From a virus, in the IMG/VR virus record IMGVR_UViG_3300025872_000037, positions 62,001 through 126,000 of that record: a DNA stretch of 64,000 nt; one strand, given 5' to 3'. The notes below the pieces were generated by a model. It did no database searches. It was given only the letters and a program-made list of their open reading frames with translations, and was not told the DNA's origin. Made by a program: the position numbers and the translations under genes. This document shows, piece after piece, positions 1 through 64,000 of the stretch (within the stretch, counting starts at the first letter, position 1; each line of letters opens with the position of its first letter).

Positions 1-654
1 CAGTCCAAGATGATTCCTTTCGAGTCGTTCGAGGCAAAGCTTCTCAACGTTCAGATCCACAAGCTCCTGCGCGACAAGACTCAGTCCGCCAGTCGAAAGA
101 TGGCCACCGAGTACGGTGAACCGGAACTCCTCAGGGGATACGGTCTACGTAACGTCACGACGCTGGCGATTGCTCCTACCACATCCTCGAGCTTCATCCT
201 GGGCCAGGTTTCTCCATCGATCGAGCCGCTCAATTCCAACTACTTCGTGAAGGATCTCTCCAAGGGTAAGTTCACCTACAAGAATCCTTACCTCGAGACG
301 GTTCTGGAAAAGCACGGCAAGAACGACCGAAACACCTGGCAGACTATCCTCGTCAGAGGTGGATCCGTTCAACACCTCGACTTCCTCTCGGAAAACGAGA
401 AGGACGTCTTCAAGACCTTCGGTGAGATCTCACAGAAAGAGATCGTCATTCAGGCCGCGGCTCGTCAGAAGTACATCGATCAGAGCCAGAGCCTGAACCT
501 GATGATTCATCCGAAGACTTCCCCGAAAGACGTCAATCAACTTCTCATTTTTGCCTGGGAGCAGGGCGTCAAGAGCCTTTACTACCAGCGCGGAACCAAT
601 CCTGCCCAGGAACTTGGGCGTAACCTGTTGCACTGTGCATCCTGCGAAGCATGA
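1..654 (+). CDS. nrdA: Ribonucleoside-diphosphate reductase, large (alpha) subunit, C-terminal part
   Basis: The reading frame is open from the first base, so this is the 3' end of a gene that starts outside the window. The product reduces ribonucleoside diphosphates to deoxyribonucleotides for phage DNA synthesis. The visible part carries the class I alpha-subunit block NVTTLAIAPTTSSS and SIEPLNSNYF, then SLYYQRG near the end, and finishes with a CASCEA tail whose two cysteines fit the swinging-arm pair that relays electrons to the active site. The stop codon overlaps the next start (ATGA). The family assignment is clear; the N-terminal half cannot be seen. Confidence 0.95.
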   Translation, partial: QSKMIPFESFEAKLLNVQIHKLLRDKTQSASRKMATEYGEPELLRGYGLRNVTTLAIAPTTSSSFILGQVSPSIEPLNSNYFVKDLSKGKFTYKNPYLETVLEKHGKNDRNTWQTILVRGGSVQHLDFLSENEKDVFKTFGEISQKEIVIQAAARQKYIDQSQSLNLMIHPKTSPKDVNQLLIFAWEQGVKSLYYQRGTNPAQELGRNLLHCASCEA

Positions 655-833
655 AGATTGAAAAAGAATGCAATTGTTGCGGGGCTCTGTACTCCATACT
701 CTTTACGGAGCTCCCGCAGGAACTTGATCCTGAATTTGAAGATCAGGAGATGGACGAGGAATCTGAGTTTTACCCAGAGTTCTGTCCTTTCTGTGGATCT
801 CACGAATCTGACGAAGACGAGGACGAAGACTGA
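651..833 (+). CDS. Small acidic zinc-finger-like protein
   Basis: 60 residues starting in the ATGA overlap with nrdA, so translation is probably coupled. Two cysteine pairs, CNCCG near residue 7 and CPFCG near residue 45, could hold one zinc ion. The rest is strongly acidic and ends in a run of Asp/Glu. Short CxxC proteins like this are common next to nrd genes in T4-like phages, but I do not recognise a named family. No function is claimed. Confidence 0.75.
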   Translation: MKIEKECNCCGALYSILFTELPQELDPEFEDQEMDEESEFYPEFCPFCGSHESDEDEDED

Positions 834-844
834 TACATAGTACC

Positions 845-1261
845 ATGTGGTACTATCGTGGTGAACTATTTGATCCAAAGCCAGAGGAACTTGATCCGAA
901 GAAAACGATCGGATTCGTCTATCTCATCACGAACCTGGTGAATGGCCGGCTTTACGTCGGCAAGAAACTCTTTTTCTCCTCGAAGAGCAAGCAGGTCAAG
1001 GGAAAGAAAAAGAAGTTCAAGGCTGAGTCTGACTGGAGATCCTACTACGGATCGAACGCTGCGATTCAGGAGGACGTCAAGGATCTGGGTCCTGGTAGCT
1101 TCAAGAGGGAGATCCTTTACCTCTGCTCCTCGAAGTCTGAGTGTTCCTATTGGGAGGCCTACGAGCAGTTCACCCGTAAGGCCATCCTGGACCAGAAGTA
1201 CTACAACGACTGGCTGACCTGTAAGATCACCAGGAAGCACCTCAAAAATCTGCAATTTTGA
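845..1261 (+). CDS. GIY-YIG-like endonuclease domain protein
   Basis: 138 residues. The core GFVYLITNLVNGRLYVGKK (about residues 24-42) matches the start of the GIY-YIG fold, with the two tyrosines roughly a dozen residues apart. YYGSN and a later Glu-containing segment (ECSYWEAYEQF, about 100-110) sit where the fold carries its conserved Tyr/Arg and catalytic Glu. The protein is lysine-rich in the middle, as expected for a DNA binder. Stand-alone proteins of this type in T4-like phages are annotated either as homing endonucleases or as unknowns. No intron or split gene is seen here, so homing activity is not shown. Confidence 0.7.
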   Translation: MWYYRGELFDPKPEELDPKKTIGFVYLITNLVNGRLYVGKKLFFSSKSKQVKGKKKKFKAESDWRSYYGSNAAIQEDVKDLGPGSFKREILYLCSSKSECSYWEAYEQFTRKAILDQKYYNDWLTCKITRKHLKNLQF

Positions 1262-1263
1262 TG

Positions 1264-1292
1264 TTTACATCTGCCCTCTCCTGGGGTAGTAT
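1264..1292 (+). promoter_or_regulatory. Early promoter for the RNase H operon
   Basis: TTTACA (1264-1269), a 17-nt spacer and TAGTAT (1287-1292), ending 9 nt before the start codon of the RNase H gene. The same TTTAC / TAGNAT pattern recurs before many small genes in this window, which supports a shared early promoter class read by host sigma-70. Confidence 0.7.
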
Positions 1293-1301
1293 GTCTGGAC
1301 A

Positions 1302-2159
1302 ATGATCATCGTAGATTACTCTGGCGTGGCCATCGCTAACCTGTTTGCCATGCGTATCTCGGTCTCCGAGGGATTAGTTCGTCATTGCATCCTGAACTCC
1401 CTGAGACTTTACAATGCGAAGTACCGTCGGGAATACGGCCAGATGGTTCTGGCCTGTGACGGCGGTGGCACCTGGCGTCGCGAGATGTTCCCTCAGTACA
1501 AGGCTTCCCGCAAGGCCGCCCGTGAGTCGGGGGACATCGACTGGAAGGAATTCTTCCGGATCCTCGGCAATGTTCGAGACGAGATTCGCGAGAACCTCCC
1601 CTTCAAGGTCGTACACCTGCAGGGAGTCGAGGCCGATGACATCATCGCCACGCTCACCGATAGCACCCAGGAGTTTGGAAAGCATGAGCCGGTCATGATC
1701 ATTTCCTCCGATAAGGACTTCGTTCAGCTCCATCGGTACAAGAATGTTCGTCAGTACAGCCCGATGGCCAAGGAGTTCGTCAAGGAGAAGGATCCGGTTC
1801 GTTACCTGCAGGAGCACGTTCTGCGTGGCGATACTGGTGACGGTGTTCCGAATGTTCTTTCTCCGGATGATGTGTTTGTCTCCGGTGGCCGTCAGACACC
1901 TCTTCGTGCCAAACTCATGGATGAGTGGATCTCTAACTGGGATTCACTGCAGACCAAGATGACGGCTGAGCAATATCGCAATTTCCAGCGCAATCAAGCT
2001 CTGATCGATCTCACAAAAATTCCCTCCGCCAAGAAGACGGAGATCATAAATACTTTCGAATCTGTGAAACCGGCTTCGAACACATTGAATTACTTGGTTG
2101 AAAAACGTTGCTCCCAGCTCATCGAGTGTGCGGAGGAATTTAACACCGTCTCGCTATGA
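1302..2159 (+). CDS. rnh: RNase H / 5'-3' flap exonuclease
   Basis: 285 residues, close to T4 RNase H (305). This enzyme removes RNA primers and flaps from lagging-strand fragments. Acidic metal-binding motifs of the flap-nuclease family are in the right order: IIVDYSG at the N-terminus, ACDGGGTWRREMFPQYKASR around residue 50, VEADDIIATL around 110 and ISSDKDFVQL around 130, followed by GDTGDGVPNV, the helix-hairpin-helix region. It has its own TTTACA/TAGTAT promoter, and its stop overlaps the next start (ATGA). Confidence 0.92.
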   Translation: MIIVDYSGVAIANLFAMRISVSEGLVRHCILNSLRLYNAKYRREYGQMVLACDGGGTWRREMFPQYKASRKAARESGDIDWKEFFRILGNVRDEIRENLPFKVVHLQGVEADDIIATLTDSTQEFGKHEPVMIISSDKDFVQLHRYKNVRQYSPMAKEFVKEKDPVRYLQEHVLRGDTGDGVPNVLSPDDVFVSGGRQTPLRAKLMDEWISNWDSLQTKMTAEQYRNFQRNQALIDLTKIPSAKKTEIINTFESVKPASNTLNYLVEKRCSQLIECAEEFNTVSL

Positions 2160-2599
2160 ATAAGTTTAAACCGACAGAGGTGTTCGAGATTTTCGATCTT
2201 GTGCAGAAAGCCGAGACGAAAGAAGAACGCGTTGCCATCCTGAAGGAGAACAACTGTCTCGCAATCCGAGATGTTCTCCGTGCAGCCTTTGACGACACAA
2301 TCGTCTTCACCGTTCCCCCTGGCGCACCTCCGTTCAAGGAGACGCTGTCCACGGAAGGAAGGTCTCCGACCACTCTGATGAGATCCACGAAGGATTTCAC
2401 GTACTTCGTGAAGCGTGGCAAAGGAGATGCTCTCAAGCAGACCAAGCGAGAGACTTTGTTTCTTCGTATGCTCGAGGGAATTCATCCGCGTGACGCAGCG
2501 ATTGTCATCGCGATGAAGGACAAGAAGCTGCAGGAACAATACCCTGCTATCAGCAAGGAACTCGTGAAGGCCGTCTGGCCTGACCTGATTTTATCTTGA
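2156..2599 (+). CDS. Conserved T4-like phage protein (DUF6433-like)
   Basis: 147 residues, starting in the ATGA overlap with RNase H. The N-terminal half has the pattern I associate with the DUF6433 family of marine T4-like phages: a helical start with KEERVAILKEN, then FTVPPGAPPFKE. The C-terminal half is basic and helical. The function is not known. Its fixed place next to replication genes in related phages hints at a replication or recombination role, but this is inference only. Confidence 0.75.
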   Translation: MNKFKPTEVFEIFDLVQKAETKEERVAILKENNCLAIRDVLRAAFDDTIVFTVPPGAPPFKETLSTEGRSPTTLMRSTKDFTYFVKRGKGDALKQTKRETLFLRMLEGIHPRDAAIVIAMKDKKLQEQYPAISKELVKAVWPDLILS

Positions 2600-2653
2600 C
2601 GGCACAGTGTGCCCACTACATCATGGTTCACGCAAAACACAACAGCGAGATAC

Positions 2654-2836
2654 ATGATCACAAACCAACTGGAAAGACTCAAGCAAGATTCAGTGGAACT
2701 CGATTACTTCATTCAGCGCCTCCAGAAGGAGGGCAATGAGAAGCGAGTGAAGGCCATACAGAACAAACAGAAATACCTTGAGGAATACATCCAGACAATG
2801 CAACAAGTGAATACCATGGCGGAGGTCGCCGCCTGA
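2654..2836 (+). CDS. Small coiled-coil protein, unknown function
   Basis: 60 residues from ATG 2654. A GTG at 2609 would extend it by 15 residues, but the ATG is preferred because a purine-rich stretch lies just before it and the extension has no family support. The sequence is almost entirely charged helix (LERLKQD, IQRLQKEG, QKYLEEYIQ), typical of a short coiled coil. Not recognised. Confidence 0.6.
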   Translation: MITNQLERLKQDSVELDYFIQRLQKEGNEKRVKAIQNKQKYLEEYIQTMQQVNTMAEVAA

Positions 2837-2845
2837 TCTTTGTGA

Positions 2846-2874
2846 TTTACAGACCTGCACCGGCAGGTTAGATT
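2846..2874 (+). promoter_or_regulatory. Early promoter with an inverted repeat filling the spacer
   Basis: TTTACA (2846-2851), 17-nt spacer, TAGATT (2869-2874). The spacer contains the perfect inverted repeat ACCTGC-ACCG-GCAGGT (2853-2868), a good candidate operator. It reads toward the gene at 2890. Confidence 0.6.
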
Positions 2875-2889
2875 GATTGTCCTTTCGTT

Positions 2890-3462
2890 ATGAACATCTT
2901 TGTCTTAGATTCTTCACCCGTGCTTGCTGCACAACAGCAGTGTGACAAGCACGTGGTGAAGATGATCGTGGAATCAGCCCAGATGCTGAGTACCGCTCAC
3001 CGCCTGCTTGATGGTAAGATGCGATCCGTTGTCAGATCCAATATCGATACCGGCAAGACCCGTAAAGCCAAGATCTGGGAACTCACCGATAAAACTCTTG
3101 ACTCCACACTGTACGGTGCGGTGCACATGGGTCATCCTTGCACCATCTGGACCATGGAATCCATGGCCAATTACCTGTGGCACTATGAGCACTTCTGTGC
3201 GCTGTGTGACGAGTACACCTACCGTTACGGCAAGAAGCACGGCACCGACGAGAAGCTCCGTTTCGTGCTAGACCAGGCTCCCTCTAACATACCTGACATT
3301 CCTCAGACACCATTCCGCCTGGCGATGAAGTCAAATCCCGAGTGCATGAATGAGAACGATCCCGTGACTTCCTATCGTAAATTCTACCAGACAAAGCAGG
3401 GTCGCTTCAAGATGGTCTGGACGAAGCGTAACCGCCCTGACTGGTTCACAGTTTCTGCCTAA
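2890..3462 (+). CDS. Conserved phage protein with CDKHVVKM motif
   Basis: 190 residues. The opening MNIFVLDSSPVLAAQQQCDK followed by HVVKMIVESAQMLSTAHR is a signature seen in many T4-like marine phages and some bacteria. Related proteins are sometimes labelled pyrimidine-dimer glycosylase-like, but I see no direct proof of that activity and do not adopt the name. Conserved Cys, His and Lys residues near the N-terminus suggest an enzyme. It has its own TTTACA/TAGATT promoter and lies one base before the FmdB-like gene. Confidence 0.75.
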   Translation: MNIFVLDSSPVLAAQQQCDKHVVKMIVESAQMLSTAHRLLDGKMRSVVRSNIDTGKTRKAKIWELTDKTLDSTLYGAVHMGHPCTIWTMESMANYLWHYEHFCALCDEYTYRYGKKHGTDEKLRFVLDQAPSNIPDIPQTPFRLAMKSNPECMNENDPVTSYRKFYQTKQGRFKMVWTKRNRPDWFTVSA

Positions 3463-3463
3463 T

Positions 3464-3715
3464 ATGCCTAACTATGATTTCACCTGCCAATCTTGTGGTC
3501 ACGAATTCGAACAGATCGTTCCATTCGAGGATCGAGATTCACCACTGAAGTGCCCGAGCTGTGGCAAGAAGAAGGTATCTCGTGGGGTCTCCGCAGTCAA
3601 GATGTCTTATTCCAGCCTCAAGTCTAACGTCAGCCGAGCTGGGAGCGGTTGGAATGACGTCCTTAGAAAGGTGAAGAAAGGTTCAGGCAGATCCAATACT
3701 ATCCGAACTCGCTAA
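3464..3715 (+). CDS. FmdB-type zinc-ribbon protein
   Basis: 83 residues. MPNYDFTCQSCGHEFE with a CxxC, then CPSCGKKKV about 20 residues later, is the classic FmdB/type I zinc ribbon. The C-terminal half is basic with no fold signature. Such proteins are widespread regulators or unknowns. Its stop overlaps the phoH start, so the two are probably translated together. Confidence 0.8.
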   Translation: MPNYDFTCQSCGHEFEQIVPFEDRDSPLKCPSCGKKKVSRGVSAVKMSYSSLKSNVSRAGSGWNDVLRKVKKGSGRSNTIRTR

Positions 3716-4458
3716 TGGCAAAATCAAAGAAACAGAAACAAGCTCAGCCACCAGTCTCTCTTCCGAAGTTTGACTCCCTCAAGGTCATCGAACCTTTGAC
3801 GAAGTCTCAGGAGAAAGTCTTCAAGGCATTCGAGAAGAACAATCACCTTTGCCTATCTGGTTGTGCCGGTACTGGAAAAACGTTTTTGGCCATGTACCTG
3901 GCGTTCCAGGAGATCATGAGTGGCAAGTCAAAGGCCGACAAGATCATCATCGTTCGTTCGATTGTTCCTACTCGTGACATTGGTTTCTTGCCGGGAGATC
4001 GTGCCGAGAAGGAGTCCACGTACTTGTATCCGTACATTGCGATCTGCGCCGAGCTATTCGGAGATCCGATGGCCTGGAACAAACTGGTCGCCAAGAAGCA
4101 GGTGGAGTTCCTGACCACATCCTTCGTGCGTGGTATCACTCTGAGGGATTCTATCGTCATCATCGATGAGATGCAGAACCTCACTTTCCATGAACTCGAT
4201 TCCATCATCACCCGTCTGGGTGACGGTTGCCGCCTCATCATGTGCGGTGATTACTACCAGACAGATCTGGAGAAGAAGAACGACAAGAGTGGAATCCTGG
4301 AGTTCATGGAGATCATCGAGCAGATGAAGTATTTTTATTGCATCGAATTCGGCTGGCAGGACATCGTCCGTTCAGGCCTGGTTCGAGATTACATCATGAC
4401 GAAGGAGATCGTGCAGAAACAGAAATCAAAGCAACCACAAGGAAATGAAAAGAGGTAA
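3715..4458 (+). CDS. phoH: PhoH-like P-loop ATPase
   Basis: 247 residues. Walker A is GCAGTGKT (about residues 49-56) and Walker B is IVIIDEMQN, with the PhoH-typical PGDRAEKESTYLYPY segment between them and RLIMCGDYYQTDL after. PhoH-like ATPases are common in marine phages; proposed roles include RNA handling with RNases, but the exact phage role is unproven. It overlaps the next gene by 14 nt. Confidence 0.92.
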   Translation: MAKSKKQKQAQPPVSLPKFDSLKVIEPLTKSQEKVFKAFEKNNHLCLSGCAGTGKTFLAMYLAFQEIMSGKSKADKIIIVRSIVPTRDIGFLPGDRAEKESTYLYPYIAICAELFGDPMAWNKLVAKKQVEFLTTSFVRGITLRDSIVIIDEMQNLTFHELDSIITRLGDGCRLIMCGDYYQTDLEKKNDKSGILEFMEIIEQMKYFYCIEFGWQDIVRSGLVRDYIMTKEIVQKQKSKQPQGNEKR

Positions 4459-4639
4459 AGCCCGGGATAAGTACGCAGAGATGGATGAGTTCGAGCGTAA
4501 GGCTCGCAAGAACAAGAAGAGCCGTCGTTCTGACGAATCTGATCAATATGAATCTTCACATGGCAGAATTAATCCACATGACTTCCTCGATGAGGAAGAA
4601 GAGTTCTACAGCGAACTCGAGAGGTTAGATCGTAACTGA
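4445..4639 (+). CDS. Small charged protein downstream of phoH, unknown
   Basis: 64 residues, starting inside the 3' end of phoH and ending in the start codon of the nuclease gene. A basic N-terminal half (KARKNKKSRR) is followed by an acidic C-terminal half (DFLDEEEEFYSELE). It is likely disordered or a partner peptide. A similar small gene often follows phoH in T4-like cyanophages, but I know of no function. Confidence 0.65.
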   Translation: MKRGKARDKYAEMDEFERKARKNKKSRRSDESDQYESSHGRINPHDFLDEEEEFYSELERLDRN

Positions 4640-5310
4640 TGCCATTCATACACCAGAGAGTTGACATCGGATACGCCGATCTCCCCTGCGAAACGGGGGA
4701 GAAGGGGCGTAACTATGTCACTCCCCAGGGAAAGAAGTACCCATCGATCACCACGGTCTTGTCGATCCTTTCAAGGCAAAAGATTCTGGAGTGGAGAAAA
4801 CGAGTGGGTGAAGAGGAGGCCAATGCCATATCCCGTGCTGCGGCCGGGCGTGGGACAAGCGTCCATACTCTGGTCGAGAAATATCTCAACAATGAGGTGA
4901 TGGACGAATCTGCTATGCCAAATGCCAAGGCGGCCTTTCGGTCTCTGCAACCGATCCTCGACGCTCATGTCGGCAAGATCTTCATACAGGAAGCACCTCT
5001 GTACTCAGATCACCTGCAGGTTGCCGGCAGATGTGACCTCGTCGCTGAGTTTGATGGCAAGATCTCCATCGTGGACATCAAGACCTCAAAGCGAGTCAAG
5101 GATGCCAGTGAGATCTCATCTTACTTCATGCAGGAGGCCGCCTATGCCATCATGTTCGAGGAACGAACCGGGATCCCAGTGACCAACCTCGTAACCGTCA
5201 TGTCGGTCGATTTCGCAGATCCGATCATCTTCAGAGAGAAGAGAGACAACTGGACAAAATCACTTAGAGAAACCATCGCAAAATATCAGTCAGAACAGAT
5301 ACATACTTGA
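4639..5310 (+). CDS. PD-(D/E)XK nuclease (RecB/Cas4-like exonuclease)
   Basis: 223 residues. The catalytic block reads GRCDLVAEF ... ISIVDIKTSK around residues 132-152, that is GxxD followed by (D/E)xK, as in RecB-family nucleases. It is preceded by RGTSVHTLVEKYL, which carries the helical His typical of the same family, and followed by YFMQEAAYAIMFEE with the conserved Q...Y. Likely a DNA exonuclease for recombination or host DNA breakdown. No four-cysteine iron-sulfur cluster is seen, so Cas4 itself is unlikely. Confidence 0.85.
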   Translation: MPFIHQRVDIGYADLPCETGEKGRNYVTPQGKKYPSITTVLSILSRQKILEWRKRVGEEEANAISRAAAGRGTSVHTLVEKYLNNEVMDESAMPNAKAAFRSLQPILDAHVGKIFIQEAPLYSDHLQVAGRCDLVAEFDGKISIVDIKTSKRVKDASEISSYFMQEAAYAIMFEERTGIPVTNLVTVMSVDFADPIIFREKRDNWTKSLRETIAKYQSEQIHT

Positions 5311-5934
5311 ATGAACCACAAACCTTTGTTATCAAGCCCGATCGCCGAGATGCTGGGTGTCGACAAGAAGAATCAGGCCGCCTTTACCGATAAGGCACTC
5401 GCCCATCTTCACGAGTACTACATCACTGGCACCATCGAGGAGGCCAACAAGTACACCGAATGGTTCAACCAGATCCGGCACGCCCCGCCGACTGACATCA
5501 TCAAGCTTTACATCAACTCAGAGGGTGGTAGCCTCTGGACGGCGATTCAGTTCATGCGAGTCATCCGAGAGTGCAAGGCTCCGGTAGTTGCTTCGGTTGA
5601 AGGCGCTTGCATGAGTGCGGCCACGATCATCTTCCTGATGTCTGATACCTACGAGATCTCTCCACACTCGATGTTCATGTTCCACAACTATTCAGGTGGC
5701 ACCATCGGAAAGGGTGGCGAGATGATCGACCAGATCAAGCACGAGCGAGTCTGGTCCGAGAAGCTTCTCTTCGAGATCTACCAGAACTTTTTGACGGATG
5801 CCGAGATACGAGCGATCCTGGAGAACAAGGACATCTGGATGACCGCGGAGGAAGTTGTTTCACGATTGAACAAGAAGGCCAAGATTCTGGCCAAGAAGAA
5901 GATCAAGAGTACCAAGGGGTTGGATACCAACTAG
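5311..5934 (+). CDS. clpP: ClpP-like serine protease subunit
   Basis: 207 residues, the usual ClpP length. The fold motifs LYINSEGGS, the nucleophile Ser102 in EGACMSAAT and the catalytic His125 in MFMFHNYSGG are all present, followed by the helical region ending WMTAEEV. ClpP forms a barrel that degrades unfolded proteins fed by a Clp ATPase. No ATPase is seen in the window, so it may use the host ClpX/ClpA or act alone, for example in head maturation. This is inference. The gene begins directly after the stop codon of the nuclease gene. Confidence 0.9.
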   Translation: MNHKPLLSSPIAEMLGVDKKNQAAFTDKALAHLHEYYITGTIEEANKYTEWFNQIRHAPPTDIIKLYINSEGGSLWTAIQFMRVIRECKAPVVASVEGACMSAATIIFLMSDTYEISPHSMFMFHNYSGGTIGKGGEMIDQIKHERVWSEKLLFEIYQNFLTDAEIRAILENKDIWMTAEEVVSRLNKKAKILAKKKIKSTKGLDTN

Positions 5935-5950
5935 TTAGGTCACCGTTGGG

Positions 5951-6006
5951 TATCAACGGCTTAGGTAATTCTTAGTTGTTTACGTTTGCGCAGCATGTGC
6001 TAGTAT
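5951..6006 (+). promoter_or_regulatory. Boxed early promoter (box + TTTAC / TAGTAT)
   Basis: Upstream box TATCAACGGCTTAGGTAA (from 5951), TTTACG at 5979-5984 and TAGTAT at 6001-6006. The C of CAACG (5954) is 47 nt before the -10 element, as at six other promoters in this window. The inverted repeat CCGTTG-ggtat-CAACGG (5943-5959) overlaps the box. Confidence 0.7.
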
Positions 6007-6012
6007 GCTGCC

Positions 6013-6252
6013 ATGATGAATAACAACACGACTACTGTTCTTGATGCGGTCTTCGATCTCGAGCGCGATGCTCGCAAGGCCGCTGACCACTACGCTTTCC
6101 GGGTAGGTTACCTCGAGGCTCAGCTGAAGTACACGATTTCTTCCGGTGAGGCCAAAGGCATCAAGATCACCAATCTCGAGGCTTACGTCAAGTGGGCCAA
6201 TGAGCTGATCGCTCAATCCCTCAAGGATGCCAACCGGTTGGCTCCTCGTTGA
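6013..6252 (+). CDS. Small early protein, unknown
   Basis: 79 residues from ATG 6013 (a second in-frame ATG follows immediately). Mostly helical and charged, with no cysteine pairs or membrane segment. It stands alone behind its own boxed promoter, 7 nt from the -10 element to the start codon, so the mRNA leader must be very short. Not recognised; placement suggests an early host-takeover protein. Confidence 0.65.
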   Translation: MMNNNTTTVLDAVFDLERDARKAADHYAFRVGYLEAQLKYTISSGEAKGIKITNLEAYVKWANELIAQSLKDANRLAPR

Positions 6253-6307
6253 ATCAACGGCTTAGGTAGTTCTTCGTTGTTTACTCTCTGAACGTTTTTG
6301 CTAGTAT
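6252..6307 (+). promoter_or_regulatory. Boxed early promoter
   Basis: Box AATCAACGGCTTAGGTAG begins at the last base of the previous stop codon. TTTACT lies at 6280-6285 and TAGTAT at 6302-6307. CAACG to -10 distance is 47 nt. Confidence 0.7.
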
Positions 6308-6313
6308 TTCCTC

Positions 6314-6511
6314 ATGAAACAAGAATTCGTCTCTGTTCACCTCACCGAATCCGCTGGCGACATGGCTCGTCTGGATGACGTGTACCGTACCATCACGGCG
6401 GTCAACCGTCTCCTCGGTACCAACCTCTCGGTTCGTATCGAGTTCACCGACGGCATCAATGTTGTCTCCCCCGATTCGGCCAAGTATGCTGAGGCCCTTG
6501 TGACCAACTAA
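6314..6511 (+). CDS. Small early protein, unknown
   Basis: 65 residues, monocistronic start behind its own boxed promoter, followed 4 nt later by the next small gene. Predicted mixed alpha/beta, acidic, no motif recognised. Related in context, not in sequence, to the neighbours at 6013 and 6516. Confidence 0.6.
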   Translation: MKQEFVSVHLTESAGDMARLDDVYRTITAVNRLLGTNLSVRIEFTDGINVVSPDSAKYAEALVTN

Positions 6512-6515
6512 TCCT

Positions 6516-6716
6516 ATGGAAAATACTCCCCACTTCAGTTCTCCGAGCCATATCGTGTCAGAAAAGTATCACGAGGGCATCAACCTCCTGATCGCCGATC
6601 TCCTTGAGACGGCCGACGAGTTTGGCATCGATCGCAAGAACATCCCGACCGACTTCGTCCAGAATTACCTGGACTCAGTTGCCGAGGACATCTTCGACAC
6701 CATCGACCACAGCTAA
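6516..6716 (+). CDS. Small acidic protein, unknown
   Basis: 66 residues, acidic and helical (ETADEFGIDRK, NYLDSVAEDIFDTID). It starts 4 nt after the previous stop, so it shares that promoter. No recognised family. Confidence 0.6.
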   Translation: MENTPHFSSPSHIVSEKYHEGINLLIADLLETADEFGIDRKNIPTDFVQNYLDSVAEDIFDTIDHS

Positions 6717-6717
6717 C

Positions 6718-6945
6718 GTGTATACCCACAACGCCACCACCGCCCGACTCATTGCGGCAGGCATCTTGCCTGATCCCAACTTCGTTCCTCGCGAGACCAA
6801 GGTCAACCGGTTTGGCGTGATGATCTGGGACCACAAGACCGCCGGGCATTGTCAGGTCCTCTCCGGCGAGAGCTGGAAGCAGGCCCGCAAGTACAACGTC
6901 CCCCGCAAGGGTTTCAGCTCGGTCGTCAAGTCGATCACCGGTTAA
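6718..6945 (+). CDS. Small protein with GTG start, unknown
   Basis: 75 residues from GTG 6718, one base after the previous stop. The frame is open further upstream, but that part lies wholly inside the neighbouring gene and is low-complexity Arg/Ser/Thr, so the GTG is the sensible start. Contains TKVNRFGVMIWDHKTAGHCQ and a basic C-terminus. Not recognised. It ends 6 nt before tRNA-Leu. Confidence 0.6.
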   Translation: MYTHNATTARLIAAGILPDPNFVPRETKVNRFGVMIWDHKTAGHCQVLSGESWKQARKYNVPRKGFSSVVKSITG

Positions 6946-6951
6946 TCCGTT

Positions 6952-7027
6952 GGTCGCGTAGCCCAACGGCAGAGGCAGGAGACTTAAAATCTCTTCAGTG
7001 TGGGTTCGAATCCCACCGCGACTACCA
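6952..7027 (+). tRNA. tRNA-Leu(UAA), short variable arm
   Basis: Acceptor GGTCGCG/CGCGACT with a first G-U pair, anticodon loop CTTAAAA giving anticodon TAA, T-arm GTGGG-TTCGAAT-CCCAC, encoded CCA. The variable region is only about 5 nt, whereas bacterial leucine tRNAs normally carry a long variable arm. Confidence 0.85.
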
Positions 7028-7032
7028 TCACC

Positions 7033-7683
7033 ATGGTACCTGTAGATCCATCAGAGAAGACAACTCTCGTACTCAACCGAAACTACCAGTCAAGCGGTAG
7101 GTTCTTCACCGCGCGCGCCGCCATTCGTCACATGATGAATGGCCGAGTCAAGGGGCTTGATGCCGTGGGTAACTGCGCATCCTGGAACGGTGACGAGGTG
7201 ACAGAGGTCGAGGGCTACTCGAATAGCCTGAGCTGGGCGGATCTGACGGTTGAACTGTACCATGACCAGCCTTGCCTTCGGTCAGCACCTAACGTCGTGA
7301 CCGGAGAGGAGACTCAGTGGCCGGTGCCGACCATCGTGGTCTGTACCCATCATTTCGGTTATCATGCCAGGTTAGGCCAGAACGTGTCCCTGAAGACCAT
7401 CTATGGCCTTTACAAGGGAGTCTGCCAGTACTGTCTTCAGAAAGTTCCTTTCTCAGCATCCACCAAGGACCATGTCTATCCAAAGTCCATGGGTGGTACA
7501 AATGACCAGCAGAACATTGTGCTGGCATGCCGGTCCTGCAATTCGGCCAAGGACAACTCGTACCCTTACCTAAACGTCAATGGTGAAGAGGTCAGACCGA
7601 GGTCAGCCCACCATTTCCTCAGTATGATCCCTGATGGGATGCAGATGCGAGAGGAATGGAAACAATTTTTGTTCGTTCACTAA
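7033..7683 (+). CDS. HNH endonuclease
   Basis: 216 residues from ATG 7033, only 5 nt after the CCA of tRNA-Leu. The frame is open into the tRNA, but those codons are tRNA sequence. The N-terminal TLVLNRNYQSSG is the usual lead-in of this HNH type. The catalytic region has CQYCLQK, then STKDHVYPKSMGGTNDQQN and LACRSCNSAKDN, i.e. two CxxC zinc knuckles around the DHVxPxSxGG motif. Probably a mobile homing-type nuclease lodged in the tRNA array. Confidence 0.85.
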   Translation: MVPVDPSEKTTLVLNRNYQSSGRFFTARAAIRHMMNGRVKGLDAVGNCASWNGDEVTEVEGYSNSLSWADLTVELYHDQPCLRSAPNVVTGEETQWPVPTIVVCTHHFGYHARLGQNVSLKTIYGLYKGVCQYCLQKVPFSASTKDHVYPKSMGGTNDQQNIVLACRSCNSAKDNSYPYLNVNGEEVRPRSAHHFLSMIPDGMQMREEWKQFLFVH

Positions 7684-7720
7684 TCTTTTTTGTTTACAAC
7701 GGTCAGAAAACATGATTGAG

Positions 7721-7728
7721 TATAAATA
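7721..7728 (+). promoter_or_regulatory. T4-like late promoter
   Basis: TATAAATA, an exact match to the T4 late consensus. A TTTACA at 7692-7697 is too far away (23 nt) to be its -35. The expected start site is about 7734, the beginning of a hairpin-rich non-coding stretch. Confidence 0.65.
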
Positions 7729-7733
7729 ATCAA

Positions 7734-7900
7734 ATCTTGAAAAGCTTCAAACAAACCACAGACTCAAATACGTCAATCCGACCAACAATCGGATGGGCAC
7801 CTGTCTGTGGCCGCAATGAAGCCGCATTCGGGGGTTCGAAATAGAGATCACAATTTAGATCTCTTCTTCGAACCTCTGAACCAAAAGTTCAGAGGTTTTT
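7734..7900 (+). ncRNA. Candidate structured small RNA driven by a late promoter
   Basis: About 167 nt with no reading frame of note. Helices seen by eye: TTGAA/TTCAA (7737-7750); CCACAGAC/GTCTGTGG (7756-7763 with 7803-7810) enclosing ATCCGA/TCGGAT (7776-7794); GGTTCGAA/TTCGAACC (7833-7840 with 7867-7874) continuing into AGAGATC/GATCTCT (7843-7849 with 7858-7864); then the terminator hairpin at 7873-7900. A T4-like late promoter lies just upstream. I recognise no known RNA family. Confidence 0.6.
7873..7900 (+). terminator. Intrinsic terminator
   Basis: Nine-pair stem CCTCTGAAC/GTTCAGAGG with loop CAAAA followed by TTTTT. Confidence 0.8.
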
Positions 7901-7904
7901 AGTT

Positions 7905-8340
7905 TCACCGCCAGACTCCGGCTTCAAGGAGTCCAAACGACCGACATAGGGGGATCCAATCCGCGCCCTGAAAGCGCGATAGGGACCGAAGCAATTCGTT
8001 CTTTTTAGATAAAACCGAGCGGCCCCGGACGCTCATTAAAATAATTCGCCGGGCTTCTTTCCTGCCTGCACTGAAGTACGGGTTCATTCCGAGAAGCAGA
8101 AATGCTCTAGGTGCAGGTGGGACTATTTTGCGGCCAGTTTCGACTGGCAGGTGCAACCGCAGTAACGGGTTCTGCGCAAACAAAAACCCGGCCAATTTCC
8201 CGAAGCACGATTCGGACTCACAGATAGGTTGAAGATGGCAATGTAGCTTTGCCACCGATCTCACTGTCATCCTCATAACCCACACCGCGGGGCTACACGG
8301 TGTGGTGTCTTACTGAGGTGACTGAGCTCGGCCTCGTAAA
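7905..8340 (+). ncRNA. Hairpin-dense non-coding region, candidate large structured RNA
   Basis: About 435 nt without a credible gene. Nine or more stems: GACTCC/GGAGTC (7914-7933), CGCGC/GCGCG (7962-7978), GAGCG/CGCTC (8017-8034), CCTGCAC/GTGCAGG (8065-8117), CCAGT-TTCG-ACTGG (8134-8147), CGGGTT/AACCCG (8166-8190), CCGAA/TTCGG (8200-8215), TGGCAA/TTGCCA (8236-8254), CACACCG/CGGTGTG (8281-8304). Large ornate RNAs such as GOLLD and ROOL are known to sit beside phage tRNA genes; size and location fit, but I cannot test membership. Confidence 0.45.
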
Positions 8341-8362
8341 GCTGTGAGCGGGAATTCATTTT

Positions 8363-8437
8363 GCCCTTGTAGCTCAGTGGTAGAGCGCCAGTTTTGTAAA
8401 CTGGATGTCGTCGGTTCAAGCCCGACCGGGGGCTCCA
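8363..8437 (+). tRNA. tRNA-Thr(UGU)
   Basis: Acceptor GCCCTTG/CGGGGGC, D-arm TAGCTCAGTGGTAGAGC, anticodon stem CCAGT/ACTGG with loop TTTGTAA (anticodon TGT), T-arm GTCGG-TTCAAGC-CCGAC, encoded CCA. Confidence 0.93.
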
Positions 8438-8523
8438 TTTTCGTCCGCTTGTCTAGCGGGTTCGACGCGGTCGGTGCGATACGGTCCGCGATACCAAAAG
8501 CCTTAACCGTGTCGCCAATTTAT

Positions 8524-8651
8524 CTCCGAGAGAGGGTGAGTGAACACCTCCGTTAGCGGTAGAACTTCAATGATGCTAACGGGTATGAGCCACACGAAGT
8601 AGAGAATTGAAGCTCGAACGTGTTATAGCAGCTTAATCAGCTGCCTCGGAG
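8524..8651 (+). ncRNA. Candidate five-helix-junction RNA
   Basis: 128 nt closed by a perfect 7-bp helix CTCCGAG (8524-8530) with CTCGGAG (8645-8651). Inside, in order: hairpin 8532-8550 (GGTG/CACC core), CGTTAGC/GCTAACG (8551-8557 with 8575-8581), ACACG/CGTGT (8592-8596 with 8619-8623) and GCAGCT/AGCTGC (8628-8633 with 8639-8644). No tRNA D- or T-arm. Just upstream are two further hairpins, CCGCT/AGCGG (8445-8459) and CGCGG/CCGCG (8466-8490), which may belong to it. Confidence 0.5.
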
Positions 8652-8658
8652 TCCCTTT

Positions 8659-8733
8659 GAGTGTGTAGTGTAACGGTCAGCACCGGCTAGCCTGCGGGCC
8701 CTGTGAGTGCGGGTTCGACTCCCGTCACACTCA
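8659..8733 (+). tRNA. tRNA or tRNA-like element, anticodon unresolved
   Basis: Perfect acceptor GAGTGTG/CACACTC, normal D-arm (GTGT...GCAC) and T-arm GCGGG-TTCGACT-CCCGT, but the middle (GGCTAGCCTGCGGGCCC) does not form a standard 5-bp anticodon stem with a U33 loop, and the spacing between the D- and T-arms is about 2 nt longer than usual. No CCA is encoded. Either a decayed tRNA or an unusual one. Confidence 0.6.
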
Positions 8734-8745
8734 ATTCATTTCTGC

Positions 8746-8822
8746 GCGCCAGTGTCGTTGAACGGTTAAACAGCTGTCTGCAAAGCAGCAAAATGCAGGT
8801 TCGATTCCTGTCTGGCGCTCCA
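8746..8822 (+). tRNA. tRNA-Cys(GCA)
   Basis: Acceptor GCGCCAG/CTGGCGC, anticodon stem GCTGT/GCAGC with loop CTGCAAA (anticodon GCA), T-arm GCAGG-TTCGATT-CCTGT, encoded CCA. Confidence 0.9.
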
Positions 8823-8828
8823 ATTTAC

Positions 8829-8920
8829 GGAAGAGTGGCTGAGTGGGTTAAGGCAACGGTCTTGAAAACCGTCGTGGCGTATAGTCGTCACCGTGAGTTC
8901 GAATCTCACCTCTTCCGCCA
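8829..8920 (+). tRNA. tRNA-Ser(UGA)
   Basis: Acceptor GGAAGAG/CTCTTCC, anticodon stem ACGGT/ACCGT with loop CTTGAAA (anticodon TGA), long class II variable arm, T-arm GTGAG-TTCGAAT-CTCAC, encoded CCA. Confidence 0.93.
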
Positions 8921-8926
8921 TTTTAT

Positions 8927-9005
8927 AGAGAGTTAAGGGCACTGCTACCGGACGATCGCGGTAGGTTCACGTAGCTTAATAAGCACACATAGCTAAACAC
9001 TCTCT
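8927..9005 (+). ncRNA. tRNA-sized structured element with acceptor-like helix
   Basis: 79 nt bounded by a perfect 7-bp pair AGAGAGT (8927-8933) / ACTCTCT (8999-9005), with hairpins CTACCG/CGGTAG (8945-8964) and TAGCT/AGCTA (8972-8995). No TTCRA T-loop and no anticodon arm. A T-rich run follows (TCTTCTTTTT), so a terminator reading of the outer helix is possible. Confidence 0.35.
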
Positions 9006-9011
9006 TCTTTT

Positions 9012-9066
9012 TAGCCTCCACTTGAGGGTGAACCACAGAGCTGGGGTAGATGAATCCAGCAGGCTA
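9012..9066 (+). ncRNA. Small hairpin element between tRNAs
   Basis: TAGCCT (9012-9017) pairs with AGGCTA (9061-9066), enclosing GCTGG/CCAGC (9040-9060). It ends 3 nt before tRNA-Leu(UAG). Could be a leader or processing structure for that tRNA. Confidence 0.3.
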
Positions 9067-9069
9067 TTT

Positions 9070-9153
9070 GCACTAGTGATGGAACGGCAGACATGAAAGT
9101 CTTAGAAGCTTTTGCCGCGAGGCGTACAGGTTCAAGTCCTGTCTAGTGCACCA
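9070..9153 (+). tRNA. tRNA-Leu(UAG)
   Basis: Acceptor GCACTAG/CTAGTGC, D-arm typical of leucine tRNA, anticodon loop CTTAGAA (anticodon TAG), class II variable arm GCC-GCGA-GGC, T-arm ACAGG-TTCAAGT-CCTGT, encoded CCA. Confidence 0.92.
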
Positions 9154-9162
9154 ACAATTTTA

Positions 9163-9238
9163 GGGCCATTAGCTCATTTGGCAGAGCGCCTGATTTGCAT
9201 TCAGGAGGTGAGCGGTTCGACCCCGCTATGGTCCACCA
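9163..9238 (+). tRNA. tRNA-Ala(UGC)
   Basis: Acceptor GGGCCAT/ATGGTCC, anticodon stem CCTGA/TCAGG with loop TTTGCAT (anticodon TGC), T-arm AGCGG-TTCGACC-CCGCT, encoded CCA. Confidence 0.93.
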
Positions 9239-9240
9239 CT

Positions 9241-9352
9241 TTGGTGTAGGGTTAAGACGGTTCGAATCCGTCGTCGCCTTTGGATCGGCGCTAGTAAACC
9301 GTTTTGGACAAGGCGAGCGCTCGCTGATAAGGTTCGAACCCTTACACACCAA
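9241..9352 (+). ncRNA. tRNA-like element with two T-arms
   Basis: Outer helix TTGGTGT (9241-9247) / ACACCAA (9346-9352). Two canonical T-arm stem-loops: GACGG-TTCGAAT-CCGTC (9256-9272) near the 5' end and TAAGG-TTCGAAC-CCTTA (9328-9344) at the 3' end. Between them are CGCC/GGCG and GCGAGCGCTCGC hairpins. No ordinary D-arm. It could be two tRNA remnants fused, a tRNA interrupted by another, or a permuted gene. Confidence 0.45.
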
Positions 9353-9357
9353 TCTAT

Positions 9358-9426
9358 TCCTGCTGGGGCTCTGATCAGAGCGCGCATAACGAGGAGCATC
9401 ACCTCGAGAGTCCACGAACAGCAGGA
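9358..9426 (+). ncRNA. tRNA-sized element closed by an 8-bp helix
   Basis: TCCTGCTG (9358-9365) pairs perfectly with CAGCAGGA (9419-9426). Inside are GCTCTG/CAGAGC (9368-9381), which resembles a D-arm, and CGAGG-AGCATCA-CCTCG (9390-9406), a 5-bp stem with 7-nt loop but without U33. No T-arm and no CCA. Confidence 0.4.
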
Positions 9427-9436
9427 TTCAATTTAT

Positions 9437-9507
9437 GCCGGCACGGTCAATCGCGAGACTGGTTAAAATCAGACGAGAGTGTACTGATACCGAAAATGCC
9501 GGCACCA
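9437..9507 (+). ncRNA. CCA-ending tRNA-like element lacking a T-arm
   Basis: 71 nt. Perfect acceptor GCCGGCA (9437-9443) / TGCCGGC (9497-9503), discriminator A and encoded CCA (9505-9507), exactly as in a tRNA. Inside, CGGT/ACCG encloses GTC/GAC and ATCAG/CTGAT hairpins, the latter with an 11-nt loop. There is no TTCRA T-loop and no clear anticodon arm. Confidence 0.5.
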
Positions 9508-9515
9508 ATTTCTAC

Positions 9516-9590
9516 ACGGACGTGGTACATTAGTAGTGCAGCAGTCTCCAAAACTGCCTTATGGGGGTGCGATTCCCTCCGTCCGTGCCA
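9516..9590 (+). tRNA. tRNA-Trp(CCA)
   Basis: Acceptor ACGGACG/CGTCCGT, anticodon stem GCAGT/ACTGC with loop CTCCAAA (anticodon CCA), T-arm GGGGG-TGCGATT-CCCTC with an unusual TG at the loop start, encoded CCA. Confidence 0.88.
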
Positions 9591-9596
9591 TTTTAC

Positions 9597-9673
9597 GGGG
9601 TGGTAGCTCAGCTGGTTAGAGCGTCTGCCTGTCACGCAGAAGGTCGCGGGATCGAGGCCCGTCCATCCCGCCA
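9597..9673 (+). tRNA. tRNA-Asp(GUC)
   Basis: Acceptor GGGGTGG/CCATCCC, anticodon stem TCTGC/GCAGA with loop CTGTCAC (anticodon GTC), discriminator G, encoded CCA. The T-loop is ATCGAGG rather than TTCRANN, another atypical T-loop in this array. Confidence 0.9.
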
Positions 9674-9678
9674 TTTTT

Positions 9679-9753
9679 GCCGCCATCGTCTAACGGTCAG
9701 GACAGCGGGTTTTCATCTCGCTAATCGGGGTTCGATTCCCCGTGGTGGTACCA
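9679..9753 (+). tRNA. tRNA-Glu(UUC)
   Basis: Acceptor GCCGCCA/TGGTGGT, anticodon stem GCGGG/CTCGC with loop TTTTCAT (anticodon TTC), T-arm closing on TTCGATT, encoded CCA. Confidence 0.92.
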
Positions 9754-9766
9754 TTTTTACGTATGT

Positions 9767-9774
9767 TATAAATA
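9767..9774 (+). promoter_or_regulatory. T4-like late promoter
   Basis: TATAAATA followed 12 nt later by the start codon of the HNH gene at 9787. Confidence 0.65.
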
Positions 9775-9786
9775 GGTCATAAGTTT

Positions 9787-10227
9787 ATGACCAAAAACGA
9801 AAAAATTAGTCAAGCATTAAAGAAGCGTTTTAGCAAACAGCCGCATCACAAAAAAGGTAAAGCTGGTAAAAAGCACGATAAAATCGCAAAGCAAAAAATA
9901 CGCGAAGCTTTAATAAAACATTATGATTCTGCAGGAAGAATGTCCGATGCGCAGAAAAAAGCACGCAATAAAGCTAATGTTTATGCTTACAGAGCTAGAA
10001 AACGAAATGCGATACCAGAAAATGCAAATTTAGCTCTAATAAAACTAATTTATGAAAAATGTCCAGAAGGTTATCACGTAGATCATATAATTGCATTGGC
10101 ATCTGGAGGTCTACACCATCAAGATAATCTTCAATATTTACCTATTGCGGAAAATTGCCGCAAAGGTAAAAGCAATAATTACAATTCTTCTTTAGCCAAA
10201 GATTGGCGAGATTTTATTGGCATGTAG
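9787..10227 (+). CDS. HNH homing-type endonuclease, AT-rich, in tRNA array
   Basis: 146 residues. A very basic N-terminal half (KKRFSKQPHHKKGKAGKKH) precedes the HNH core YHVDHIIALASGGLHHQDN and LQYLPIAENCRKGKSN. Base composition is visibly AT-richer than the flanking tRNAs, a sign of separate origin. It has its own late promoter, and its last codons run 10 nt into tRNA-Asn, so the gene inserted without destroying the tRNA. Likely a free-standing mobile endonuclease. Confidence 0.85.
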   Translation: MTKNEKISQALKKRFSKQPHHKKGKAGKKHDKIAKQKIREALIKHYDSAGRMSDAQKKARNKANVYAYRARKRNAIPENANLALIKLIYEKCPEGYHVDHIIALASGGLHHQDNLQYLPIAENCRKGKSNNYNSSLAKDWRDFIGM

Positions 10228-10292
10228 TTCAATGGTAGAACCCGCGACTGTTAATCGCGCAATTGGTTGTTCGACTCAACCCATGCCAGCCA
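10218..10292 (+). tRNA. tRNA-Asn(GUU)
   Basis: Acceptor TGGCATG/CATGCCA, anticodon stem CGCGA/TCGCG with loop CTGTTAA (anticodon GTT), T-arm GGTTG-TTCGACT-CAACC, encoded CCA. The first 10 nt overlap the HNH gene. Confidence 0.93.
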
Positions 10293-10302
10293 GTTTATTT
10301 TT

Positions 10303-10379
10303 CGGCGCGTAGCACAGCCTGGTAGTGCACTTGCTTTGGGAGCAAGCCGTCGGGGGTTCGAATCCCTCCGCGCCGACCA
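10303..10379 (+). tRNA. tRNA-Pro(UGG)
   Basis: Acceptor CGGCGCG/CGCGCCG, anticodon stem CTTGC/GCAAG with loop TTTGGGA (anticodon TGG), encoded CCA. Confidence 0.93.
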
Positions 10380-10386
10380 TTTTCGA

Positions 10387-10461
10387 TGGCCCATTGTGTA
10401 ATGGTTAGCACAGCTGACTTTGACTCAGCTAGTTGGGGTTCGAGTCCCTGTGGGCCAGCCA
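10387..10461 (+). tRNA. tRNA-Gln(UUG)
   Basis: Acceptor TGGCCCA/TGGGCCA, anticodon stem GCTGA/TCAGC with loop CTTTGAC (anticodon TTG), encoded CCA. Confidence 0.93.
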
Positions 10462-10465
10462 ATTT

Positions 10466-10566
10466 GAGCAGAGTCCTAGCTGTTCGTAAAACAGGAGCCG
10501 GTGTGATCGGTATTGCCGTTGTTCAGCGGGTAACCGTGCGCGGGAGAATCGGGTGCTGCTCTTTTT
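10466..10566 (+). ncRNA. Structured element closed by GAGCAG/CTGCTC and a T-run
   Basis: GAGCAG (10466-10471) pairs with CTGCTC (10556-10561), followed by TTTTT. Inside are CTGTT/AACAG and CCG/CGG hairpins. It may be a small RNA with its own terminator, or the terminator of the preceding tRNA block. Confidence 0.4.
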
Positions 10567-10571
10567 ACTTT

Positions 10572-10667
10572 ATGAAAAAACCTGAAAACTTATCACAGAT
10601 CCTTCTAGTTATCCTGGCGGTCATCGCCGATATTTTCTTAATCGTAAACGTCATCCATCACTGGTGA
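10572..10667 (+). CDS. Membrane mini-protein (31 residues)
   Basis: M-K-K start, then a single hydrophobic stretch QILLVILAVIADIFLIVNVI, ending HHW. The charge pattern suggests a one-pass inner-membrane peptide. It sits between a structured RNA and a second membrane mini-gene that starts one base after its stop. No family recognised. Confidence 0.5.
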   Translation: MKKPENLSQILLVILAVIADIFLIVNVIHHW

Positions 10668-10668
10668 C

Positions 10669-10809
10669 ATGATCACTCGTCTCGTTCAATTAGTGTTTCT
10701 TTCCGTTCTCATTCCGGCTGCGATCTCAGCATTTTTGATCGTGGCCGTTACGTTAACTGCAAGCATCGTGGTAGGATTTCTGGTCCTATTCCACAGATTG
10801 CTCTCGTAG
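10669..10809 (+). CDS. Membrane mini-protein (46 residues)
   Basis: Starts one base after the previous stop, with no clear ribosome-binding site, so coupling is likely. Nearly the whole protein is hydrophobic (LVQLVFLSVLIPAAISAFLI, then VAVTLTASIVVGFLVLF), enough for one or two membrane passes. Paired with the preceding 31-residue gene. A lysis- or membrane-related role is possible but unproven. Confidence 0.55.
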   Translation: MITRLVQLVFLSVLIPAAISAFLIVAVTLTASIVVGFLVLFHRLLS

Positions 10810-10815
10810 CTTCTT

Positions 10816-10891
10816 GGTCCTGTAGCTCAATGGTCAGAGCAGAGGACTCATAATCCTTTGGTTGTGGGTTCAAGTCCCACCGGGACCACCA
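10816..10891 (+). tRNA. tRNA with CAU anticodon (Met, or Ile if modified)
   Basis: Acceptor GGTCCTG/CGGGACC, anticodon loop CTCATAA (anticodon CAT), T-arm GTGGG-TTCAAGT-CCCAC, encoded CCA. It has no initiator features (1-72 is paired and there is no triple G-C in the anticodon stem). Confidence 0.9.
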
Positions 10892-10906
10892 TATATACTT
10901 TTGTAC

Positions 10907-10982
10907 GCGGTAGTAGCTCAGTTGGTAGAGCGCCATCCTTCCAAGCTGGTTGTCGCAGGTTCGAATCCTGTCTGCCGCTCCA
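10907..10982 (+). tRNA. tRNA-Gly(UCC)
   Basis: Acceptor GCGGTAG/CTGCCGC, anticodon stem CCATC/GCTGG with one T-C mismatch, loop CTTCCAA (anticodon TCC), T-arm GCAGG-TTCGAAT-CCTGT, encoded CCA. Confidence 0.9.
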
Positions 10983-10991
10983 ATTTACTTG

Positions 10992-11068
10992 GTCCTCGTA
11001 GCTCAACCGGAAAGAGCACCGTTTTTCTAAATCGGTGGTTGTGGGTTCGAGTCCCGCCGTGGACGCCA
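10992..11068 (+). tRNA. tRNA-Arg(UCU)
   Basis: Acceptor GTCCTCG/CGTGGAC with one T-T mismatch, anticodon stem CCGTT/ATCGG with one mismatch, loop TTTCTAA (anticodon TCT), discriminator G, encoded CCA. Confidence 0.88.
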
Positions 11069-11075
11069 TTTTGAC

Positions 11076-11153
11076 TTTGCGAGGAATCGCAAATGGTGGA
11101 GGGGTAATCCCAACACCCCCTGGAAGTGGGAAGCGCATACTTAAATCACGCTT
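11076..11153 (+). ncRNA. Hairpin cluster upstream of the tmRNA
   Basis: TTTGCGA-GGAA-TCGCAAA (11076-11093), GGGG/CCCC near 11101-11119, and AAGCG/CGCTT (11131-11153) shortly before a T-run at 11160-11164. Probably a leader or the terminator of the tRNA block; no gene seen. Confidence 0.35.
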
Positions 11154-11164
11154 AACTAATTTTT

Positions 11165-11541
11165 GGGCCTGTTCTGGATTCTATTCAGTGACAGACTTAT
11201 TGTAAGCAAGCATGGTTGCTGGACCATTCAACATCAGCAAAAACACAAACGGCATCTCAAATGTCATCGAGGCGATCTTCGGTACTCGTACCGAGGAGCT
11301 TCAGCTCGCAGCCTAAGAAACTGTGACCGACACGTCGTCCGATTCTCGCTGAGTCGACGGTCGTCATCAAGCGAGACTGATCTTCGAGAATTGTGGCTCG
11401 GTAGAAGAATCAGTACACTCTAGCCATTACGCCAGGAGAGTTGATAGCGACAGCTCCTGGCATGATCACAGCTATCTAAGCTTGTAGAAAACGATCGGAA
11501 AAGCACTGAACACACGGGTTCGACTCCCGTCAGGTCCACCA
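11165..11541 (+). ncRNA. ssrA: tmRNA (transfer-messenger RNA)
   Basis: 377 nt. The 5' end GGGCCTGTTCTGGATTC matches the conserved tmRNA start, and the 3' end carries T-arm ACGGG-TTCGACT-CCCGT and CAGGTCC-A-CCA, pairing with GGGCCTG. An H-type pseudoknot fits PK1: AGCAA/TTGCT (11205-11220) interlocked with ATGG/CCAT (11212-11227). About 12 nt later an open frame begins near SKNTNGISNV (11236) and ends GTRTEELQLAA, stop 11314-11316, with the hairpin CGGTAC-TC-GTACCG inside it. The LAA end is the usual degradation signal read by ClpXP. tmRNA frees stalled ribosomes and tags the broken product. The tag is long (about 25 residues) and does not start with Ala, so the exact resume codon is uncertain. 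Confidence 0.9.
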
Positions 11542-11700
11542 CTATTCCTTCGGTAACTTACGAAGGCAGACTAATCCCTCGACGAAGACTACCTCAAACC
11601 TGTCGCCGTCCTCAACTCTGAGCATGGCGGGTGTGAGTTCTTCATCAAAGAAAAGTGAGCCATCAGTGGTAAGTCTGAGGTCGTATCCGTGGAATCTCAT
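11542..11700 (-). CDS. Small acidic protein on the minus strand, unknown
   Basis: 52 residues (starts MRFHGYDLRLTTDG, ends LRKLPKE). It has a good ribosome-binding site AAAGGA before the ATG and a late-promoter-like CATAAATA (minus strand, 11714-11721). Its stop codon lies directly against the CCA end of the tmRNA, so the two are convergent. No recognised family; composition and RBS support a real gene. Confidence 0.65.
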   Translation of the reverse strand: MRFHGYDLRLTTDGSLFFDEELTPAMLRVEDGDRFEVVFVEGLVCLRKLPKE

Positions 11701-11713
11701 GGGTGTTCCTTTC

Positions 11714-11721
11714 TATTTATG
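11714..11721 (-). promoter_or_regulatory. T4-like late promoter (minus strand)
   Basis: CATAAATA read on the minus strand, 13 nt before the start codon of the small gene at 11700, with AAAGGA in between. Confidence 0.5.
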
Positions 11722-11749
11722 AAATGCTTAGAATTCGTTCACTTTTTTG

Positions 11750-11777
11750 TTTACAGGGTCATGCGGCAGTGTATGAT
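11750..11777 (+). promoter_or_regulatory. Early-type promoter before a non-coding region
   Basis: TTTACA (11750-11755), 16-nt spacer, TATGAT (11772-11777). No gene follows for more than 1 kb; the product is presumably RNA. Confidence 0.6.
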
Positions 11778-11783
11778 CTGATC

Positions 11784-12063
11784 ATAGTCAATTTTGTTCT
11801 TTTTCAACTTTTGTGACGGAATAAGCCTTTTCCTTAGGGCTAACGTATAACCACGGTGAAGAACCGCGGTTAGTTCCGGGACTTGTAAGTAAGTAAGGTA
11901 CTACGCTGAGGCCTAGGTTGGCCAACCGAAGCTACCAGAGGTACGGGTTGTAAGCATGAAATATCATGATATGGCGACTCGTTACGGTGCGACGGCACCA
12001 TCTGACTGAATAACTGAAGGCAAGTTCCCCGGATGGAGGTAATCATTAGTCCTCCCAATTTTT
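11784..12063 (+). ncRNA. Candidate structured RNA with long-range closing helix
   Basis: No credible gene. Hairpins AGCC/GGCT near 11824-11840 and AACC-CGGT/ACCG-GGTT (11849-11871) are followed by a domain closed by CCGGGACTTG (11876-11885) with CAAGTTCCCCGG (12021-12032), two bases bulged. Inside: TACC-AGA-GGTA, CATGA/TCATG and GGTGC-GACG-GCACC. It ends with GGAGG/CCTCC (12035-12055) and a T-run, a plausible terminator. A promoter lies at 11750-11777. Confidence 0.5.
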
Positions 12064-12065
12064 AC

Positions 12066-12370
12066 TTTCGAGGCTTGATCTCCTCGAAACCCTCTCCCTT
12101 AGCAGCATTCACTAATCTATTGTCTGCACGGATGTTCGGTAGGGAACAAATGCTGGTAATGATGAAATAGACATCGGCTGGCACTACACGACAACGCTAC
12201 TGTGAGAGGGTACTCTTTCATCATACTCGACTAGGCGAGTCTAAATAGAAGAATAGGCCTAGTGCGGCAGATGCATCAGTGCGTAGCGCAAAGTGCATCT
12301 GCGACTTGCCACGCCACAGCTCCGGTGAGCTCAGGATTAAAGCTAAAAGCGCTGTGTGAATAAACACGAG
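12066..12370 (+). ncRNA. Candidate structured RNA domain with a pseudoknot
   Basis: Hairpin TTTCGAGG/CCTCGAAA (12066-12089). Then a domain closed by ACCCTCTC (12089-12096) / GAGAGGGT (12204-12211) containing CAGCATT/AATGCTG (12103-12155), GTTC/GAAC (12134-12146) and a likely pseudoknot TCTATT (12116-12121) with AATAGA (12166-12171). Farther on: ACTCG/CGAGT, GCAGATGCA/TGCATCTGC and CACAGC/GCTGTG stems. No reading frame of note. Confidence 0.45.
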
Positions 12371-12404
12371 GACAAAAATTGGCTAATGTATATCTCATAT
12401 GGCC

Positions 12405-12412
12405 GATAAATA
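12405..12412 (+). promoter_or_regulatory. Late-promoter-like element upstream of tRNA-Met
   Basis: GATAAATA, one mismatch to the T4 late consensus, about 60 nt before the tRNA at 12474. Confidence 0.4.
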
Positions 12413-12473
12413 AATCTCGTTGCGATAAGATATTCGCCAGCGTGGCACCTCTTTCAAGTTCTTTTCAATTTAT

Positions 12474-12548
12474 TGCAGTGTGGAGCAGTGGCAGCTCGCT
12501 TGGCTCATAACCAAGAGGTCAGGGGTTCGATTCCCTTCTCTGCACCCA
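12474..12548 (+). tRNA. tRNA with CAU anticodon (second Met-type)
   Basis: Acceptor TGCAGTG/CTCTGCA with one T-T mismatch, D-stem GAGC/GCTC, anticodon stem CTTGG/CCAAG with loop CTCATAA (anticodon CAT), T-arm AGGGG-TTCGATT-CCCTT, discriminator C and encoded CCA. The D-arm looks like initiator tRNA, but 1-72 is paired and the triple G-C is absent. Confidence 0.85.
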
Positions 12549-12559
12549 ATTTTCTTAGA

Positions 12560-12659
12560 TCGCAATTCAATAGGCAAATGCGCCGTTAGTGGTCGTATTC
12601 ATCGAAGCTAGCAACGTCAGAACAGCAGGACAGCTATGACGCCGAGTGGCTAATTGCGA
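12560..12659 (+). ncRNA. Structured element closed by TCGCAATT/AATTGCGA
   Basis: Perfect 8-bp closing helix (12560-12567 with 12652-12659), enclosing CGTCA/TGACG (12615-12641) with an inner AGC/GCT. About 100 nt, no reading frame. Confidence 0.4.
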
Positions 12660-12679
12660 CGGATGGTATGTCGAAGCCC

Positions 12680-12888
12680 GGATGTTAAGACCCGCTGTTA
12701 TCTAGAACGGTCTCATCCGGTGGCAGTAATGCCTAGCAGAGCCCAGGACAACATCGATGAGCAGCGATCTAAGAAAAAGCAGATACTGCACCTATAGTTA
12801 ACTATAGGAAGCTTTCTGGTGGTCTGAACCTCGCGCCAGCGGACGCCTTCCGCTGGCGGTGTAAGCAACCGGTTGCTAGATACGAGGC
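12680..12888 (+). ncRNA. Hairpin cluster before the secreted beta-helix gene
   Basis: GGATG-AGACC/GGTCT-CATCC (12680-12718), GGCA-GTAA-TGCC, the 18-nt palindrome CCTATAGTTAACTATAGG (12791-12808), and a domain closed by CCTCG/CGAGG (12829-12888) holding the ten-pair stem CGCCAGCGGA/TCCGCTGGCG (12834-12858) and the palindrome GCAACCGGTTGC (12866-12877). It may be a 5' leader or a separate RNA. Confidence 0.4.
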
Positions 12889-12920
12889 TCTGAAAGTTCA
12901 CAAAGACCTTACTTTACGAT

Positions 12921-12928
12921 AATAAATA
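12921..12928 (+). promoter_or_regulatory. Late-promoter-like element
   Basis: AATAAATA, 8 nt before the start codon at 12937. Confidence 0.5.
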
Positions 12929-12936
12929 GTTTTCCT

Positions 12937-14448
12937 ATGCGTAATAACACACATAATAATCCAAACCTGAAGAACGGATTGCTTATCAGCATTCTTTTCT
13001 TCTTTTTTGCAGCTTCAGCAGCAGCGCTCCCAAGCACTGGTGCTTCTAACCTCCAGACAACTCCTGGAGTAACGTTCACGCAGTCGGGTTCGACGCTGGC
13101 GTTTAATGCCCCGGATCGGGCGATTCTGAACTGGAACAACTTTGGTTCCGGTACAGATCATATCGCGGTTGCTGACACTATCAGGTATAATCTTCCTGGT
13201 GCTGCAGCATCGGTCCTTAACATCGTTTCCGGTGGTGCACAGACCACGATCAACGGAACGATTGAATCAAACGGAAAAGTTTACGTGCTAAATCCAAACG
13301 GCATCGTGATCGGTGGCACCTCACGCATCGATACCAATGCATTTGTTGCTAGCGCAGTGGACAATCCATTTGCTGCACAGTTCAAGTACATGGCTGATGG
13401 AGTTATTCCTTCAGAGGTGGGTGGACAGCGTACTGCAAATGGTAACGTTGTTGCTCAAACTGGTGCAATCTTTGCAACTCCTAATGTGGTCATTCTTGGC
13501 AAGGATATCACCATCGGTGGTGTCTTGACTGCCGGAAATATGCTGCTTGGTGGAGATGGCGCAGTGGTCGTTGGTGGTGCAGCATCAACCACGTGGGTTT
13601 CTGGTGATTTGACAATCACTAATCCTACTGGCACAACTACGATTGGAGTTCCTACCGCTAACGTCGGCACCAATAATGCTATTTCCGTCATTTCGACATC
13701 TGGCGATATTACTAATGCTATTGGTTCTCGTGTTCTAGGAAAGAATCTGATCGCTAACACTGTTAGTGGTAATGTCACACTTGCCGCTGTTGCTACAAGC
13801 GCAGTCACTGCAAATGGCAAGAACGTCACAGTTGCATTTGACGCCGGATCACTCACACCAAGCTTCTCGGGATCTGCAGTCACTGGCCTAACAGTCACTG
13901 CTCCTGCTTATCTGCTCTTAGCTGATGTCAAGGGCGACGCTGCCAATAACAGCTTCACAGCTGGTGGCACACTGACTCTTGGCAAGGTTCATCTGGGCGG
14001 TAGCGCATCCTTCACGGGATCTCGTGTAGTTGACTCGGTTGACAGCGTATTCGTCTATGACCGTACGTCATTCTCCGCCACCGCTGGAGATGTTGCAGTT
14101 ACCAAGGCTGGTCACAGCTTCGGCCCTCTGTCGATCTCTGCCACTGGCAATGGTACTGTCTATGAGAATGCTACGATCAATCTCAATGCTGTGAACGTCA
14201 AGGAGCTTGTCCTGAAGACAAAGGAAGCATTCTTCCAGACTCCTAACACCTTCGCTCTGACAGCCACGAAGTTCTCGCTCGATACTCTCGGCGCAGTCAC
14301 CTTCACCGGCGGTACGATCTCGAACGGTCTGACGATCAATGCAGGATCAGGTAACGTTGACCTGAGCAAGCTAAGCCTCGTCACCAATCTGAATAGCGTT
14401 GCTCCAGTTGTCACCACAACCGGTACGGTTGCTAACCCAGCTCAATAA
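12937..14448 (+). CDS. Secreted TPS-domain (filamentous-haemagglutinin-type) beta-helix protein
   Basis: 503 residues. An N-terminal signal peptide (hydrophobic ISILFFFFAASAAA) is followed by the two-partner-secretion haemagglutination domain: TTINGTIESNGKVYVLNPNG and IVIGGTSRIDTNAFVAS (about residues 103-137) match the NPNG block of that family. The remainder is Gly/Thr/Val-rich repeats typical of a right-handed beta-helix. In bacteria such proteins are exported adhesins. Here the gene sits alone behind a late-promoter-like element and overlaps the next gene by one base. A phage carrying this is unusual. It lacks the long repeat region of true FhaB, so it may be a compact surface adhesin. 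Confidence 0.8.
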   Translation: MRNNTHNNPNLKNGLLISILFFFFAASAAALPSTGASNLQTTPGVTFTQSGSTLAFNAPDRAILNWNNFGSGTDHIAVADTIRYNLPGAAASVLNIVSGGAQTTINGTIESNGKVYVLNPNGIVIGGTSRIDTNAFVASAVDNPFAAQFKYMADGVIPSEVGGQRTANGNVVAQTGAIFATPNVVILGKDITIGGVLTAGNMLLGGDGAVVVGGAASTTWVSGDLTITNPTGTTTIGVPTANVGTNNAISVISTSGDITNAIGSRVLGKNLIANTVSGNVTLAAVATSAVTANGKNVTVAFDAGSLTPSFSGSAVTGLTVTAPAYLLLADVKGDAANNSFTAGGTLTLGKVHLGGSASFTGSRVVDSVDSVFVYDRTSFSATAGDVAVTKAGHSFGPLSISATGNGTVYENATINLNAVNVKELVLKTKEAFFQTPNTFALTATKFSLDTLGAVTFTGGTISNGLTINAGSGNVDLSKLSLVTNLNSVAPVVTTTGTVANPAQ

Positions 14449-15122
14449 TGAATAAGCTCATCGCGCTGTTCCTCGCCACTGCAGCCATTTCACAGGCTGC
14501 TTTGGCTCCTGCTAATTATGGTACTCTGACAGTCGGTTACCGCGAGAAGGATATCACCTTCGGTCGTGTTTCTAGCCGTCAGGGAGCTTATGTCGCCGAT
14601 GCTGCTTTCAAGTGGGAAAGTTTCCGGATGAATGCAGTAATGCAGAACAACGTTTCTCTCAAGGATTCCGGTCTTTATCAGGCCGATCTTATCGGAGGTT
14701 ACTCGTTCTTTTCTACGCTTGCTAATGTCGAGCTCGGTACAAAGTACGTCACGAAGTTCAAGGCTGATCCAAAAGATCGGATGAATCACTGGCGTCCATT
14801 TGTTACAGTCGGTAACTCCTGGTTGGCAGTCACTGCGACAGCTGATCTTGAGGCTCAAACCACGAACATCGAAGGCAAGGTCTCAAAGACACTTCCTCTG
14901 TTCTTAGGCCTTAGCAGCACCACTGCTCTATCAGCCGGTTATACCGATGTCAATGATGCCCTTCCTCGTACTCTGAAGGAAGTCAAGTACACCAATGCGT
15001 ACTACGGCGGATCCTTCGATATCACCTGGAAGATTGCTACTGCAGGTATCTACGTCCTGCACGATGGTATCAAGAAGGAATGGTCAGCTGGCTGGAGAGC
15101 CGGAACTACAATCCGCTTCTAA
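14448..15122 (+). CDS. Outer-membrane beta-barrel protein, likely partner of the preceding gene
   Basis: 224 residues. Signal peptide MNKLIALFLATAAISQAALA, then alternating amphipathic strands rich in Tyr, Trp and Gly, ending TTIRF with a C-terminal Phe, the outer-membrane sorting signature. The length suits an 8- to 10-strand barrel, too small for a classic TpsB transporter with POTRA domains. It starts in the stop of the beta-helix gene and is followed by a terminator. Inferred role: surface anchor or outer-membrane partner. Confidence 0.7.
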   Translation: MNKLIALFLATAAISQAALAPANYGTLTVGYREKDITFGRVSSRQGAYVADAAFKWESFRMNAVMQNNVSLKDSGLYQADLIGGYSFFSTLANVELGTKYVTKFKADPKDRMNHWRPFVTVGNSWLAVTATADLEAQTTNIEGKVSKTLPLFLGLSSTTALSAGYTDVNDALPRTLKEVKYTNAYYGGSFDITWKIATAGIYVLHDGIKKEWSAGWRAGTTIRF

Positions 15123-15144
15123 GCTAATACTTCCTCAATGCCTA

Positions 15145-15173
15145 TGGCTGCATCGAAAGGTGCAGCCATTTTT
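15145..15173 (+). terminator. Intrinsic terminator
   Basis: TGGCTGCA/TGCAGCCA stem (15145-15168) with loop TCGAAAGG, followed by TTTTT. It closes the beta-helix/barrel operon. Confidence 0.85.
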
Positions 15174-15176
15174 GTG

Positions 15177-15205
15177 TTTACACGCAGCGATTCAGAGTAT
15201 AGTAT
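15177..15205 (+). promoter_or_regulatory. Early promoter
   Basis: TTTACA (15177-15182), 17-nt spacer, TAGTAT (15200-15205), 6 nt before the start codon at 15212. Confidence 0.7.
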
Positions 15206-15211
15206 TCTACT

Positions 15212-15784
15212 ATGATAACTAAGTACATCTTTGTAGATCTTGACGAGACGCTGTTTCACTCGCGCTTCTTAGGAGTTGAGCCAACAAAAGCGATGAAGGC
15301 TATTATGAACGACAACGAGAAGTTAGTTAAACTCGTCAATTACCAAGACGGAGAAATTTCAGACTATGAGTTTTATGGTTCTTGCTTACGCCCAGGCGCG
15401 CACGATCTGTTGGCAGCATTGCGGGCTATTCCGAACAGTAAAGTAATGGTTTTGACGTCCTCTGTCGAAGACTATGCTCAAGCTAATAATCGAGCTCATG
15501 GCTTGGGATTCGACAATACCGACATCTATGCCCGAGCAAAATTGGAGCAAGGTATCGTGCCAGATTTGGGCATTACTGATCCAACAAGCGCTAAGTTCTA
15601 TCTGATCGACAATCTGCCCCGCCATGAGAATCGCATCAAGGTTCGCTGGATAGATCAGCTGGCGGATCATCCGCTTAGGTATATCAAGGTGCCAGAATTC
15701 TTTAGCGCTGAGCAGGATCGTCACCTTGACTCAGATTTGATTGCTGATATCCTGCTGAAGATCAACAACTTAGATAATTCATAA
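15212..15784 (+). CDS. HAD-family phosphatase-like protein
   Basis: 190 residues. FVDLDETLFHS at the N-terminus is the DxDxT motif (Asp9, Asp11), with LTSS about 80 residues later as motif II and KFYLIDNLPRHE as the motif IV region. This arrangement resembles NLI/FCP-like HAD phosphatases. The substrate is unknown; nucleotide or 5'-phosphate processing would be typical for phage HADs. Confidence 0.75.
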   Translation: MITKYIFVDLDETLFHSRFLGVEPTKAMKAIMNDNEKLVKLVNYQDGEISDYEFYGSCLRPGAHDLLAALRAIPNSKVMVLTSSVEDYAQANNRAHGLGFDNTDIYARAKLEQGIVPDLGITDPTSAKFYLIDNLPRHENRIKVRWIDQLADHPLRYIKVPEFFSAEQDRHLDSDLIADILLKINNLDNS

Positions 15785-15805
15785 CTCGTTGCTAATCAAT
15801 ATCTT

Positions 15806-16075
15806 ATGGGATCATCATCCTCTTACGGCTACGACAAACACTACGCCCAGCAACGTGCAATCGCCGCGGATCGTTTATGGACGGGCGTAAACTCGATCTC
15901 TGACGACCATGCCTATGTAGCAGCGCTCGCATTGGATCAGATGAAATGGAAACTGAACAAACTACATCTGACTCGCGAGGAGTACGACGAGTGGCGTGGA
16001 TTCATTGATGCGCTCAGTAGAGTTCTGCCGGAATCACGCGCAGTCATCAATCTTCAGCAACGTTCTCGTAAGTAA
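15806..16075 (+). CDS. Small protein, unknown
   Basis: 89 residues, beginning MGSSSSYGYDKHYAQQRA, then helical and basic. It follows the HAD gene by 21 nt in the same transcription unit. No recognised motif. Confidence 0.6.
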   Translation: MGSSSSYGYDKHYAQQRAIAADRLWTGVNSISDDHAYVAALALDQMKWKLNKLHLTREEYDEWRGFIDALSRVLPESRAVINLQQRSRK

Positions 16076-16144
16076 TTGCTAGTCAGTGGCTTAGCCCGTT
16101 TTGTAAGTCGTTGGTGCTCAGCAAGATAAAGGCTATCAAAAACC

Positions 16145-16173
16145 TATACAGATTGCTGGAAATAGTGTAGAAT
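16145..16173 (+). promoter_or_regulatory. Early promoter
   Basis: TATACA (16145-16150), 17-nt spacer, TAGAAT (16168-16173), 9 nt before the small gene at 16183. Confidence 0.55.
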
Positions 16174-16182
16174 ATCTGCAGA

Positions 16183-16338
16183 ATGAAACTTGAATACCAC
16201 AACTACTGGTTCTTGATTCGCGGCGGAGATCGTCCGATTTCGCTCGACTTCAAGGCGATCAGTCTAGACGCTGCTCGTGCTGATATCTATGCCGCCTACG
16301 GTGAGGATGTCGAGATCATTACCTGCGGGCGCTACTGA
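16183..16338 (+). CDS. Small early protein (51 residues), unknown
   Basis: Starts MKLEYHNYWFLIRGGDRPIS and ends IITCGRY. The mixed beta/alpha pattern with a promoter immediately upstream and a boxed promoter immediately downstream supports a real monocistronic gene. Not recognised. Confidence 0.55.
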   Translation: MKLEYHNYWFLIRGGDRPISLDFKAISLDAARADIYAAYGEDVEIITCGRY

Positions 16339-16339
16339 G

Positions 16340-16395
16340 CACCAACGGGTTACGTGATTTTCTCTCCTATCTTTTTATCTAAAACCTGTTAAGAT
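16340..16395 (+). promoter_or_regulatory. Boxed early promoter
   Basis: Box CACCAACGGGTTACGTGA (from 16340), TATCTT (16368-16373) and TAAGAT (16390-16395). CAACG to -10 distance is 47 nt, although the -35 and -10 are weak. Confidence 0.6.
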
Positions 16396-16401
16396 TTCTA
16401 A

Positions 16402-16854
16402 ATGATGAATGCTACTGCTACCAAGGTCTGGAACGAACTGCAAGCTCAGTTTCCGAATCACTTCGAGTTCAAGCGTAAGACGCTGCACGATGTTGCCGCC
16501 AAGCTCGGTTACGGCACGCCTCAGTACAAGGATCTGATCGCTGACGAGTTCAAGGTCCGCAAGGGTCTCTACAACTATGCGTCTCTGCGCCCTGATCTCA
16601 CCGGCAAGGTGACTGAGAAGCCTGCGACGCTGTCGCTCGCCAAGAAGATCGAAAAGGAAGTCAAGAAGACTAAGAAAGTCAAGTCGGACAAGACTTGGCA
16701 AGGCAAGAAGATCATTGACGCAGACGGTGACTTTCTGGTTGTCGAAACCAAGTCCGAGCCGAATACCGGCACTGTCTATGCCGAGCGCGATGGCGTCGGT
16801 TACTGCTACCGCAACGGCGAGGTGGTTCACACCTTCAACCGCAGCGCGAAGTAA
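16402..16854 (+). CDS. Lysine-rich early protein, unknown
   Basis: 150 residues. The N-terminal third (KVWNELQAQFPNHFEFK, KLGYGTPQYKDLI) looks like a small helical DNA-binding or adaptor domain, followed by a Lys-rich linker (about residues 75-95) and a C-terminal beta-rich segment (FLVVETKSE, GYCYRNGEVV). It stands behind its own boxed promoter. Not recognised. Confidence 0.6.
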   Translation: MMNATATKVWNELQAQFPNHFEFKRKTLHDVAAKLGYGTPQYKDLIADEFKVRKGLYNYASLRPDLTGKVTEKPATLSLAKKIEKEVKKTKKVKSDKTWQGKKIIDADGDFLVVETKSEPNTGTVYAERDGVGYCYRNGEVVHTFNRSAK

Positions 16855-16859
16855 TCGCC

Positions 16860-17093
16860 ATGGCTACCAAGCGAACGTTCTCCATTCCAGTCATCTGGAC
16901 GATGACTGGTTATGTTCGAGTGCAAGCAGAGAATCTCGAGGATGCGATTGATGCGACAATGGAAGCACCTTTACCTCTTGATGGTGACTATCTCGAGGAC
17001 TCTTTTGAGATTGACTACAGCGAGATTTCTCATTTTAATACTCTCACACCTGATGAAAAGGCGCAGGTAACTAAGGAAATGTATGGAAGATAA
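16860..17093 (+). CDS. Small conserved-type protein, unknown
   Basis: 77 residues. The stretch IPVIWTMTGYVRVQAENLED resembles a small beta-alpha protein found in various phages and bacteria without known function. It overlaps the next gene by 11 nt. Confidence 0.6.
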   Translation: MATKRTFSIPVIWTMTGYVRVQAENLEDAIDATMEAPLPLDGDYLEDSFEIDYSEISHFNTLTPDEKAQVTKEMYGR

Positions 17094-17313
17094 GATACCT
17101 ACAGGTTCGATCTTTGAGAAGATCGGTATTATTCTCACTGCACTTGCAGCGGTTTTCTTCGTAAGTTTAGTTCTTGCGTTACCCGTAATGCTGCTGTGGA
17201 ATAGTACTATGCCCGATCTGTTCAAGATCTCGCCTATTGACTGGTGGACAGCATGGAAACTGATGATGCTTTCTACTTTCCTTTGCAATCGTTTTACATT
17301 TTCTTCTAAGTAA
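17083..17313 (+). CDS. Small two-pass membrane protein
   Basis: 76 residues with one strong membrane segment (IILTALAAVFFVSLVLALPV) and a second weaker one (WWTAWKLMMLSTFLC). It overlaps both neighbours slightly, so it is part of the operon leading to DNA ligase. Function unknown. Confidence 0.6.
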   Translation: MEDKIPTGSIFEKIGIILTALAAVFFVSLVLALPVMLLWNSTMPDLFKISPIDWWTAWKLMMLSTFLCNRFTFSSK

Positions 17314-18413
17314 TGAAACTACCCACTTTGTATTCTCGCACCTCAACTGGTGCGGTGCAGGAATGGACCATTGAGATCAATGGTGACAAGTACCGCACGA
17401 CTTATGGCCAAACTGATGGCAAGAAGCAGACGACAGAGTGGACAATAGCTAAGCCCACTAACGTCGGGCGTTCTAACGAGCGTGATGGCGCTGCGCAAGC
17501 AGAGTTCGAAGCTCGTGCTGTCTGGAAGAAGCGTACTGAGCGCGGTTACTACGAGGATGTCGCTGACATTGACAAGCCGCCTTTCATTGAGCCGATGCTA
17601 GCTCAGAAGTATGAGGATCGCAAGGACGAGATCGTCTTCCCTGTCTGGAGTCAGCCGAAGCTCGATGGCATTCGGTGTATCTGTACTCGTCAGGGTATGT
17701 TCAGCCGTAATGGCAAGAAGATCGTTTCTGCTCCACATATTCACGCATCGCTGCAGTCATTCTTTGACAAGCATCCGGATGTTATTCTGGACGGTGAGCT
17801 GTATGCTGACAAGCTTGCTAATGACTTCAACAAGATCTGCTCGCTCGTCAAGAAGCAAAAGCCTACCGAAGCTGACCTCAAGGAATCAGCACGAGCAATC
17901 GAATACCACATCTACGATATAGTAGATACTGGAATGACGTTCTCAGAACGCTACCGCTGGCTTGAAGCAAATCTGCCTTTCGGTGATCGGAATAAGCAAA
18001 TTCGGCTGGTTATGACTGTAGAGGTGGTGCACGAGAAAGAGCTCGATCATATCTACGGCAGTTACATTGAGGATGGTTATGAAGGCCAGATGGTTCGCGT
18101 AGATGCTCCGTACGAGCAGAAGCGCTCGAAGAATCTGCTCAAGCGCAAGGAGTTTCAGGACGCAGAGTATCAGATCAATGAGATCGGCGAAGGCGAAGGC
18201 AACCGTACCGGTATGGCTGGATTTGCGATACTTGAGAACAAAGACGGTAGTCTGTTTCGCTCGAACATCAAGGGTAGCCATGAGTTCCTTGCTGAACTGT
18301 GGAATGACCGCGAGCGCGTCATCGGTCAGAAAGCTACCGTGCAATTCTTTAATCTGACACCTGATGGTGTTCCGCGTTTTCCCTATGTCATCGCAATCCG
18401 CAACTATGAATAA
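17313..18413 (+). CDS. ATP-dependent DNA ligase
   Basis: 366 residues. The adenylation motif I is QPKLDGIRC (Lys116); motif III is ILDGELY, motif IV EGQMVR and motif V around LLKRKEF. A short N-terminal region (VQEWTIEINGDKYRTTYGQ) resembles a WGR-like domain. The C-terminal part fits the OB-fold. It seals nicks during phage replication and repair. The start overlaps the membrane gene's stop by one base. Confidence 0.9.
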   Translation: MKLPTLYSRTSTGAVQEWTIEINGDKYRTTYGQTDGKKQTTEWTIAKPTNVGRSNERDGAAQAEFEARAVWKKRTERGYYEDVADIDKPPFIEPMLAQKYEDRKDEIVFPVWSQPKLDGIRCICTRQGMFSRNGKKIVSAPHIHASLQSFFDKHPDVILDGELYADKLANDFNKICSLVKKQKPTEADLKESARAIEYHIYDIVDTGMTFSERYRWLEANLPFGDRNKQIRLVMTVEVVHEKELDHIYGSYIEDGYEGQMVRVDAPYEQKRSKNLLKRKEFQDAEYQINEIGEGEGNRTGMAGFAILENKDGSLFRSNIKGSHEFLAELWNDRERVIGQKATVQFFNLTPDGVPRFPYVIAIRNYE

Positions 18414-18633
18414 GACACCATCAGTTACCGATCAGCCTATTTTCAAGCCTAAGATGGTCGGGCGTGAAGTCATCATGGAGGACATCATTGCTGCCCATAT
18501 TGCTTTCTATGAAACGTTAGAAAAACGTGGAATTAAGTTTGCATCGAGAGAGGAAGATGATAGATTCTATGATAGCATGAGGCTCTTCCTAGAGGAGAGT
18601 TTTAATTGGCCCGATTATGGCAACTACAACTAA
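18406..18633 (+). CDS. Small protein, unknown
   Basis: 75 residues from ATG 18406, which overlaps the ligase stop by 8 nt; an in-frame ATG at 18364 lies deep in the ligase gene and is less likely. Helical, acidic C-terminus. Not recognised. Confidence 0.55.
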   Translation: MNKTPSVTDQPIFKPKMVGREVIMEDIIAAHIAFYETLEKRGIKFASREEDDRFYDSMRLFLEESFNWPDYGNYN

Positions 18634-18841
18634 CAAATACCAACTCACACTTGACGACGAAGCTGCAGATCGCATCGTAATCTGTTCTTTGCGCGAGTCA
18701 ATTGACACACTCGAGCGCAGCATTAATAAGATTACAAGCCGCAAGAAGCTGACTGCATACGACAGAATGGCGCTCGTGGAAGAAATGGATGATCTATCTG
18801 CGCTGCAGAAGGTGTATAATTACTACGGAGGCAATCTATGA
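18617..18841 (+). CDS. Small helical protein, unknown
   Basis: 74 residues, overlapping both neighbours. A helical coiled region (IVICSLRESIDTLERSI) dominates. Not recognised. Confidence 0.55.
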   Translation: MATTTNKYQLTLDDEAADRIVICSLRESIDTLERSINKITSRKKLTAYDRMALVEEMDDLSALQKVYNYYGGNL

Positions 18842-19422
18842 GCCCAGAACTAGACAAGAAACTCTGCGAGAAATATCCTAAGATTTTTATCAATCGCAGC
18901 AAGTCACCACAGGAGTCTTGTATGTCCTGGGGCTTTGAGGTCGGCGATGGTTGGTACGATCTGCTAGATACTCTTTGCGAGGCATTGACATACACCTACA
19001 ATACCTCTGTTGAGGTTGATGAAGAAGATGGCAAGCTATTTGGTATTACTCCGTACAACCATCTTATGGGTAAGCAGAGTTACTATTATCGAGTTGAAGC
19101 ACCTCAGGTTGTTGCAGATCAAGTTAAAGAAAAGTTTGGTAGCTTGCGCTTTTACTATCATCTAGAATTTGATAAAGAAAATGCTCGTCTAGAAGAAAAG
19201 TATCCTGATCTTAAAGAGGTCAACAAGCGGTATAGAGATTATATAGATGGTGTAGTTCACTTTGCAGAGATTGCATCTGCGAGAACTTGTGAAGTTACTG
19301 GTGCTCCCGGCCAGCTTCATGTCCGCAATGGCTGGTTTAAGGCATTGAATACCGAGGTTGCAAAGACAGAAGCATATGCTGACTACAAGCCATACATTCC
19401 AAGTAAATATGAAGAAGCTTAA
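18838..19422 (+). CDS. Conserved phage protein, unknown
   Basis: 194 residues, starting in the ATGA overlap. Motifs WGFEVGDGWYDLLDTLCEAL and VKEKFGSLRFYYH, followed by AEIASARTCEVTGAPGQL, recur in phage and bacterial proteins of unknown role. Single cysteines rather than a full zinc site. Not named. Confidence 0.65.
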   Translation: MSPELDKKLCEKYPKIFINRSKSPQESCMSWGFEVGDGWYDLLDTLCEALTYTYNTSVEVDEEDGKLFGITPYNHLMGKQSYYYRVEAPQVVADQVKEKFGSLRFYYHLEFDKENARLEEKYPDLKEVNKRYRDYIDGVVHFAEIASARTCEVTGAPGQLHVRNGWFKALNTEVAKTEAYADYKPYIPSKYEEA

Positions 19423-19618
19423 GATCGAAAAGAAACACTTGGCGGACATCGAGTTTGTCCGCGCAATGATTGACCACCACAATAAGTATACCGATATTCT
19501 GGTAGATCGTATCGCGCAGCGCATAGGTATTACCAGCGAGCAAGAAAAAGAAATTCTTTCGGATCATGTCTATAACGGATCAGATTGGACAGTCGAGATC
19601 ATCGAGGATCAGAAATGA
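19409..19618 (+). CDS. Small basic protein, unknown
   Basis: 69 residues from ATG 19409, overlapping the previous gene by 14 nt. Basic start (MKKLKIEKKH), helical body, acidic end. Not recognised. Confidence 0.55.
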   Translation: MKKLKIEKKHLADIEFVRAMIDHHNKYTDILVDRIAQRIGITSEQEKEILSDHVYNGSDWTVEIIEDQK

Positions 19619-19779
19619 GTAACGGCAAAGGATCTAAACCGCGGCCATTTAGCGTTTCGCAAGATGCCTTTGCTGCTAATTGGGATTCAATTTTTGGGGT
19701 GAAGGATAAGTCTGTACCTTCTACCCAACACACAGACACACAGACACAACCCAAAAAGAAAAGGAAAAACAATGGCTAA
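19615..19779 (+). CDS. Small MSNGKGSKPRP-type protein
   Basis: 54 residues from ATG 19615 in the ATGA overlap. MSNGKGSKPRPFSVSQDAFA followed by WDSIFG is a pattern I have seen in other phage small genes, with no known role. The C-terminus is Thr/Gln/Lys-rich and probably disordered. Confidence 0.55.
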   Translation: MSNGKGSKPRPFSVSQDAFAANWDSIFGVKDKSVPSTQHTDTQTQPKKKRKNNG

Positions 19780-20002
19780 TACTGGTAAAAATGCTTACGA
19801 GATTCGTCTCGAGGTTCTTCAGCTCGCTGTCGCACAGGCTGACAGCGCGTACTTCACTCAACTTGATCTTGCCCGTCACCTCGCTGGTGATGGCAAGGGA
19901 TACGAGATCCCAGAGGACAAGCGCGTCCGTGAGGCTCTCAAGATCGCCAAGAAGCTCTACGCTTTCGTAGAGGGTGAAGGTGAAGGCGAAGATACCGAAT
20001 AA
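19772..20002 (+). CDS. Small helical protein, unknown
   Basis: 76 residues. Helical, with IRLEVLQLAVAQADSAYFTQ and an acidic Gly-Glu tail (EGEGEGED). The last + strand gene before a convergent minus-strand lipoprotein gene. Not recognised. Confidence 0.6.
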   Translation: MANTGKNAYEIRLEVLQLAVAQADSAYFTQLDLARHLAGDGKGYEIPEDKRVREALKIAKKLYAFVEGEGEGEDTE

Positions 20003-20013
20003 TACTTTGCGCC

Positions 20014-21015
20014 CTACTGTAAGGTAGGCGCAGATGGTGGAGGTGAAGGCGGAGGTACCGTTGTTGGTGCTTCCGCCTTTTTCTTTGCAAAGTGTGGTTT
20101 GCCCTTCGGATCTAATAGCACCATTGCAAGCACGCCCAATCCCATCACTGTCGCAACAACCCAGAACGGAATTGTGGCAGCGACATATGACAGGCCAAGC
20201 ATTGCAATACCAGAGACAATAAACGTCGGTGATTTCATCAGGAATCCGATCAGCAGCAGTAGAATACCCACGCCCAGCAGTGCCTTAACAATCCATCCGA
20301 CCATCTCAAGACGCTGCTTTTCTTTTGCAATCTCGACAGCATCTTTAGCTTCTTTAAGCATTCGTTCACGTTCTGCAGCTTGTTCTTCCTGAATCTTTTT
20401 TAGCGCAGTCGCTTGATCCATACGAAGCTTTACCTTTTCTGCTTCCTTCTTCTTGACAAGCGCATCGGCTTCCTCATAGCGTTTAGCAGCAGCTTGCGCC
20501 TCTTTGGTTTTTGCTTCGTACTTCTTTGTAATATCGACGAGTTCCTTCTTAACATCTTCCAGTATTTCTGCATCGATTGCTTTCTTCTTAGGATCAGGCA
20601 CTGGCATTAGCATTTCCGCGTTTTCCTTGGCCTTGAGATTTGCAATCAGTACTCGCTTGTCGAGACCTACTACCTCTTCTGTAGCAGAAATGATGCCGTA
20701 GTTGATCTCTGAAATCTTGTCGAAATTCTCGTTGTCTACCTTTTCGCGTGCTGCATAAGCCGCTGCTAACTCCTGGCGAAACTTTTCGTATTGTGCCTCG
20801 AGTGCTCTGCGCGCTTCAGCTTCGCGCCGAGCAATTTCTGTCATACGATCCACTGCGCCTGCTGTTGCCGTTGCGCCTGCGACAGTACCCGAGGTGTCGC
20901 CATTATTCTTATTGAGTCGATCACCTAGCGACCCTATCTTACTTCCTAAACCCATCAGCATTTGGCAACCAGTGAGCAAAAATAGTAAAGGTAATACTGC
21001 AAGTAATCGCATCAT
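20014..21015 (-). CDS. Coiled-coil lipoprotein with C-terminal membrane segments
   Basis: 333 residues on the minus strand. Signal peptide with lipobox LLTGC (Cys about residue 17), then a long charged coiled coil (about 55-235, rich in Ala, Glu, Lys), then hydrophobic stretches (ALLGVGILLLLIGFL, then a second pair), and a Pro-rich tail. The combination of a lipidated N-terminus and membrane segments near the C-terminus could span the envelope. It is a late gene: TATAAATA on the minus strand lies 7 nt before its start. Possible spanin-like or envelope role; not recognised. Confidence 0.75.
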   Translation of the reverse strand: MMRLLAVLPLLFLLTGCQMLMGLGSKIGSLGDRLNKNNGDTSGTVAGATATAGAVDRMTEIARREAEARRALEAQYEKFRQELAAAYAAREKVDNENFDKISEINYGIISATEEVVGLDKRVLIANLKAKENAEMLMPVPDPKKKAIDAEILEDVKKELVDITKKYEAKTKEAQAAAKRYEEADALVKKKEAEKVKLRMDQATALKKIQEEQAAERERMLKEAKDAVEIAKEKQRLEMVGWIVKALLGVGILLLLIGFLMKSPTFIVSGIAMLGLSYVAATIPFWVVATVMGLGVLAMVLLDPKGKPHFAKKKAEAPTTVPPPSPPPSAPTLQ

Positions 21016-21021
21016 TCCGAG

Positions 21022-21035
21022 CTATTTATAAATAG
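21022..21035. promoter_or_regulatory. Palindromic bidirectional late promoter
   Basis: CTATTTATAAATAG is a perfect 14-bp palindrome holding TATAAATA on the plus strand (21027-21034) and on the minus strand (21023-21030). Start codons lie 7 nt away on each side (21042 and 21015). Confidence 0.75.
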
Positions 21036-21041
21036 ACCCAC

Positions 21042-21617
21042 ATGGAGAATATTGCTAAAAGTGAATGCGGCAGAGTCCATGGGCCTAATTGGCTCAAATG
21101 GATAGGACATCTTAAGGGTAAGCCCAACATTGTTGGCATGGAACTTGGCACTTTTCAGGGTGATTCTGCTCAATGGTTTCTTGACAACATCTTTACTGAC
21201 CCTACTAGCAAGTATATCTGTGTTGATCCATTCACAGGATCAGTCGAGCATTCTATCGCAAGAATTGACTGCACGAAGAACGAGTCAATCACCCGCGAAA
21301 AGCTCAAGCAATATTCTAATGTCGTCATTCATACAGAGTATTCAAATCAGCTGCTCTGGGGTAGCAATCTCCAGCTTGATTTTGTTTACATCGATGCTGC
21401 GCACGATGCAATGAACGTGCTACGCGATGCAGTACTTTCATTTGAAATACTAAGGCCGGGTGGCGTGATAGTATTTGATGACTACAGCTGGCGCGTAATG
21501 CCGCGAGACATTGATTGCCCAGGAGTAGCAATTGATGCATTTGCCACGTGCTATGCGGATCACATCGAATTTCTAGGAAAAGGATCGCAATACGCGATTC
21601 GCAAACTCAATAAATAA
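21042..21617 (+). CDS. Class I SAM-dependent methyltransferase
   Basis: 191 residues. VGMELGTFQGDSAQWFL is the SAM-binding glycine motif, FVYIDAAHD the following acidic motif and LRPGGVIVFDDY the late motif, as in the Methyltransf_24-like group that modifies sugars or small molecules. It is followed by a beta-helix protein and a glycosyltransferase, suggesting a surface-glycan or virion-decoration cassette. Confidence 0.8.
   Translation: MENIAKSECGRVHGPNWLKWIGHLKGKPNIVGMELGTFQGDSAQWFLDNIFTDPTSKYICVDPFTGSVEHSIARIDCTKNESITREKLKQYSNVVIHTEYSNQLLWGSNLQLDFVYIDAAHDAMNVLRDAVLSFEILRPGGVIVFDDYSWRVMPRDIDCPGVAIDAFATCYADHIEFLGKGSQYAIRKLNK
21609..21616 (+). promoter_or_regulatory. Late-promoter-like element
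   Basis: AATAAATA, overlapping the methyltransferase stop codon and 7 nt before the start at 21624. Confidence 0.5.
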
Positions 21618-21623
21618 ATCACT

Positions 21624-21878
21624 ATGGTCGCTACAATTCTTAAAGTACTTGCCGCAGAAACTTCTGTTGGAACCGCTGGATCCACGCTAAATGGTCATCA
21701 GCTTATTCGCGTTTACAATAGCACTGCGAGCGATGTTTTGGTCACAATTAAAAATGCATCGGATGTTACTACTGGTAGCTTTACGCTAAAGACTTACACC
21801 GAAGCATTTGTTCGCAAAATGCCTGCCGAAAGCATTTCTGCTTCTGCCACAATTAAAATGGCTCCGGTTTCTTTCTAA
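21624..21878 (+). CDS. Small beta-rich virion-type protein, unknown
   Basis: 84 residues, beta-rich (LIRVYNSTASDVLVTIKN, TGSFTLKTYTEAFVRK). Similar short proteins occur in tail and decoration regions of marine T4-like phages; function unknown. One base separates its stop from the next start. Confidence 0.65.
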   Translation: MVATILKVLAAETSVGTAGSTLNGHQLIRVYNSTASDVLVTIKNASDVTTGSFTLKTYTEAFVRKMPAESISASATIKMAPVSF

Positions 21879-21879
21879 T

Positions 21880-22470
21880 ATGGCAGCCGACAAAAATTAC
21901 GAGTCGCACGCTGGAGAAAACGGCACTGTGATTGAGAACCGCGTCTTTCCAGATACTGGAATCAACGCACTTGATTACTCAGATATTCTGAAGTTCTCGA
22001 ATAGCACAAACTGTGTTGTCGAGGGCTGCACAATTCATGGCGGCAAGGAAGATTGTATCGATGTGGTGCGTGGCTCAAACTACAAGATCTTCAACACCAC
22101 TCTGATTCCGTTTCATAATGGAATCACGCTGAAGGGATCAATTGATGGTGTGCTGCTCGACAACGTGCTATTTGATGGTCATGGAAAAGACTGCGATATC
22201 GACATTGGTCAGTTTGACAATTACTGGTGGATCGGTCGTGCACCTACTCGCAACGTCACACTCAATAATCTTAAGTCCACGGATGGCAAGCCAGTGATCG
22301 TTCGTCTTTGGGATGCAGCTGTTCCAACTATCACGAATTCAAACGTGAAGATCATTAAGGTGCCGAAGCTGCTTTGGTGGCCATACTTTGTCTTCCGTGC
22401 TGCTCAGACGCGCGGATATAAGAACGTTGCAAAGCCAGTAGATTCAACTACCTTCATCAAGACCAAGTGA
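21880..22470 (+). CDS. Parallel beta-helix (pectate-lyase-like) protein
   Basis: 196 residues from ATG 21880. Repeating turns of the type NCVVEGCTIHGGKEDCIDVV, NYKIFNTTLIPF and GVLLDNVLFDGHGKDCDIDI mark a right-handed parallel beta-helix. It may cleave or bind polysaccharide, or decorate the virion. It overlaps the next gene by 4 nt (GTGA). Confidence 0.7.
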   Translation: MAADKNYESHAGENGTVIENRVFPDTGINALDYSDILKFSNSTNCVVEGCTIHGGKEDCIDVVRGSNYKIFNTTLIPFHNGITLKGSIDGVLLDNVLFDGHGKDCDIDIGQFDNYWWIGRAPTRNVTLNNLKSTDGKPVIVRLWDAAVPTITNSNVKIIKVPKLLWWPYFVFRAAQTRGYKNVAKPVDSTTFIKTK

Positions 22471-23216
22471 ACATTCAGGTTCTGATCCTCGCCTTTAACG
22501 AGGAAACTATATTACCCTACACGCTGCGGCACTACCGCACGTTTGCAGACAAGATACTAGTTTACGATGCATTCTCGACAGACAATAGCCGTAACATCTG
22601 TCGAGAATACGGAGCAATAGTGCAGGATTGGAAGACTGATGGTCTAAATGATGCGGTAGCAAAGCATATCAAGAATACCGGCTGGATCAATAACCACAAG
22701 TCAGACTGGGTAATTTGTGTAGATGCAGATGAGCTGATCTACTTTCCAAAGGGTGTTCAGTATACGCTCGAGCAGTACGATTCGCAAAAGCTAGGTGTGA
22801 TCAAGCCATATGGATTTGAGATGTTCAGCGAAACAATGCCCACTACATCTGGTCAGATTTACGATGAGATCAAGATGGGTGGTCGCGATGATAAGTGGTA
22901 TGGAAAGCCAGTACTGTTCTCGCCCAGACGACTACGCAGCATAGATTTTTCTGCAGGTGCTCATACCTGCACTTGGATCGACATTGATGGAAATGATCGG
23001 CAGTGTCCATCACCAGAGGTTGAACCACCAACATACTTATTGCATTATCACCACATCGGGCCAATCGAAAGAATTGCAGCGCGTTATGACGCCACTCGTG
23101 CTCGTCTATCTAAAACAAATGTGGACAATAAGTGGGGAAATTTTGACCCTGGAATAAAACACGCGCAAGATAAGCGTAAAGCAATAAGCAAAACGCTCCA
23201 TCAGGTAATAGCCTAG
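22467..23216 (+). CDS. Glycosyltransferase family 2 protein
   Basis: 249 residues with a GTG start. VLILAFNEETILPYTLRHY and LVYDAFSTDN form the nucleotide-sugar binding start, and VICVDADELIYF is the DxD-type metal motif. It has no membrane segment, so it probably adds sugar in the cytoplasm, to phage DNA, proteins or lipid-linked glycan. Part of the methyltransferase/beta-helix cassette. Confidence 0.85.
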   Translation: MNIQVLILAFNEETILPYTLRHYRTFADKILVYDAFSTDNSRNICREYGAIVQDWKTDGLNDAVAKHIKNTGWINNHKSDWVICVDADELIYFPKGVQYTLEQYDSQKLGVIKPYGFEMFSETMPTTSGQIYDEIKMGGRDDKWYGKPVLFSPRRLRSIDFSAGAHTCTWIDIDGNDRQCPSPEVEPPTYLLHYHHIGPIERIAARYDATRARLSKTNVDNKWGNFDPGIKHAQDKRKAISKTLHQVIA

Positions 23217-23233
23217 GTAATAGCTCAAGAATC

Positions 23234-23241
23234 TATAAATA
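23234..23241 (+). promoter_or_regulatory. T4-like late promoter overlapping a start codon
   Basis: TATAAATA whose last base is the A of the annotated ATG at 23241. A transcript from it would begin inside the gene. Confidence 0.5.
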
Positions 23242-23429
23242 TGGATGACGCCTCACCCAGCGTCACCTTTATGGATTCAAAATCTCCAGCTGAAGAAAGA
23301 GCAAAGAAAATAGCAATTCAGTCGATTGCCTATCAAGGCGACCGAGTGTTAGATGCTATCTATGCTCTTGTGATTGGCGCAGCAATGGGATTTACTTTGG
23401 GTTTTATGGTTTCAGCATTACTTACCTAA
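23241..23429 (+). CDS. Small membrane protein, unknown
   Basis: 62 residues from ATG 23241. If the overlapping late promoter is used, the true start may instead be ATG 23271, giving 52 residues. One hydrophobic segment (AIYALVIGAAMGFTLGFMVS) near the C-terminus. Unknown. Confidence 0.6.
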   Translation: MDDASPSVTFMDSKSPAEERAKKIAIQSIAYQGDRVLDAIYALVIGAAMGFTLGFMVSALLT

Positions 23430-23430
23430 T

Positions 23431-23691
23431 ATGAGCGCAAACGAAGATCCTATTTTTGATTTTGGATTTACAGCAGTTGACGAGAACGAACTGGAGGTCA
23501 CAAAGCAAGTTGATGTGGCGTACCAGCGCGTTGCCGAGCACGAGGACAAGCTTAATCGGCTTTATAATGCAATACTTCCTCTCCTACAGAATCTAAAGAA
23601 GAACCCAGAAAAGGAATACATTAAGTGGCCTAATCGCGTCAAGAAGGTAGAGGAGTTTGAGACATTCATCGCCAAGATCATCACTGAATGA
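23431..23691 (+). CDS. Conserved T4-like small protein
   Basis: 86 residues from ATG 23431. DFGFTAVDENELEV and KLNRLYNAILPLLQNLKKNP, followed by YIKWPNRVKKVEEF, form a pattern repeatedly seen in cyanophage-like T4 relatives. No known function. It overlaps the next gene by 4 nt (ATGA). Confidence 0.75.
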   Translation: MSANEDPIFDFGFTAVDENELEVTKQVDVAYQRVAEHEDKLNRLYNAILPLLQNLKKNPEKEYIKWPNRVKKVEEFETFIAKIITE

Positions 23692-23972
23692 ACTTCGAGA
23701 CCTTCAAGTCAATAATGGATTTGGGCTTCTCGGTAGCCGCAGTGGCTGTCGGCGGAGTCTTCATAGTGATCTTACTGAAGTACATCCTGGCCGGAGTTGT
23801 TTCAGATGTGGAATCGCTCAACGGTCTGGCTACGATGTTGAACAATCGTATTCGTACCATGAATAACGATCTGATTAGGATTGACGCTCTTGTATCCTCG
23901 CGCTTTGGTCTGAGAGTCGATCTAGAAAGATTGGCGCGTACTGACGGAAAGACCGATGCAAGAAGAGATTAA
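23688..23972 (+). CDS. Small one-pass membrane protein
   Basis: 94 residues. Membrane segment VAAVAVGGVFIVILLKYILA, then a helical region (ATMLNNRIRTMNNDLIRIDA) probably in a coiled coil. It is similar in layout to the next gene, hinting at duplication or a two-part complex. Confidence 0.65.
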   Translation: MNFETFKSIMDLGFSVAAVAVGGVFIVILLKYILAGVVSDVESLNGLATMLNNRIRTMNNDLIRIDALVSSRFGLRVDLERLARTDGKTDARRD

Positions 23973-24312
23973 TACTTTTAAAAATGCAGTAAACCAATAC
24001 GGCCTGCCCATCATGGCTGCGGGCGGCATGGGATACTTCATTTACTTCGTCTGGAAATTTGTGACTGAAAATATCAACTCGAAGCTATCAGAAGCAAAGA
24101 AAACGATGATTGCTCTGATCGATAGAATCCGTATGCTCGATAACGATCTGATTCGTCTTGAGCAAAAGATCAATACTGCTATCGAGGTACAACGCGGCGA
24201 AAATCCAATAAGCCGCACAAACCCTCCAATACCAAAACCGGATGAAACAAAACCGCAACCAGTCATCAGACACGTGGATGCTTCTAACTCTAGCAATAAT
24301 CCTGTTTCTTAG
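23956..24312 (+). CDS. Small one-pass membrane protein with coiled coil
   Basis: 118 residues. Membrane segment IMAAGGMGYFIYFVWKFV, then coiled-coil IDRIRMLDNDLIRLEQKI, which closely parallels the NNRIRTMNNDLIRID helix of the preceding gene, and a Pro-rich tail. It overlaps csgF by 71 nt, so these membrane genes lead directly into the curli operon. Confidence 0.65.
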   Translation: MQEEINTFKNAVNQYGLPIMAAGGMGYFIYFVWKFVTENINSKLSEAKKTMIALIDRIRMLDNDLIRLEQKINTAIEVQRGENPISRTNPPIPKPDETKPQPVIRHVDASNSSNNPVS

Positions 24313-24742
24313 CATAATGCCATCTTGTGTCCGTGGATCGGACATGGTGCATTCGTTTAAGTCTCCAGCATTCAACGGTATCGGGTATTCATCTCATGTT
24401 TTTACTCAGGAGAATTTAGCACGTACTCGAAAGCAGACAATTAAGGACGTTGCGAAGGCAGAGGCAGAAAATCTTAAGCTTGCAGGGCAGAATACTCCGC
24501 TGAATAACTTCATCGTTAATCTTCAGGCAAGAATCTACTCGCAGCTTGCATCTCAGGTTACCGACGAGATCTTCAATGCATCGGGTGCTACTTTTGGCGT
24601 TATCAATTTGCAAGGTGGAGCAACAGTAACATGGAATAGAGCAGGGGATTTTGTCACTCTGTACATCGTCGATCCTTCTACAGGAAATACGACTTCAATT
24701 CAGGTGCCAGTAGGATCGCTAGGCACTCCTCCAAACGGATGA
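24242..24742 (+). CDS. csgF: CsgF-like curli assembly protein
   Basis: 166 residues. Signal peptide (LLTLAIILFLSIMPSC), then the CsgF opening VHSFKSPAFNGIGY and a C-terminal LYIVDPSTGNTTSIQVP that parallels the DxxTGxxTxIxV ending of CsgF. In curli, CsgF caps the CsgG pore on the outer face and couples secretion to fibre nucleation. The overlap with csgG (ATGA) supports this identity. The middle Ala/Gln-rich helical region is longer than I expect from CsgF. Confidence 0.85.
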   Translation: MKQNRNQSSDTWMLLTLAIILFLSIMPSCVRGSDMVHSFKSPAFNGIGYSSHVFTQENLARTRKQTIKDVAKAEAENLKLAGQNTPLNNFIVNLQARIYSQLASQVTDEIFNASGATFGVINLQGGATVTWNRAGDFVTLYIVDPSTGNTTSIQVPVGSLGTPPNG

Positions 24743-25554
24743 TACGAGCGCTGATAGCAATTACGCTGGGGCTGTCTTTAGTTGGCTGTGGCTCGCTGCC
24801 GAGATCGCCGCGCATTATCGAAGCGCCGTTGGCTCAACAGTCACCATTGCAGAAGCAACTCAATTCTCTGCCAACAATGGATGGCAGCCGAATCACGATT
24901 GCTGTCTATACATTTGCTGACAAGACTGGACAGAGAAAAACAGTTGATCAGTATGCATCCTTTTCTTCGGCCGTTACTCAAGGTGCAGAATCATGGTTGA
25001 TCGATGCACTCAGAATTGCAGGACAGGGCAAGTGGTTTCAGGTTCTAGAACGCGCATCTCTGGACAATCTTATCAAGGAACGGCAGTTGATCGCGCAGAC
25101 ACGAGAATCCTTCTTCGGTAAAGAGGCCGAAAAACTATCACCACTACTTTTTGCGGGAATCATCGCAGAAGGCGGGATTATCGGATACGACACTAACGTA
25201 CTGACAGGAGGAGCCGGTGCCAGCTTACTTGGAATCTCTGGTAGCACTCAGTACCGCAAAGATGTAGTTACTGTTTCGCTTCGATTCATTTCAGTTCAAA
25301 CTGGCGAGGTCCTACTGTCTGTGGCTGTCACAAAGACAATCACAAGTGTCGCGACCTCCGGAAACCTTTTTAAGTTTTATGAGCATGGAGTAACTCCCGC
25401 AGAATCGGAAATTGGCCTGACTGCAAACGAACCCAACACAATTGCGGTTCGCAGTGCTATTGACCAGGCTGTGATTGAAATCATATATCAGGGAGCCAAA
25501 ACTGGATTATGGAAATTCGTCACAGCTAACAACCAACCCACAACCGACAAATGA
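24739..25554 (+). CDS. csgG: CsgG-like curli secretion channel lipoprotein
   Basis: 271 residues, the normal CsgG length. Lipobox LSLVGCGS (Cys17). Then ITIAVYTFADKTGQRK, FSSAVTQGAESWLIDAL, LERASLDNLIKERQLI, LLFAGIIAEGGIIGYDTN and DVVTVSLRFISVQTGEVLLS, all hallmarks of CsgG in the right order. CsgG forms the nine-membered outer-membrane pore that secretes curli subunits. It is translated by overlap between csgF and the curlin-like gene. Confidence 0.95.
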   Translation: MIRALIAITLGLSLVGCGSLPRSPRIIEAPLAQQSPLQKQLNSLPTMDGSRITIAVYTFADKTGQRKTVDQYASFSSAVTQGAESWLIDALRIAGQGKWFQVLERASLDNLIKERQLIAQTRESFFGKEAEKLSPLLFAGIIAEGGIIGYDTNVLTGGAGASLLGISGSTQYRKDVVTVSLRFISVQTGEVLLSVAVTKTITSVATSGNLFKFYEHGVTPAESEIGLTANEPNTIAVRSAIDQAVIEIIYQGAKTGLWKFVTANNQPTTDK

Positions 25555-26357
25555 AGACCTCAGTCGTAGCACTCACACTGCTTCTGCTCTCAGCTGCGAC
25601 AGCACTGGCTCAGAATCAGATATACATAAATCAAATAACAACTGGTGGAAACACCACGCTCGTTCAGGTTGGAAGCCTGAACAAAATCGGCACTTCGGCT
25701 GCAGCCCAAAGTGACATCACTGGAGATAACATCGTGTTCGAGATGCGCCAAATCGGCAATAGTAATGACACGAAGTTCTCCATTGCTAGCGCCAATAATC
25801 TGAAATTACTGACAGTTGCTACTGGCAACAGCAACACTCAACAGTATTACTTCAGCGGCGCCAGCAACAATGCAAACATACTGCTGAATGGAAACTCAAA
25901 CAAGTTCTTACTCAATGGAGATACCTCGGTGGATCACACATCGAATAGTGATACCACTAAGGCTACCTTCACCAATTCGGACCTTATCTTCAACGTTCAA
26001 GGTAATTCCAACGACCTGCGCTTTGGAATTAGTTCAGGTAAATACAACTACCTGGACTACTCGATCACTGGTGACTCCAATAACATCAAGTCCACCCAAA
26101 TCGGAAACCCAGGAGGCGCTGCTGCAAAAACTGGTCACGAGCAGACCGTTGTGCTTACAGGCTCAAGCAACAACCTGACAATCTATCAGGCCGGACTTGA
26201 AAAGCAGACTCTGAACTACACGATGACTGGATCGACAAATAACGTGCAGATTGTTCAGACAACTGCCGGTTATGCTCCGATTATGACTACAAATGGAACG
26301 AATGGACCTACTGGGCCATCACAGACTACAAATTCAATTACTCCTCCAGGAAATTGA
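25551..26357 (+). CDS. Curlin-like (CsgA/CsgB-type) repeat protein
   Basis: 268 residues. Sec signal peptide ending in ALA, then an N-terminal QNQIYINQI and about seven repeats of about 20-25 residues built around G(N/D/S)SN motifs: GNSNDTKF, GNSNTQQY, GNSNKFLL, GNSNDLRF, GDSNNIKS, GSSNNLTI, GSTNNVQI. This matches the Asn/Gln/Gly-rich repeats of curli subunits, although the exact Q-G-N spacing is looser than in E. coli CsgA. Likely exported through CsgG to form surface fibres or a decoy coat. Confidence 0.75.
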   Translation: MKTSVVALTLLLLSAATALAQNQIYINQITTGGNTTLVQVGSLNKIGTSAAAQSDITGDNIVFEMRQIGNSNDTKFSIASANNLKLLTVATGNSNTQQYYFSGASNNANILLNGNSNKFLLNGDTSVDHTSNSDTTKATFTNSDLIFNVQGNSNDLRFGISSGKYNYLDYSITGDSNNIKSTQIGNPGGAAAKTGHEQTVVLTGSSNNLTIYQAGLEKQTLNYTMTGSTNNVQIVQTTAGYAPIMTTNGTNGPTGPSQTTNSITPPGN

Positions 26358-26372
26358 TTTAGTCTTTAGATT

Positions 26373-27518
26373 ATGAAGTTTGGCCAGACAGCCGCTATTG
26401 CTTTAGCTTTAGCGGCTGCTTCGTCTGCAAAGGCTTATATCGGAAAGATGATGGAGGTCACTGGCCCTACGCAGATCGTGCGAGGCAAAGACAAGATTGA
26501 AGGTAAAGTAGAGGTTGGAGTTGAGATGAATGACTCAGTCGAGACTTTAAAATCTCGTGTGTCCATCACGTTCGAGGATAATACTAAGATGCAAGTCACA
26601 GAGTTCTCGAAGCTCAAGATCGATGAGTTCGTTTATGATCCAAAGAGTGGTAAAGGATCACTGTCTGTCAAGGCTGCATTCGGCACTGTGAGGTACGCAT
26701 CCGGAGCCATTGCCAAGAACAGTCGAGAAAACGTCAAGGTTCAGACTCCGACAGCCAAGGTTTCGGTGCGTGGTACTGACTTCTCTATGACGGTATCGGA
26801 GGACGGCAAGAGTCTGATCGTCCTTTTACCATCAAAGCCACTGGCGGCCGGAGGACCTCCGTTGGTTGGAGAGATCTCAGTGTCGAATCTCTCCGGAACT
26901 GTGATGCTCAATCAGGCGTATCAGGCCACATTCGTTGCGTCATCCACGATTGCACCGACAGTACCAGTGATACTAGACTTTCAGGATGAGTCAAAGATCA
27001 ACAATATGCTCATCGTGGAGACTCCGCGCCAGGTGTCTCAGGCTGTTAAAGAGCAAAAGAAAGAAAAGCAGAATCAATCTAGCAATGAAGAAGATAATAA
27101 ACCGAAAAGGGGAGCCAGCACAAAGTCTGAAAACAATAAGACTGCGGTTTCTCAGGTCGATACGCCACCAACTGCTGAAGCAGTGGCTCAGACAGAAGAG
27201 CCAGCTCCTGTCGAAACTAAGTTAGAATTGGCAGCAATCCAGCCTGCAGTATTGCAGGCGGCCGCTCAGGCAATCGAGAAGGTAGTGGCTCCAGCTGCGC
27301 CAGTTACTCCTGTTCTGGTAAGTATGACAACAAATCCTGGATGGTCTACAGATGGAGTGAATGCTATACTCTCGCTTGATAACAGCGGACAGATCCTGTA
27401 CTACACCACAAAAGCAAATGCCAGTCTGACAGTGGAGGTCACGACAGCAGCAGGTACTAAAACATACCCGCTAAACTTTGGCGATAAATCATCTGTGAAA
27501 GTAATACAAAAGAAATGA
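26373..27518 (+). CDS. FecR-domain protein
   Basis: 381 residues. Signal peptide (ALALAAASSAKA), then the FecR domain: TGPTQIVRGKDKIEGKVEVG, VSITFEDNTKMQVTEFSKLK and VKAAFGTVRYASGA, followed by VQTPTAKVSVRGTDFSM, the typical closing strand. A long Lys/Glu/Pro-rich linker and a C-terminal beta domain follow. FecR-domain proteins sense envelope signals. The gene overlaps the cyclase gene by 4 nt, a pairing known in bacteria, where FecR proteins lie beside CHASE2 cyclases. Confidence 0.85.
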   Translation: MKFGQTAAIALALAAASSAKAYIGKMMEVTGPTQIVRGKDKIEGKVEVGVEMNDSVETLKSRVSITFEDNTKMQVTEFSKLKIDEFVYDPKSGKGSLSVKAAFGTVRYASGAIAKNSRENVKVQTPTAKVSVRGTDFSMTVSEDGKSLIVLLPSKPLAAGGPPLVGEISVSNLSGTVMLNQAYQATFVASSTIAPTVPVILDFQDESKINNMLIVETPRQVSQAVKEQKKEKQNQSSNEEDNKPKRGASTKSENNKTAVSQVDTPPTAEAVAQTEEPAPVETKLELAAIQPAVLQAAAQAIEKVVAPAAPVTPVLVSMTTNPGWSTDGVNAILSLDNSGQILYYTTKANASLTVEVTTAAGTKTYPLNFGDKSSVKVIQKK

Positions 27519-29557
27519 AGAAACATACTCTCAAAACACTTGCAGTTGGCTTTAGTGTGCTCGTCGTAGCAATCTTGCTACGTATCTGGGATCCATATCC
27601 GATTGAGGTGTTACGCCTAAAAGGTTTAGATTACTACCAGCGACTACAAGAAAAGCGTGTGGCAGAAAACATCGCGGTGATCGAGATCGATGAAGACGCG
27701 CTAGAAACAAATGGCCAATGGCCCTGGAAGCGCGATGTTCTTGCCGCGGGTATTCAGCGGGCATTTGACGAAGGCGCGTCAGCTGTTGTGCTTCCAATCA
27801 TTTTTGCAGAACCAGATCGTCTAGGCGGCGATGCTGCATTTGTCGAGCAACTCGGCAAGGCGCCAGTCATCATCGCTCAATCGGCTGCACAAAAGGGCAA
27901 AGGTGAGCCAGTACCGCGCGGTCTTGCAACAATCGGCGGAGGTGCTGAAGATTGGCTATTCGATTATCCAGCGGCAATAGGACCAGTTGGTGACATTGGT
28001 AAATCAGCTGCAGGTGTAGGCATGCTACTAACAGCACCCGAACTTGATGGCGTGGTACGTCGCTTACCACTGATTGTTCAGGTCAAAGGCGAGAAATATC
28101 CTACTCTACCACTTGAAGTGCTGCGCGTCTTTGGCGGCGAGGCAAGCAATCAAGCTAAAGTATCTGAGGCGGGTATTTCAGCAATTCGAGTTGCTGGTAT
28201 TCCGCCAATCAAAACCGATGCGAATGCGCGAGTCTGGCTCAATTTCAAGTATACCTTTCCATCGGTAGCATACACCGCAAAAGATTGGTCAGCGATAAAA
28301 GGAAAGATTGTTGTTATCGCGCCGACAGCAGAAGGTCTTGCAAATACTGTTGCTACTCCACTCGGAACAAGTTATGGATATGAAGTTAATCTGCAGGCAT
28401 TGCAAATGCTGATCGATGAAGCACGTCTCGAACGTCCCGCAGAATTTGATCTGTATGAGCTAGGCGCTGGTCTGCTAGTTGCAGCAATTGCAGTGGTAAC
28501 GATCTGCTACCTAGGATATGGCATCGCTGGCCTGATCTTTGCTGTACTTGCTGCTCTGCCGATCGGCGCAGGATTCTATCTGTTTAATCTGGGTATGCTT
28601 GCCGACTATACCTGGATCGTGGGCGCGTTGATTGCAAGCTGGGGATCTGCGCTGTTTATGCGCTTCGTGATGGAATTCAAGCTCAAGCAGCAAATCAAGA
28701 AGCAGTTCGAGACATACCTCTCACCGGATCAGGTCGCACAGCTGCAGAAGAATCCCGATGCACTCAAGCTGGGTGGCGAGGAACGCGAGCTCTCGATTAT
28801 GTTCACTGATGTCCGCGGATTCACCGCGATCTCTGAGCACTACGGAAAGAACGTGCAGGGACTGACGCAGATTATGAACCGCTATATGACTGCAATGACG
28901 CGCTCGATCATTGAAAAGAAAGGCACACTTGACAAGTACATCGGTGATGCTCAGATGGCATTTTGGAATGCGCCGCTTGATGATAGTTCTCATGCCATCC
29001 ATGCCGTCGAGACAGGACTTGAAATGATGGGTAGCCTCAAAGCGTTCAATGAAGAGATCGCAAGGGAAGGTGTGCCGGCATTCGGTATGGGATTGGGAAT
29101 TAACACTGGTACTGTAGTCGTAGGCAATATGGGATCTGAGCAGCGGTTCGACTACACCTGTCTAGGCGACCACGTCAATCTTGCTTCTCGCCTTGAGGGT
29201 CAGTCAAAACCGTACGGCGTCAAAATTGTGCTTGGACCAGTGACACGAGAGAAGGTCAAGGATGTCTATCCTACGCTCGAGCTCGACTGCATTGCAGTGA
29301 AAGGCAAGAAAGAAGGCGTGAAGATCTACACTGTTTTCGATAAGGGTACTAGTACCTATTCTAGCAGCCATGACCATTTCTTGGAATACTACCGCGCACG
29401 CCAGTGGGACAAAGCGATTGCACTGGCAAAAGACCTTGCTACTCGGATGGATTTCATGGCTGGATACTATGAGATGATGATCGAACGAATCGAGTATCTG
29501 CGCGACAATGACCCGGGCGAACAGTGGGATGGCGTCTACAGAGCGACATCTAAGTAG
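27515..29557 (+). CDS. CHASE2-domain class III adenylate cyclase
   Basis: 680 residues. An N-terminal membrane segment (about residues 8-24), a CHASE2 sensor domain (about 30-300, with IAVIEIDEDALETNGQWPWK near its start), three membrane segments (about 315-390), a short linker and a class III cyclase domain (about 420-600). Catalytic residues are complete: metal-binding Asp432 (FTDVRGFT) and Asp478 (IGDAQMAF), adenine-binding Lys474, and Asn555 and Arg559 in NLASRLEG. This predicts cAMP synthesis controlled by a periplasmic signal. It is the last gene of the csgF-csgG-curlin-FecR operon; its stop lies just before the next promoter. Confidence 0.93.
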   Translation: MKKHTLKTLAVGFSVLVVAILLRIWDPYPIEVLRLKGLDYYQRLQEKRVAENIAVIEIDEDALETNGQWPWKRDVLAAGIQRAFDEGASAVVLPIIFAEPDRLGGDAAFVEQLGKAPVIIAQSAAQKGKGEPVPRGLATIGGGAEDWLFDYPAAIGPVGDIGKSAAGVGMLLTAPELDGVVRRLPLIVQVKGEKYPTLPLEVLRVFGGEASNQAKVSEAGISAIRVAGIPPIKTDANARVWLNFKYTFPSVAYTAKDWSAIKGKIVVIAPTAEGLANTVATPLGTSYGYEVNLQALQMLIDEARLERPAEFDLYELGAGLLVAAIAVVTICYLGYGIAGLIFAVLAALPIGAGFYLFNLGMLADYTWIVGALIASWGSALFMRFVMEFKLKQQIKKQFETYLSPDQVAQLQKNPDALKLGGEERELSIMFTDVRGFTAISEHYGKNVQGLTQIMNRYMTAMTRSIIEKKGTLDKYIGDAQMAFWNAPLDDSSHAIHAVETGLEMMGSLKAFNEEIAREGVPAFGMGLGINTGTVVVGNMGSEQRFDYTCLGDHVNLASRLEGQSKPYGVKIVLGPVTREKVKDVYPTLELDCIAVKGKKEGVKIYTVFDKGTSTYSSSHDHFLEYYRARQWDKAIALAKDLATRMDFMAGYYEMMIERIEYLRDNDPGEQWDGVYRATSK

Positions 29558-29612
29558 ATCAACGACTTACGTAACTTTCTTTCCTGTACTTTTAGCTCAA
29601 GGTATGTAGTGT
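29558..29612 (+). promoter_or_regulatory. Boxed early promoter
   Basis: Box ATCAACGACTTACGTAAC (from 29558, just after the cyclase stop), TGTACT (29585-29590), TAGTGT (29607-29612). CAACG to -10 distance is 47 nt. Confidence 0.7.
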
Positions 29613-29619
29613 AGTGATA

Positions 29620-29874
29620 ATGAAACTGCACTACTTTACCTCGGATCAATTCAAGTGGAAGGGTACTCACGGTACTGCTAAGATTAGTGATATACTGAGC
29701 AACCGTCACGAGAACATCAGCCGGTTTGCCATTACTTCTATTCGTACTGGACAAACTCGTTTCTACGAGATCGATACCAATGCGCCTGGGTATGAAGACG
29801 GATGGGACGGCGAATTCAAGTGCTATACCGACAATCTTTTCGATGGTACTCGGATTACTATAGTGAACGACTGA
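29620..29874 (+). CDS. Small early protein, unknown
   Basis: 84 residues from ATG 29620 (a GTG two codons earlier is also possible). Beta-rich with aromatic residues, no recognised motif. Monocistronic behind a boxed promoter. Confidence 0.6.
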   Translation: MKLHYFTSDQFKWKGTHGTAKISDILSNRHENISRFAITSIRTGQTRFYEIDTNAPGYEDGWDGEFKCYTDNLFDGTRITIVND

Positions 29875-29876
29875 TA

Positions 29877-29931
29877 GTCAGTTACTTACGTAACTTTCTT
29901 TCCTGTACTTTTTGAGCCATTTGTGTAGGAT
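29877..29931 (+). promoter_or_regulatory. Boxed early promoter
   Basis: Variant box AGTCAGTTACTTACGTAAC (from 29877), TGTACT (29904-29909), TAGGAT (29926-29931). The aligned box position again lies 47 nt before the -10. Confidence 0.68.
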
Positions 29932-29937
29932 ATTGCC

Positions 29938-30192
29938 ATGATGAATGCTAAGCAACTTGCCGCTCGTACTAATGTCGTGACATCCTTTGTCTCTAAATCT
30001 TGGATGACTGACGGTACGCGAACTGTAGTTCAGTTTTTGCCGCGCGAAAAGCAAGTTATTGGACAGACACAAACTCGCGAGCGCGAGATCATCGCTAGCT
30101 CGGTCTTGCCCGTCAAAGAAGACGACTGGGCGTTGCTCTACAAAGTTTTTGCAACTAACACGAGTTTTGAGCGTTGGGAGATGTCCTACTGA
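29938..30192 (+). CDS. Small early protein, unknown
   Basis: 84 residues, monocistronic behind a boxed promoter. Basic and mixed alpha/beta, ending FERWEMSY. Not recognised. Confidence 0.6.
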   Translation: MMNAKQLAARTNVVTSFVSKSWMTDGTRTVVQFLPREKQVIGQTQTREREIIASSVLPVKEDDWALLYKVFATNTSFERWEMSY

Positions 30193-30194
30193 GC

Positions 30195-30249
30195 ATCAAC
30201 GGGTTACGAACTTTTCTGTCCTGTACTTTTTGAGCCATTTGTGTAGGAT
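30195..30249 (+). promoter_or_regulatory. Boxed early promoter
   Basis: Box ATCAACGGGTTACGAACT (from 30195), TGTACT (30222-30227), TAGGAT (30244-30249). CAACG to -10 distance 47 nt. The stretch from the -35 to the start codon is nearly identical to the promoter at 29904-29931. Confidence 0.7.
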
Positions 30250-30255
30250 ATTGCT

Positions 30256-30546
30256 ATGATGAAAAACGAACTGAAGACTGTCAAGTACAATGGTGTCCGC
30301 TATCGCATCACGCGAAACAATGGCGTGGAGCTCGTACTTGTGCCGCGTCGTGCGAAGAATGACGACAAGAAAGTCACTGTAAAAATCTCCGATCTCTCCA
30401 AGCGTCTTCGCGACCGCCTCAAGGCTGGCAAGAACGCAACTGATTACCACTACGTGCGTAGCGCGATGAACGGTGCTCTCGTCAAGGAAGACATTGCTAC
30501 GCCGTACGGCTGCTCTGTGGGCGATGAGGCCTACTGGTGTAACTAA
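30256..30546 (+). CDS. Small basic early protein, unknown
   Basis: 96 residues, basic (LVPRRAKNDDKKVTVKISDL), monocistronic behind a boxed promoter. It could bind nucleic acid, but no motif is recognised. Confidence 0.6.
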   Translation: MMKNELKTVKYNGVRYRITRNNGVELVLVPRRAKNDDKKVTVKISDLSKRLRDRLKAGKNATDYHYVRSAMNGALVKEDIATPYGCSVGDEAYWCN

Positions 30547-30551
30547 TTGGT

Positions 30552-30644
30552 AGTCAACGGGTTAGAAAAACTTAGCGTGCCTGTTGGCTATCAACGGGTT
30601 ACGCAACTTAAATAGCTTTACTTTTTGCTCAGAGTGTGTAGCAT
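30552..30644 (+). promoter_or_regulatory. Double-box early promoter of the lysozyme gene
   Basis: Two boxes, AGTCAACGGGTTAG (from 30552) and TATCAACGGGTTACGCAAC (from 30589), then TTTACT (30617-30622) and TAGCAT (30639-30644). The second box keeps the 47-nt spacing; the first has no promoter of its own. Confidence 0.68.
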
Positions 30645-30650
30645 AGTCTT

Positions 30651-31079
30651 ATGAAAATGATACTTGCGCTTCTTGCTCTGACGACCGCTGCGGCTGCTGC
30701 CGACCAGTCGCGTCTGATTGATGCGTTGATCCGCGTCGAGTCAAATGGCAACGCCGCTGCGGTGGGCGACTCCGGCAAAGCTCTCGGCATTCTTCAGATC
30801 CATGCGATTACTGTCGCCGAGGCTAACCGCCTGTCTGGCAAGCACTTTACGCATCGTGAGATGCTCGACCCTACTAAGGCGCGCGCTGTTGCCGAGATTG
30901 TGCTAAGCCATTACTCTAAACACATTAGCAAAACGACCGGCCGTGATGCGACCAACAAGGAATTGGCGTTCATCTGGAACGGTGGTGCGGGCGCATGGAA
31001 GCGAGTCGCCAATCCGGTGGCCGACGCCAAGCAGAAGAACCTCGAGAACTACTGGAACAAAGTTTCGCGGTCGCTGTAA
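30651..31079 (+). CDS. Exported SLT-type lysozyme / lytic transglycosylase
   Basis: 142 residues. Signal peptide MKMILALLALTTAAAAA, then LIDALIRVESNGNAAAVGDS with catalytic Glu30, GKALGILQIH, LAFIWNGGAGAWKR and the closing helix, the pattern of the SLT transglycosylase fold. It cleaves peptidoglycan in the periplasm, presumably during lysis or entry. It is controlled by a double-box early-type promoter, which is surprising for a lysis enzyme. Confidence 0.85.
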   Translation: MKMILALLALTTAAAAADQSRLIDALIRVESNGNAAAVGDSGKALGILQIHAITVAEANRLSGKHFTHREMLDPTKARAVAEIVLSHYSKHISKTTGRDATNKELAFIWNGGAGAWKRVANPVADAKQKNLENYWNKVSRSL

Positions 31080-31087
31080 ATCAAACA

Positions 31088-31282
31088 ATGAACGACTCAC
31101 ATCTTCAACCTCCCCAATCAGACATTGACTCTGCACTTAGAATTGAAAAGAGTGTGAAGCAAAATGAGCGAGCACACTATCTGGAATTCATGAACGATGT
31201 TCCGATGTCTGCTCGTAAGACACCAAGAGAATTGCGTGATGGTTGCATCTTGAGCCATCTTTTCGATCGGTCGAGGCAATAA
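31088..31282 (+). CDS. Small protein, unknown
   Basis: 64 residues from ATG 31088, 8 nt after the lysozyme stop. Charged and probably helical (EKSVKQNERAHYLEFM). Not recognised. Confidence 0.5.
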   Translation: MNDSHLQPPQSDIDSALRIEKSVKQNERAHYLEFMNDVPMSARKTPRELRDGCILSHLFDRSRQ

Positions 31283-31504
31283 TTGTTTACCGTGAAAGCA
31301 AAAACTAAAGTCGAGTACCGCCTTGAGTGGCGCGCAGTATGGCCTGAGCCAAGTTGGGAGCCAGCTGGCCGATTCGTCAATCCTGTCTCTATGAGAGAAG
31401 CAGTCAAGAAAATGATGAAAGATGGCAATAAAGTTCGCGTCACTAAGATAGTTTCTGAACGCACAATCCACACGCCCAAAGGTTGGAAAAACTCGCTAGA
31501 ATAA
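31283..31504 (+). CDS. Small basic protein with TTG start, unknown
   Basis: 73 residues from TTG 31283, chosen because GAGG lies 6 nt upstream (31273-31276); a GTG at 31292 is an alternative. Beta-rich and basic (KVEYRLEWRAVWPEPSWEPA). Not recognised. Confidence 0.5.
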   Translation: MFTVKAKTKVEYRLEWRAVWPEPSWEPAGRFVNPVSMREAVKKMMKDGNKVRVTKIVSERTIHTPKGWKNSLE

Positions 31505-31507
31505 ATA
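31500..31507 (+). promoter_or_regulatory. Late-promoter-like element
   Basis: AATAAATA overlapping the end of the previous gene. The expected start point is about 31513, exactly where the following inverted repeat begins. Confidence 0.55.
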
Positions 31508-31512
31508 CCTTT

Positions 31513-31654
31513 GTTCTGTGAAATGAGCCTACTTCTAGTAAGTAGATCAAGATATACGTTTCGGCCTTCGTTCACAAGATGACACTGTTGGCCTAGTTAA
31601 CATAAAAAGATACTTCAACTCAGATTGAGGTAGGCTCATTTGACAGAACTTTTT
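31513..31654 (+). ncRNA. Late structured RNA closed by a 19-bp helix, ending in a terminator
   Basis: GTTCTGT-G-AAATGAGCCTAC (31513-31532) pairs with GTAGGCTCATTT-G-ACAGAAC (31630-31649), 19 pairs with a single G-G mismatch, followed by TTTTT. Inside are GGCC/GGCC and CTCA-GAT-TGAG hairpins. No gene is present. The late-type promoter at 31500 would start transcription on the first base of the helix. Confidence 0.65.
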
Positions 31655-31656
31655 GA

Positions 31657-31685
31657 TTTACATTCCGTGCCGTTTATGGCAGGAT
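31657..31685 (+). promoter_or_regulatory. Early promoter without the box
   Basis: TTTACA (31657-31662), 17-nt spacer, CAGGAT (31680-31685), just before the gene at 31693. Confidence 0.6.
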
Positions 31686-31692
31686 CTACACT

Positions 31693-31983
31693 ATGACTAA
31701 GACTAAATACACTCGCGAGCAGTTGCTCAAAGTTCTTCGCGCCGGAGATCCGGTTGTTGTGACATTCACCAAGGTTGATGGAACTAAGCGAGATATGCGC
31801 TGCACGCTCAACGACATTCTCGTACCAGAGGATAAGCATCCGAAGGGCACAAAGCAGATCAAAGAGAATCTGGATGTCATTCGCGCTTACGATCTTGATT
31901 CAGATGGCTGGCGCTCGTTCCGTGTCGATTCTGTCACTGGTTACACGCCCGCGCCACTTGAAGTAAATCTGAACCTGATCTAA
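31693..31983 (+). CDS. Small SH3-like phage protein, unknown
   Basis: 96 residues. VTFTKVDGTKRDMRCTLN followed by VIRAYDLDSDGWRSFRVDSV is a pattern seen in small beta-barrel phage proteins (DUF2693-like). Function unknown. It is separated by one base from the next gene. Confidence 0.65.
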   Translation: MTKTKYTREQLLKVLRAGDPVVVTFTKVDGTKRDMRCTLNDILVPEDKHPKGTKQIKENLDVIRAYDLDSDGWRSFRVDSVTGYTPAPLEVNLNLI

Positions 31984-31984
31984 T

Positions 31985-33175
31985 ATGGCGCGCAAAGCAA
32001 AAGTTCCGAACACAAGCTACAAGATCCGCGCCATCGACACTCGGTATACAGGTGACGAGCCTGTCTGGGATGGCTGGGAGCGTTGGGATCTGGAGAAGTT
32101 CAAGAAAGAACGTTCTCGCGCATTCAATTTTTACAACTACTACTTGGATGCGGTGCAGACGAAAGGCGCTGTCTTTGAGTGGATGGAGCGCAACAGTTAT
32201 TCTAAGGATGACATTGCTGCAGTAAAAGCTGCGCCCGACTATCTTCCGGGTATTACTGCTGGCACGTTGTGCATCTGTATGAACCGCGGTATGCCGGCGC
32301 TGCATCCTGAACTTGAAAACGAGCAACCTTCTGACGCAGCATTTGTCTCTGATGCACTGATCAAAGCGATTGCAGAAGGCCGGCGTGCTAAGCAGCCAGA
32401 TACTGTGGCAGTAGATACTGCGCCAGCTATTTCGCCGATGCTTCTTCTGAAGGCCAAGGCGCAGCGCACAGTCATCATGGATCTTGATGTTCTGCTTGAT
32501 GACTGGATGCGAACCAAGGGGCAGAAGGTGCGCCGCATCGATCTGTATGAGACGATGAACGGACACGATCTATCCGCCCTAGCTTGCCCGCTCGTTGAAC
32601 GCTGGCTGACGCGGCAGCGCGATGAAATGGTTGCTGCGCGTGACAAGACTGACCCCGATCTGGTTGAAGGCTATCGCTATCTGACAGGGCCTGAGCTGCG
32701 TGACCGCATCGATGCGACAGAACAGATGCTCGCTGATCTGAGCCGTTACTGCCATGCTGCAAAAGCAACTCGTGCACCGCGCAAGAAGCGTGCTAAGTCT
32801 GCAGACAAGCAGATCACCAAGCTCAAATACCGCAAAGAAGACACCGAGTATAAGATTGCATCGATCAATCCGACACGAGTTGTTGGTGCATATCGTTTGC
32901 TAGCATTCAATACCAAGAAGCGTATGCTGCTTGACTATGTTGCTCAGTCAGCGGAAGGTTTCTCGATCAAGGGAACCTCGCTCAAGAACGTCGATGAAAC
33001 TAATAGTCGTTGCACTCGTCTGCGAAAGCCTAACGAATTCCTGGAGGTTGTGCTGAATAATACCGCCAAGCAGATTGAAAAGGCCTGGGAAAAGCTGACT
33101 ACGAAGGAAGGTAAACCCAAGGTACGAATCAATGAGGATGTAGTACTGCTACGAGTCTTCGATAAGAAAGATTAA
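31985..33175 (+). CDS. Conserved T4-like protein of unknown function
   Basis: 396 residues. The N-terminal third is mixed alpha/beta; the middle is helical and charged; a basic linker (RAPRKKRAKSADKQ, about residues 263-277) is followed by a beta-rich C-terminal domain (YKIASINPTRVVGAYRLLAF). Proteins of this length lie near gp33-gp59-gp32 in related phages. No enzyme motif is seen. Confidence 0.7.
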   Translation: MARKAKVPNTSYKIRAIDTRYTGDEPVWDGWERWDLEKFKKERSRAFNFYNYYLDAVQTKGAVFEWMERNSYSKDDIAAVKAAPDYLPGITAGTLCICMNRGMPALHPELENEQPSDAAFVSDALIKAIAEGRRAKQPDTVAVDTAPAISPMLLLKAKAQRTVIMDLDVLLDDWMRTKGQKVRRIDLYETMNGHDLSALACPLVERWLTRQRDEMVAARDKTDPDLVEGYRYLTGPELRDRIDATEQMLADLSRYCHAAKATRAPRKKRAKSADKQITKLKYRKEDTEYKIASINPTRVVGAYRLLAFNTKKRMLLDYVAQSAEGFSIKGTSLKNVDETNSRCTRLRKPNEFLEVVLNNTAKQIEKAWEKLTTKEGKPKVRINEDVVLLRVFDKKD

Positions 33176-33193
33176 TAGCTAATAGCTTTATCC

Positions 33194-33222
33194 TTTACAA
33201 GATTTAATCAAGGCTGTATTAT
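33194..33222 (+). promoter_or_regulatory. Promoter of the gp33-gp59 operon
   Basis: TTTACA (33194-33199), 17-nt spacer, TATTAT (33217-33222), about 20 nt before ATG 33244. The best match to the host consensus -10 in the window. Confidence 0.65.
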
Positions 33223-33243
33223 ATCATCTTGGAATCACAACTA

Positions 33244-33474
33244 ATGTTAGATAACATCTTAACTAAAACTACATTAACTCAACGAGTAGAAGAACTTGTT
33301 AAAGTTGAGAAGATGACTTACATCGAGGCAGTGCTACATATCTGCAATGAGCATCAGATCGATCCTGCCGATATTGGCAAGCTGATCGTGCCGTCGATTA
33401 AAGCTAAGATTGAAGCTGAAGGTATGGCATCTAATCTTCTTCCTAAGTCTAACTCGCTGAATAACTTTTTATGA
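33244..33474 (+). CDS. 33: Late promoter transcription co-activator gp33
   Basis: 76 residues from ATG 33244 (T4 gp33 is 112). The segment VEKMTYIEAVLHICNEHQID followed by GKLIVPSIKAKIEAEGMASN and the ending SNSLNNFL parallels T4 gp33 (FGMSYLEATTAFLEENSI and TNTLDFLL). gp33 links RNA polymerase bearing gp55 to the sliding clamp at late promoters, which fits the TATAAATA sites here. It overlaps the next gene by 4 nt. gp55 itself is not in the window. Confidence 0.85.
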   Translation: MLDNILTKTTLTQRVEELVKVEKMTYIEAVLHICNEHQIDPADIGKLIVPSIKAKIEAEGMASNLLPKSNSLNNFL

Positions 33475-33665
33475 GCACAGAACAAACCGTAAACATTACC
33501 GCTAATCCCGATGGTTCGCTGGCCGCTACGCCCGCTAAGATTCCACTGAAGTTTCGTCCTCGCCGCGGCCGCCATCCTGATGTTACGCCTGGCGCGTTTG
33601 GCAATGGCCGCAAGCACAATGGCATCAAGTACCGTCGTAGCTCCCTGATCCGTCGTTTTCAATGA
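33471..33665 (+). CDS. Small basic protein, unknown
   Basis: 64 residues, strongly basic (FRPRRGRHPDVTPGAFGNGR), probably disordered or nucleic-acid binding. In the gp33-gp59 operon with 4-nt overlaps on both sides. Confidence 0.6.
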   Translation: MSTEQTVNITANPDGSLAATPAKIPLKFRPRRGRHPDVTPGAFGNGRKHNGIKYRRSSLIRRFQ

Positions 33666-33913
33666 TGAAGGTCTACACACTCGATCAGAACGATCTGCAG
33701 AGGACCGGTCAAGCGGCCACCACTGCATTTCTGAATACGGCTCTGGCTGATAAAGTCATCACTCAGGAGCAATACAATGAACTCTCGAAGTACAGTATGA
33801 TCTGCCATACCCCGAACGGATTCATTGAACGGCTGAAAACCGCCATTGGATTCAACAAGGAAGAGAATGGGTATGAGAAGATCTACTGGACTTCGCATCA
33901 ACTGACAAGGTAA
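33662..33913 (+). CDS. Small protein between gp33 and gp59, unknown
   Basis: 83 residues, helical, no recognised motif. Overlaps both neighbours by a few bases. Confidence 0.6.
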   Translation: MMKVYTLDQNDLQRTGQAATTAFLNTALADKVITQEQYNELSKYSMICHTPNGFIERLKTAIGFNKEENGYEKIYWTSHQLTR

Positions 33914-34533
33914 TGCAGCCTTGGGAGGCATATCAGATATATACTGCGCTGAAGCTGCACTTTGAGTCCGAATCTTACGACGCCTTAAAGTACAACTTTA
34001 GAACTTCTGCTAGCCAGAAGTCGTTCCTTCAAAGACGGGATCGCTTTCACTTCGCCAAGCTGGCTAAGAAGTATCCCGAACAAAAAACTTTGGTTGACTT
34101 CCTAGTTGCTAACTTCTCTAAATGGGGACGCAGCACCTGGGCAGGCAACCTGCTCGATAACACGGGTGAAGAAGTATACCGAGACTGGCTCAAAAAGCGA
34201 GACTCGTTCACGTACTTCTTTACAAGTGAGGTCGACAAACTCGCTGACTATTGTGAGAAGAACTCGCTGACATTCGATCAATTATTTGCTCGCGATGGCA
34301 CGAATCATCCTAAAATAGTCAAGCTTTTCGGTGAAAACGAAATCTCAAAAGAGACAATAACTGTCTTTGATGAGCTACTCAATTTTATGAAGCATCAGAA
34401 CGTAACAGAGACGATCTTCTGGCCAGAATTTGAGAAGTCAATCCGAAAATACCGGCCCTTTCTCCGTCAAAACGTAGACATTAGTAAGTGCAAGTCTATT
34501 GTGCTGAAAAGGTTTGCAAACGGAGGACGCTAA
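33913..34533 (+). CDS. 59: DNA helicase loader gp59
   Basis: 206 residues, near T4 gp59 (217). MQPWEAYQIYTALKLHFESE, YDALKYNFRTSASQKSFLQR and RRDRFHFAKLAKKY match the gp59 N-terminal domain (T4: YDVIKYNW, YQKRRDKYFFQKL). The C-terminal half is all-helical with WPEFEKSIRKYRP. gp59 loads the replicative helicase gp41 onto gp32-covered DNA. Its position between gp33 and gp32 is the T4 order. Confidence 0.9.
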   Translation: MQPWEAYQIYTALKLHFESESYDALKYNFRTSASQKSFLQRRDRFHFAKLAKKYPEQKTLVDFLVANFSKWGRSTWAGNLLDNTGEEVYRDWLKKRDSFTYFFTSEVDKLADYCEKNSLTFDQLFARDGTNHPKIVKLFGENEISKETITVFDELLNFMKHQNVTETIFWPEFEKSIRKYRPFLRQNVDISKCKSIVLKRFANGGR

Positions 34534-34569
34534 CATACAATACCATACGCAATCATACACTAAAATACT

Positions 34570-35499
34570 ATGTCATTCGCTGACCTAAAAAAGAATCGCT
34601 CCGCAAACCAAATCGCGCACCTGCAATCGCAGGCTGCTAAAGCCGCTGGCAATGGCGGCGGTGAAAAGTCCTATAAGGACGACACGCTCTGGAGCCCGAC
34701 TGTTGACAAGGCTGGTAACGGTTATGCCGTGATCCGCTTTCTTCCTGCGCCGAAGGGCGAGGAACTTCCCTGGGTCCGTTATTGGAACCATGGCTTCAAG
34801 GGTCCCACGGGCAAGTGGTATATTGAGAACTCTCTGACATCTATCGGTCAGAAGGATCCGGTTGCTGAGCTCAATTCGAAGCTTTGGAATTCCGGACTTG
34901 ATTCCGATAAGGAACTCGTCCGTGAGCGCAAGCGTCGTCTGCATTATGTCGCCAACATCTTGGTGATCTCCGACCCGTCTAATCCGAATAACGACGGCAA
35001 GGTATTTCGCTTCAAGTTTGGCAAGAAGATCTTTGATAAGATCCTCGACTTGATGCAGCCGCAGTTCCAAGACGAGAAACCCGTCAATCCGTTTGACTTC
35101 TGGGAGGGTGCTGACTTCAAGCTCAAGATCCGCAACGTTGAGGGATACCGCAACTACGACAAGTCTGAGTTTGCTGCTCCTACTCCATTGTTCGGAGGTG
35201 ATGAAGGTAAGCTGGAAACAGTCTACAATCAGCTGCACTCGCTTGCTGAGTTCATCGATCCGAAGAACTACAAGTCATATGACGAGCTGTCACGCAAGCT
35301 GATGGATGTTCTGGGTGAATCGGGCCAAGTGCTCACCACTGCGGAACGTACTCAGCTCGATGAGACAGCGCCTGCTCCGCGTCGTGCCTCTGCTGAGGCT
35401 GCTCCGATGCCTGCCCGCAAGGCAGCTGTTGAGGCTGATGAGGAAGCTGGTGACGAGGATACACTGAGTTACTTCGCGAAGCTCGCGAAGGAAGACTAA
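34570..35499 (+). CDS. 32: Single-stranded DNA-binding protein gp32
   Basis: 309 residues (T4: 301). The N-terminal basic segment (SFADLKKNRSANQI) serves cooperative binding. The core OB-fold region follows with DTLWSPTVDKAGNGYAVIRF, FKGPTGKWYIENS and FRFKFGKKIFDKI. The acidic C-terminal tail (EADEEAGDEDTLSYF) recruits replication partners. The zinc ligands of T4 gp32 are not obvious, as in many cyanophage versions. Followed by a strong terminator. Confidence 0.95.
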   Translation: MSFADLKKNRSANQIAHLQSQAAKAAGNGGGEKSYKDDTLWSPTVDKAGNGYAVIRFLPAPKGEELPWVRYWNHGFKGPTGKWYIENSLTSIGQKDPVAELNSKLWNSGLDSDKELVRERKRRLHYVANILVISDPSNPNNDGKVFRFKFGKKIFDKILDLMQPQFQDEKPVNPFDFWEGADFKLKIRNVEGYRNYDKSEFAAPTPLFGGDEGKLETVYNQLHSLAEFIDPKNYKSYDELSRKLMDVLGESGQVLTTAERTQLDETAPAPRRASAEAAPMPARKAAVEADEEAGDEDTLSYFAKLAKED

Positions 35500-35530
35500 T
35501 AGTTTTCTCAGTCTAGCGTCTCAAACGAAG

Positions 35531-35554
35531 AGCGGTCGAAAGGCCGCTTTTTTT
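35531..35554. terminator. Strong intrinsic terminator between convergent operons
   Basis: AGCGGTC-GAAA-GGCCGCT followed by a run of T. It ends the gp32 operon; minus-strand genes converge on it from 35557. Confidence 0.9.
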
Positions 35555-35556
35555 AG

Positions 35557-35988
35557 TTACAAGTCTTTCGGCAATTCGCCGCGCTCGATTAGCTTTTTCT
35601 TGTTTGCCTGATGACCTTCCTGAACGAGTTCTTTATTCTCGCCTTGATAAGGAACCGCATAGTTATTCTCGATTAGCCATTTATTGACATTAGTGCCGTC
35701 ATCTAAAATAAACTCGCCGAGAATACGGCCAAACTTATCGTCGTTGCCATCATCCCGTTGCGTATTAATCTTGACCCAAGATCCAATAGGTAGCTTTTCG
35801 CCTAATTTCTTTTTAGAAAGTGTGCCGCGTACTTTTTCTTCCTTATCGGCTGTGCGCGATTCAGGAGTATCCACTCCCAGCATACGAACTCGCTGATTTG
35901 CGAGCACAATATTGAAGCCTAAATCCAGATCGATATCGACTGTGTCACCATCGAGGACCTTATTGATTCTGCATTTGTATTGGTACAT
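35557..35988 (-). CDS. Thermonuclease (SNase family)
   Basis: 143 residues. VLDGDTVDIDLDLGF and RVRMLGVDTPESRT are the SNase core, followed by KFGRILGEFIL and the NNYAVPYQGE end. The conserved Asp, Glu and Arg of the active site are present. No signal peptide, so it acts in the cytoplasm. Such nucleases recur in T4-like cyanophages. It is the last gene of the minus-strand tail operon. Confidence 0.88.
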   Translation of the reverse strand: MYQYKCRINKVLDGDTVDIDLDLGFNIVLANQRVRMLGVDTPESRTADKEEKVRGTLSKKKLGEKLPIGSWVKINTQRDDGNDDKFGRILGEFILDDGTNVNKWLIENNYAVPYQGENKELVQEGHQANKKKLIERGELPKDL

Positions 35989-35991
35989 AGA

Positions 35992-38259
35992 TTATATTCC
36001 GTAAGGTGATGCTTTGAAGATCATTCCAGTTCTATCAGGAATTGACAGACCACCGCCGTAAGTAACAGACTGATTGTTGTTCGTTACGTTGGTGCGGCTA
36101 CTTGCATCTACAACTGATGTATTATTTGCGACACTTGCAGCATCCTTCATCGCCTGAGTTGATTGAGACGTTTCATTTAAAGAAGCACCAGTTACATTAG
36201 CCATCGGTGTAATGCTTTCCATTGCCAAGCGCTTATCAAGTGCAGTTGTTGGCTTAAGAGTGCTCGCATATGCATCGATACGATCTAGTGCTGGTGACCC
36301 GGATTCTGAAGGGGGAGTAGAAGATGTGGGCGTGGCAGCAGCACTACCGCCGCCAGTAGCAGATGCCTCGCCGCCCAGGCCAAGCATATCCAATGCTTTC
36401 TTCGTGATATCAAATCCTACAAGTTTGCCAAGCGAATTGACTGGTGCAAGTAATACCTTTATCAATCCAGCGACAATACTCTTGAAGAAGTCTACGAAAT
36501 CAATCTTACCAAGTAGCATATCCTTTAATCCCACGAATATGCCCTTGAAGCCTTCCCATATTTCTTTAAAGTAACCAGAGATTACATCGGTTATTTTACC
36601 GACTAATTCTGGCAACGTGTTCATAAAGAAATTGAATATACCTTCAAACATTTCTTGTCCGACGTTTATGAACTCTCTAATGAAGTCCTTAAAGTTGAAC
36701 ATATCAAGTTCTTTTTCAATTTCTTTAAATCCAAGTTTGCCTGCAATCCAGCTGATGATGCTTTTTGGTATATCGACCATCCATCCGATTAGGCCGTTGA
36801 CTAATCCAACCATACCTTCTTTAAACTTGTCAGCGATGCTGCCTTCCTTTTCGCTGAATCCTTTAAAGAAGTCCCAGATTCCCATAATGATTGTTAGCGG
36901 CAAGAATAACTTGGCTGCAAGCTTGCCTAGGAATCCGAACACCTTTCCTGCAAGCGATCCGAGTGCTTCACCAAGCTGAAAGAATACCTTAAACGGCTTT
37001 GTGATCGCGCCCCAGATTCCTTTTAGAGTATTGAGCGCCTTGCCGATGATACCAATCGAATCACCAGCAGCATCAGCACCTTTTACCAGATTCTTGACAG
37101 CATCAAACTTCGATACGACATTTGCGAATGCTTCCTTAACTGGCTTAAATGCATCCGCCACGAACACGAAGAAATTCTTGACGCCATTGACTGCTGCAGT
37201 AATCTTATTTCCTACAGCGCTTAACAGTGTTCCAACTTTAGCAACTGTCTTTTCGACAGCTCTAAAGATAGGATTGTCAGATATCAGACGAATATATGCT
37301 CTAAACTTAGAGATCATTCTTTCGCCTATCTTCATAAAGTTTTCAAACGCAGTAGCTATATTCTGCCCTAAGCGCGAAAACATCTCAGGCAATTTAGATG
37401 CAATCAGTCTAGGAAGCGCTTTGATTCTGCTCCATGCACGTTCAAACGCTTTCCCCAGATTATCGATGAATCTACCAATTGCTTGTCCGAGCTTTGACTC
37501 CTTCACCATCTTGATGATGTTTTTGAAGATAGCGCCTAGTTCCTTTGCAAGCCCAACGATGAAACCACTTGCTGCGCCTAGCAATCCAGCAACCCAACCC
37601 ATCAGACCTAATTTACCATCCTCGTCTTTGTCCTTATCTTTCTTTTCTTTTTCTGGTGGACGCTTTGTTATTTTTTCAAGCAGCGCCATGAATTCGCGCC
37701 GATTTTCTTCTTCTTGCTGGCGACGAGCATCTGCTAATTCTAGATCCTGCGCCATCATATTGGTAATGTGGCCGATGTCATTAGCGATTGCTATAATTGG
37801 TCGATAAAGATCAATTACTATCGAAGATGTAGCAAATGATGTACCTTTGATTTCTATCAGGCAGTTCAATATTTCATTGAACATTCCAACGTCAAGTTTA
37901 GATTCTTCTTTTTCTTCGGCTGCTGGGGCTGCAACTGCTGCTGCAGCGATAGGAATAGTCGCTGGCCCAGTCTTTGCCAAGAAATCAGAAATGTCTGTCG
38001 CTATCATTTCAGTCCATGTTGAGACATCATTCATCTCAATACGGAGCTTTTCCATCTTTTCTGTTAACTTCTTTAACCCATCGCTTGATGACTTAGCTGC
38101 CTTGCTTGATGTTGCTGATCCGCGTTTCTTTGCAGCAGGCGCTTTCTTGGTTGATGCTGATCTTGTTTCTGCTACGGGCGCAGCGGTGGGCGTGATGGAC
38201 GAGGCTGTAACATCGGGCGATGATACTATTGGATCTGTTGTCTTTTTTGTCTCGTCCAT
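35992..38259 (-). CDS. Tail tape-measure-like protein
   Basis: 755 residues. The N-terminal 70 residues are Ser/Thr/Lys-rich, then a coiled coil (DGLKKLTEKMEKLRIEMNDV; EEENRREFMALLEKITKRPP), then many hydrophobic amphipathic helices (LGLMGWVAGLLGAASGFIVG, FLGKLAAKLFLPLTIIMGIW) and a Gly/Ala/Thr tail. This is the usual make-up of a tape measure, and it sits in the T4 slot occupied by gp29, beyond gp26 and gp51. Identification rests on composition and position, not on direct homology. Confidence 0.65.
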   Translation of the reverse strand: MDETKKTTDPIVSSPDVTASSITPTAAPVAETRSASTKKAPAAKKRGSATSSKAAKSSSDGLKKLTEKMEKLRIEMNDVSTWTEMIATDISDFLAKTGPATIPIAAAAVAAPAAEEKEESKLDVGMFNEILNCLIEIKGTSFATSSIVIDLYRPIIAIANDIGHITNMMAQDLELADARRQQEEENRREFMALLEKITKRPPEKEKKDKDKDEDGKLGLMGWVAGLLGAASGFIVGLAKELGAIFKNIIKMVKESKLGQAIGRFIDNLGKAFERAWSRIKALPRLIASKLPEMFSRLGQNIATAFENFMKIGERMISKFRAYIRLISDNPIFRAVEKTVAKVGTLLSAVGNKITAAVNGVKNFFVFVADAFKPVKEAFANVVSKFDAVKNLVKGADAAGDSIGIIGKALNTLKGIWGAITKPFKVFFQLGEALGSLAGKVFGFLGKLAAKLFLPLTIIMGIWDFFKGFSEKEGSIADKFKEGMVGLVNGLIGWMVDIPKSIISWIAGKLGFKEIEKELDMFNFKDFIREFINVGQEMFEGIFNFFMNTLPELVGKITDVISGYFKEIWEGFKGIFVGLKDMLLGKIDFVDFFKSIVAGLIKVLLAPVNSLGKLVGFDITKKALDMLGLGGEASATGGGSAAATPTSSTPPSESGSPALDRIDAYASTLKPTTALDKRLAMESITPMANVTGASLNETSQSTQAMKDAASVANNTSVVDASSRTNVTNNNQSVTYGGGLSIPDRTGMIFKASPYGI

Positions 38260-38265
38260 CGTAGT

Positions 38266-38403
38266 TTACTTTTTAGAATTGAGCTTTTGAATTCTTTCGT
38301 TTTCCTGCTTAACGTGTTCCGATAGCAGGTGAACGTAGATTTCCCTCTCCCATGGCAGCATATCCTCAAGCTCAGTTAAACTGTAGTGGTGATGCTGCAT
38401 CAT
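38266..38403 (-). CDS. 51: gp51-like baseplate hub assembly protein (short or with non-standard start)
   Basis: 45 residues from the first ATG (MMQHHHYSLTELEDMLPWER ...). The frame stays open about 20 codons further upstream, overlapping the gp26 stop, and the unread part (FFQLALSHDNLLNYYQTNFA) looks like genuine gp51-type sequence, but it contains no ATG, GTG or TTG. Position directly after gp26 supports gp51, a catalyst of hub assembly. The start is therefore uncertain. Confidence 0.55.
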   Translation of the reverse strand: MMQHHHYSLTELEDMLPWEREIYVHLLSEHVKQENERIQKLNSKK

Positions 38404-38450
38404 TGCAAAATTAGTCTGATAGTAGTTCAGAAGATTGTCGTGAGAGAGGG

Positions 38451-39152
38451 CTAGTTGAAAAAATTCTGCAAACCTGAGATCTCAAATTCGTTTTCCTTCT
38501 TGCACTTTTCGCATTTGAACTTGATGTCCATTTGTAGCTTAGGCATGCTGGAAATGAATTCCTGAATCTTCAGAAATTGTGCCTGATTCAGCGAGTCTAC
38601 GAATTCAGCAAGTTCTTCACGCTTATGCTCTGCTGCGTGATATACTCCGTCCTTATCGTAGATCGTATCGATACAAGCAATAATGACACTAGTGATTGTT
38701 TCTGGTGTAAGCTTTCCATCTTGGTCAGAAAGGAAATCAGCCTTTGGATAGTTCAGCGTGATACCGACTTCGTCATTTAGCTGAATCTTCTTTTCGACCT
38801 TTTCAGGAAACAGCACTTGTACCTCATCGAGATTGATCTCAATCTTATTGACGGCCTCACAGTGTTTGCACTTGATGCCCACACGAGAAACTTCACCAAC
38901 GGACTTAGAACGCAACTTGAGGAACAGGTATTCCAGATCAAACGTGCAAAGCTTGTCAGGATCAATTTTATTGAAAGTGCAAGAAGAAACAATGTCCTTC
39001 ATTGCAGTCATGATCTGCGAGTTATTCTTTGACTCGAGCGCGATCATAAGTATCTTCTCTTCCTTGACCAGATAAGGACGGTACATAACCGTCTTTCCGG
39101 TTGACGGAATCTTCACTTCATACTTTGGTATATCGATTTTTGGTAATGCCAT
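38451..39152 (-). CDS. 26: Baseplate hub protein gp26
   Basis: 233 residues (T4 gp26: 208). The N-terminal half begins with PKYEVKIPSTGKTVMYRPYL, characteristic of the T4 baseplate protein family. Two zinc-type cysteine pairs, CKHC near residue 95 and CEKC near 217, recur in cyanophage versions. Lies within the minus-strand tail operon ahead of gp51. Confidence 0.85.
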   Translation of the reverse strand: MALPKIDIPKYEVKIPSTGKTVMYRPYLVKEEKILMIALESKNNSQIMTAMKDIVSSCTFNKIDPDKLCTFDLEYLFLKLRSKSVGEVSRVGIKCKHCEAVNKIEINLDEVQVLFPEKVEKKIQLNDEVGITLNYPKADFLSDQDGKLTPETITSVIIACIDTIYDKDGVYHAAEHKREELAEFVDSLNQAQFLKIQEFISSMPKLQMDIKFKCEKCKKENEFEISGLQNFFN

Positions 39153-39170
39153 AATAATTACGGGTTAAAT

Positions 39171-39692
39171 TCAATTCACTTCATAATCAGTAAATGCCAT
39201 GGTAACTGTCATTTTCTGCACTGAATTCTCTGCAGCATTATCGAAGCCGATTGAGCTTACAGTAATTGGAAATGCTTCTTTTAGCTTTACTTCGTAAACA
39301 ATAGAATTTTCTTTGTCGAGTTGCTGAATGATGATATCTGTTGCATAATCATTCTTATATGCTACTCTATACCGATTCATGTCTAATACAGTATCAAGCC
39401 ATGATTCAAATATTCTTTTCATCGAATATTGATTTGTTAGCAAGAACGTAAATACCACTTCCTCGTTCATATAACCAGTTGGCATTTTTTCTGTTTGCCG
39501 CAATAATCCGTAATCAGCAGTCAGTATTTGCTTTCCTGGGAAACTTGCATTTTCACAAAGGATAGTAAATTCTTGGGCAATCGAATTGATATTCCTCGGC
39601 GGAGTCATTATGACGTTAAACCGATTCGTGACAGCAAGACCGTTTCCTCGCGAAATAGCTGCCTTTAAATCTTCTATTGAATTCAGCGCCAT
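39171..39692 (-). CDS. Tail-tube-fold protein (gp54/gp19 type)
   Basis: 173 residues, beta-rich: TNRFNVIMTPP, CENASFPGKQILTADYGLL, KMPTGYMNEEVVFTFLLTNQ and a closing MTVTMAFTDYEVN. The layout (membrane-free beta-barrel with FPG loop) matches tail-tube and tube-initiator proteins of T4-like phages. Because it lies beside gp26 and across from gp48, it is more likely the tube initiator gp54 than the main tube gp19. Confidence 0.6.
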   Translation of the reverse strand: MALNSIEDLKAAISRGNGLAVTNRFNVIMTPPRNINSIAQEFTILCENASFPGKQILTADYGLLRQTEKMPTGYMNEEVVFTFLLTNQYSMKRIFESWLDTVLDMNRYRVAYKNDYATDIIIQQLDKENSIVYEVKLKEAFPITVSSIGFDNAAENSVQKMTVTMAFTDYEVN

Positions 39693-39694
39693 GA

Positions 39695-40291
39695 TTATGC
39701 CTTTTGGTAAATTGACTTAGAGTCTCTCCAGACAACAGTCTTTTGAGCACCCTTGAAATGTTCTGTTGGCAGAAAGATTGCGGTTTCCCAGTCCGGAGCC
39801 ATGATCTGTGCTGGGCGCGATTTCATCTGCTCAAACAGATAATGCTTTAAACATGGAGCAAAATAGCGCATCTTTCTTGCTCTATTAAGCAATTCATATC
39901 GAACTCTTAACCGAGTTCGCTCTGTCAGCGTATCATCAGAAATTGTTTCAAGCAGACGATCTAGAAATATTGCACGGATGCGCGGATGTAAGTAATGCAG
40001 ATTCATCCCCAGAAATCCACCAGGTGCTGGCGCAAGCATAATCACAAGCGGAAACCTGTCAAAGTATGGCAGCGTTTCTTTGTGCTTCGCATCATAGAGG
40101 AACATATACATAAATCCCCATTTTGGGAGATTCTGTTGTTTCACCTCTGTGTCTCTAAGTAACTTGTTGCGGTTGATGCGCCCGTTTAGTTCTTTGACTC
40201 TTTCTACGAACCAGTCTCTCGCCTCCTTTGAGCGAGCAGCATAACCAGTGCCCTGAAGCTCCTGGCGAAGCGATGAGAATAGCGATGGCAT
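39695..40291 (-). CDS. Conserved T4-like protein next to gp4, unknown
   Basis: 198 residues. Central YFDRFPLVIMLAPAPGGFLG and MNLHYL are strongly conserved in cyanophage-like myoviruses. C-terminal helices are basic. It might be an end-protecting or head-completion factor like gp2, but I cannot establish that. The start is 9 nt after a late promoter on the same strand. Confidence 0.7.
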   Translation of the reverse strand: MPSLFSSLRQELQGTGYAARSKEARDWFVERVKELNGRINRNKLLRDTEVKQQNLPKWGFMYMFLYDAKHKETLPYFDRFPLVIMLAPAPGGFLGMNLHYLHPRIRAIFLDRLLETISDDTLTERTRLRVRYELLNRARKMRYFAPCLKHYLFEQMKSRPAQIMAPDWETAIFLPTEHFKGAQKTVVWRDSKSIYQKA

Positions 40292-40300
40292 CGTGGCATC

Positions 40301-40308
40301 TATTTATA
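40301..40308 (-). promoter_or_regulatory. T4-like late promoter (minus strand)
   Basis: TATAAATA on the minus strand, 9 nt upstream of the start codon at 40291. Confidence 0.7.
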
Positions 40309-40316
40309 GCCCATCC

Positions 40317-40757
40317 TCAAAGTATTTTGATCCCCAGTCCCTTCAGTGTTTCCTCAGTCCATACCTCAAACTTCCATCCTCTGTCAAGCGCATAAGCATT
40401 TGCGGCTTCCCACTTACTGATGTTCTTAGCATATGTCATTACCTCGGTAATATACTTGCGCGTTTTCTTACCTGGGTTCTTAGGTGGTTGAGATTCTTTC
40501 TTGGGTTTGATTTCAACAAGTAAAATTCGACCATCAGTAAACTCAATCTTTGCATCGACAAAGTAACGGTGAACGCGGCCATCTGTCTTACAGCGGTATG
40601 GCACGATTACTTCCTCTGATGACCATGTCTTTACAAAATCTGCTGAATCTAGCCAGCGAAACAGCTGTCTTTCCCACAAAGATCGGTATACGATATTACC
40701 AATATCGCCTCGATACTTTGATGGATTCTGCGGTGAGAATTTACCCTTGTAAGACAT
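40317..40757 (-). CDS. 4: Head completion protein gp4 (gp50)
   Basis: 146 residues (T4: 150). MSYKGKFSPQNPSKYRGDIG, YRSLWERQLFRWLD, KTWSSEEVIVPYRC and LLVEIKPKKESQPP line up with T4 gp4 (KYRGD, YRSNWEKFFFEWLD, VIPYFC, FIEIKPKKETQPP). Contains the ExK of a nuclease-like fold. It completes DNA-filled heads before tail joining. Confidence 0.93.
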   Translation of the reverse strand: MSYKGKFSPQNPSKYRGDIGNIVYRSLWERQLFRWLDSADFVKTWSSEEVIVPYRCKTDGRVHRYFVDAKIEFTDGRILLVEIKPKKESQPPKNPGKKTRKYITEVMTYAKNISKWEAANAYALDRGWKFEVWTEETLKGLGIKIL

Positions 40758-40796
40758 ATAAATAGTTTGATTCCTCGAGTCTTCTAACTATTTATG
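40757..40796. promoter_or_regulatory. Pair of overlapping divergent late promoters
   Basis: Plus-strand TATAAATA (40757-40764) overlaps the gp4 start codon; minus-strand CATAAATA (40789-40796) overlaps the gp48 start codon. Each reads toward the gene on the opposite side, with leaders of about 30 nt. Confidence 0.65.
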
Positions 40797-41645
40797 CCCT
40801 CCAATTCCGAATCTAGTTTGCGAAATATTGCGGCTGCAGCCACAAATATGTTGGAGACATCGGGCGCGCGAGTAACTGCTGAGGCACGTGCTGTCAGAAA
40901 TATCGAACGATATACTACAGCAGGATCAGGCGGCCTGCTTGTTTTTCCATCACATATGAGAAACAATTCTGCGGGTTATCCTCATATGGCATTCAGAACT
41001 GGATCTACGTATATTTACTTTCCAATTCCTGCAGGTCTTACGTTTTCGGATCAGGCAGAATACTCGTCAGTTGATCTTGGCTTGTTGGGAATTGAACCAG
41101 ACAAAGGCATGGGCCCCACAGCAAGTCAGGGATTAGGAAAAAGCGTGGGTATTGCAGCCGGTATTGGCGCATCAATTCTCGCAAAAGCAAAAGGATATCA
41201 AAAGACTGCCGACGCGCTCACACTTGGTACTGGGAGACTAATGTCTCCTAATAAAAGAACGTCGTTTCAAGGAATGTCGATTCGTTCATTTGAGTTTGCA
41301 TTTAAGATGATGGCTAAGAACGAAAGAGATGCTGCACTTATACGCGATATCAACACAATCTTTCGCCTGAACATTTATCCAAGCACCGAGTTGGGCGGCG
41401 CAATTCTTAACTTTCCTCCTACGTGGTCAATTAAATTCTATAATATAGATGGTTTAGAAAATACTCATATTCCTAGAATTTACGATGAATGCTTTTTGAC
41501 AGCAGTAAATTCGACTTATAATGCAGGATCAAATCTATTCCATGCCGATGGTTCGCCAGTTGAAGTAGATATTACTGTACGATTTGAAGAGGCAAAGGCT
41601 CTTACTCGTGATGACCTTTACAAGCTTGCAGACTATTCATCTTAA
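40794..41645 (+). CDS. 48: Baseplate tail-tube cap gp48
   Basis: 283 residues. The mid-region SFQGMSIRSFEFAFKMMAKN followed by ERDAALIRDI and NIYPSTE, and the ending VEVDITVRFEEAKALTRDDL, are typical of gp48 in cyanophage-like T4 phages. gp48 caps the baseplate hub where the tube starts. First gene of the + strand baseplate operon. Confidence 0.85.
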   Translation: MPSNSESSLRNIAAAATNMLETSGARVTAEARAVRNIERYTTAGSGGLLVFPSHMRNNSAGYPHMAFRTGSTYIYFPIPAGLTFSDQAEYSSVDLGLLGIEPDKGMGPTASQGLGKSVGIAAGIGASILAKAKGYQKTADALTLGTGRLMSPNKRTSFQGMSIRSFEFAFKMMAKNERDAALIRDINTIFRLNIYPSTELGGAILNFPPTWSIKFYNIDGLENTHIPRIYDECFLTAVNSTYNAGSNLFHADGSPVEVDITVRFEEAKALTRDDLYKLADYSS

Positions 41646-41650
41646 AGCAT

Positions 41651-42496
41651 ATGTCATTCTTCAGACAGTTTCCTAAAACTCAGTACGACTTCTTTAATCG
41701 AGGAGTCAACTACGAGATTACCGACTTCTTCAGATACGTCACCGGAGATATTAAATTGTTAGATGACGTTTCAGTGTATTCGTATTATAGAGTTCAAAAT
41801 GGTGAACGGCCTGATGTAGTATCAATGAAGCTGTATGGAACGCCGGAATATTATTGGACATTCTTTGTCATCAACGACCATTTAAAGTGTGGAATAGCAA
41901 CTTGGCCATTGTCTCCAGAAGCATTTGAAGATTATATGAAAGAAGAATATGATGGCTATGCTATTAGTTCTAAGGTGAATGTTAGAGTAAATGAAGACGG
42001 CGAGCGCCTTGAGACTACAACACTTGCAGATGAATTCCCCATTGGCACGCCAGTGATTGCAACTCACGTACCTGAAGGAACTAATACAAGCATCACAACT
42101 TCAACTGGTGGAGTAGTGTATGCTAGAAATCCTCAATTATATCAGCTTATAATTAAAGGAGATATAGTAAAAACTTCGGGATCGCATCTAACGCCATTTG
42201 TAGCAACCGGCAAGATTAAGAGTGATAAAAACGAAATGTCAATTGAGCAATGGACCGAATTTAGAAATGCGGTTCATCATTACGAAGATTCAGAAGGTAA
42301 TTTGACATACGATCCATATTATTTTGACCCAGACGAAACGGAAGGAAAAGTAGAAAACTTAGGGCCTCTTACTGCTATTTCTAACTATGAATATGAGAGT
42401 AATCTGAATGATGCGCGTGCTGACATTAGAATTATTAAGCCATCGCTCATCAATCAGTTTGCGCACCAATATCGCACTCTGATCAATGCTAACTAA
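41651..42496 (+). CDS. 53: Baseplate wedge protein gp53
   Basis: 281 residues. SFFRQFPKTQYDFFNRG, then VSVYSYYRVQNGERPDVVSM and KLYGTPEYYWTFFVINDHLK are the gp53 LysM-like hallmark (T4 gp53: 196 residues). A central insertion of about 60 residues makes it longer than T4's. gp53 cements neighbouring wedges. Overlaps the next gene by 11 nt. Confidence 0.88.
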   Translation: MSFFRQFPKTQYDFFNRGVNYEITDFFRYVTGDIKLLDDVSVYSYYRVQNGERPDVVSMKLYGTPEYYWTFFVINDHLKCGIATWPLSPEAFEDYMKEEYDGYAISSKVNVRVNEDGERLETTTLADEFPIGTPVIATHVPEGTNTSITTSTGGVVYARNPQLYQLIIKGDIVKTSGSHLTPFVATGKIKSDKNEMSIEQWTEFRNAVHHYEDSEGNLTYDPYYFDPDETEGKVENLGPLTAISNYEYESNLNDARADIRIIKPSLINQFAHQYRTLINAN

Positions 42497-43892
42497 TGTC
42501 AATCTTTCTCCTGGTAGGTCAGCAGGTGTTAATCCTGCAGCTTATCGGATCAATAAGATTATACTAACTAATCACGGCGGAAGAGAAGTAGATATTGCTG
42601 GTTTAGTTACAGATTTTTTCATCACCGAAAGCATATATTCTCCATTTCTGACACTTGAAATGAATGTCAGAGATGATGTTAACTTCATTGAGGAATATCA
42701 GATATCTGGGCAAGAAAAGATTCTAGTATCATTCTCGAAGAACGAATATCAGGAAGATATTTTTCCTGAACTTAGCACATTAGATGAAGTTACAATTGAG
42801 CACACCTTTGTAGCAACTGAGTATCCAGTATATGCAAAGGCATCTAATAACCGTTCTCAGGCATTTGTAATTCGTGGTGTATCTGTCCATGCATATCTAG
42901 CCAAGTTCAAAAAGATATCTCGTGCATATAATGATACTGCAGTTAATATTATTAAAAACATTCTAATAGACGATCTGGGCTATGATGAGAGCAAGATAAT
43001 TGTATCGAGTGCAGCATCTCCGCAGATGCGTGTCATTATTCCATATCTTGATCCACTGAGCGCAATTGCATGGATATTGCGTCGTAGCTTTGATGAGAAT
43101 TCTGCGCCAATTTTTTGCTACGAAACACTATCAGATAAGCTAATGATACAGTCATACTCTGACTTTGTATCTTCAGCAAATAGTCCACATCGTGAGTATC
43201 GAGAGGGTAAGTTCTTCACGAATGAACTTATCGATGACTATACTCAGTCTTATCTGCAGATGTCCTCGCGCATTCTAAATATATCATCAAATATACAGCT
43301 TTCGAAGTTTGTGCCAGGATCTCAGGGCGCATACTCCTCAAAGACGCGCTATACTGACATTGCAAAGAAAACATACCGAGATGATATCTTCGATTACGTC
43401 GGCGAGTTTGACTCGATGGTTTGGATTGATAGGGGCAAATCAATTTCCACGCAATTTAAGCTAAGCGAAAACGAGCGATCATTGAATGAGTATGAAGAAG
43501 CTAAGGTAAACTTTGTTTCGCTGAATACTCTTGCGTTTGACGAAGAAAGCGGTGAATACAATTATCATCAGCCAACTGTCGGTAATGTGTTAAACAAAGC
43601 CGGATCTTATATCGAGAATCTTGATTCTATCATACACGAGCTGCAGTTATATGGTGACGCACTAATGCGCTCGGGCAAGTGTGTAAATCTTCAGCTAGTA
43701 AAAGCACAGGATCCAGATGTAGAAATGCGCGAGGATAAAGCTCGTGGGAGTCAATCAAAGGATGAGTTTCTATCTGGGCGTTACATTGTTAGCGGAATCA
43801 AACATTCGTTTGGCAATGAGTACTATATGCAGATTAGAGTAAAGAAGGATACCTTCTCTTATATTTTTGAAGAATACGATGAATACGATTGA
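42486..43892 (+). CDS. Baseplate hub protein, gp27-like
   Basis: 468 residues. Early beta-rich domain (ITESIYSPFLTLEMNVRDDV), central segment IPYLDPLSAIAWILRRSFDE, and end motif FLSGRYIVSGIKHSFGNEYY, the pattern of T4 gp27 and late-control-D hub proteins. It would form the trimer that holds the gp5 spike, which is encoded next with a 14-nt overlap. Confidence 0.75.
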   Translation: MLTNVNLSPGRSAGVNPAAYRINKIILTNHGGREVDIAGLVTDFFITESIYSPFLTLEMNVRDDVNFIEEYQISGQEKILVSFSKNEYQEDIFPELSTLDEVTIEHTFVATEYPVYAKASNNRSQAFVIRGVSVHAYLAKFKKISRAYNDTAVNIIKNILIDDLGYDESKIIVSSAASPQMRVIIPYLDPLSAIAWILRRSFDENSAPIFCYETLSDKLMIQSYSDFVSSANSPHREYREGKFFTNELIDDYTQSYLQMSSRILNISSNIQLSKFVPGSQGAYSSKTRYTDIAKKTYRDDIFDYVGEFDSMVWIDRGKSISTQFKLSENERSLNEYEEAKVNFVSLNTLAFDEESGEYNYHQPTVGNVLNKAGSYIENLDSIIHELQLYGDALMRSGKCVNLQLVKAQDPDVEMREDKARGSQSKDEFLSGRYIVSGIKHSFGNEYYMQIRVKKDTFSYIFEEYDEYD

Positions 43893-45351
43893 CCATTTTG
43901 TAGGCGGGCAGTTTTCTTGGTTTACTGGAGTAGTCGAAGATATCCTTGATCCAAAAGAAATGGGTCGAGTACGAGTTCGTTGCTTTGGATATCATTCCGA
44001 AAGCAAAGATGAAATTGCTACAGAAGATCTTCCATGGGCGGTCGTGATGACACCGATTCAGTCAGCCTCCATGTCTGGAATTGGTTACTCCGCAACCGGT
44101 ATTCTACAGGGATCGTGGGTTGTTGGATTCTTTCGCGACGGACCTTCTGCGCAAGATCCAATCGTGCTAGGTACTATTCCTTCTATTTCTAGCGAGGCAG
44201 ATACCACGAAAGGATTTGCTGATCCGGATGGTAAGTATCCGTTGCCCGCGCTAATTGGCGAGCCAGATATGCCACAGGAAGCGCGTTCAGTATATAAAGA
44301 TGCTCCTGCATATGTTATCAGAAACGATTTACGTCAGGAGGATATTGAAACCGCTATTCCGCCTAAGGTTGAGTCAGTTGTTCCTGCTGGAGCAGATAGC
44401 TATTATGAAAGAAAGACCTGGAGTGTATGGGATGTAGATCAGGTAGCAAATCCTGTCTATCCAATGAACCATGTCTATCATTCTGAATCTGGGCATGTTC
44501 GAGAGATCGATGATACTCCATACTATGGCCGCATTATGGAGATGCATCGTTCTGGTACATATACAGAGATCAATAATGCAGGCGATAAGACCACAACTAT
44601 CGTGGGCGACAATTATGTAGTTGTGCTGGGGAACGATAATATCTACATTAAAGGCTCAGCAAATATTACTGTCGATGGTGACCTAAGACAACTGATCAAG
44701 GGTAATTACCACATTGAGGTGGAAGGCAACAAGACAGAATATATTAAGGGTACACGCCAATCAAAGATCGGTCAATCTGAGCATATCGAAATTGGTCAGG
44801 ATTATGCATCAAACGTCATCAATGACAGAATTTCGCGCATCGGTGGAAATACTACTATCATTCGAGACGGAAATAAAGACGAAACGATTGCAGGAAACTC
44901 AGATGTTCTTGTCAACGGAAATGATGGCCATATCGTAATTGGAGAACGGCAGGAGTATACTGGCTCACACTTTGAATGTACTACAACAGGTCACTTAATT
45001 GTAGTATCAAATGAGTTTATGTCGTTGAGCTCAGCGTCAACGTTAGAAATGGATATTACTGGGAACGTCACGCAGACATTTGGCGCAGCGCAAACAGTAA
45101 ATGTTACTGGTGCAGTATCCGAAACAATTGGCGGTAATCAATCCACGAATGTCAGCGGCACTCAAACGATGTCAATTAGCGGTACACAAAGTATTACTGC
45201 TTCTGTCACGAATATTGGTAATAACGTCAACGTTACTGGCGTGCTTGCAGCAACATCAAATGTCACCGCTGGCCCAACATCAATTTCACTGACAACTCAC
45301 AAGCACGTTGGTGTTCAGACTGGATTAGGATTAACTGGCCTGCCGCAATAA
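43879..45351 (+). CDS. 5: Baseplate spike gp5 (OB-fold and beta-helix)
   Basis: 490 residues from ATG 43879 (a TTG 4 codons earlier is possible). N-terminal OB-fold: FSWFTGVVEDILDPKEMGRV, RVRCFGYH, LPWAVVMTP and GSWVVGFFRDGPSAQDPIVL. A linker and a long C-terminal beta-helix of repeats follow (TTIVGDNYVVVLGNDNIYIK; VTQTFGAAQTVNVTGAVSET). I see no lysozyme domain between them, unlike T4 gp5. The peptidoglycan enzyme may be supplied separately. Confidence 0.88.
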   Translation: MNTIDHFVGGQFSWFTGVVEDILDPKEMGRVRVRCFGYHSESKDEIATEDLPWAVVMTPIQSASMSGIGYSATGILQGSWVVGFFRDGPSAQDPIVLGTIPSISSEADTTKGFADPDGKYPLPALIGEPDMPQEARSVYKDAPAYVIRNDLRQEDIETAIPPKVESVVPAGADSYYERKTWSVWDVDQVANPVYPMNHVYHSESGHVREIDDTPYYGRIMEMHRSGTYTEINNAGDKTTTIVGDNYVVVLGNDNIYIKGSANITVDGDLRQLIKGNYHIEVEGNKTEYIKGTRQSKIGQSEHIEIGQDYASNVINDRISRIGGNTTIIRDGNKDETIAGNSDVLVNGNDGHIVIGERQEYTGSHFECTTTGHLIVVSNEFMSLSSASTLEMDITGNVTQTFGAAQTVNVTGAVSETIGGNQSTNVSGTQTMSISGTQSITASVTNIGNNVNVTGVLAATSNVTAGPTSISLTTHKHVGVQTGLGLTGLPQ

Positions 45352-45352
45352 T

Positions 45353-46213
45353 ATGCCAATTAAAATTCCAGATATACCATCGACTCCGATTCAGGTTCCA
45401 CAGATTCCTGCGCCGCCCAAGCTCCTCTGCGATGCCAATGCAGCGCTGACGCAGGTTACTCAAGCAAAGAAGCAAATTAAGGAATTGCTGAAGAACAAGA
45501 AAGCAGCAACCGCGACACTTCTGGGCTTAATACCTGAAGTAAATAGCGTGATGAACGACGTTAAGGCAATACAAGAAACAGTATCATCGTTTCAATCAGA
45601 ACTTAAAGCAATATCTACATCTAAGAATCCAGTACAAATTGCCCAGTTTATTGAAAAGTGGTCTGGATCGGTAAAAGGCCTTACTTCATTAGTTTCTCAG
45701 GCACAAGCAATTTCAAATGATCCGAAAGCAATATTCAATTATTGCACCGATGCTCCAAACTTTAATCTTAATCCGCTAACGGGCAAAGTAAAGCTAGGAT
45801 CGCTATCTGCTATCATTCCTAATACAAACCCAACAGAAGCAGAATCGTTGGTAAATAGTATAGTCGATAATACAAAGAAAACGACAACAGGAGCATCCGG
45901 CACGTCCTTTTCAGAAGTAAGAAAGTATACTACTAATGTTTCATCTAAGATACACGATATCGCAAAAACGATTACTGATCCTCGCGAGCGTAACAAAGTA
46001 TTGACATATGCAGACCGCAAAACTGCTGCAGTTGGCGGTGTATTACCCGAGGAAAACTTAAACACATATAGAGAAAATATCGTTGCTGATTCTGAGTATC
46101 CAGAAGATTCAGCACTTGCTGGTAAACTTGATGAAATCGACGCGATACTAGAAGGACAAGAGACTACAGTTGCTCCTTATGCTCGGTATATGCAAAACGA
46201 TTCAATAGATTAA
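45353..46213 (+). CDS. Predicted structural protein, unknown
   Basis: 286 residues. Pro-rich start (KIPDIPSTPIQVPQIPAPPK), then long helices (ALTQVTQAKKQIKELLKNKK). It lies between gp5 and gp25, where cyanophage-like phages also have an unnamed gene. It may be a tail-tip or chaperone component; not recognised. Confidence 0.65.
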   Translation: MPIKIPDIPSTPIQVPQIPAPPKLLCDANAALTQVTQAKKQIKELLKNKKAATATLLGLIPEVNSVMNDVKAIQETVSSFQSELKAISTSKNPVQIAQFIEKWSGSVKGLTSLVSQAQAISNDPKAIFNYCTDAPNFNLNPLTGKVKLGSLSAIIPNTNPTEAESLVNSIVDNTKKTTTGASGTSFSEVRKYTTNVSSKIHDIAKTITDPRERNKVLTYADRKTAAVGGVLPEENLNTYRENIVADSEYPEDSALAGKLDEIDAILEGQETTVAPYARYMQNDSID

Positions 46214-46227
46214 TTCTCAAAAATTTT

Positions 46228-46235
46228 GATAAATA
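46228..46235 (+). promoter_or_regulatory. Late-promoter-like element
   Basis: GATAAATA, 8 nt before the gp25 start codon. Confidence 0.5.
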
Positions 46236-46243
46236 GCTGAAGC

Positions 46244-46696
46244 ATGAGCTCCGCAATTTCAGACTATAACGTAAACGAGCTTTACGTCAGCCGTCGATCA
46301 TCAGTCGTATCGAAGAAACGGTTGTATTCTGACCTAGATCTCTCACTTGCTCTAAATCTGAATTTCCGCGATATCGTGCCACTGGTTGACATTGATGCGG
46401 TTAAGAACTCAATCAAGAATCTTATCTTAAGCAATTTCTATGATCGGCCTTTTCAGCCTGCGCTAGGGTCAAATGTATCTGCGCTACTATTTGAGCCTGC
46501 TGACAATTTTACTATGTCGGCAATGCGCGAGGAAATCAAGCGCGTAATTAAAAAGTTTGAGCCGCGTGCTGACAGCGTGGTTGTAGAGATTTTGGATAAT
46601 TCTGACAGAAACGCATACAATATCAATATCGGCTTTCGCGTCATCGCAATCGATCAAAGAGTGGATATAACTCTTTACCTTAAGAGAATCCGCTAA
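46244..46696 (+). CDS. 25: Baseplate wedge protein gp25
   Basis: 150 residues (T4: 132). LYSDLDLSLALNLNFRDIVP, then FDYDRPF-type NFYDRPFQPALGSNVSALLF, matches the gp25/GPW family. Its core clamps the wedge to gp6. It precedes gp6 as in related phages. Confidence 0.93.
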   Translation: MSSAISDYNVNELYVSRRSSVVSKKRLYSDLDLSLALNLNFRDIVPLVDIDAVKNSIKNLILSNFYDRPFQPALGSNVSALLFEPADNFTMSAMREEIKRVIKKFEPRADSVVVEILDNSDRNAYNINIGFRVIAIDQRVDITLYLKRIR

Positions 46697-46708
46697 TACT
46701 TTCTACCT

Positions 46709-48601
46709 ATGGCACAGATCAATGTCTCAGAACTCGACTTCACGACACTTAAAGAGTCGATCAAGTCACACTTCAAGAATCAAAGCAAGTATAACGACTG
46801 GGACTTTGATGGATCTGGCCTGTCAATTTTACTCGACGTTCTAGCGTATAATACGCACTACAATGCCGTCACGGCACATCTAGCGCTGAACGAAGCATTC
46901 TTGGATTCTGCACAATTGCGCGGTAACGTTGTTTCTCACGCTAAACTTCTGGGATATGTTCCACGTTCCACCATTGCATCTACTGCAGTCGTGAATGTAG
47001 TAGTAACAGCGCCAACATCTAATCCTCCGCCATTTTTAACGCTTGATAGAGGACACAAGTTCAGCACAGTTGTTGACTCATCTAAGTATACATTTGTAGT
47101 ATTGGAACCAAAACCAGCTGTTCCTTTAAACACAACGACGAATACTTACACATTTACTAACGTAGTTCTTAAGCAGGGTACGTTAAAGAAAATGCTTTAT
47201 CGTGTAGATGAATTGATTGAGAATCAGAAATATGAAATTCCTGATACTACTGTAGATTCTACTACAATGAGAGTTCGCGTCAACGACGGCGAGGAATTTT
47301 CAATTTATACGCAGTTTAGTACTCTGATTGGTCTAAATAACACCTCAAAGGTTTATTTCCTTCAGGAAAATGCCGATGGCCGATATGAAGTATATTTTGG
47401 CGATAATAATTTAGGTATTAAGCCTGGATCAAATAATATTGTTGAGATCGAGTACGTTTATACAAATGGCAGGATTGCAAACGGTGCTGCCAATTTTCAA
47501 TCCGCGCAAGCATTTACATACGGAATACCTGGATCAACGACCGGTGCAACAGCAACGATTCCAGTAAATAGCGCTGTAGTAACTACTCTAACAAATTCGT
47601 ATGGTGGTGCAGAAAAGGAAAGCACGGAATCGATTCGTTATAATTCTCCACTGGCATTTATCACGCAAAATCGTGCTGTGACTGCTGAAGATTATCGCGC
47701 AATTATTCTGCGCGAGTTTGGAGGAATTGATGCTATTTCTGTTTGGGGCGGTGAATCAGATCCTGAACCAAATTACGGTAAAGTGTATATTGCAATCAAG
47801 CCATCTGGCAAAGATTTTCTTAACACTGCAGAAAAGCTGCAAATCACAGATAGTATCTTAAAGGGTAAGAACGTTGTATCAATTGAACCAGTAATCATTG
47901 ATCCAGAATTTACTTATCTTGAAATTGAAACATTTATCAAGTATAATTCAAATTTGACTGATAAAACAACTGCTGCATTGGAATCTTATGTTCGTGATAT
48001 CATCCGTAACTACAATGACCAGAACTTGCAGAAGTTTGACGGTGTATTTCGTTTCTCTCAGTTTCTAGGATCGATTGATAGTTCTGAACCATCAATTCTA
48101 AATTCGGTAGCTCGGCCATATATGTTTAAGTGGATCACACCAAAAGCAAATGGTCTGATGAATTCATTTACACTTGATTTTCCAGTGCCAACATACACGA
48201 CAACATCGACAAGCGCTGTTCTTTCTTCATCAGGCTTTATGATGGGTGGTCTGGAACACTTTTTCGGTGATGAGCCAATTGTCGGTACAACTGACAGAAA
48301 TGTCTATATTTACAGAGTAATAGAAGGTAACCGCAAGAAAATAGCAAATGCTGGCAGAATATATTCTACTATTGGTAGAGTAGTGTTAAATCGTTTTACA
48401 GTAGACTACACAACTGTAAACGTGAATCCTCCAGATATTAGAATTATTGCTTTACCAAACTCGTTTGACATTGCTCCCAAAAGAAATCAGCTACTAGAAA
48501 TCAATCAGGCGTATGTTACTGTAAAAGCTGAAATCGATGCAATCGCTGTTTCAGGCGCAGCAGGAACAAGTTCATATACCACGACACCTCGACATCGCTA
48601 A
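46709..48601 (+). CDS. 6: Baseplate wedge protein gp6
   Basis: 630 residues (T4: 660). [20 protein letters not shown] followed by [20 protein letters not shown] and [20 protein letters not shown] is a very conserved gp6 block. Later [20 protein letters not shown] is the Baseplate J-like motif. gp6 forms the iris ring that triggers sheath contraction. Confidence 0.95.
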
Positions 48602-48603
48602 TT

Positions 48604-50928
48604 ATGTCCTACGTTGAGTCGACAGTTAGTGCTAAAAAGAAAACAAAAGAAGCAATAAGAGTTGAGACTCTTATACCTGATGCACTGCGCGAAAAATCAG
48701 CAGTGCTAGTACAATTTCTAAAGGACTATTATGACCTTGTAAATCGAGATGGTAAAACTTCGTTTTTTATTACAGTTCAGGCTGGAATAGGCCAATATAC
48801 TATTGGCGAAGAAGTAGAAATGAATACTTCTGTTGGTGGTATTATTACTGCAACTGTTGCTAAGTTTGAGAATAATATTCTATTGGTGCATAACGCCGAT
48901 GGAGAGTTTGTTCGTGGAGAAGCTTTAGTTGGCACAGAATCAAATTGTACTAGAAATATTTCTACTATTCAAAACATTTACGATAATCCAAGTTTTGAGA
49001 TTAATCGTATTATGGAAGAACGAGATATCGATAGAGCAACAAATCGATATCTCGAGGTGCTGCAACGCGAAACAGCAATTAATGTTCCAGGTAAATTTAC
49101 TGCAGATACTATCAATCTGTATAAAAATTTATTAAAGTATTATTCAATGAGAGGCTCAGAAAACTCAATCGAGCTTTTCTTTAGAATTATATTTCAACAA
49201 AGCGCCGAAGTATATTATCCTTTTAACGATACTTTTAAGCCATCATCTGGTAATTGGACTTCAGTTAATAGTAATTTTACCGGATCTATTGCAGGCACTA
49301 CACTTACTGTATCATCTGTCGAATCTGGATCGTTGGATGAGGATGTATTGATTACCGGAGCTGGAATTGCTCCTGGAACAATCATTAATGGTTTAGGAAC
49401 TGGCACAGGATATACTGGAACATATTCAGTTGGCGTAAGCCAAAACATCGGCAAGACGCCAATGAATAGTTCTGGTGCTTATTTTACCGGATCTATTTCG
49501 GGAAATACTTTGACTGTTACTGCAGTACAATCTGGCACAATAGCAATAGGAATGGTTCTGTCCGGCTCAGGAATTACATCAAACGTAAAAATTTCTCAAT
49601 TAGGCACTGGTACCGGTGGTGTAGGAACTTATACTTTGGTATGGATACCTAGCACTTTTACAGGATCGATTTCTGGAACAACGCTAACAGTTACTTCGAT
49701 GGGCGTTGGTTCTTCGGATATTGAAATAGGTACGCAGATTACTGGCACAGGGGTTACTGCCGGTACAACTATCGTAAAACCACCTGCAGTCGTTACGGCT
49801 ATCAGCAATTATATTGCAAACGGAACAACCACCGTAACTGCAACAGTCGCTTCGACGAGTGGATATACTAATGGAGATGTTATTACAATTTCTGGAGCTA
49901 CAGGTGTAGAACAATTAAAACTAAATGGCACGTGGACTATTGCATCTATTCCAAATAGTACTACTTTTACATTTGTAGTTTTTAATTCTATTACTGCAGC
50001 AACGTATACTGCCAATCTGGGTACTGCAACAATAACCAAAACTACAACTGGCGCTGGAGGAATTGGAACGTATATCGTCAATTCTAGCCAAACCGTAAGT
50101 TCAACTACTTTAACTCAGATTATTAATTCTACAACTATTTCTGCGTCTGGGGCAGAATTTACTGGTAGTATATCCGGAGCAATACTGACTGTTAGCGGCA
50201 TAAAATCCGGCGCTGTCACAATTGGATCGAAGATTTATGGTGGTAGAGTTTTACCGGGAACAACAATCAAACAATTTGGACCATCGACTACGGGTGGAGT
50301 GGGTACTTATATAGTAGGTGTCGATCAAACAGTATCTTCTACATCAATCAGCGGAGTTTCGCTATCAGCTTCTCAATACTCTGATGCAAATGGATTTACG
50401 TCTAACATTAAGAAACTACACGATTCGTATTATTATCAAAGATATTCATATGTAGTAAAGACGGGTTTGAATGTTGATGCATGGAAAGATCCTTTTAATC
50501 GTCTAGTACATCCTTCTGGATTTATATTTTTCGGCCAAATTTTCCTTGTACTCGAAGCAATTCAGAAACTAACAGAAAAGCTGAATAGCAGAATGCCACT
50601 TAACCAGCCCGGATTGATTTCTGCTGCCGACCTTGTCTATCTGCTTGAACTTGCTTATGCAGATTATATCACTGTTAATCCTGATGGCGATTCTATTCTA
50701 AACTATCAGAATATGAAAGCATTGGCAGAGTATGCTGTCAAGCTTATACTTCAGTTTGAAGGACAAAATCCTGGGTTGCAGTTTGTTACTCTGCGAAGAT
50801 TAGAATCCACGAAGTTTATCAACGAAAACCCGATAGATCGTTTCATTCAATACACTATCCAGGACTCTATAAATAACGTCATTCCTTACTACAATACCGG
50901 AGCGGTAATTCTAAAACGCAATTTCTAA
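48604..50928 (+). CDS. Baseplate wedge-associated protein with inserted beta repeats
   Basis: 774 residues. Outer parts belong together: [40 protein letters not shown] before, and [20 protein letters not shown] after. About residues 218-600 are an insertion of Thr/Ser/Gly-rich repeats of the form [12 protein letters not shown]...GT.I..GTGTGG.GTY, present four or more times. The position between gp6 and gp8 is that of gp7, but similarity to T4 gp7 is not evident. Confidence 0.65.
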
Positions 50929-50934
50929 GTCACT

Positions 50935-52629
50935 ATGTCAGCCATTATCACATCAGACTTTCGCAATCTAAACGCGAAGAACTTCAAGAACAACATCACG
51001 TCCGACTCCGAGAACGTATATCTTTTCATCGGAAAGTCTGACAAGTGGTCAACATCGCTTACAGGCACAACTGATGTTGCGCCAAACAGTGGTAATCCAG
51101 TCGACTCACTTCTGACAACCCAGGATGCTGATCGTAATATGATTGCTTTGAAGAGCATCACAGGCACTGATGTTATCAACCTGATTCCTCGTTATAATTG
51201 GGTTTCAGGAACACGGTATTCCGCGTGGGACGATAATGATCCTACTATCTTTGACCGCGGAAACGACAATCCTTTTTACGTACTAACTGATTCATTTACA
51301 GTATACAAGTGTCTTTACGCTCCGTATGGCCCTACTGGAGCTTTAATTACTTCTACAGTAAAGCCAACTCATAATCCAACTACTCCAGGAGGAGTGCTTA
51401 CCGGAGACCCCGTCGAATACGCAGATGGTTATATCTGGAAGTATATGTATAAAGTTAGTGCTACAGAAGCAGCAAAGTTCTTGACAAACAATTATATTCC
51501 AATTAAAACAATTGTTGGAGGAAGTACGATTGTTTTAACTGGTAGCGGAACAGTTCCATCTGTAAACGATACTATTGTTGGTGCAACATCTGGTGCTACT
51601 GCAAAAGTATTTTCTGTCAATTCAAATACGCTAATAGTATATAACGTAAGAGGTACTTTCACAGTCACTGAAGCAATTGTTGGAGCTGGCGGAAAAACAA
51701 TTTCAAGCATTACACTCAATAATGCTACGACGGTGGGCGAATTTGGAACAATCGATACCGATGATACTGCACGTCTTGAGTTTCAAAATGCTGCAACCTC
51801 GACGATCAAGGGTAAGATCTATAGCATTGCAATTGATCCTGATGATCCAACCGCAACGACACTTTCTTATGGTGGTAGCGGATATACTTCCGCTCCAACA
51901 GTAACAATTCTTGGTGATGGCTCCGGAGCACAAGCAACTGCAACTGTTTCCGGTGGAAAGGTAGTAAGAATTGTTGTCACGAATCCAGGATCAAACTATA
52001 ACGTTGCATATGTTACACTTAGCGGTGGTAATGGTGCCGGATGTGTTGCTCGCGCAGTATTATCGCCAAAAAATGGTCATGGCTCAGATCCTGCTGCTGA
52101 ACTTGGTGGTTATTATATTGGTATTGCAGCAACGCTAACAGGCGAAGAAGGCGCGGGTGACTTTGCAGTTGATACACAATTCCGACAGGTAGGACTAATT
52201 AGAAAGCCAAAGGAACTTTCCGGCGGAAATTCTATTCCTGCAGTCGCGAGTACTTTATCAGCATTGACATATCTGACACTTAACAGCGGTTCAACTGGAA
52301 CATTTAATGTTGGAGATTACATTACCAATGGTGCGCAAACGCCAGCAATTGGATTCATTGATTCTGTAACTACTTTATCAGGCGGTATAAAGAAATTAGG
52401 AATTCATCAAAATGATAAAACTGGTTATACAGCGTTTTTGACTGGTAATACTATTAATGCATATACTGGCGCCGCTCAAACTTCATCTGCTAGTGGAGTA
52501 ATAAACACAATTACTGCATCGGAATATGTGCACTTTTCTGGAGACATTGTATTTCTGGAAAATCGTACATCTGCAATTCAACGTACTGAATCTCAGATTG
52601 AAGACATTCGTATCATCGTTGAGTTCTAA
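50935..52629 (+). CDS. 8: Baseplate wedge protein gp8 with inserted repeats
   Basis: 564 residues (T4 gp8: 334). TSDFRNLNAKNFKNNI, YLFIGKSDKWSTSLTG and DGYIWKYMYKVSA are gp8 features (T4: FGRSEPWS, DGYVWEYLFEI). The excess length comes from Gly/Thr-rich beta segments in the middle, again typical of surface-exposed insertions in this phage's baseplate. Confidence 0.85.
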   Translation: MSAIITSDFRNLNAKNFKNNITSDSENVYLFIGKSDKWSTSLTGTTDVAPNSGNPVDSLLTTQDADRNMIALKSITGTDVINLIPRYNWVSGTRYSAWDDNDPTIFDRGNDNPFYVLTDSFTVYKCLYAPYGPTGALITSTVKPTHNPTTPGGVLTGDPVEYADGYIWKYMYKVSATEAAKFLTNNYIPIKTIVGGSTIVLTGSGTVPSVNDTIVGATSGATAKVFSVNSNTLIVYNVRGTFTVTEAIVGAGGKTISSITLNNATTVGEFGTIDTDDTARLEFQNAATSTIKGKIYSIAIDPDDPTATTLSYGGSGYTSAPTVTILGDGSGAQATATVSGGKVVRIVVTNPGSNYNVAYVTLSGGNGAGCVARAVLSPKNGHGSDPAAELGGYYIGIAATLTGEEGAGDFAVDTQFRQVGLIRKPKELSGGNSIPAVASTLSALTYLTLNSGSTGTFNVGDYITNGAQTPAIGFIDSVTTLSGGIKKLGIHQNDKTGYTAFLTGNTINAYTGAAQTSSASGVINTITASEYVHFSGDIVFLENRTSAIQRTESQIEDIRIIVEF

Positions 52630-52649
52630 GATATCTTATACTTTCTAAC

Positions 52650-55600
52650 ATGGCGATCACCTATTTCAACGAATCACCCTACTGGGACGACTTTAATAAA
52701 GATAAGAACTATCTGAGAGTTCTTTTCCGTCCTGGTTATTCGGTCCAGGCGCGTGAACTTACTCAGCTGCAAACCTCAATTCAGGCACAAATTGAGCGTT
52801 TCGGTAATCACTTCTTTAAGGACGGAACGAAGGTAATGGGTGGCTTAGCCACGATCAATAATAAGATTGCTTACGTTAAAGTAGAATCTTCAAGCCAATC
52901 TACCTCGTATGACAGCAATACTTATTCCGGAAACGAGAGCTTATATCTGGAAAAAGATGCAAATGGAAGCTATGTTTTAATTGGTGCAACTCTATTTGGA
53001 GTTACAAATGGACTTCATGCCAAGATTATCGATATTGTGCCTCCTGAAGGTGCAGAACCGCTAACACTTTACGTCGAGTATCTTAATTCTGGTGGAGCAA
53101 ATACTACAAATGCCGGTCTAGTAAAGGCATTTGCTGCCCAAGAATATATTTTGCTGCAAAAATATAATCCAGATACTGGAGCAGTAACACAGCGAATTGC
53201 ATTTCGTGCAAAGCCACAAGAAAATGGAAATGTCAATCCTACGGGGTTTGGCACCCGTGTGTCAGTTGAAGAAGGCGTTTACTACCTCAACGGATGTTTT
53301 GTTCATACTCCAGCATCAAGTATCATCGCGTCTCGCTATCGTCAAAATCCATGGTGCAGAATTGTTTACCGTGTTGAGGAAAGAAAAGTCACTCCAGTTG
53401 ATGATACCACACTGAATGATAATGCGCTAGGAACTCCAAACACTGGTGCGCCTGGTGCGCACCGTTATCAGATTCTGATGAATCTGGATGTAGAAAATTG
53501 GAATCCAGCTCAGTACGATGATACGCTCGATAATTTCATCCTAGTGATGACTATCGAGGATGGAAAAGTAAAGAAACTAAATCGCACAGAATACACTGAG
53601 ATCATGAAGACCATGGCTCAGCGTACCTATGAGGAATCTGGTAATTACGTCGTAAATCCATTTAAGATTGATGTCCGCGAGTATCTGAATACTTACACCA
53701 ATGGCGGCTTATATACTGCGAATCAGATTCAGAATGCCGTCGCTGGTATCAATACCGCTAATCAGGCAGCAACTTATGCATCAAATAAGCTTGCCGCGGG
53801 GCTAGAACCTTCTGTTGCATACATCAATGGATTCCGCGTAGAATTGCAATCTACTGCTTATGCAATCCTGAAGAAATCGCGCAGCTTTAAGAGTCTTACT
53901 AATGCAGTAATCGATGCTGGTTATGGTAATTACCTTACTGTTTATAACGTAACTGGTCTTCCAGATATTACCAATTTTAGTTATGTTAATTTGAAGGATG
54001 CTATTACGGGTGGCGGCAATATCATTGGTACTGCGCGTGTTCGCTCAATGGAGCGTATTTCTGGTAGTAACTTTAAGTTGTATATTTTTGACGTTACTCT
54101 GAATTCTGGTAAGTCAATGGCACAAGTTAGAAGTGTCACAAGTGCTACTGTAACATTTACTGCAGATACGTATGTTATCGGAACAGGCGGATCACAAGTT
54201 GCTGGAGCTGAGGTGCAAGATGCATCATCTGTTTCGCTGCTTTATAAGCTACCATATGATGTTATCAAGTCGACAGCAGATCTGACTTATACAGTTCGTC
54301 AATCATTCTCTGGCACCATCACTGATGGCGGCGGAGGAAATGATACAATTGTTTTAAATCCTACTGTTGATAATCAGTACTTTATTTCGGAAGCTGCTTC
54401 AGATTATATTGTAGCAAAGAGTGATGGAACTATTATTGTTCCAACATCTGTCGATGTCGAAAGCGTAAGTGGGCAAAACTATAATAAAGTAACGCTTTAT
54501 TTTTCTTCTGCTACTGTTGCGTCAAATACATCTGTGACAGTAATTGCGTCAACGCAGCGCTCGCTTTCGCCAAAGACGAAGACACTGGCGATCAATCAAA
54601 CACTACCAATTACAAGTCCAAATACTGTTGCTAGCGCTAGCACATATGATAGCTTAAATACTGTTGATGTTATTCGCATCAAGGCAATTCATATGTCTGC
54701 TGATTTTAGTACAGCTGCTACTACATCCGATCCTGATATTTCCGATCGTTATGTTCTTGATACTGGTCAGCGCGACACATACTACGATTACAGCACTCTG
54801 CAACTTAAGGCAGGCGTAAATCCACCTACTGGTAGATTACTTGTCGTATTTGACAAGTATACGCATGGAAATGGTGATTACTTTGCAGTTTCTTCATACA
54901 CAAATTATGAGGATATTCCAACATTTACTTCATCGCGCGGCACAGTAGCTTTAAGAGATTGCCTAGATTTTCGTCCTGCAGTAACAGCGTTTTCATCAAC
55001 GAAAATGTCTGCGCCTCGTCCAAATATTACTACCGATATGGAGTATTATCTTGGACGAGTGGACAAGCTGTGCCTAGATCAGTACGGAAATGTTAAGATC
55101 AAAGAAGGTGTACCATCATTAAATCCAGTTGCTCCTCCTGATATTCAGGATGCGCTGACGATGTATATCCTAACGATTGCTCCATACACCTTTAGCACGC
55201 AAGACGTAAAGGCAAAGAGTTTAGATCATCGGCGCTATACGATGCGCGATATTGGTCGTATTGAAAAGCGCGTGCAGAAGCTTGAGTATTATACTGCACT
55301 TTCACTACTAGAAAAAGAAACAGCAAATAAGCAAATCCTGGATGCTGATGGCGTAGATCGTTACAAGAACGGATTCGTTGTTGACAGTTTTACCTCGCAC
55401 GGAATTGGCGCCGTAGCACATCCAGATTACAGCGTGGCCGTTGATAAAGTCAACGGATTGATTCGTCCTCTATTTTACGAGGAGTCTGTCAATCTACGTC
55501 TGAATACTGCTCTTTCGCAAAATTACCGTCAAAGCGGTCCATTAGTTACTTTAGATTATTATTCTGCTCCTGTCATTACTCAGCCATTTGCCTCTTATGA

Positions 55601-57395
55601 GCAGGACGTAAATCCATTTGCGGTAAATACTTGGACTGGTAAAATTAAGCTATATCCTGGTACAGACGAATGGAATGAAAATCACATCGCTCCAGACGTC
55701 AAGATCGATGCCGCCAATGGCGCATACGATTCACTCAAGTTCTTCAGCACTCCAGAACTTGCTACGGGTACGCTATGGAATTACTGGGAAACCAATTGGT
55801 ACGGTACTGACCGCAACAACGGAACAGATACAGAAAATCTATCAGTTGGGCCATCAGGAATTGATCCGGCATACAAAAATACTACTGCACAACTGACCTC
55901 CGGCACTAGCGTTGGTCTTGCTCCAGGAACAACTGAATCATACAACGCAGATCGTGCTGTAGAAATTAACGTTGTTCCATACATTCGCTCACGCAAGATT
56001 TACTTCAAAGCTACAAACTTACGCCCAAATACTAAGTTTTATGCATTCTTCGATGGCGCAAATGTCGGTAAGTATGTTCGCCAGGAGCACGTATTTCCAG
56101 CATATTTGCTAGCATACACGGGTACGAGTGATGCAATTGATCCATCTTATATCAATCGTAATGATCCGACATTCTTCCAGGATTATATTAATTATACTCA
56201 GCATCCTATGGGATATACTGAGTTATTCTCGAATGAATATGGAGAAATTGCTGGATCATTTGTTATTCCGAATAACAGCCAGATTAAATTCCGCGCCGGC
56301 CGCCGCTTATTTACTTTAGTAGATATCGGAAATGGTGACAAGCGTTTAGCATCATCTTATGCCGATGTTGCATATGATGCGCGTGGTCAATTCACTCCAA
56401 CACTTCGTCCAGTCGAGCCTTCATATGAAGATGCTCCAGTTGATATTCGTCAGGATGACCAGCCTATTGTTGCTCCACCTCCTGCTCCTCCGCAGCCTAT
56501 TGGAAAACTGGTCGAAATTGATACAGATACAAATACGATAACACCAGTTGCTCCGCCTCCAACTGCTGTAGAAGTAATTGATGTTATTCCAACTACATTG
56601 GTAAATCCTACTACAGTACCGCCAAATGAAGTAATTATTTGCCCTCCTTCGAAATGGAATGACACAATTGAAACTAAGGGATCAACTATTACTCCGCCGA
56701 ACGGCCCAACAACGACACCTGAACCGCCATGGCAGCCAACGAACATCACGGTTACTGTTCCGCCTGAAGAAGCAAGAAAAGGATGGTATCCTATCGAGGC
56801 ATATCCTCCTTATACAAATAGATCGCCATATCTCGTATGGGATTATCCTCCACAACCAAGGCCTGTTGAAGAAGTGCACGAAGAGGCAGTAAAGAAAGGC
56901 TGGTATCCATCAGAAGCTTATGGTCAAGCACCTGGAGGTTTAGTATACGGATATCCTCCTTCACCAAATCAATTCTTCACAGGTATTGATACTACAAACA
57001 ATACTCCTACAAACGTCGATAATCCAAATCTAACTACTACAACCGATGCCACGGAAGAATGCAGCACTGCAATTGAAATCGTCGGTGGTGTGATTTCTGA
57101 TCCAGATGCAGCAAATCCAATCATCGGATGTCTTCCTCCAGAAGAATTCATAATTCCAGAAATCAATCCTGAGCAAATCAATTACGAATGCTGGCCAGGA
57201 CCGACAATCGACGAAACTACTACAGATATCTTCTACGAAGAAACTGATATCGAACAAGTAACTACAGAAACGCCTGAGGCAGATTACTTCATGGAGTATG
57301 ATGGAGAAACTATCTACATCAACAATGATGCACAGGTTGATTTCGTAGACTTCCAGGCCGAATATGATGAGGCAGTAAATATTAGTAATGAATAG
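52650..57395 (+). CDS. Large DUF4815-type virion structural protein
   Basis: 1581 residues. The N-terminus carries FNESPYWDDFNKDKNYLRVL followed by FRPGYSVQARELTQLQTSIQ and FGNHFFKDGTKVMGG, the DUF4815 hallmark of tail/baseplate proteins. The long middle is beta-rich. The last about 250 residues are Pro/Thr/Glu-rich with a duplicated KKGWYP.EAY...Y.YPP element (first copy near 1370, second near 1412) and an acidic Thr-rich end. Likely a wedge or fibre-network component. Confidence 0.8.
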   Translation: MAITYFNESPYWDDFNKDKNYLRVLFRPGYSVQARELTQLQTSIQAQIERFGNHFFKDGTKVMGGLATINNKIAYVKVESSSQSTSYDSNTYSGNESLYLEKDANGSYVLIGATLFGVTNGLHAKIIDIVPPEGAEPLTLYVEYLNSGGANTTNAGLVKAFAAQEYILLQKYNPDTGAVTQRIAFRAKPQENGNVNPTGFGTRVSVEEGVYYLNGCFVHTPASSIIASRYRQNPWCRIVYRVEERKVTPVDDTTLNDNALGTPNTGAPGAHRYQILMNLDVENWNPAQYDDTLDNFILVMTIEDGKVKKLNRTEYTEIMKTMAQRTYEESGNYVVNPFKIDVREYLNTYTNGGLYTANQIQNAVAGINTANQAATYASNKLAAGLEPSVAYINGFRVELQSTAYAILKKSRSFKSLTNAVIDAGYGNYLTVYNVTGLPDITNFSYVNLKDAITGGGNIIGTARVRSMERISGSNFKLYIFDVTLNSGKSMAQVRSVTSATVTFTADTYVIGTGGSQVAGAEVQDASSVSLLYKLPYDVIKSTADLTYTVRQSFSGTITDGGGGNDTIVLNPTVDNQYFISEAASDYIVAKSDGTIIVPTSVDVESVSGQNYNKVTLYFSSATVASNTSVTVIASTQRSLSPKTKTLAINQTLPITSPNTVASASTYDSLNTVDVIRIKAIHMSADFSTAATTSDPDISDRYVLDTGQRDTYYDYSTLQLKAGVNPPTGRLLVVFDKYTHGNGDYFAVSSYTNYEDIPTFTSSRGTVALRDCLDFRPAVTAFSSTKMSAPRPNITTDMEYYLGRVDKLCLDQYGNVKIKEGVPSLNPVAPPDIQDALTMYILTIAPYTFSTQDVKAKSLDHRRYTMRDIGRIEKRVQKLEYYTALSLLEKETANKQILDADGVDRYKNGFVVDSFTSHGIGAVAHPDYSVAVDKVNGLIRPLFYEESVNLRLNTALSQNYRQSGPLVTLDYYSAPVITQPFASYEQDVNPFAVNTWTGKIKLYPGTDEWNENHIAPDVKIDAANGAYDSLKFFSTPELATGTLWNYWETNWYGTDRNNGTDTENLSVGPSGIDPAYKNTTAQLTSGTSVGLAPGTTESYNADRAVEINVVPYIRSRKIYFKATNLRPNTKFYAFFDGANVGKYVRQEHVFPAYLLAYTGTSDAIDPSYINRNDPTFFQDYINYTQHPMGYTELFSNEYGEIAGSFVIPNNSQIKFRAGRRLFTLVDIGNGDKRLASSYADVAYDARGQFTPTLRPVEPSYEDAPVDIRQDDQPIVAPPPAPPQPIGKLVEIDTDTNTITPVAPPPTAVEVIDVIPTTLVNPTTVPPNEVIICPPSKWNDTIETKGSTITPPNGPTTTPEPPWQPTNITVTVPPEEARKGWYPIEAYPPYTNRSPYLVWDYPPQPRPVEEVHEEAVKKGWYPSEAYGQAPGGLVYGYPPSPNQFFTGIDTTNNTPTNVDNPNLTTTTDATEECSTAIEIVGGVISDPDAANPIIGCLPPEEFIIPEINPEQINYECWPGPTIDETTTDIFYEETDIEQVTTETPEADYFMEYDGETIYINNDAQVDFVDFQAEYDEAVNISNE

Positions 57396-57418
57396 TTAAT
57401 ATCTGAAAGAATTTACAC

Positions 57419-59296
57419 ATGGCTATACTACAACCTCTCGCGCAATCATTCACGGTAGACACGCCCAATGGCATTTTTGCTACTGGGCTTGACCTTTTCT
57501 TTTCAAAAGTAGATTATCGATTCCCAGTAAATGTTGAGCTTCGCACGATGAAAGACGGAATGCCAACTGATAAGGTAATTCCGTTTTCATTCGCTAGCCT
57601 TCGCGCAATTTCTCAGGATTTGACAATTCCGTTTATTGGTATTTCTTCTGATGCTACTGTTCCTACGCGCTTCAACTTCGAAGCGCCTGTATTTCTCGCT
57701 GGAGGAACGGAATATTGCTTCGTGATATACTCAAATTCTGATCGCTACAAAGTTTGGGCATCAGAAAAATTTGCGTATGACATTACCGGTATTGGCTTGT
57801 CTGGAGCTGGTAGAAAGGTCATCGATAATCCATATACCGGAGTAATGTTCCGCTCTACAAATGCTTCATCCTGGACTGCAGATCAACTACGCGATATTAA
57901 GTTCACTCTACATCGTGCTGTATTTGATACTGCAAATTCTGCTACCATCATTCTAAACGAAGACGATAATATTCAGAAGCGTTTAGATGCTGATCCAGTA
58001 GAAACATATAAGAATTCAAATATCGTTAGAATTCACCATGTAAATCATGGATTCTTCTCGATGGTCGGCAGTACAGCAAAATCTGCTGTCAAGCTGACAT
58101 TGCTTACTGGCACAGGCAGCCCTGCTCTCATCAATGGAATTCCTATTACTGAATTAAATGCTACACACAACGTAATTGATATTGAGCCGGATTCCTATAC
58201 AATTAGAGTATCCACGCTCGCAACAGCATCTGGCTTAGGCGGCGGTGATGCTGCAGTTTCAACCGACTACATTCCATTTGATGTTCTTCGTCCATCTATC
58301 GATATGATGGGCGTGCCAAATACTTCGTCGGTCTGGAAGATGAAGAAGACATCGGGCCAATCTTTGGGTGGAACCGAAACACCAAATCAGCTGGATACAG
58401 ACTACGCACGAGTCGATATCAATAAGAATATCACTGTAGATGCTCCCGCAGTTGTATTGCCATCGGTGGGTCGCACATTTATGAATGTGGCTAATTCAAA
58501 GTCATTATTCCTAAAAGGTTTACTAACGTCCAAGGCGAATAATCTTTCACCAGTTATCGACCTTGAGCGTAGTTCTGCTGTAGCAGTCAATAACCGAATC
58601 AATAATCCTGCCGCTGCAATCACTCAGTATACTAATGGCAGCACAACTACAGCAAGTGGCGTGACGACGGTTGTAATGGCGAGTGCAAGCGGAATCGTAG
58701 TCGGTTACAAGGTGCGTGGGCCATATATCGCAAATGACGCTTTAGTAACTAATGTCAGCTCAAACACTATTACTATTTCTTCTCCCACGACGGGTATAAT
58801 TCCAGTAAGCACACCGATATTCTTCCTGCCAAATAACAATAATGCCAACTACGTAGTAAATTATGCAGATGAAACTGCACCACTCGGTGGTGCAGCGCTA
58901 TCGAAGTATATTACGCGTAAGGTTGAGCTGAATGATCCAGCGTCTGCGATCAAGGTTTGGGTTTCTGTCAATCGTCCTACTGGATCTAATATTAGCATAT
59001 ATTACAAGATTCAGCGTACAGACGACACCGATGGTAACTTTGATACGGACTACGGATGGAATCTAGCAACTAATGATTCTGCAGACGGAATTCCTTATTC
59101 GGATAATCCTGATAAGTACTCCGAAGTATCATATACTATCGATATCGATGACTTTAAGGCAGCAAATTTCGCGGCCTCCGGTGCAGTAGATGGCGATGTT
59201 CAATTTACCGCATTTGCTATCAAAATTGTGTTTACTTCCAATAATTCTTCTCGAGTACCTTCCTGCAAGGAATTTAGAGCGGTTGCGGTAAGTTAA
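57419..59296 (+). CDS. Baseplate/tail-fibre structural protein
   Basis: 625 residues. It opens PLAQSFTVDTPNGIFATGLD followed by LFFSKVDYRFPVNVELRTM, a sequence seen in T4-like cyanophage structural proteins that follow the DUF4815 gene. A short repeat-like insertion (TTTASGVTTVVMASASGIVV) lies in the second half. It probably attaches fibres to the baseplate, by context (gp10/gp11 role); not proven. Confidence 0.7.
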   Translation: MAILQPLAQSFTVDTPNGIFATGLDLFFSKVDYRFPVNVELRTMKDGMPTDKVIPFSFASLRAISQDLTIPFIGISSDATVPTRFNFEAPVFLAGGTEYCFVIYSNSDRYKVWASEKFAYDITGIGLSGAGRKVIDNPYTGVMFRSTNASSWTADQLRDIKFTLHRAVFDTANSATIILNEDDNIQKRLDADPVETYKNSNIVRIHHVNHGFFSMVGSTAKSAVKLTLLTGTGSPALINGIPITELNATHNVIDIEPDSYTIRVSTLATASGLGGGDAAVSTDYIPFDVLRPSIDMMGVPNTSSVWKMKKTSGQSLGGTETPNQLDTDYARVDINKNITVDAPAVVLPSVGRTFMNVANSKSLFLKGLLTSKANNLSPVIDLERSSAVAVNNRINNPAAAITQYTNGSTTTASGVTTVVMASASGIVVGYKVRGPYIANDALVTNVSSNTITISSPTTGIIPVSTPIFFLPNNNNANYVVNYADETAPLGGAALSKYITRKVELNDPASAIKVWVSVNRPTGSNISIYYKIQRTDDTDGNFDTDYGWNLATNDSADGIPYSDNPDKYSEVSYTIDIDDFKAANFAASGAVDGDVQFTAFAIKIVFTSNNSSRVPSCKEFRAVAVS

Positions 59297-59302
59297 TAAA
59301 TA
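59295..59302 (+). promoter_or_regulatory. Late-promoter-like element
   Basis: AATAAATA overlapping the previous stop codon, 5 nt before the start at 59308. Confidence 0.5.
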
Positions 59303-59307
59303 GACCG

Positions 59308-59532
59308 ATGCTTGAAACAAGAGAAAAAGCACTGGTCGAAGATAATCCTTCCTTGGAACGCGATATGTATTCCAAGGCAATCGTGTCTAAAGACCGAAGC
59401 GCTTATCACCGCCGCGTTGCAATCAAGAATTCTAAGAAGCAAAAGCAGGCAGAGATCGAAAGCTTAAAGTGCGAAATCACTGAACTCAAGCAACTCGTCA
59501 AAACTTTGATCTCTTCTCAGCAGAAGCAATAA
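59308..59532 (+). CDS. Small coiled-coil protein, unknown
   Basis: 74 residues, highly charged, C-terminal coiled coil (IESLKCEITELKQLVKTLIS). It precedes the tail fibre gene and may be a fibre chaperone or hinge piece; no homologue recognised. Confidence 0.6.
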   Translation: MLETREKALVEDNPSLERDMYSKAIVSKDRSAYHRRVAIKNSKKQKQAEIESLKCEITELKQLVKTLISSQQKQ

Positions 59533-59547
59533 GCTTACTACCTATCC

Positions 59548-62500
59548 ATGTCCACACAAGTTCTACGTACTGACACATTTGAAGCATGGCGTCAAAAGGC
59601 CAACACCGTCGCCAAAAACCTGGGTGAGGTAGCATCAATTGACTCACGCATCAGTTACCGCACACTGACGCATAAGGGTACTGCCGCATATTCAGTAGGC
59701 AATACGCTGACAGGATCAGTGACGGGCGCAACCGCTACTGTTACAGCAGTAAGCGATGTCAATCTGGTTGTTACTCCAGTAAGCGGAACATTTGTTGGCG
59801 CAGACATTATCAAGAGCAGAATTTATTTTGATGGAGCCGGAACTCTTACTGCTGGTTCTACAATTACTAGTACGCAGTCTGGTGCTACTGCAAAGGTATT
59901 CTCGTTCGATTCGGGTGATAATTCTGCTGTAGTATACGATATTACTGGTGCATTTTCTGTAGGTAATACACTGGTTACGGGCGGAAAGACTATCACTAAC
60001 ATCTCGCTTGATACAGTATCAGATCTTGGAGAAAACATCACAAATGGCACCACAGTACGTGAACTGAATACTTACTCTGTAAGTGCAGTTGCTGGTATTA
60101 ATGAACTACAGGCAGAGTTAGGCACGATTGCGTCGTTGACCGGATTCAGCGCAACAAATCTCGTTGCGGCTGCAAATGAGATCAAGAATAGTGCTATCAC
60201 ATTTAATGGTGCGAAGACATTTTCAGAAAGCGTAAATCTTGCTGTAACTAAAGAATTAACAATTGCAGGAACTTCAGTACTAAGTTCTACAACTCTCGGA
60301 TCTGGAGTTGTCAATTCTTCATTAACGAGTGTTGGTACGATTGGTACAGGTACATGGCAAGGCAGCATTGTTTCATCGATATATGGTGGAACTGGTATCA
60401 ATAATGCTGGGCGTACTCTGACAATTGCCACCGGAAATCTGACGCTAACGACAGCAGTAGGAGGATCATCGCTTACTCTTCCATCGACAGGCACAGTTGC
60501 TACACTTGCTGGCGTAGAAACACTCACGAATAAGACTGTCAATCTTACAAGCAATACACTAATAGGAACACTTGCTCAGTTTAATACCGCGCTTAGCGAT
60601 GACGATTTTGCTGCGCTTGCTGCAACGCAGACACTGACTAACAAATCGATTGCACTGGGATCTAACACGATCACTGGTACGTTGGCTCAGTTTAATACAG
60701 CTCTCACAGATGATGACTTTGCAGCACTTGCTGCAACGCAGACACTGACGAATAAGACACTTTCTACAGGATCGGTTTGGCAAGGTGGCATTATTTCTTC
60801 AACGTACGGCGGAACTGGTGTAAATAACGGTGGCCGTACACTGACGATCAATACCGGAAATGTTGCTGTCACTGCACCAGTCGGTGGATCAACATTGACG
60901 CTACCGAGCACAGGCACAGTTGCTACGCTCGCCGGTGTAGAAACATTAACGAACAAGTCTATCAGTCTGACAACAAATACTGTTACTGGTACACTTGCTG
61001 AATTTAATACTGCGCTTACAAACGATGACTTTGCTGGCTTAGCGGCAATCCAGACATTGACGAATAAGTCAATTGCTCTAGGATCAAATACAATTACTGG
61101 TACATTAGCACAATTTAATGCAGCACTAACTGATGATGATTTTGCCGCACTCGCTGCGGTACAAACATTAAGCAATAAGAGTATCGCTCTTGGATCAAAT
61201 ACTGTTACCGGCACGCTTGCTCAGTTCAATGCCGCACTCACAGACGACGACTTTGCGGCACTCGCTGCAGCGCAAACACTAACCAACAAAACAATCGCGC
61301 TTGGATCAAATAGTGTAAGCGGTACATTATCTCAATTTAATACTGCGCTAACAGACGACGATTTTGCTGCTGTTGCAGCAGCGCAGACATTGACAAATAA
61401 GAGTCTGCAAGATTCAACGACATTCATCGTTGATAATTTAGACGCAACAAAAAGAGCACAATTTCAGGTATCAGGACTTACTACAGCAACAACCAGAACT
61501 CTTTCTGTTCAAGATTCTGATGGGACGATTGCACTACTTGGAAATCATTTGGGGCAATTTGCTGCTACTACATCTGCACAACTTGCCGGCGTAATTTCTG
61601 ATGAAACCGGATCTGGCGCGTTAGTATTTGCAACTTCTCCATCTCTTGTTACTCCTTCTCTAGGCGCTGCAACCGCGGCATCGATTAACGGATTGACGAT
61701 TAGCGCTAGCACAGGAGGTTTGACAATTGCAAATGGCAAGACGCTTACTGCTAGCAATACACTCACATTTAGTGGTACAGATGGATCATCGGTTGCATTT
61801 GGTGCCGGCGGAACTGTAGTTTATACCTCGAATAACATCACCGCACTTTCCACATTTACTTCTGCTGATCTTGCTGGAAGATTGACAGACGAAACGGGTA
61901 CAGGCGCTGTAGTATTCAATAGCAGCCCATCACTCACTACTCCAACGATTGGCGGAGGTGGCGCTAATTTCTCTGGTAGCACATCGGGTACAACTAATTT
62001 TAAGGCTGCAGCTGCAGCAGGTACCACGACTATCACAATGCCAGCAGCAACTGGCACGATGGCGTTGACGTCTGATATCGGTAACGGTACGCTATCGCTA
62101 TCGACTGGCGCTGGTATTGTTTCTTCTTCAGCATCATTCTCTGCAAATCAATCTGGTGCAGCATCTTACTCGATTGCACACGCTGTTCCATCTGGCGCAA
62201 CTGCTGCAACACTTGGAACAAATGGTATTTCGTCGATCACGACTGACCAGTTTGGACACATTACTGCAGTTACTACTGCGACATATCTGACAGCAGCAAG
62301 TGGTGTGAGTTCAATTACCGGAACTGCAAATCAGGTTATTGCATCTGCGAGCGTTGGCGCTGTAACACTTTCACTGCCGCAGAACATCCATGCTGCAGCT
62401 GAACCAACATTCGGCGGCGCAACGCTGGGCAATATCACAGTTGGCGTATCAACAGACAACACGATTACTACATCATCTGGTAATCTGATTCTCACTGCTA

Positions 62501-64000
62501 ACGGCACCTCTACAGTAAATCTTTCTCGCCCACTCGTAGCAAACACGAATCTGACACACGCAAATAGAGCAACACTATTCTCTGTCAGCAATAGCACTGC
62601 CGCTGCAGGCGCAGATTTCCCATACAATCCAACTCAATCGACGCGCTTTAGCATCGATTCAACTGGTAACGTAACGATCAATGGCGACCTGACTGTTGCT
62701 GGTACAACATATCTGCCAACAATCAGTGGTACTGTCGCATGGAACACACAAGTTACTGGAAAAACTTATTTCGGATCGATTACCGATGGCACTACAGCTG
62801 CTGCACCTGGTGATGGTACCGCATTTAAGATCCGTACGAAGGACGGCCTGACAGCAGTCGTCACAAATGATGACGCAACTCACGGCGACAATGTTCTGTT
62901 TGGGCATGGTAACTCTATAACAATTTACGGATCAACCAGCGGATCTGTTGTCCTGCAACCTGTTGCTATCGCAGGCACAACCACGATTACTCTTCCTGCA
63001 ATTACTGGTACTGCTGTTGTTACCGGAAGTGTGGATACGGTAACAACGGGCATGATTGTAAATTCTGCCGTCACAAATGCAAAATTAGCAAATAGCTCGC
63101 TTACTGTAACTGCAGGAACAGGATTAAGCGGTGGCGGATCTGTTGCGCTGGGTGGATCTGTTACTCTGAACAATGCAGGCGTGCTCAGCGTCAATTCGCA
63201 AACCGGCGCAGTAACAATTGCTGGTGGTACTGCAATTTCTGTAACACAAGCATCCGGCACAGTAACTATCACAAATACGGGTGTTACTTCTGCGGCATCC
63301 GGCACTGGTATTACTGTCACTGGCACAGGCGTCGGCCCATATACAGGAGCAATTACGATCACAAATTCAGATCCAGGATCCGCACAGGCTATCTTTAAGA
63401 ATATTGCTGTCAGTGGTCAACCAACAGTTAGTGCTACATCAAATACTGCTACACTAAATCTGGTTGGTAGTAACATTACAATTACTACAGACAATAATAC
63501 AAAGACGGTTACTCTGACGGGTAATGCTGCTGCGAATAACGGAACAATTACTGTATCTGCCGGTACTGGAATGTCTGGCGGCGGATCATTTACTGTAAAT
63601 CAAAGCGGTAATTCTACAGTAACGCTCGCAAATTCAGATCCTGGATCTGGACAATTTATCTTTAAGAATGTTGCTGTTCCTGGCCAGACTACAATTGTCG
63701 CAGATAACAACGATGATACTTTAACAGTACAAGCTGGTCAGGTTGATTCTACAACAGGTATCGTAATTACAACAGATGCTACAACTGACACTCTGACTAT
63801 TGCTCATGCTAATACGTCCGGGCAAGCATCGGTTGATAACGCAAATGGAACAGTAATTCAGGATATCACACTTGATACTTACGGTCATATTACTGCAATT
63901 GCTAGCGTAGATCTAGATGCACGTTATGATGCTCGCTATACGCTCGACAAGGTCACAACAGCTGGCGCGACAACTGCGAATGCAATTACCGTCGGTGGTT
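59548..64000 (+). CDS. Large repetitive tail fibre/adhesin protein, partial at 3' end
   Basis: Starts MSTQVLRTDTFEAWRQKANT at ATG 59548 and remains open to the last base (over 1480 codons). The N-terminal segment is the baseplate-binding opening used by many T4-like fibres. A 37-residue repeat, G-T-L-A-Q-F-N-T-A-L-x-D-D-D-F-A-A-L-A-A-x-Q-T-L-T-N-K, occurs six times between about 60565 and 61410, and a second element, YGGTG.NN.GRTLTI, twice (near 60380 and 60810). The rest is Ser/Thr/Gly-rich beta sequence. The receptor-binding tip is outside the window. Confidence 0.88.
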   Translation, partial: MSTQVLRTDTFEAWRQKANTVAKNLGEVASIDSRISYRTLTHKGTAAYSVGNTLTGSVTGATATVTAVSDVNLVVTPVSGTFVGADIIKSRIYFDGAGTLTAGSTITSTQSGATAKVFSFDSGDNSAVVYDITGAFSVGNTLVTGGKTITNISLDTVSDLGENITNGTTVRELNTYSVSAVAGINELQAELGTIASLTGFSATNLVAAANEIKNSAITFNGAKTFSESVNLAVTKELTIAGTSVLSSTTLGSGVVNSSLTSVGTIGTGTWQGSIVSSIYGGTGINNAGRTLTIATGNLTLTTAVGGSSLTLPSTGTVATLAGVETLTNKTVNLTSNTLIGTLAQFNTALSDDDFAALAATQTLTNKSIALGSNTITGTLAQFNTALTDDDFAALAATQTLTNKTLSTGSVWQGGIISSTYGGTGVNNGGRTLTINTGNVAVTAPVGGSTLTLPSTGTVATLAGVETLTNKSISLTTNTVTGTLAEFNTALTNDDFAGLAAIQTLTNKSIALGSNTITGTLAQFNAALTDDDFAALAAVQTLSNKSIALGSNTVTGTLAQFNAALTDDDFAALAAAQTLTNKTIALGSNSVSGTLSQFNTALTDDDFAAVAAAQTLTNKSLQDSTTFIVDNLDATKRAQFQVSGLTTATTRTLSVQDSDGTIALLGNHLGQFAATTSAQLAGVISDETGSGALVFATSPSLVTPSLGAATAASINGLTISASTGGLTIANGKTLTASNTLTFSGTDGSSVAFGAGGTVVYTSNNITALSTFTSADLAGRLTDETGTGAVVFNSSPSLTTPTIGGGGANFSGSTSGTTNFKAAAAAGTTTITMPAATGTMALTSDIGNGTLSLSTGAGIVSSSASFSANQSGAASYSIAHAVPSGATAATLGTNGISSITTDQFGHITAVTTATYLTAASGVSSITGTANQVIASASVGAVTLSLPQNIHAAAEPTFGGATLGNITVGVSTDNTITTSSGNLILTANGTSTVNLSRPLVANTNLTHANRATLFSVSNSTAAAGADFPYNPTQSTRFSIDSTGNVTINGDLTVAGTTYLPTISGTVAWNTQVTGKTYFGSITDGTTAAAPGDGTAFKIRTKDGLTAVVTNDDATHGDNVLFGHGNSITIYGSTSGSVVLQPVAIAGTTTITLPAITGTAVVTGSVDTVTTGMIVNSAVTNAKLANSSLTVTAGTGLSGGGSVALGGSVTLNNAGVLSVNSQTGAVTIAGGTAISVTQASGTVTITNTGVTSAASGTGITVTGTGVGPYTGAITITNSDPGSAQAIFKNIAVSGQPTVSATSNTATLNLVGSNITITTDNNTKTVTLTGNAAANNGTITVSAGTGMSGGGSFTVNQSGNSTVTLANSDPGSGQFIFKNVAVPGQTTIVADNNDDTLTVQAGQVDSTTGIVITTDATTDTLTIAHANTSGQASVDNANGTVIQDITLDTYGHITAIASVDLDARYDARYTLDKVTTAGATTANAITVGG
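60565..61410 (+). repeat. 111-nt coding repeats in the tail fibre gene
   Basis: Six copies of a 37-codon unit: two before and four after a spacer holding a YGGTG element. Neighbouring starts at 60565 and 60676 are 111 nt apart. DNA copies differ at many third positions, so the array is old or recoded. Confidence 0.75.

Follow-up and report, generated by a model that had tools for sequence, protein, structure and literature searches.

A FecR-domain protein and a predicted CHASE2 receptor adenylyl cyclase close a curli operon conserved in T4-like phages

Main finding

The window analysed here, a stretch of 64,000 nucleotides that corresponds to bases 62001-126000 of a 128-kb virus record, carries on one strand an operon with the order csgF-csgG-curlin-fecR-cyclase, closed by a FecR-domain gene and a gene for a predicted CHASE2 receptor adenylyl cyclase. 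Comparison with viral relatives shows that these five genes are conserved together, as a single unit under selection, in T4-like phages. Within this type VIII secretion (curli) operon of a phage, the FecR/cyclase pair most likely forms the regulatory end. The arrangement is not new in kind, as it has been published for SAR11 and OM43 viruses, of which the phage studied here is a more distant relative. Hence, the novelty that the first-pass annotation saw in this pairing is not borne out: Wittmers et al. 2022 (PMC9599517) described curli modules of phages that include FecR and an adenylate cyclase, and the module is annotated in cultured phages. What the present analysis adds is a divergent example, strong evidence that its genes are under selection, and complete operons of this kind in bacteria. 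If active, the cyclase would be a virus-encoded receptor enzyme that produces a second messenger within bacterial cells and travels together with a machine for fibre secretion, in phages whose hosts are abundant aquatic bacteria.

The cyclase and the FecR-domain protein

The two genes that close the operon, and their parts, are the following.

26373..27518, + strand: FecR-domain protein gene, 381 aa (PF04773, E 1.4e-9; predicted model; Foldseek)
27515..27518, + strand: ATGA start/stop overlap of 4 nt between the fecR stop and the cyclase start, shared by 60 of the 70 viral loci with FecR
27515..29557, + strand: CHASE2 receptor adenylyl cyclase gene, class III with adenylyl-type residues, 680 aa (Pfam, residues, predicted model)
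27593..28429, + strand: CHASE2 periplasmic domain, residues 27-305 (Pfam, model)
28781..29335, + strand: cyclase catalytic domain, residues 423-607, with D432, K474, D478, T548, N555 and R559 (Pfam, model, Foldseek)

The cyclase ORF matches CHASE2 (PF05226, E 3.2e-41) and Guanylate_cyc (PF00211, E 3.4e-20) and retains all class III catalytic residues, namely the five listed by the first-pass annotation (D432, K474, D478, N555, R559), whose ORFs and coordinates are also correct, and T548, which it had left out. K474 and T548 are the adenylyl-type substrate-selecting pair of class III cyclases, T548 being the class IIIb adenine-specificity position. In the alignment of 81 viral cyclases, the metal-binding aspartates D432 and D478, as well as K474 and the transition-state arginine R559, are invariant (81/81 each), the transition-state asparagine N555 is present in 80 sequences and replaced by S in one, and position 548 is T in 78 and D in three. 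The closest solved relatives are mostly adenylyl cyclases; at the position of K474, a glutamate stands in Cya2, the closest guanylyl cyclase of solved structure, and a lysine, as in the phage cyclase, in the matching construct 6fht, annotated as bacteriophytochrome/adenylate cyclase.

The model predicted with AlphaFold2 from 48 viral sequences (mean pLDDT 83.5) places CHASE2, at about residues 27-305, between one N-terminal membrane helix (2-25) and three more at 311-398 (311-332, 335-358, 366-398), and the cyclase domain at the C-terminus (423-607), with a loop of low confidence at about 537-546. The four modelled helices and the Pfam match uphold the earlier claim of a full CHASE2 sensor with membrane segments. 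Foldseek matches the cyclase fold to Pseudomonas CyaB (3r5g; 33-35% identity, target TM-score 0.84-0.86) and to Arthrospira CyaC (E 1e-13 to 1e-14 for CyaB/CyaC), so that structure prediction and comparison, proposed in the first-pass annotation as a check, recover both the fold and the CHASE2 receptor layout. By its residues, the cyclase looks catalytically intact and of adenylyl type, and chance is excluded as the source of the cyclase and FecR assignments.

The model of the FecR-domain protein comprises a signal peptide (about residues 1-21), a FecR beta-domain (about 24-200) that is itself well predicted, a disordered linker (about 215-320), and a small C-terminal beta-domain (about 324-368), for which Foldseek identified no separate fold match; no further Pfam domain scores above the cut-off. 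The best Foldseek folds are PupR and other anti-sigma cell-surface-signalling (CSS) domains. The cytoplasmic anti-sigma N-terminus is absent, as all that precedes the FecR domain is a short, hydrophobic stretch resembling a signal peptide (helix 3-16, then AKA). The 128-kb record, which is possibly incomplete, has no match to sigma-70 region 2 (PF04542), the mark of a cognate ECF sigma factor (FecI). On both grounds, the reading as an iron-type FecIRA anti-sigma regulator is rejected and the protein is not to be filed under that type; its modelled layout looks like that of a secreted, soluble protein. The name of sensor given to it earlier is thus unproven, in view of its secreted appearance, the missing anti-sigma part, and the finding that perception of the plant signal by S. 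meliloti does not require the FecR gene located next to cyaD1 (PMC5498481). A curlin-like V-x-I-x-Q strand apparently often stands at the end of FecR proteins.

Genomic context of the operon

Upstream of the pair, the operon and its approaches are organized as follows.

23234..23241, + strand: T4-type late-promoter-like box TATAAATA (T4 late-promoter core), upstream of the module
23688..24312, + strand: two related small membrane and coiled-coil ORFs (23688-23972, 23956-24312) of PHROG 18771, which adjoin the module here and are not always with it elsewhere
24242..24742, + strand: csgF (PF10614, E 2.4e-15)
24739..25554, + strand: csgG, outer-membrane curli pore lipoprotein (PF03783, E 1.2e-49)
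25551..26357, + strand: curlin-like repeat protein gene, with homologues in third place of the operon in 63 viral loci and a profile match to curlins in the bacterial loci L087 and L198

The matches of CsgF and CsgG bear out the earlier suggestion that the operon also holds curli genes. The curlin-like protein has no Pfam match, and a profile built from its phage relatives picks up bacterial curlin proteins. The two PHROG 18771 ORFs are 54-55% identical to hypothetical ORFs located just upstream of csgF in phage HTVC008M, and in L064, L076, and L077 such ORFs are encoded by the other strand and follow the cyclase gene. None of the three small ORFs upstream of csgF contains a histidine-kinase domain in Pfam searches with E up to 0.1, and their reading as histidine kinases is rejected for want of a domain match.

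Boxes of the TATAAATA type are enriched in the window (8 vs 2.2 expected). The nearest relatives (L002, L003, L005, L008, L011, L012, L014-L017) keep the box in a comparable position, 0.8-1.0 kb ahead of csgF, yet most others lack it, so that it can be taken just to suggest late expression of the module. Soon after the module, a lysozyme-like SLT transglycosylase gene is found (30651-31079, + strand; PF01464, E 2.9e-9), relatives of which lie downstream of the cyclase in 19 viral loci.

T4-like genes are found in the flanks, namely those for RNase H, DNA ligase, gp32, and a gp5-like tail lysozyme; the gp32 comparison places the phage just broadly among T4-like phages, and a comparison of 19 kb at the DNA level matches no phage record. 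Further away, a 503-aa protein with a TPS/filamentous-haemagglutinin domain (12937-14448, + strand; PF05860, E 9.7e-14; TIGR01901, E 3.6e-14) has no match among 50,697 phage records and no ShlB-type partner (PF03865) in the record; it may be a second surface adhesin in addition to curli. An array on the + strand (6952-12548) holds 17 tRNA genes and a tmRNA gene (11165-11541, tag GISNVIEAIFGTRTEELQLAA), and between the latter and a tRNA-Met gene lies a match to the Pistol ribozyme (RF02679, 12225-12284, + strand; 36.9 bits, cut-off 34.5). In phage Melnitz, the tmRNA is in two pieces and controlled by a glutamine riboswitch (PMC9004378); in the window, no riboswitch scores above threshold.

Conservation and selection among viral relatives

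The viral comparison comprises 80 IMG/VR loci that were fetched by the cyclase, which is consequently present in all of them by construction, so that the loci are not independent. A profile search detects FecR in 70 of the 80, and in six of the ten loci without it the contig starts no more than about 125 bases from the cyclase. The survey of phages for a CHASE2 cyclase beside FecR, another check suggested at the outset, recovers the pair widely among these loci; the overlap of the two genes, noted by the first-pass annotation, is 4 nt long in 60 of them. The genes csgF, csgG, and curlin lie upstream of the pair in most viral loci with enough room, and the same gene order recurs in dozens of viral contigs, in relatives down to about 50% identity. 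Exceptions are L064, L074, and L078, with a second curlin between FecR and cyclase, and L039, in which unrelated genes are inserted between the two and both are kept. The inserts of L039 (7732-9962, - strand, opposite to fecR and cyclase) are a QueD-like and a radical-SAM-like gene, named from sequence reading.

The five operon genes have dN/dS values of 0.007-0.13 against close relatives where dS is estimable; these values rest on the closest relatives, because several dS values are saturated. The curlin gene is among those under strong purifying selection. Moreover, genes of the window flanks (gp32 and others) are near the module in 22 viral loci, the GC content of the module matches that of the flanks, and the cultured phages HTVC008M and Melnitz (Kyanoviridae) carry the module with annotated cyclases. 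The stretch at 24-29 kb is therefore phage DNA, as the first-pass annotation had assumed, rather than a bacterial contig wrongly joined to it.

Bacterial counterparts and origin

Bacterial relatives were sought by a pattern scan of one genome per species across 84,980 species, and the 80 best loci, out of more than 80, are mostly from Proteobacteria, with Alphaproteobacteria at the top. Among these best 80 loci, fecR is directly upstream of a CHASE2 cyclase in 12, which agrees with the earlier remark that the pairing exists in bacteria, and 11 of the 12 have no adjoining csgF/csgG match by the viral profiles, indicating that the FecR-CHASE2 pairing is independent of curli.

The complete operon in the same order is nonetheless present in two alphaproteobacterial-type chromosomes, as comparison of the loci shows. 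L087, a Caulobacteraceae MAG, has csgF-csgG-curlin-curlin-fecR-cyclase on one contig, next to glycosyltransferase-like, peptidase-like, and TonB-receptor-like genes (named from translations), and the GC content around its module differs from that upstream. csgF is found in 42 of 398 genomes of the order of L087; among the 20 of these 42 that were inspected widely, L198 is the sole case of a full operon, located on a 705-kb contig with ordinary bacterial neighbours. Curli-cyclase linkage is thus rare in bacteria, being known in two of the 42 csgF-positive genomes (the 20 inspected widely, plus L087), and among 385 genomes of the class a full-length module-type FecR occurs in the genome of L087 only.

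A maximum-likelihood tree built from 39 cyclases places its 15 viral sequences together on one side of a branch (100/100), and the L087 and L198 cyclases adjoin them (100/100), apart from the other bacterial cyclases. The same picture emerges from a larger quick tree, in which the viral clade has 91% SH-aLRT and the long-branch row L120 is unplaced. On these trees, the L087 and L198 cyclases are sister to all sampled viral cyclases, and the simplest reading is that an already complete alphaproteobacterial operon entered phages once, although, with just two bacterial members, the direction of transfer is not proven. These bacterial operons represent a likely source and are possibly more tractable for learning the role of FecR and cyclase in curli.

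Proposed mechanism and alternatives

That a phage sets host cAMP through such a cyclase, as first proposed, is plausible. The reading that we favour, with moderate confidence, is a curli-coupled circuit from envelope to cAMP, in which the cyclase would be an envelope-responsive cAMP source acting on host receptors. Specifically, the cyclase would be inserted into the inner membrane of the host and expose CHASE2 to the periplasm, where CHASE2 may restrain it until an envelope state is sensed, such as curlin, CsgG, or FecR traffic; once released, it would convert ATP into cAMP. The cAMP would act on receptors of the host, because no protein with a cNMP-binding domain (PF00027) is found in the phage record and a phage-encoded receptor is to that extent rejected; the record may be incomplete, so that a receptor of the phage itself may lie beyond it. 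In this way, the phage would adjust the metabolism or the surface properties of its host during the display of amyloid fibres by the infected cell.

Several lines of evidence support this circuit: the conserved gene order and fecR/cyclase overlap (60/70 viral loci), the conserved catalytic residues with low dN/dS, the adenylyl-type K474/T548 pair together with the modelled topology and fold, the complete operons of L087 and L198 with cyclases sister to the viral ones, and the bacterial fecR genes directly upstream of CHASE2 cyclases. Precedents come from S. meliloti, whose CHASE2 cyclases respond via the outer-membrane barrel protein NsrA (PMC13001267), and where CyaD1 deprived of CHASE2 produces cAMP constitutively (PMC5498481). 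Conversely, the circuit is weakened by the S. meliloti FecR gene, which is dispensable for plant-signal perception, and by the rarity of curli-cyclase linkage in bacteria. A bolder version, which we put forward tentatively, is a phage transmembrane circuit in which a virus-made receptor cyclase monitors the virus's own amyloid secretion across the host envelope and sets host cAMP; the phage would have acquired the module in one piece from a curli-FecR-cyclase operon that is rare in Alphaproteobacteria. If true, surface remodelling would be coupled to host physiology or lysis timing.

Rather unlikely, in our judgement, is that the cyclase raises host cAMP to reprogramme metabolism or surface receptors independently of curli, the link with curli being co-inheritance. 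The bacterial pairs devoid of curli genes would fit this, as would L039, which keeps FecR and cyclase despite the inserted genes, but two observations speak against it, namely that most loci conserve a compact gene order with overlaps of 4 nt, and that the five-gene order is repeated in two bacterial lineages.

Less probable still is the reuse of the curli pore as a gated pore or pinholin for lysis timing, with FecR and cyclase as gate or timer instead of regulators of fibre display. A bare pore needs no curlin, whereas curlin accompanies csgF and csgG in most loci under strong purifying selection, and the same operon occurs in non-viral contigs; a lysis role has, on the other hand, been proposed for the curli pore of Melnitz (PMC9004378), and the SLT gene soon after the module and the late-promoter-like box upstream are in line with it.

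It is very improbable that the product is a different cyclic nucleotide from cAMP, or one able to disturb a cyclic-nucleotide defence of the host, given the conservation of the adenine-type K/T pair (with D at 548 in three and S at 555 in one of 81 sequences), the mostly adenylyl nature of the closest solved relatives, and an origin among bacterial CHASE2 cyclases. Lastly, such operons do exist in bacteria, but the idea of misassembled bacterial DNA or a decaying hitch-hiker has a negligible chance of being correct and is rejected, the former by the order recurring in many independent viral contigs with relatives down to about 50% identity, the isolates Melnitz and HTVC008M, the flank genes, and the matching GC, the latter by intact frames, conserved catalytic residues, and low dN/dS.

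Comparison with known systems

The closest published system is the pelagiphage type VIII secretion module (PMC9599517), which is found in T4-like myophages and consists of the same five families, arranged identically and thus with FecR ahead of the cyclase; the occurrence of csgF and csgG in pelagimyophages has also been reported (PMC7029224). The phage studied here differs in its divergence, reflected in the lack of a DNA-level phage match over 19 kb. Moreover, an upstream histidine kinase is reported for the published modules, although it is not universal to their definition, whereas the upstream region here encodes small proteins without a kinase domain. HTVC008M and Melnitz, whose hosts are SAR11 and OM43, respectively, have annotated csgF, csgG, curlin, and cyclase genes, with cyclases 40-42% identical to that of the phage studied here; both have a second curlin gene between FecR and cyclase, which is missing here. 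In HTVC008M (L249), the second curlin-repeat protein (6676-8001) carries a PA14 domain (E 2.7e-6). As regards the receiving end in such hosts, titles and abstracts in the literature give no clear information on cAMP receptors in SAR11.

Among bacterial systems, clusters of Campylobacterota (PMC9239204) likewise bring together a CHASE2 cyclase and a FecR-domain protein; they add a cAMP phosphodiesterase and a TPR gene, and curli genes are outside the described cluster. The CyaD1, CyaD2, and CyaK proteins of S. meliloti (PMC5498481, PMC13001267) are CHASE2 receptor cyclases, with a FecR-domain gene near cyaD1. That system is bacterial, employs the Crp-family receptor Clr, and has no curli genes described, whereas the phage studied here carries them; its conversion of an envelope signal into cAMP is the process to which the circuit proposed for the phage can be likened.
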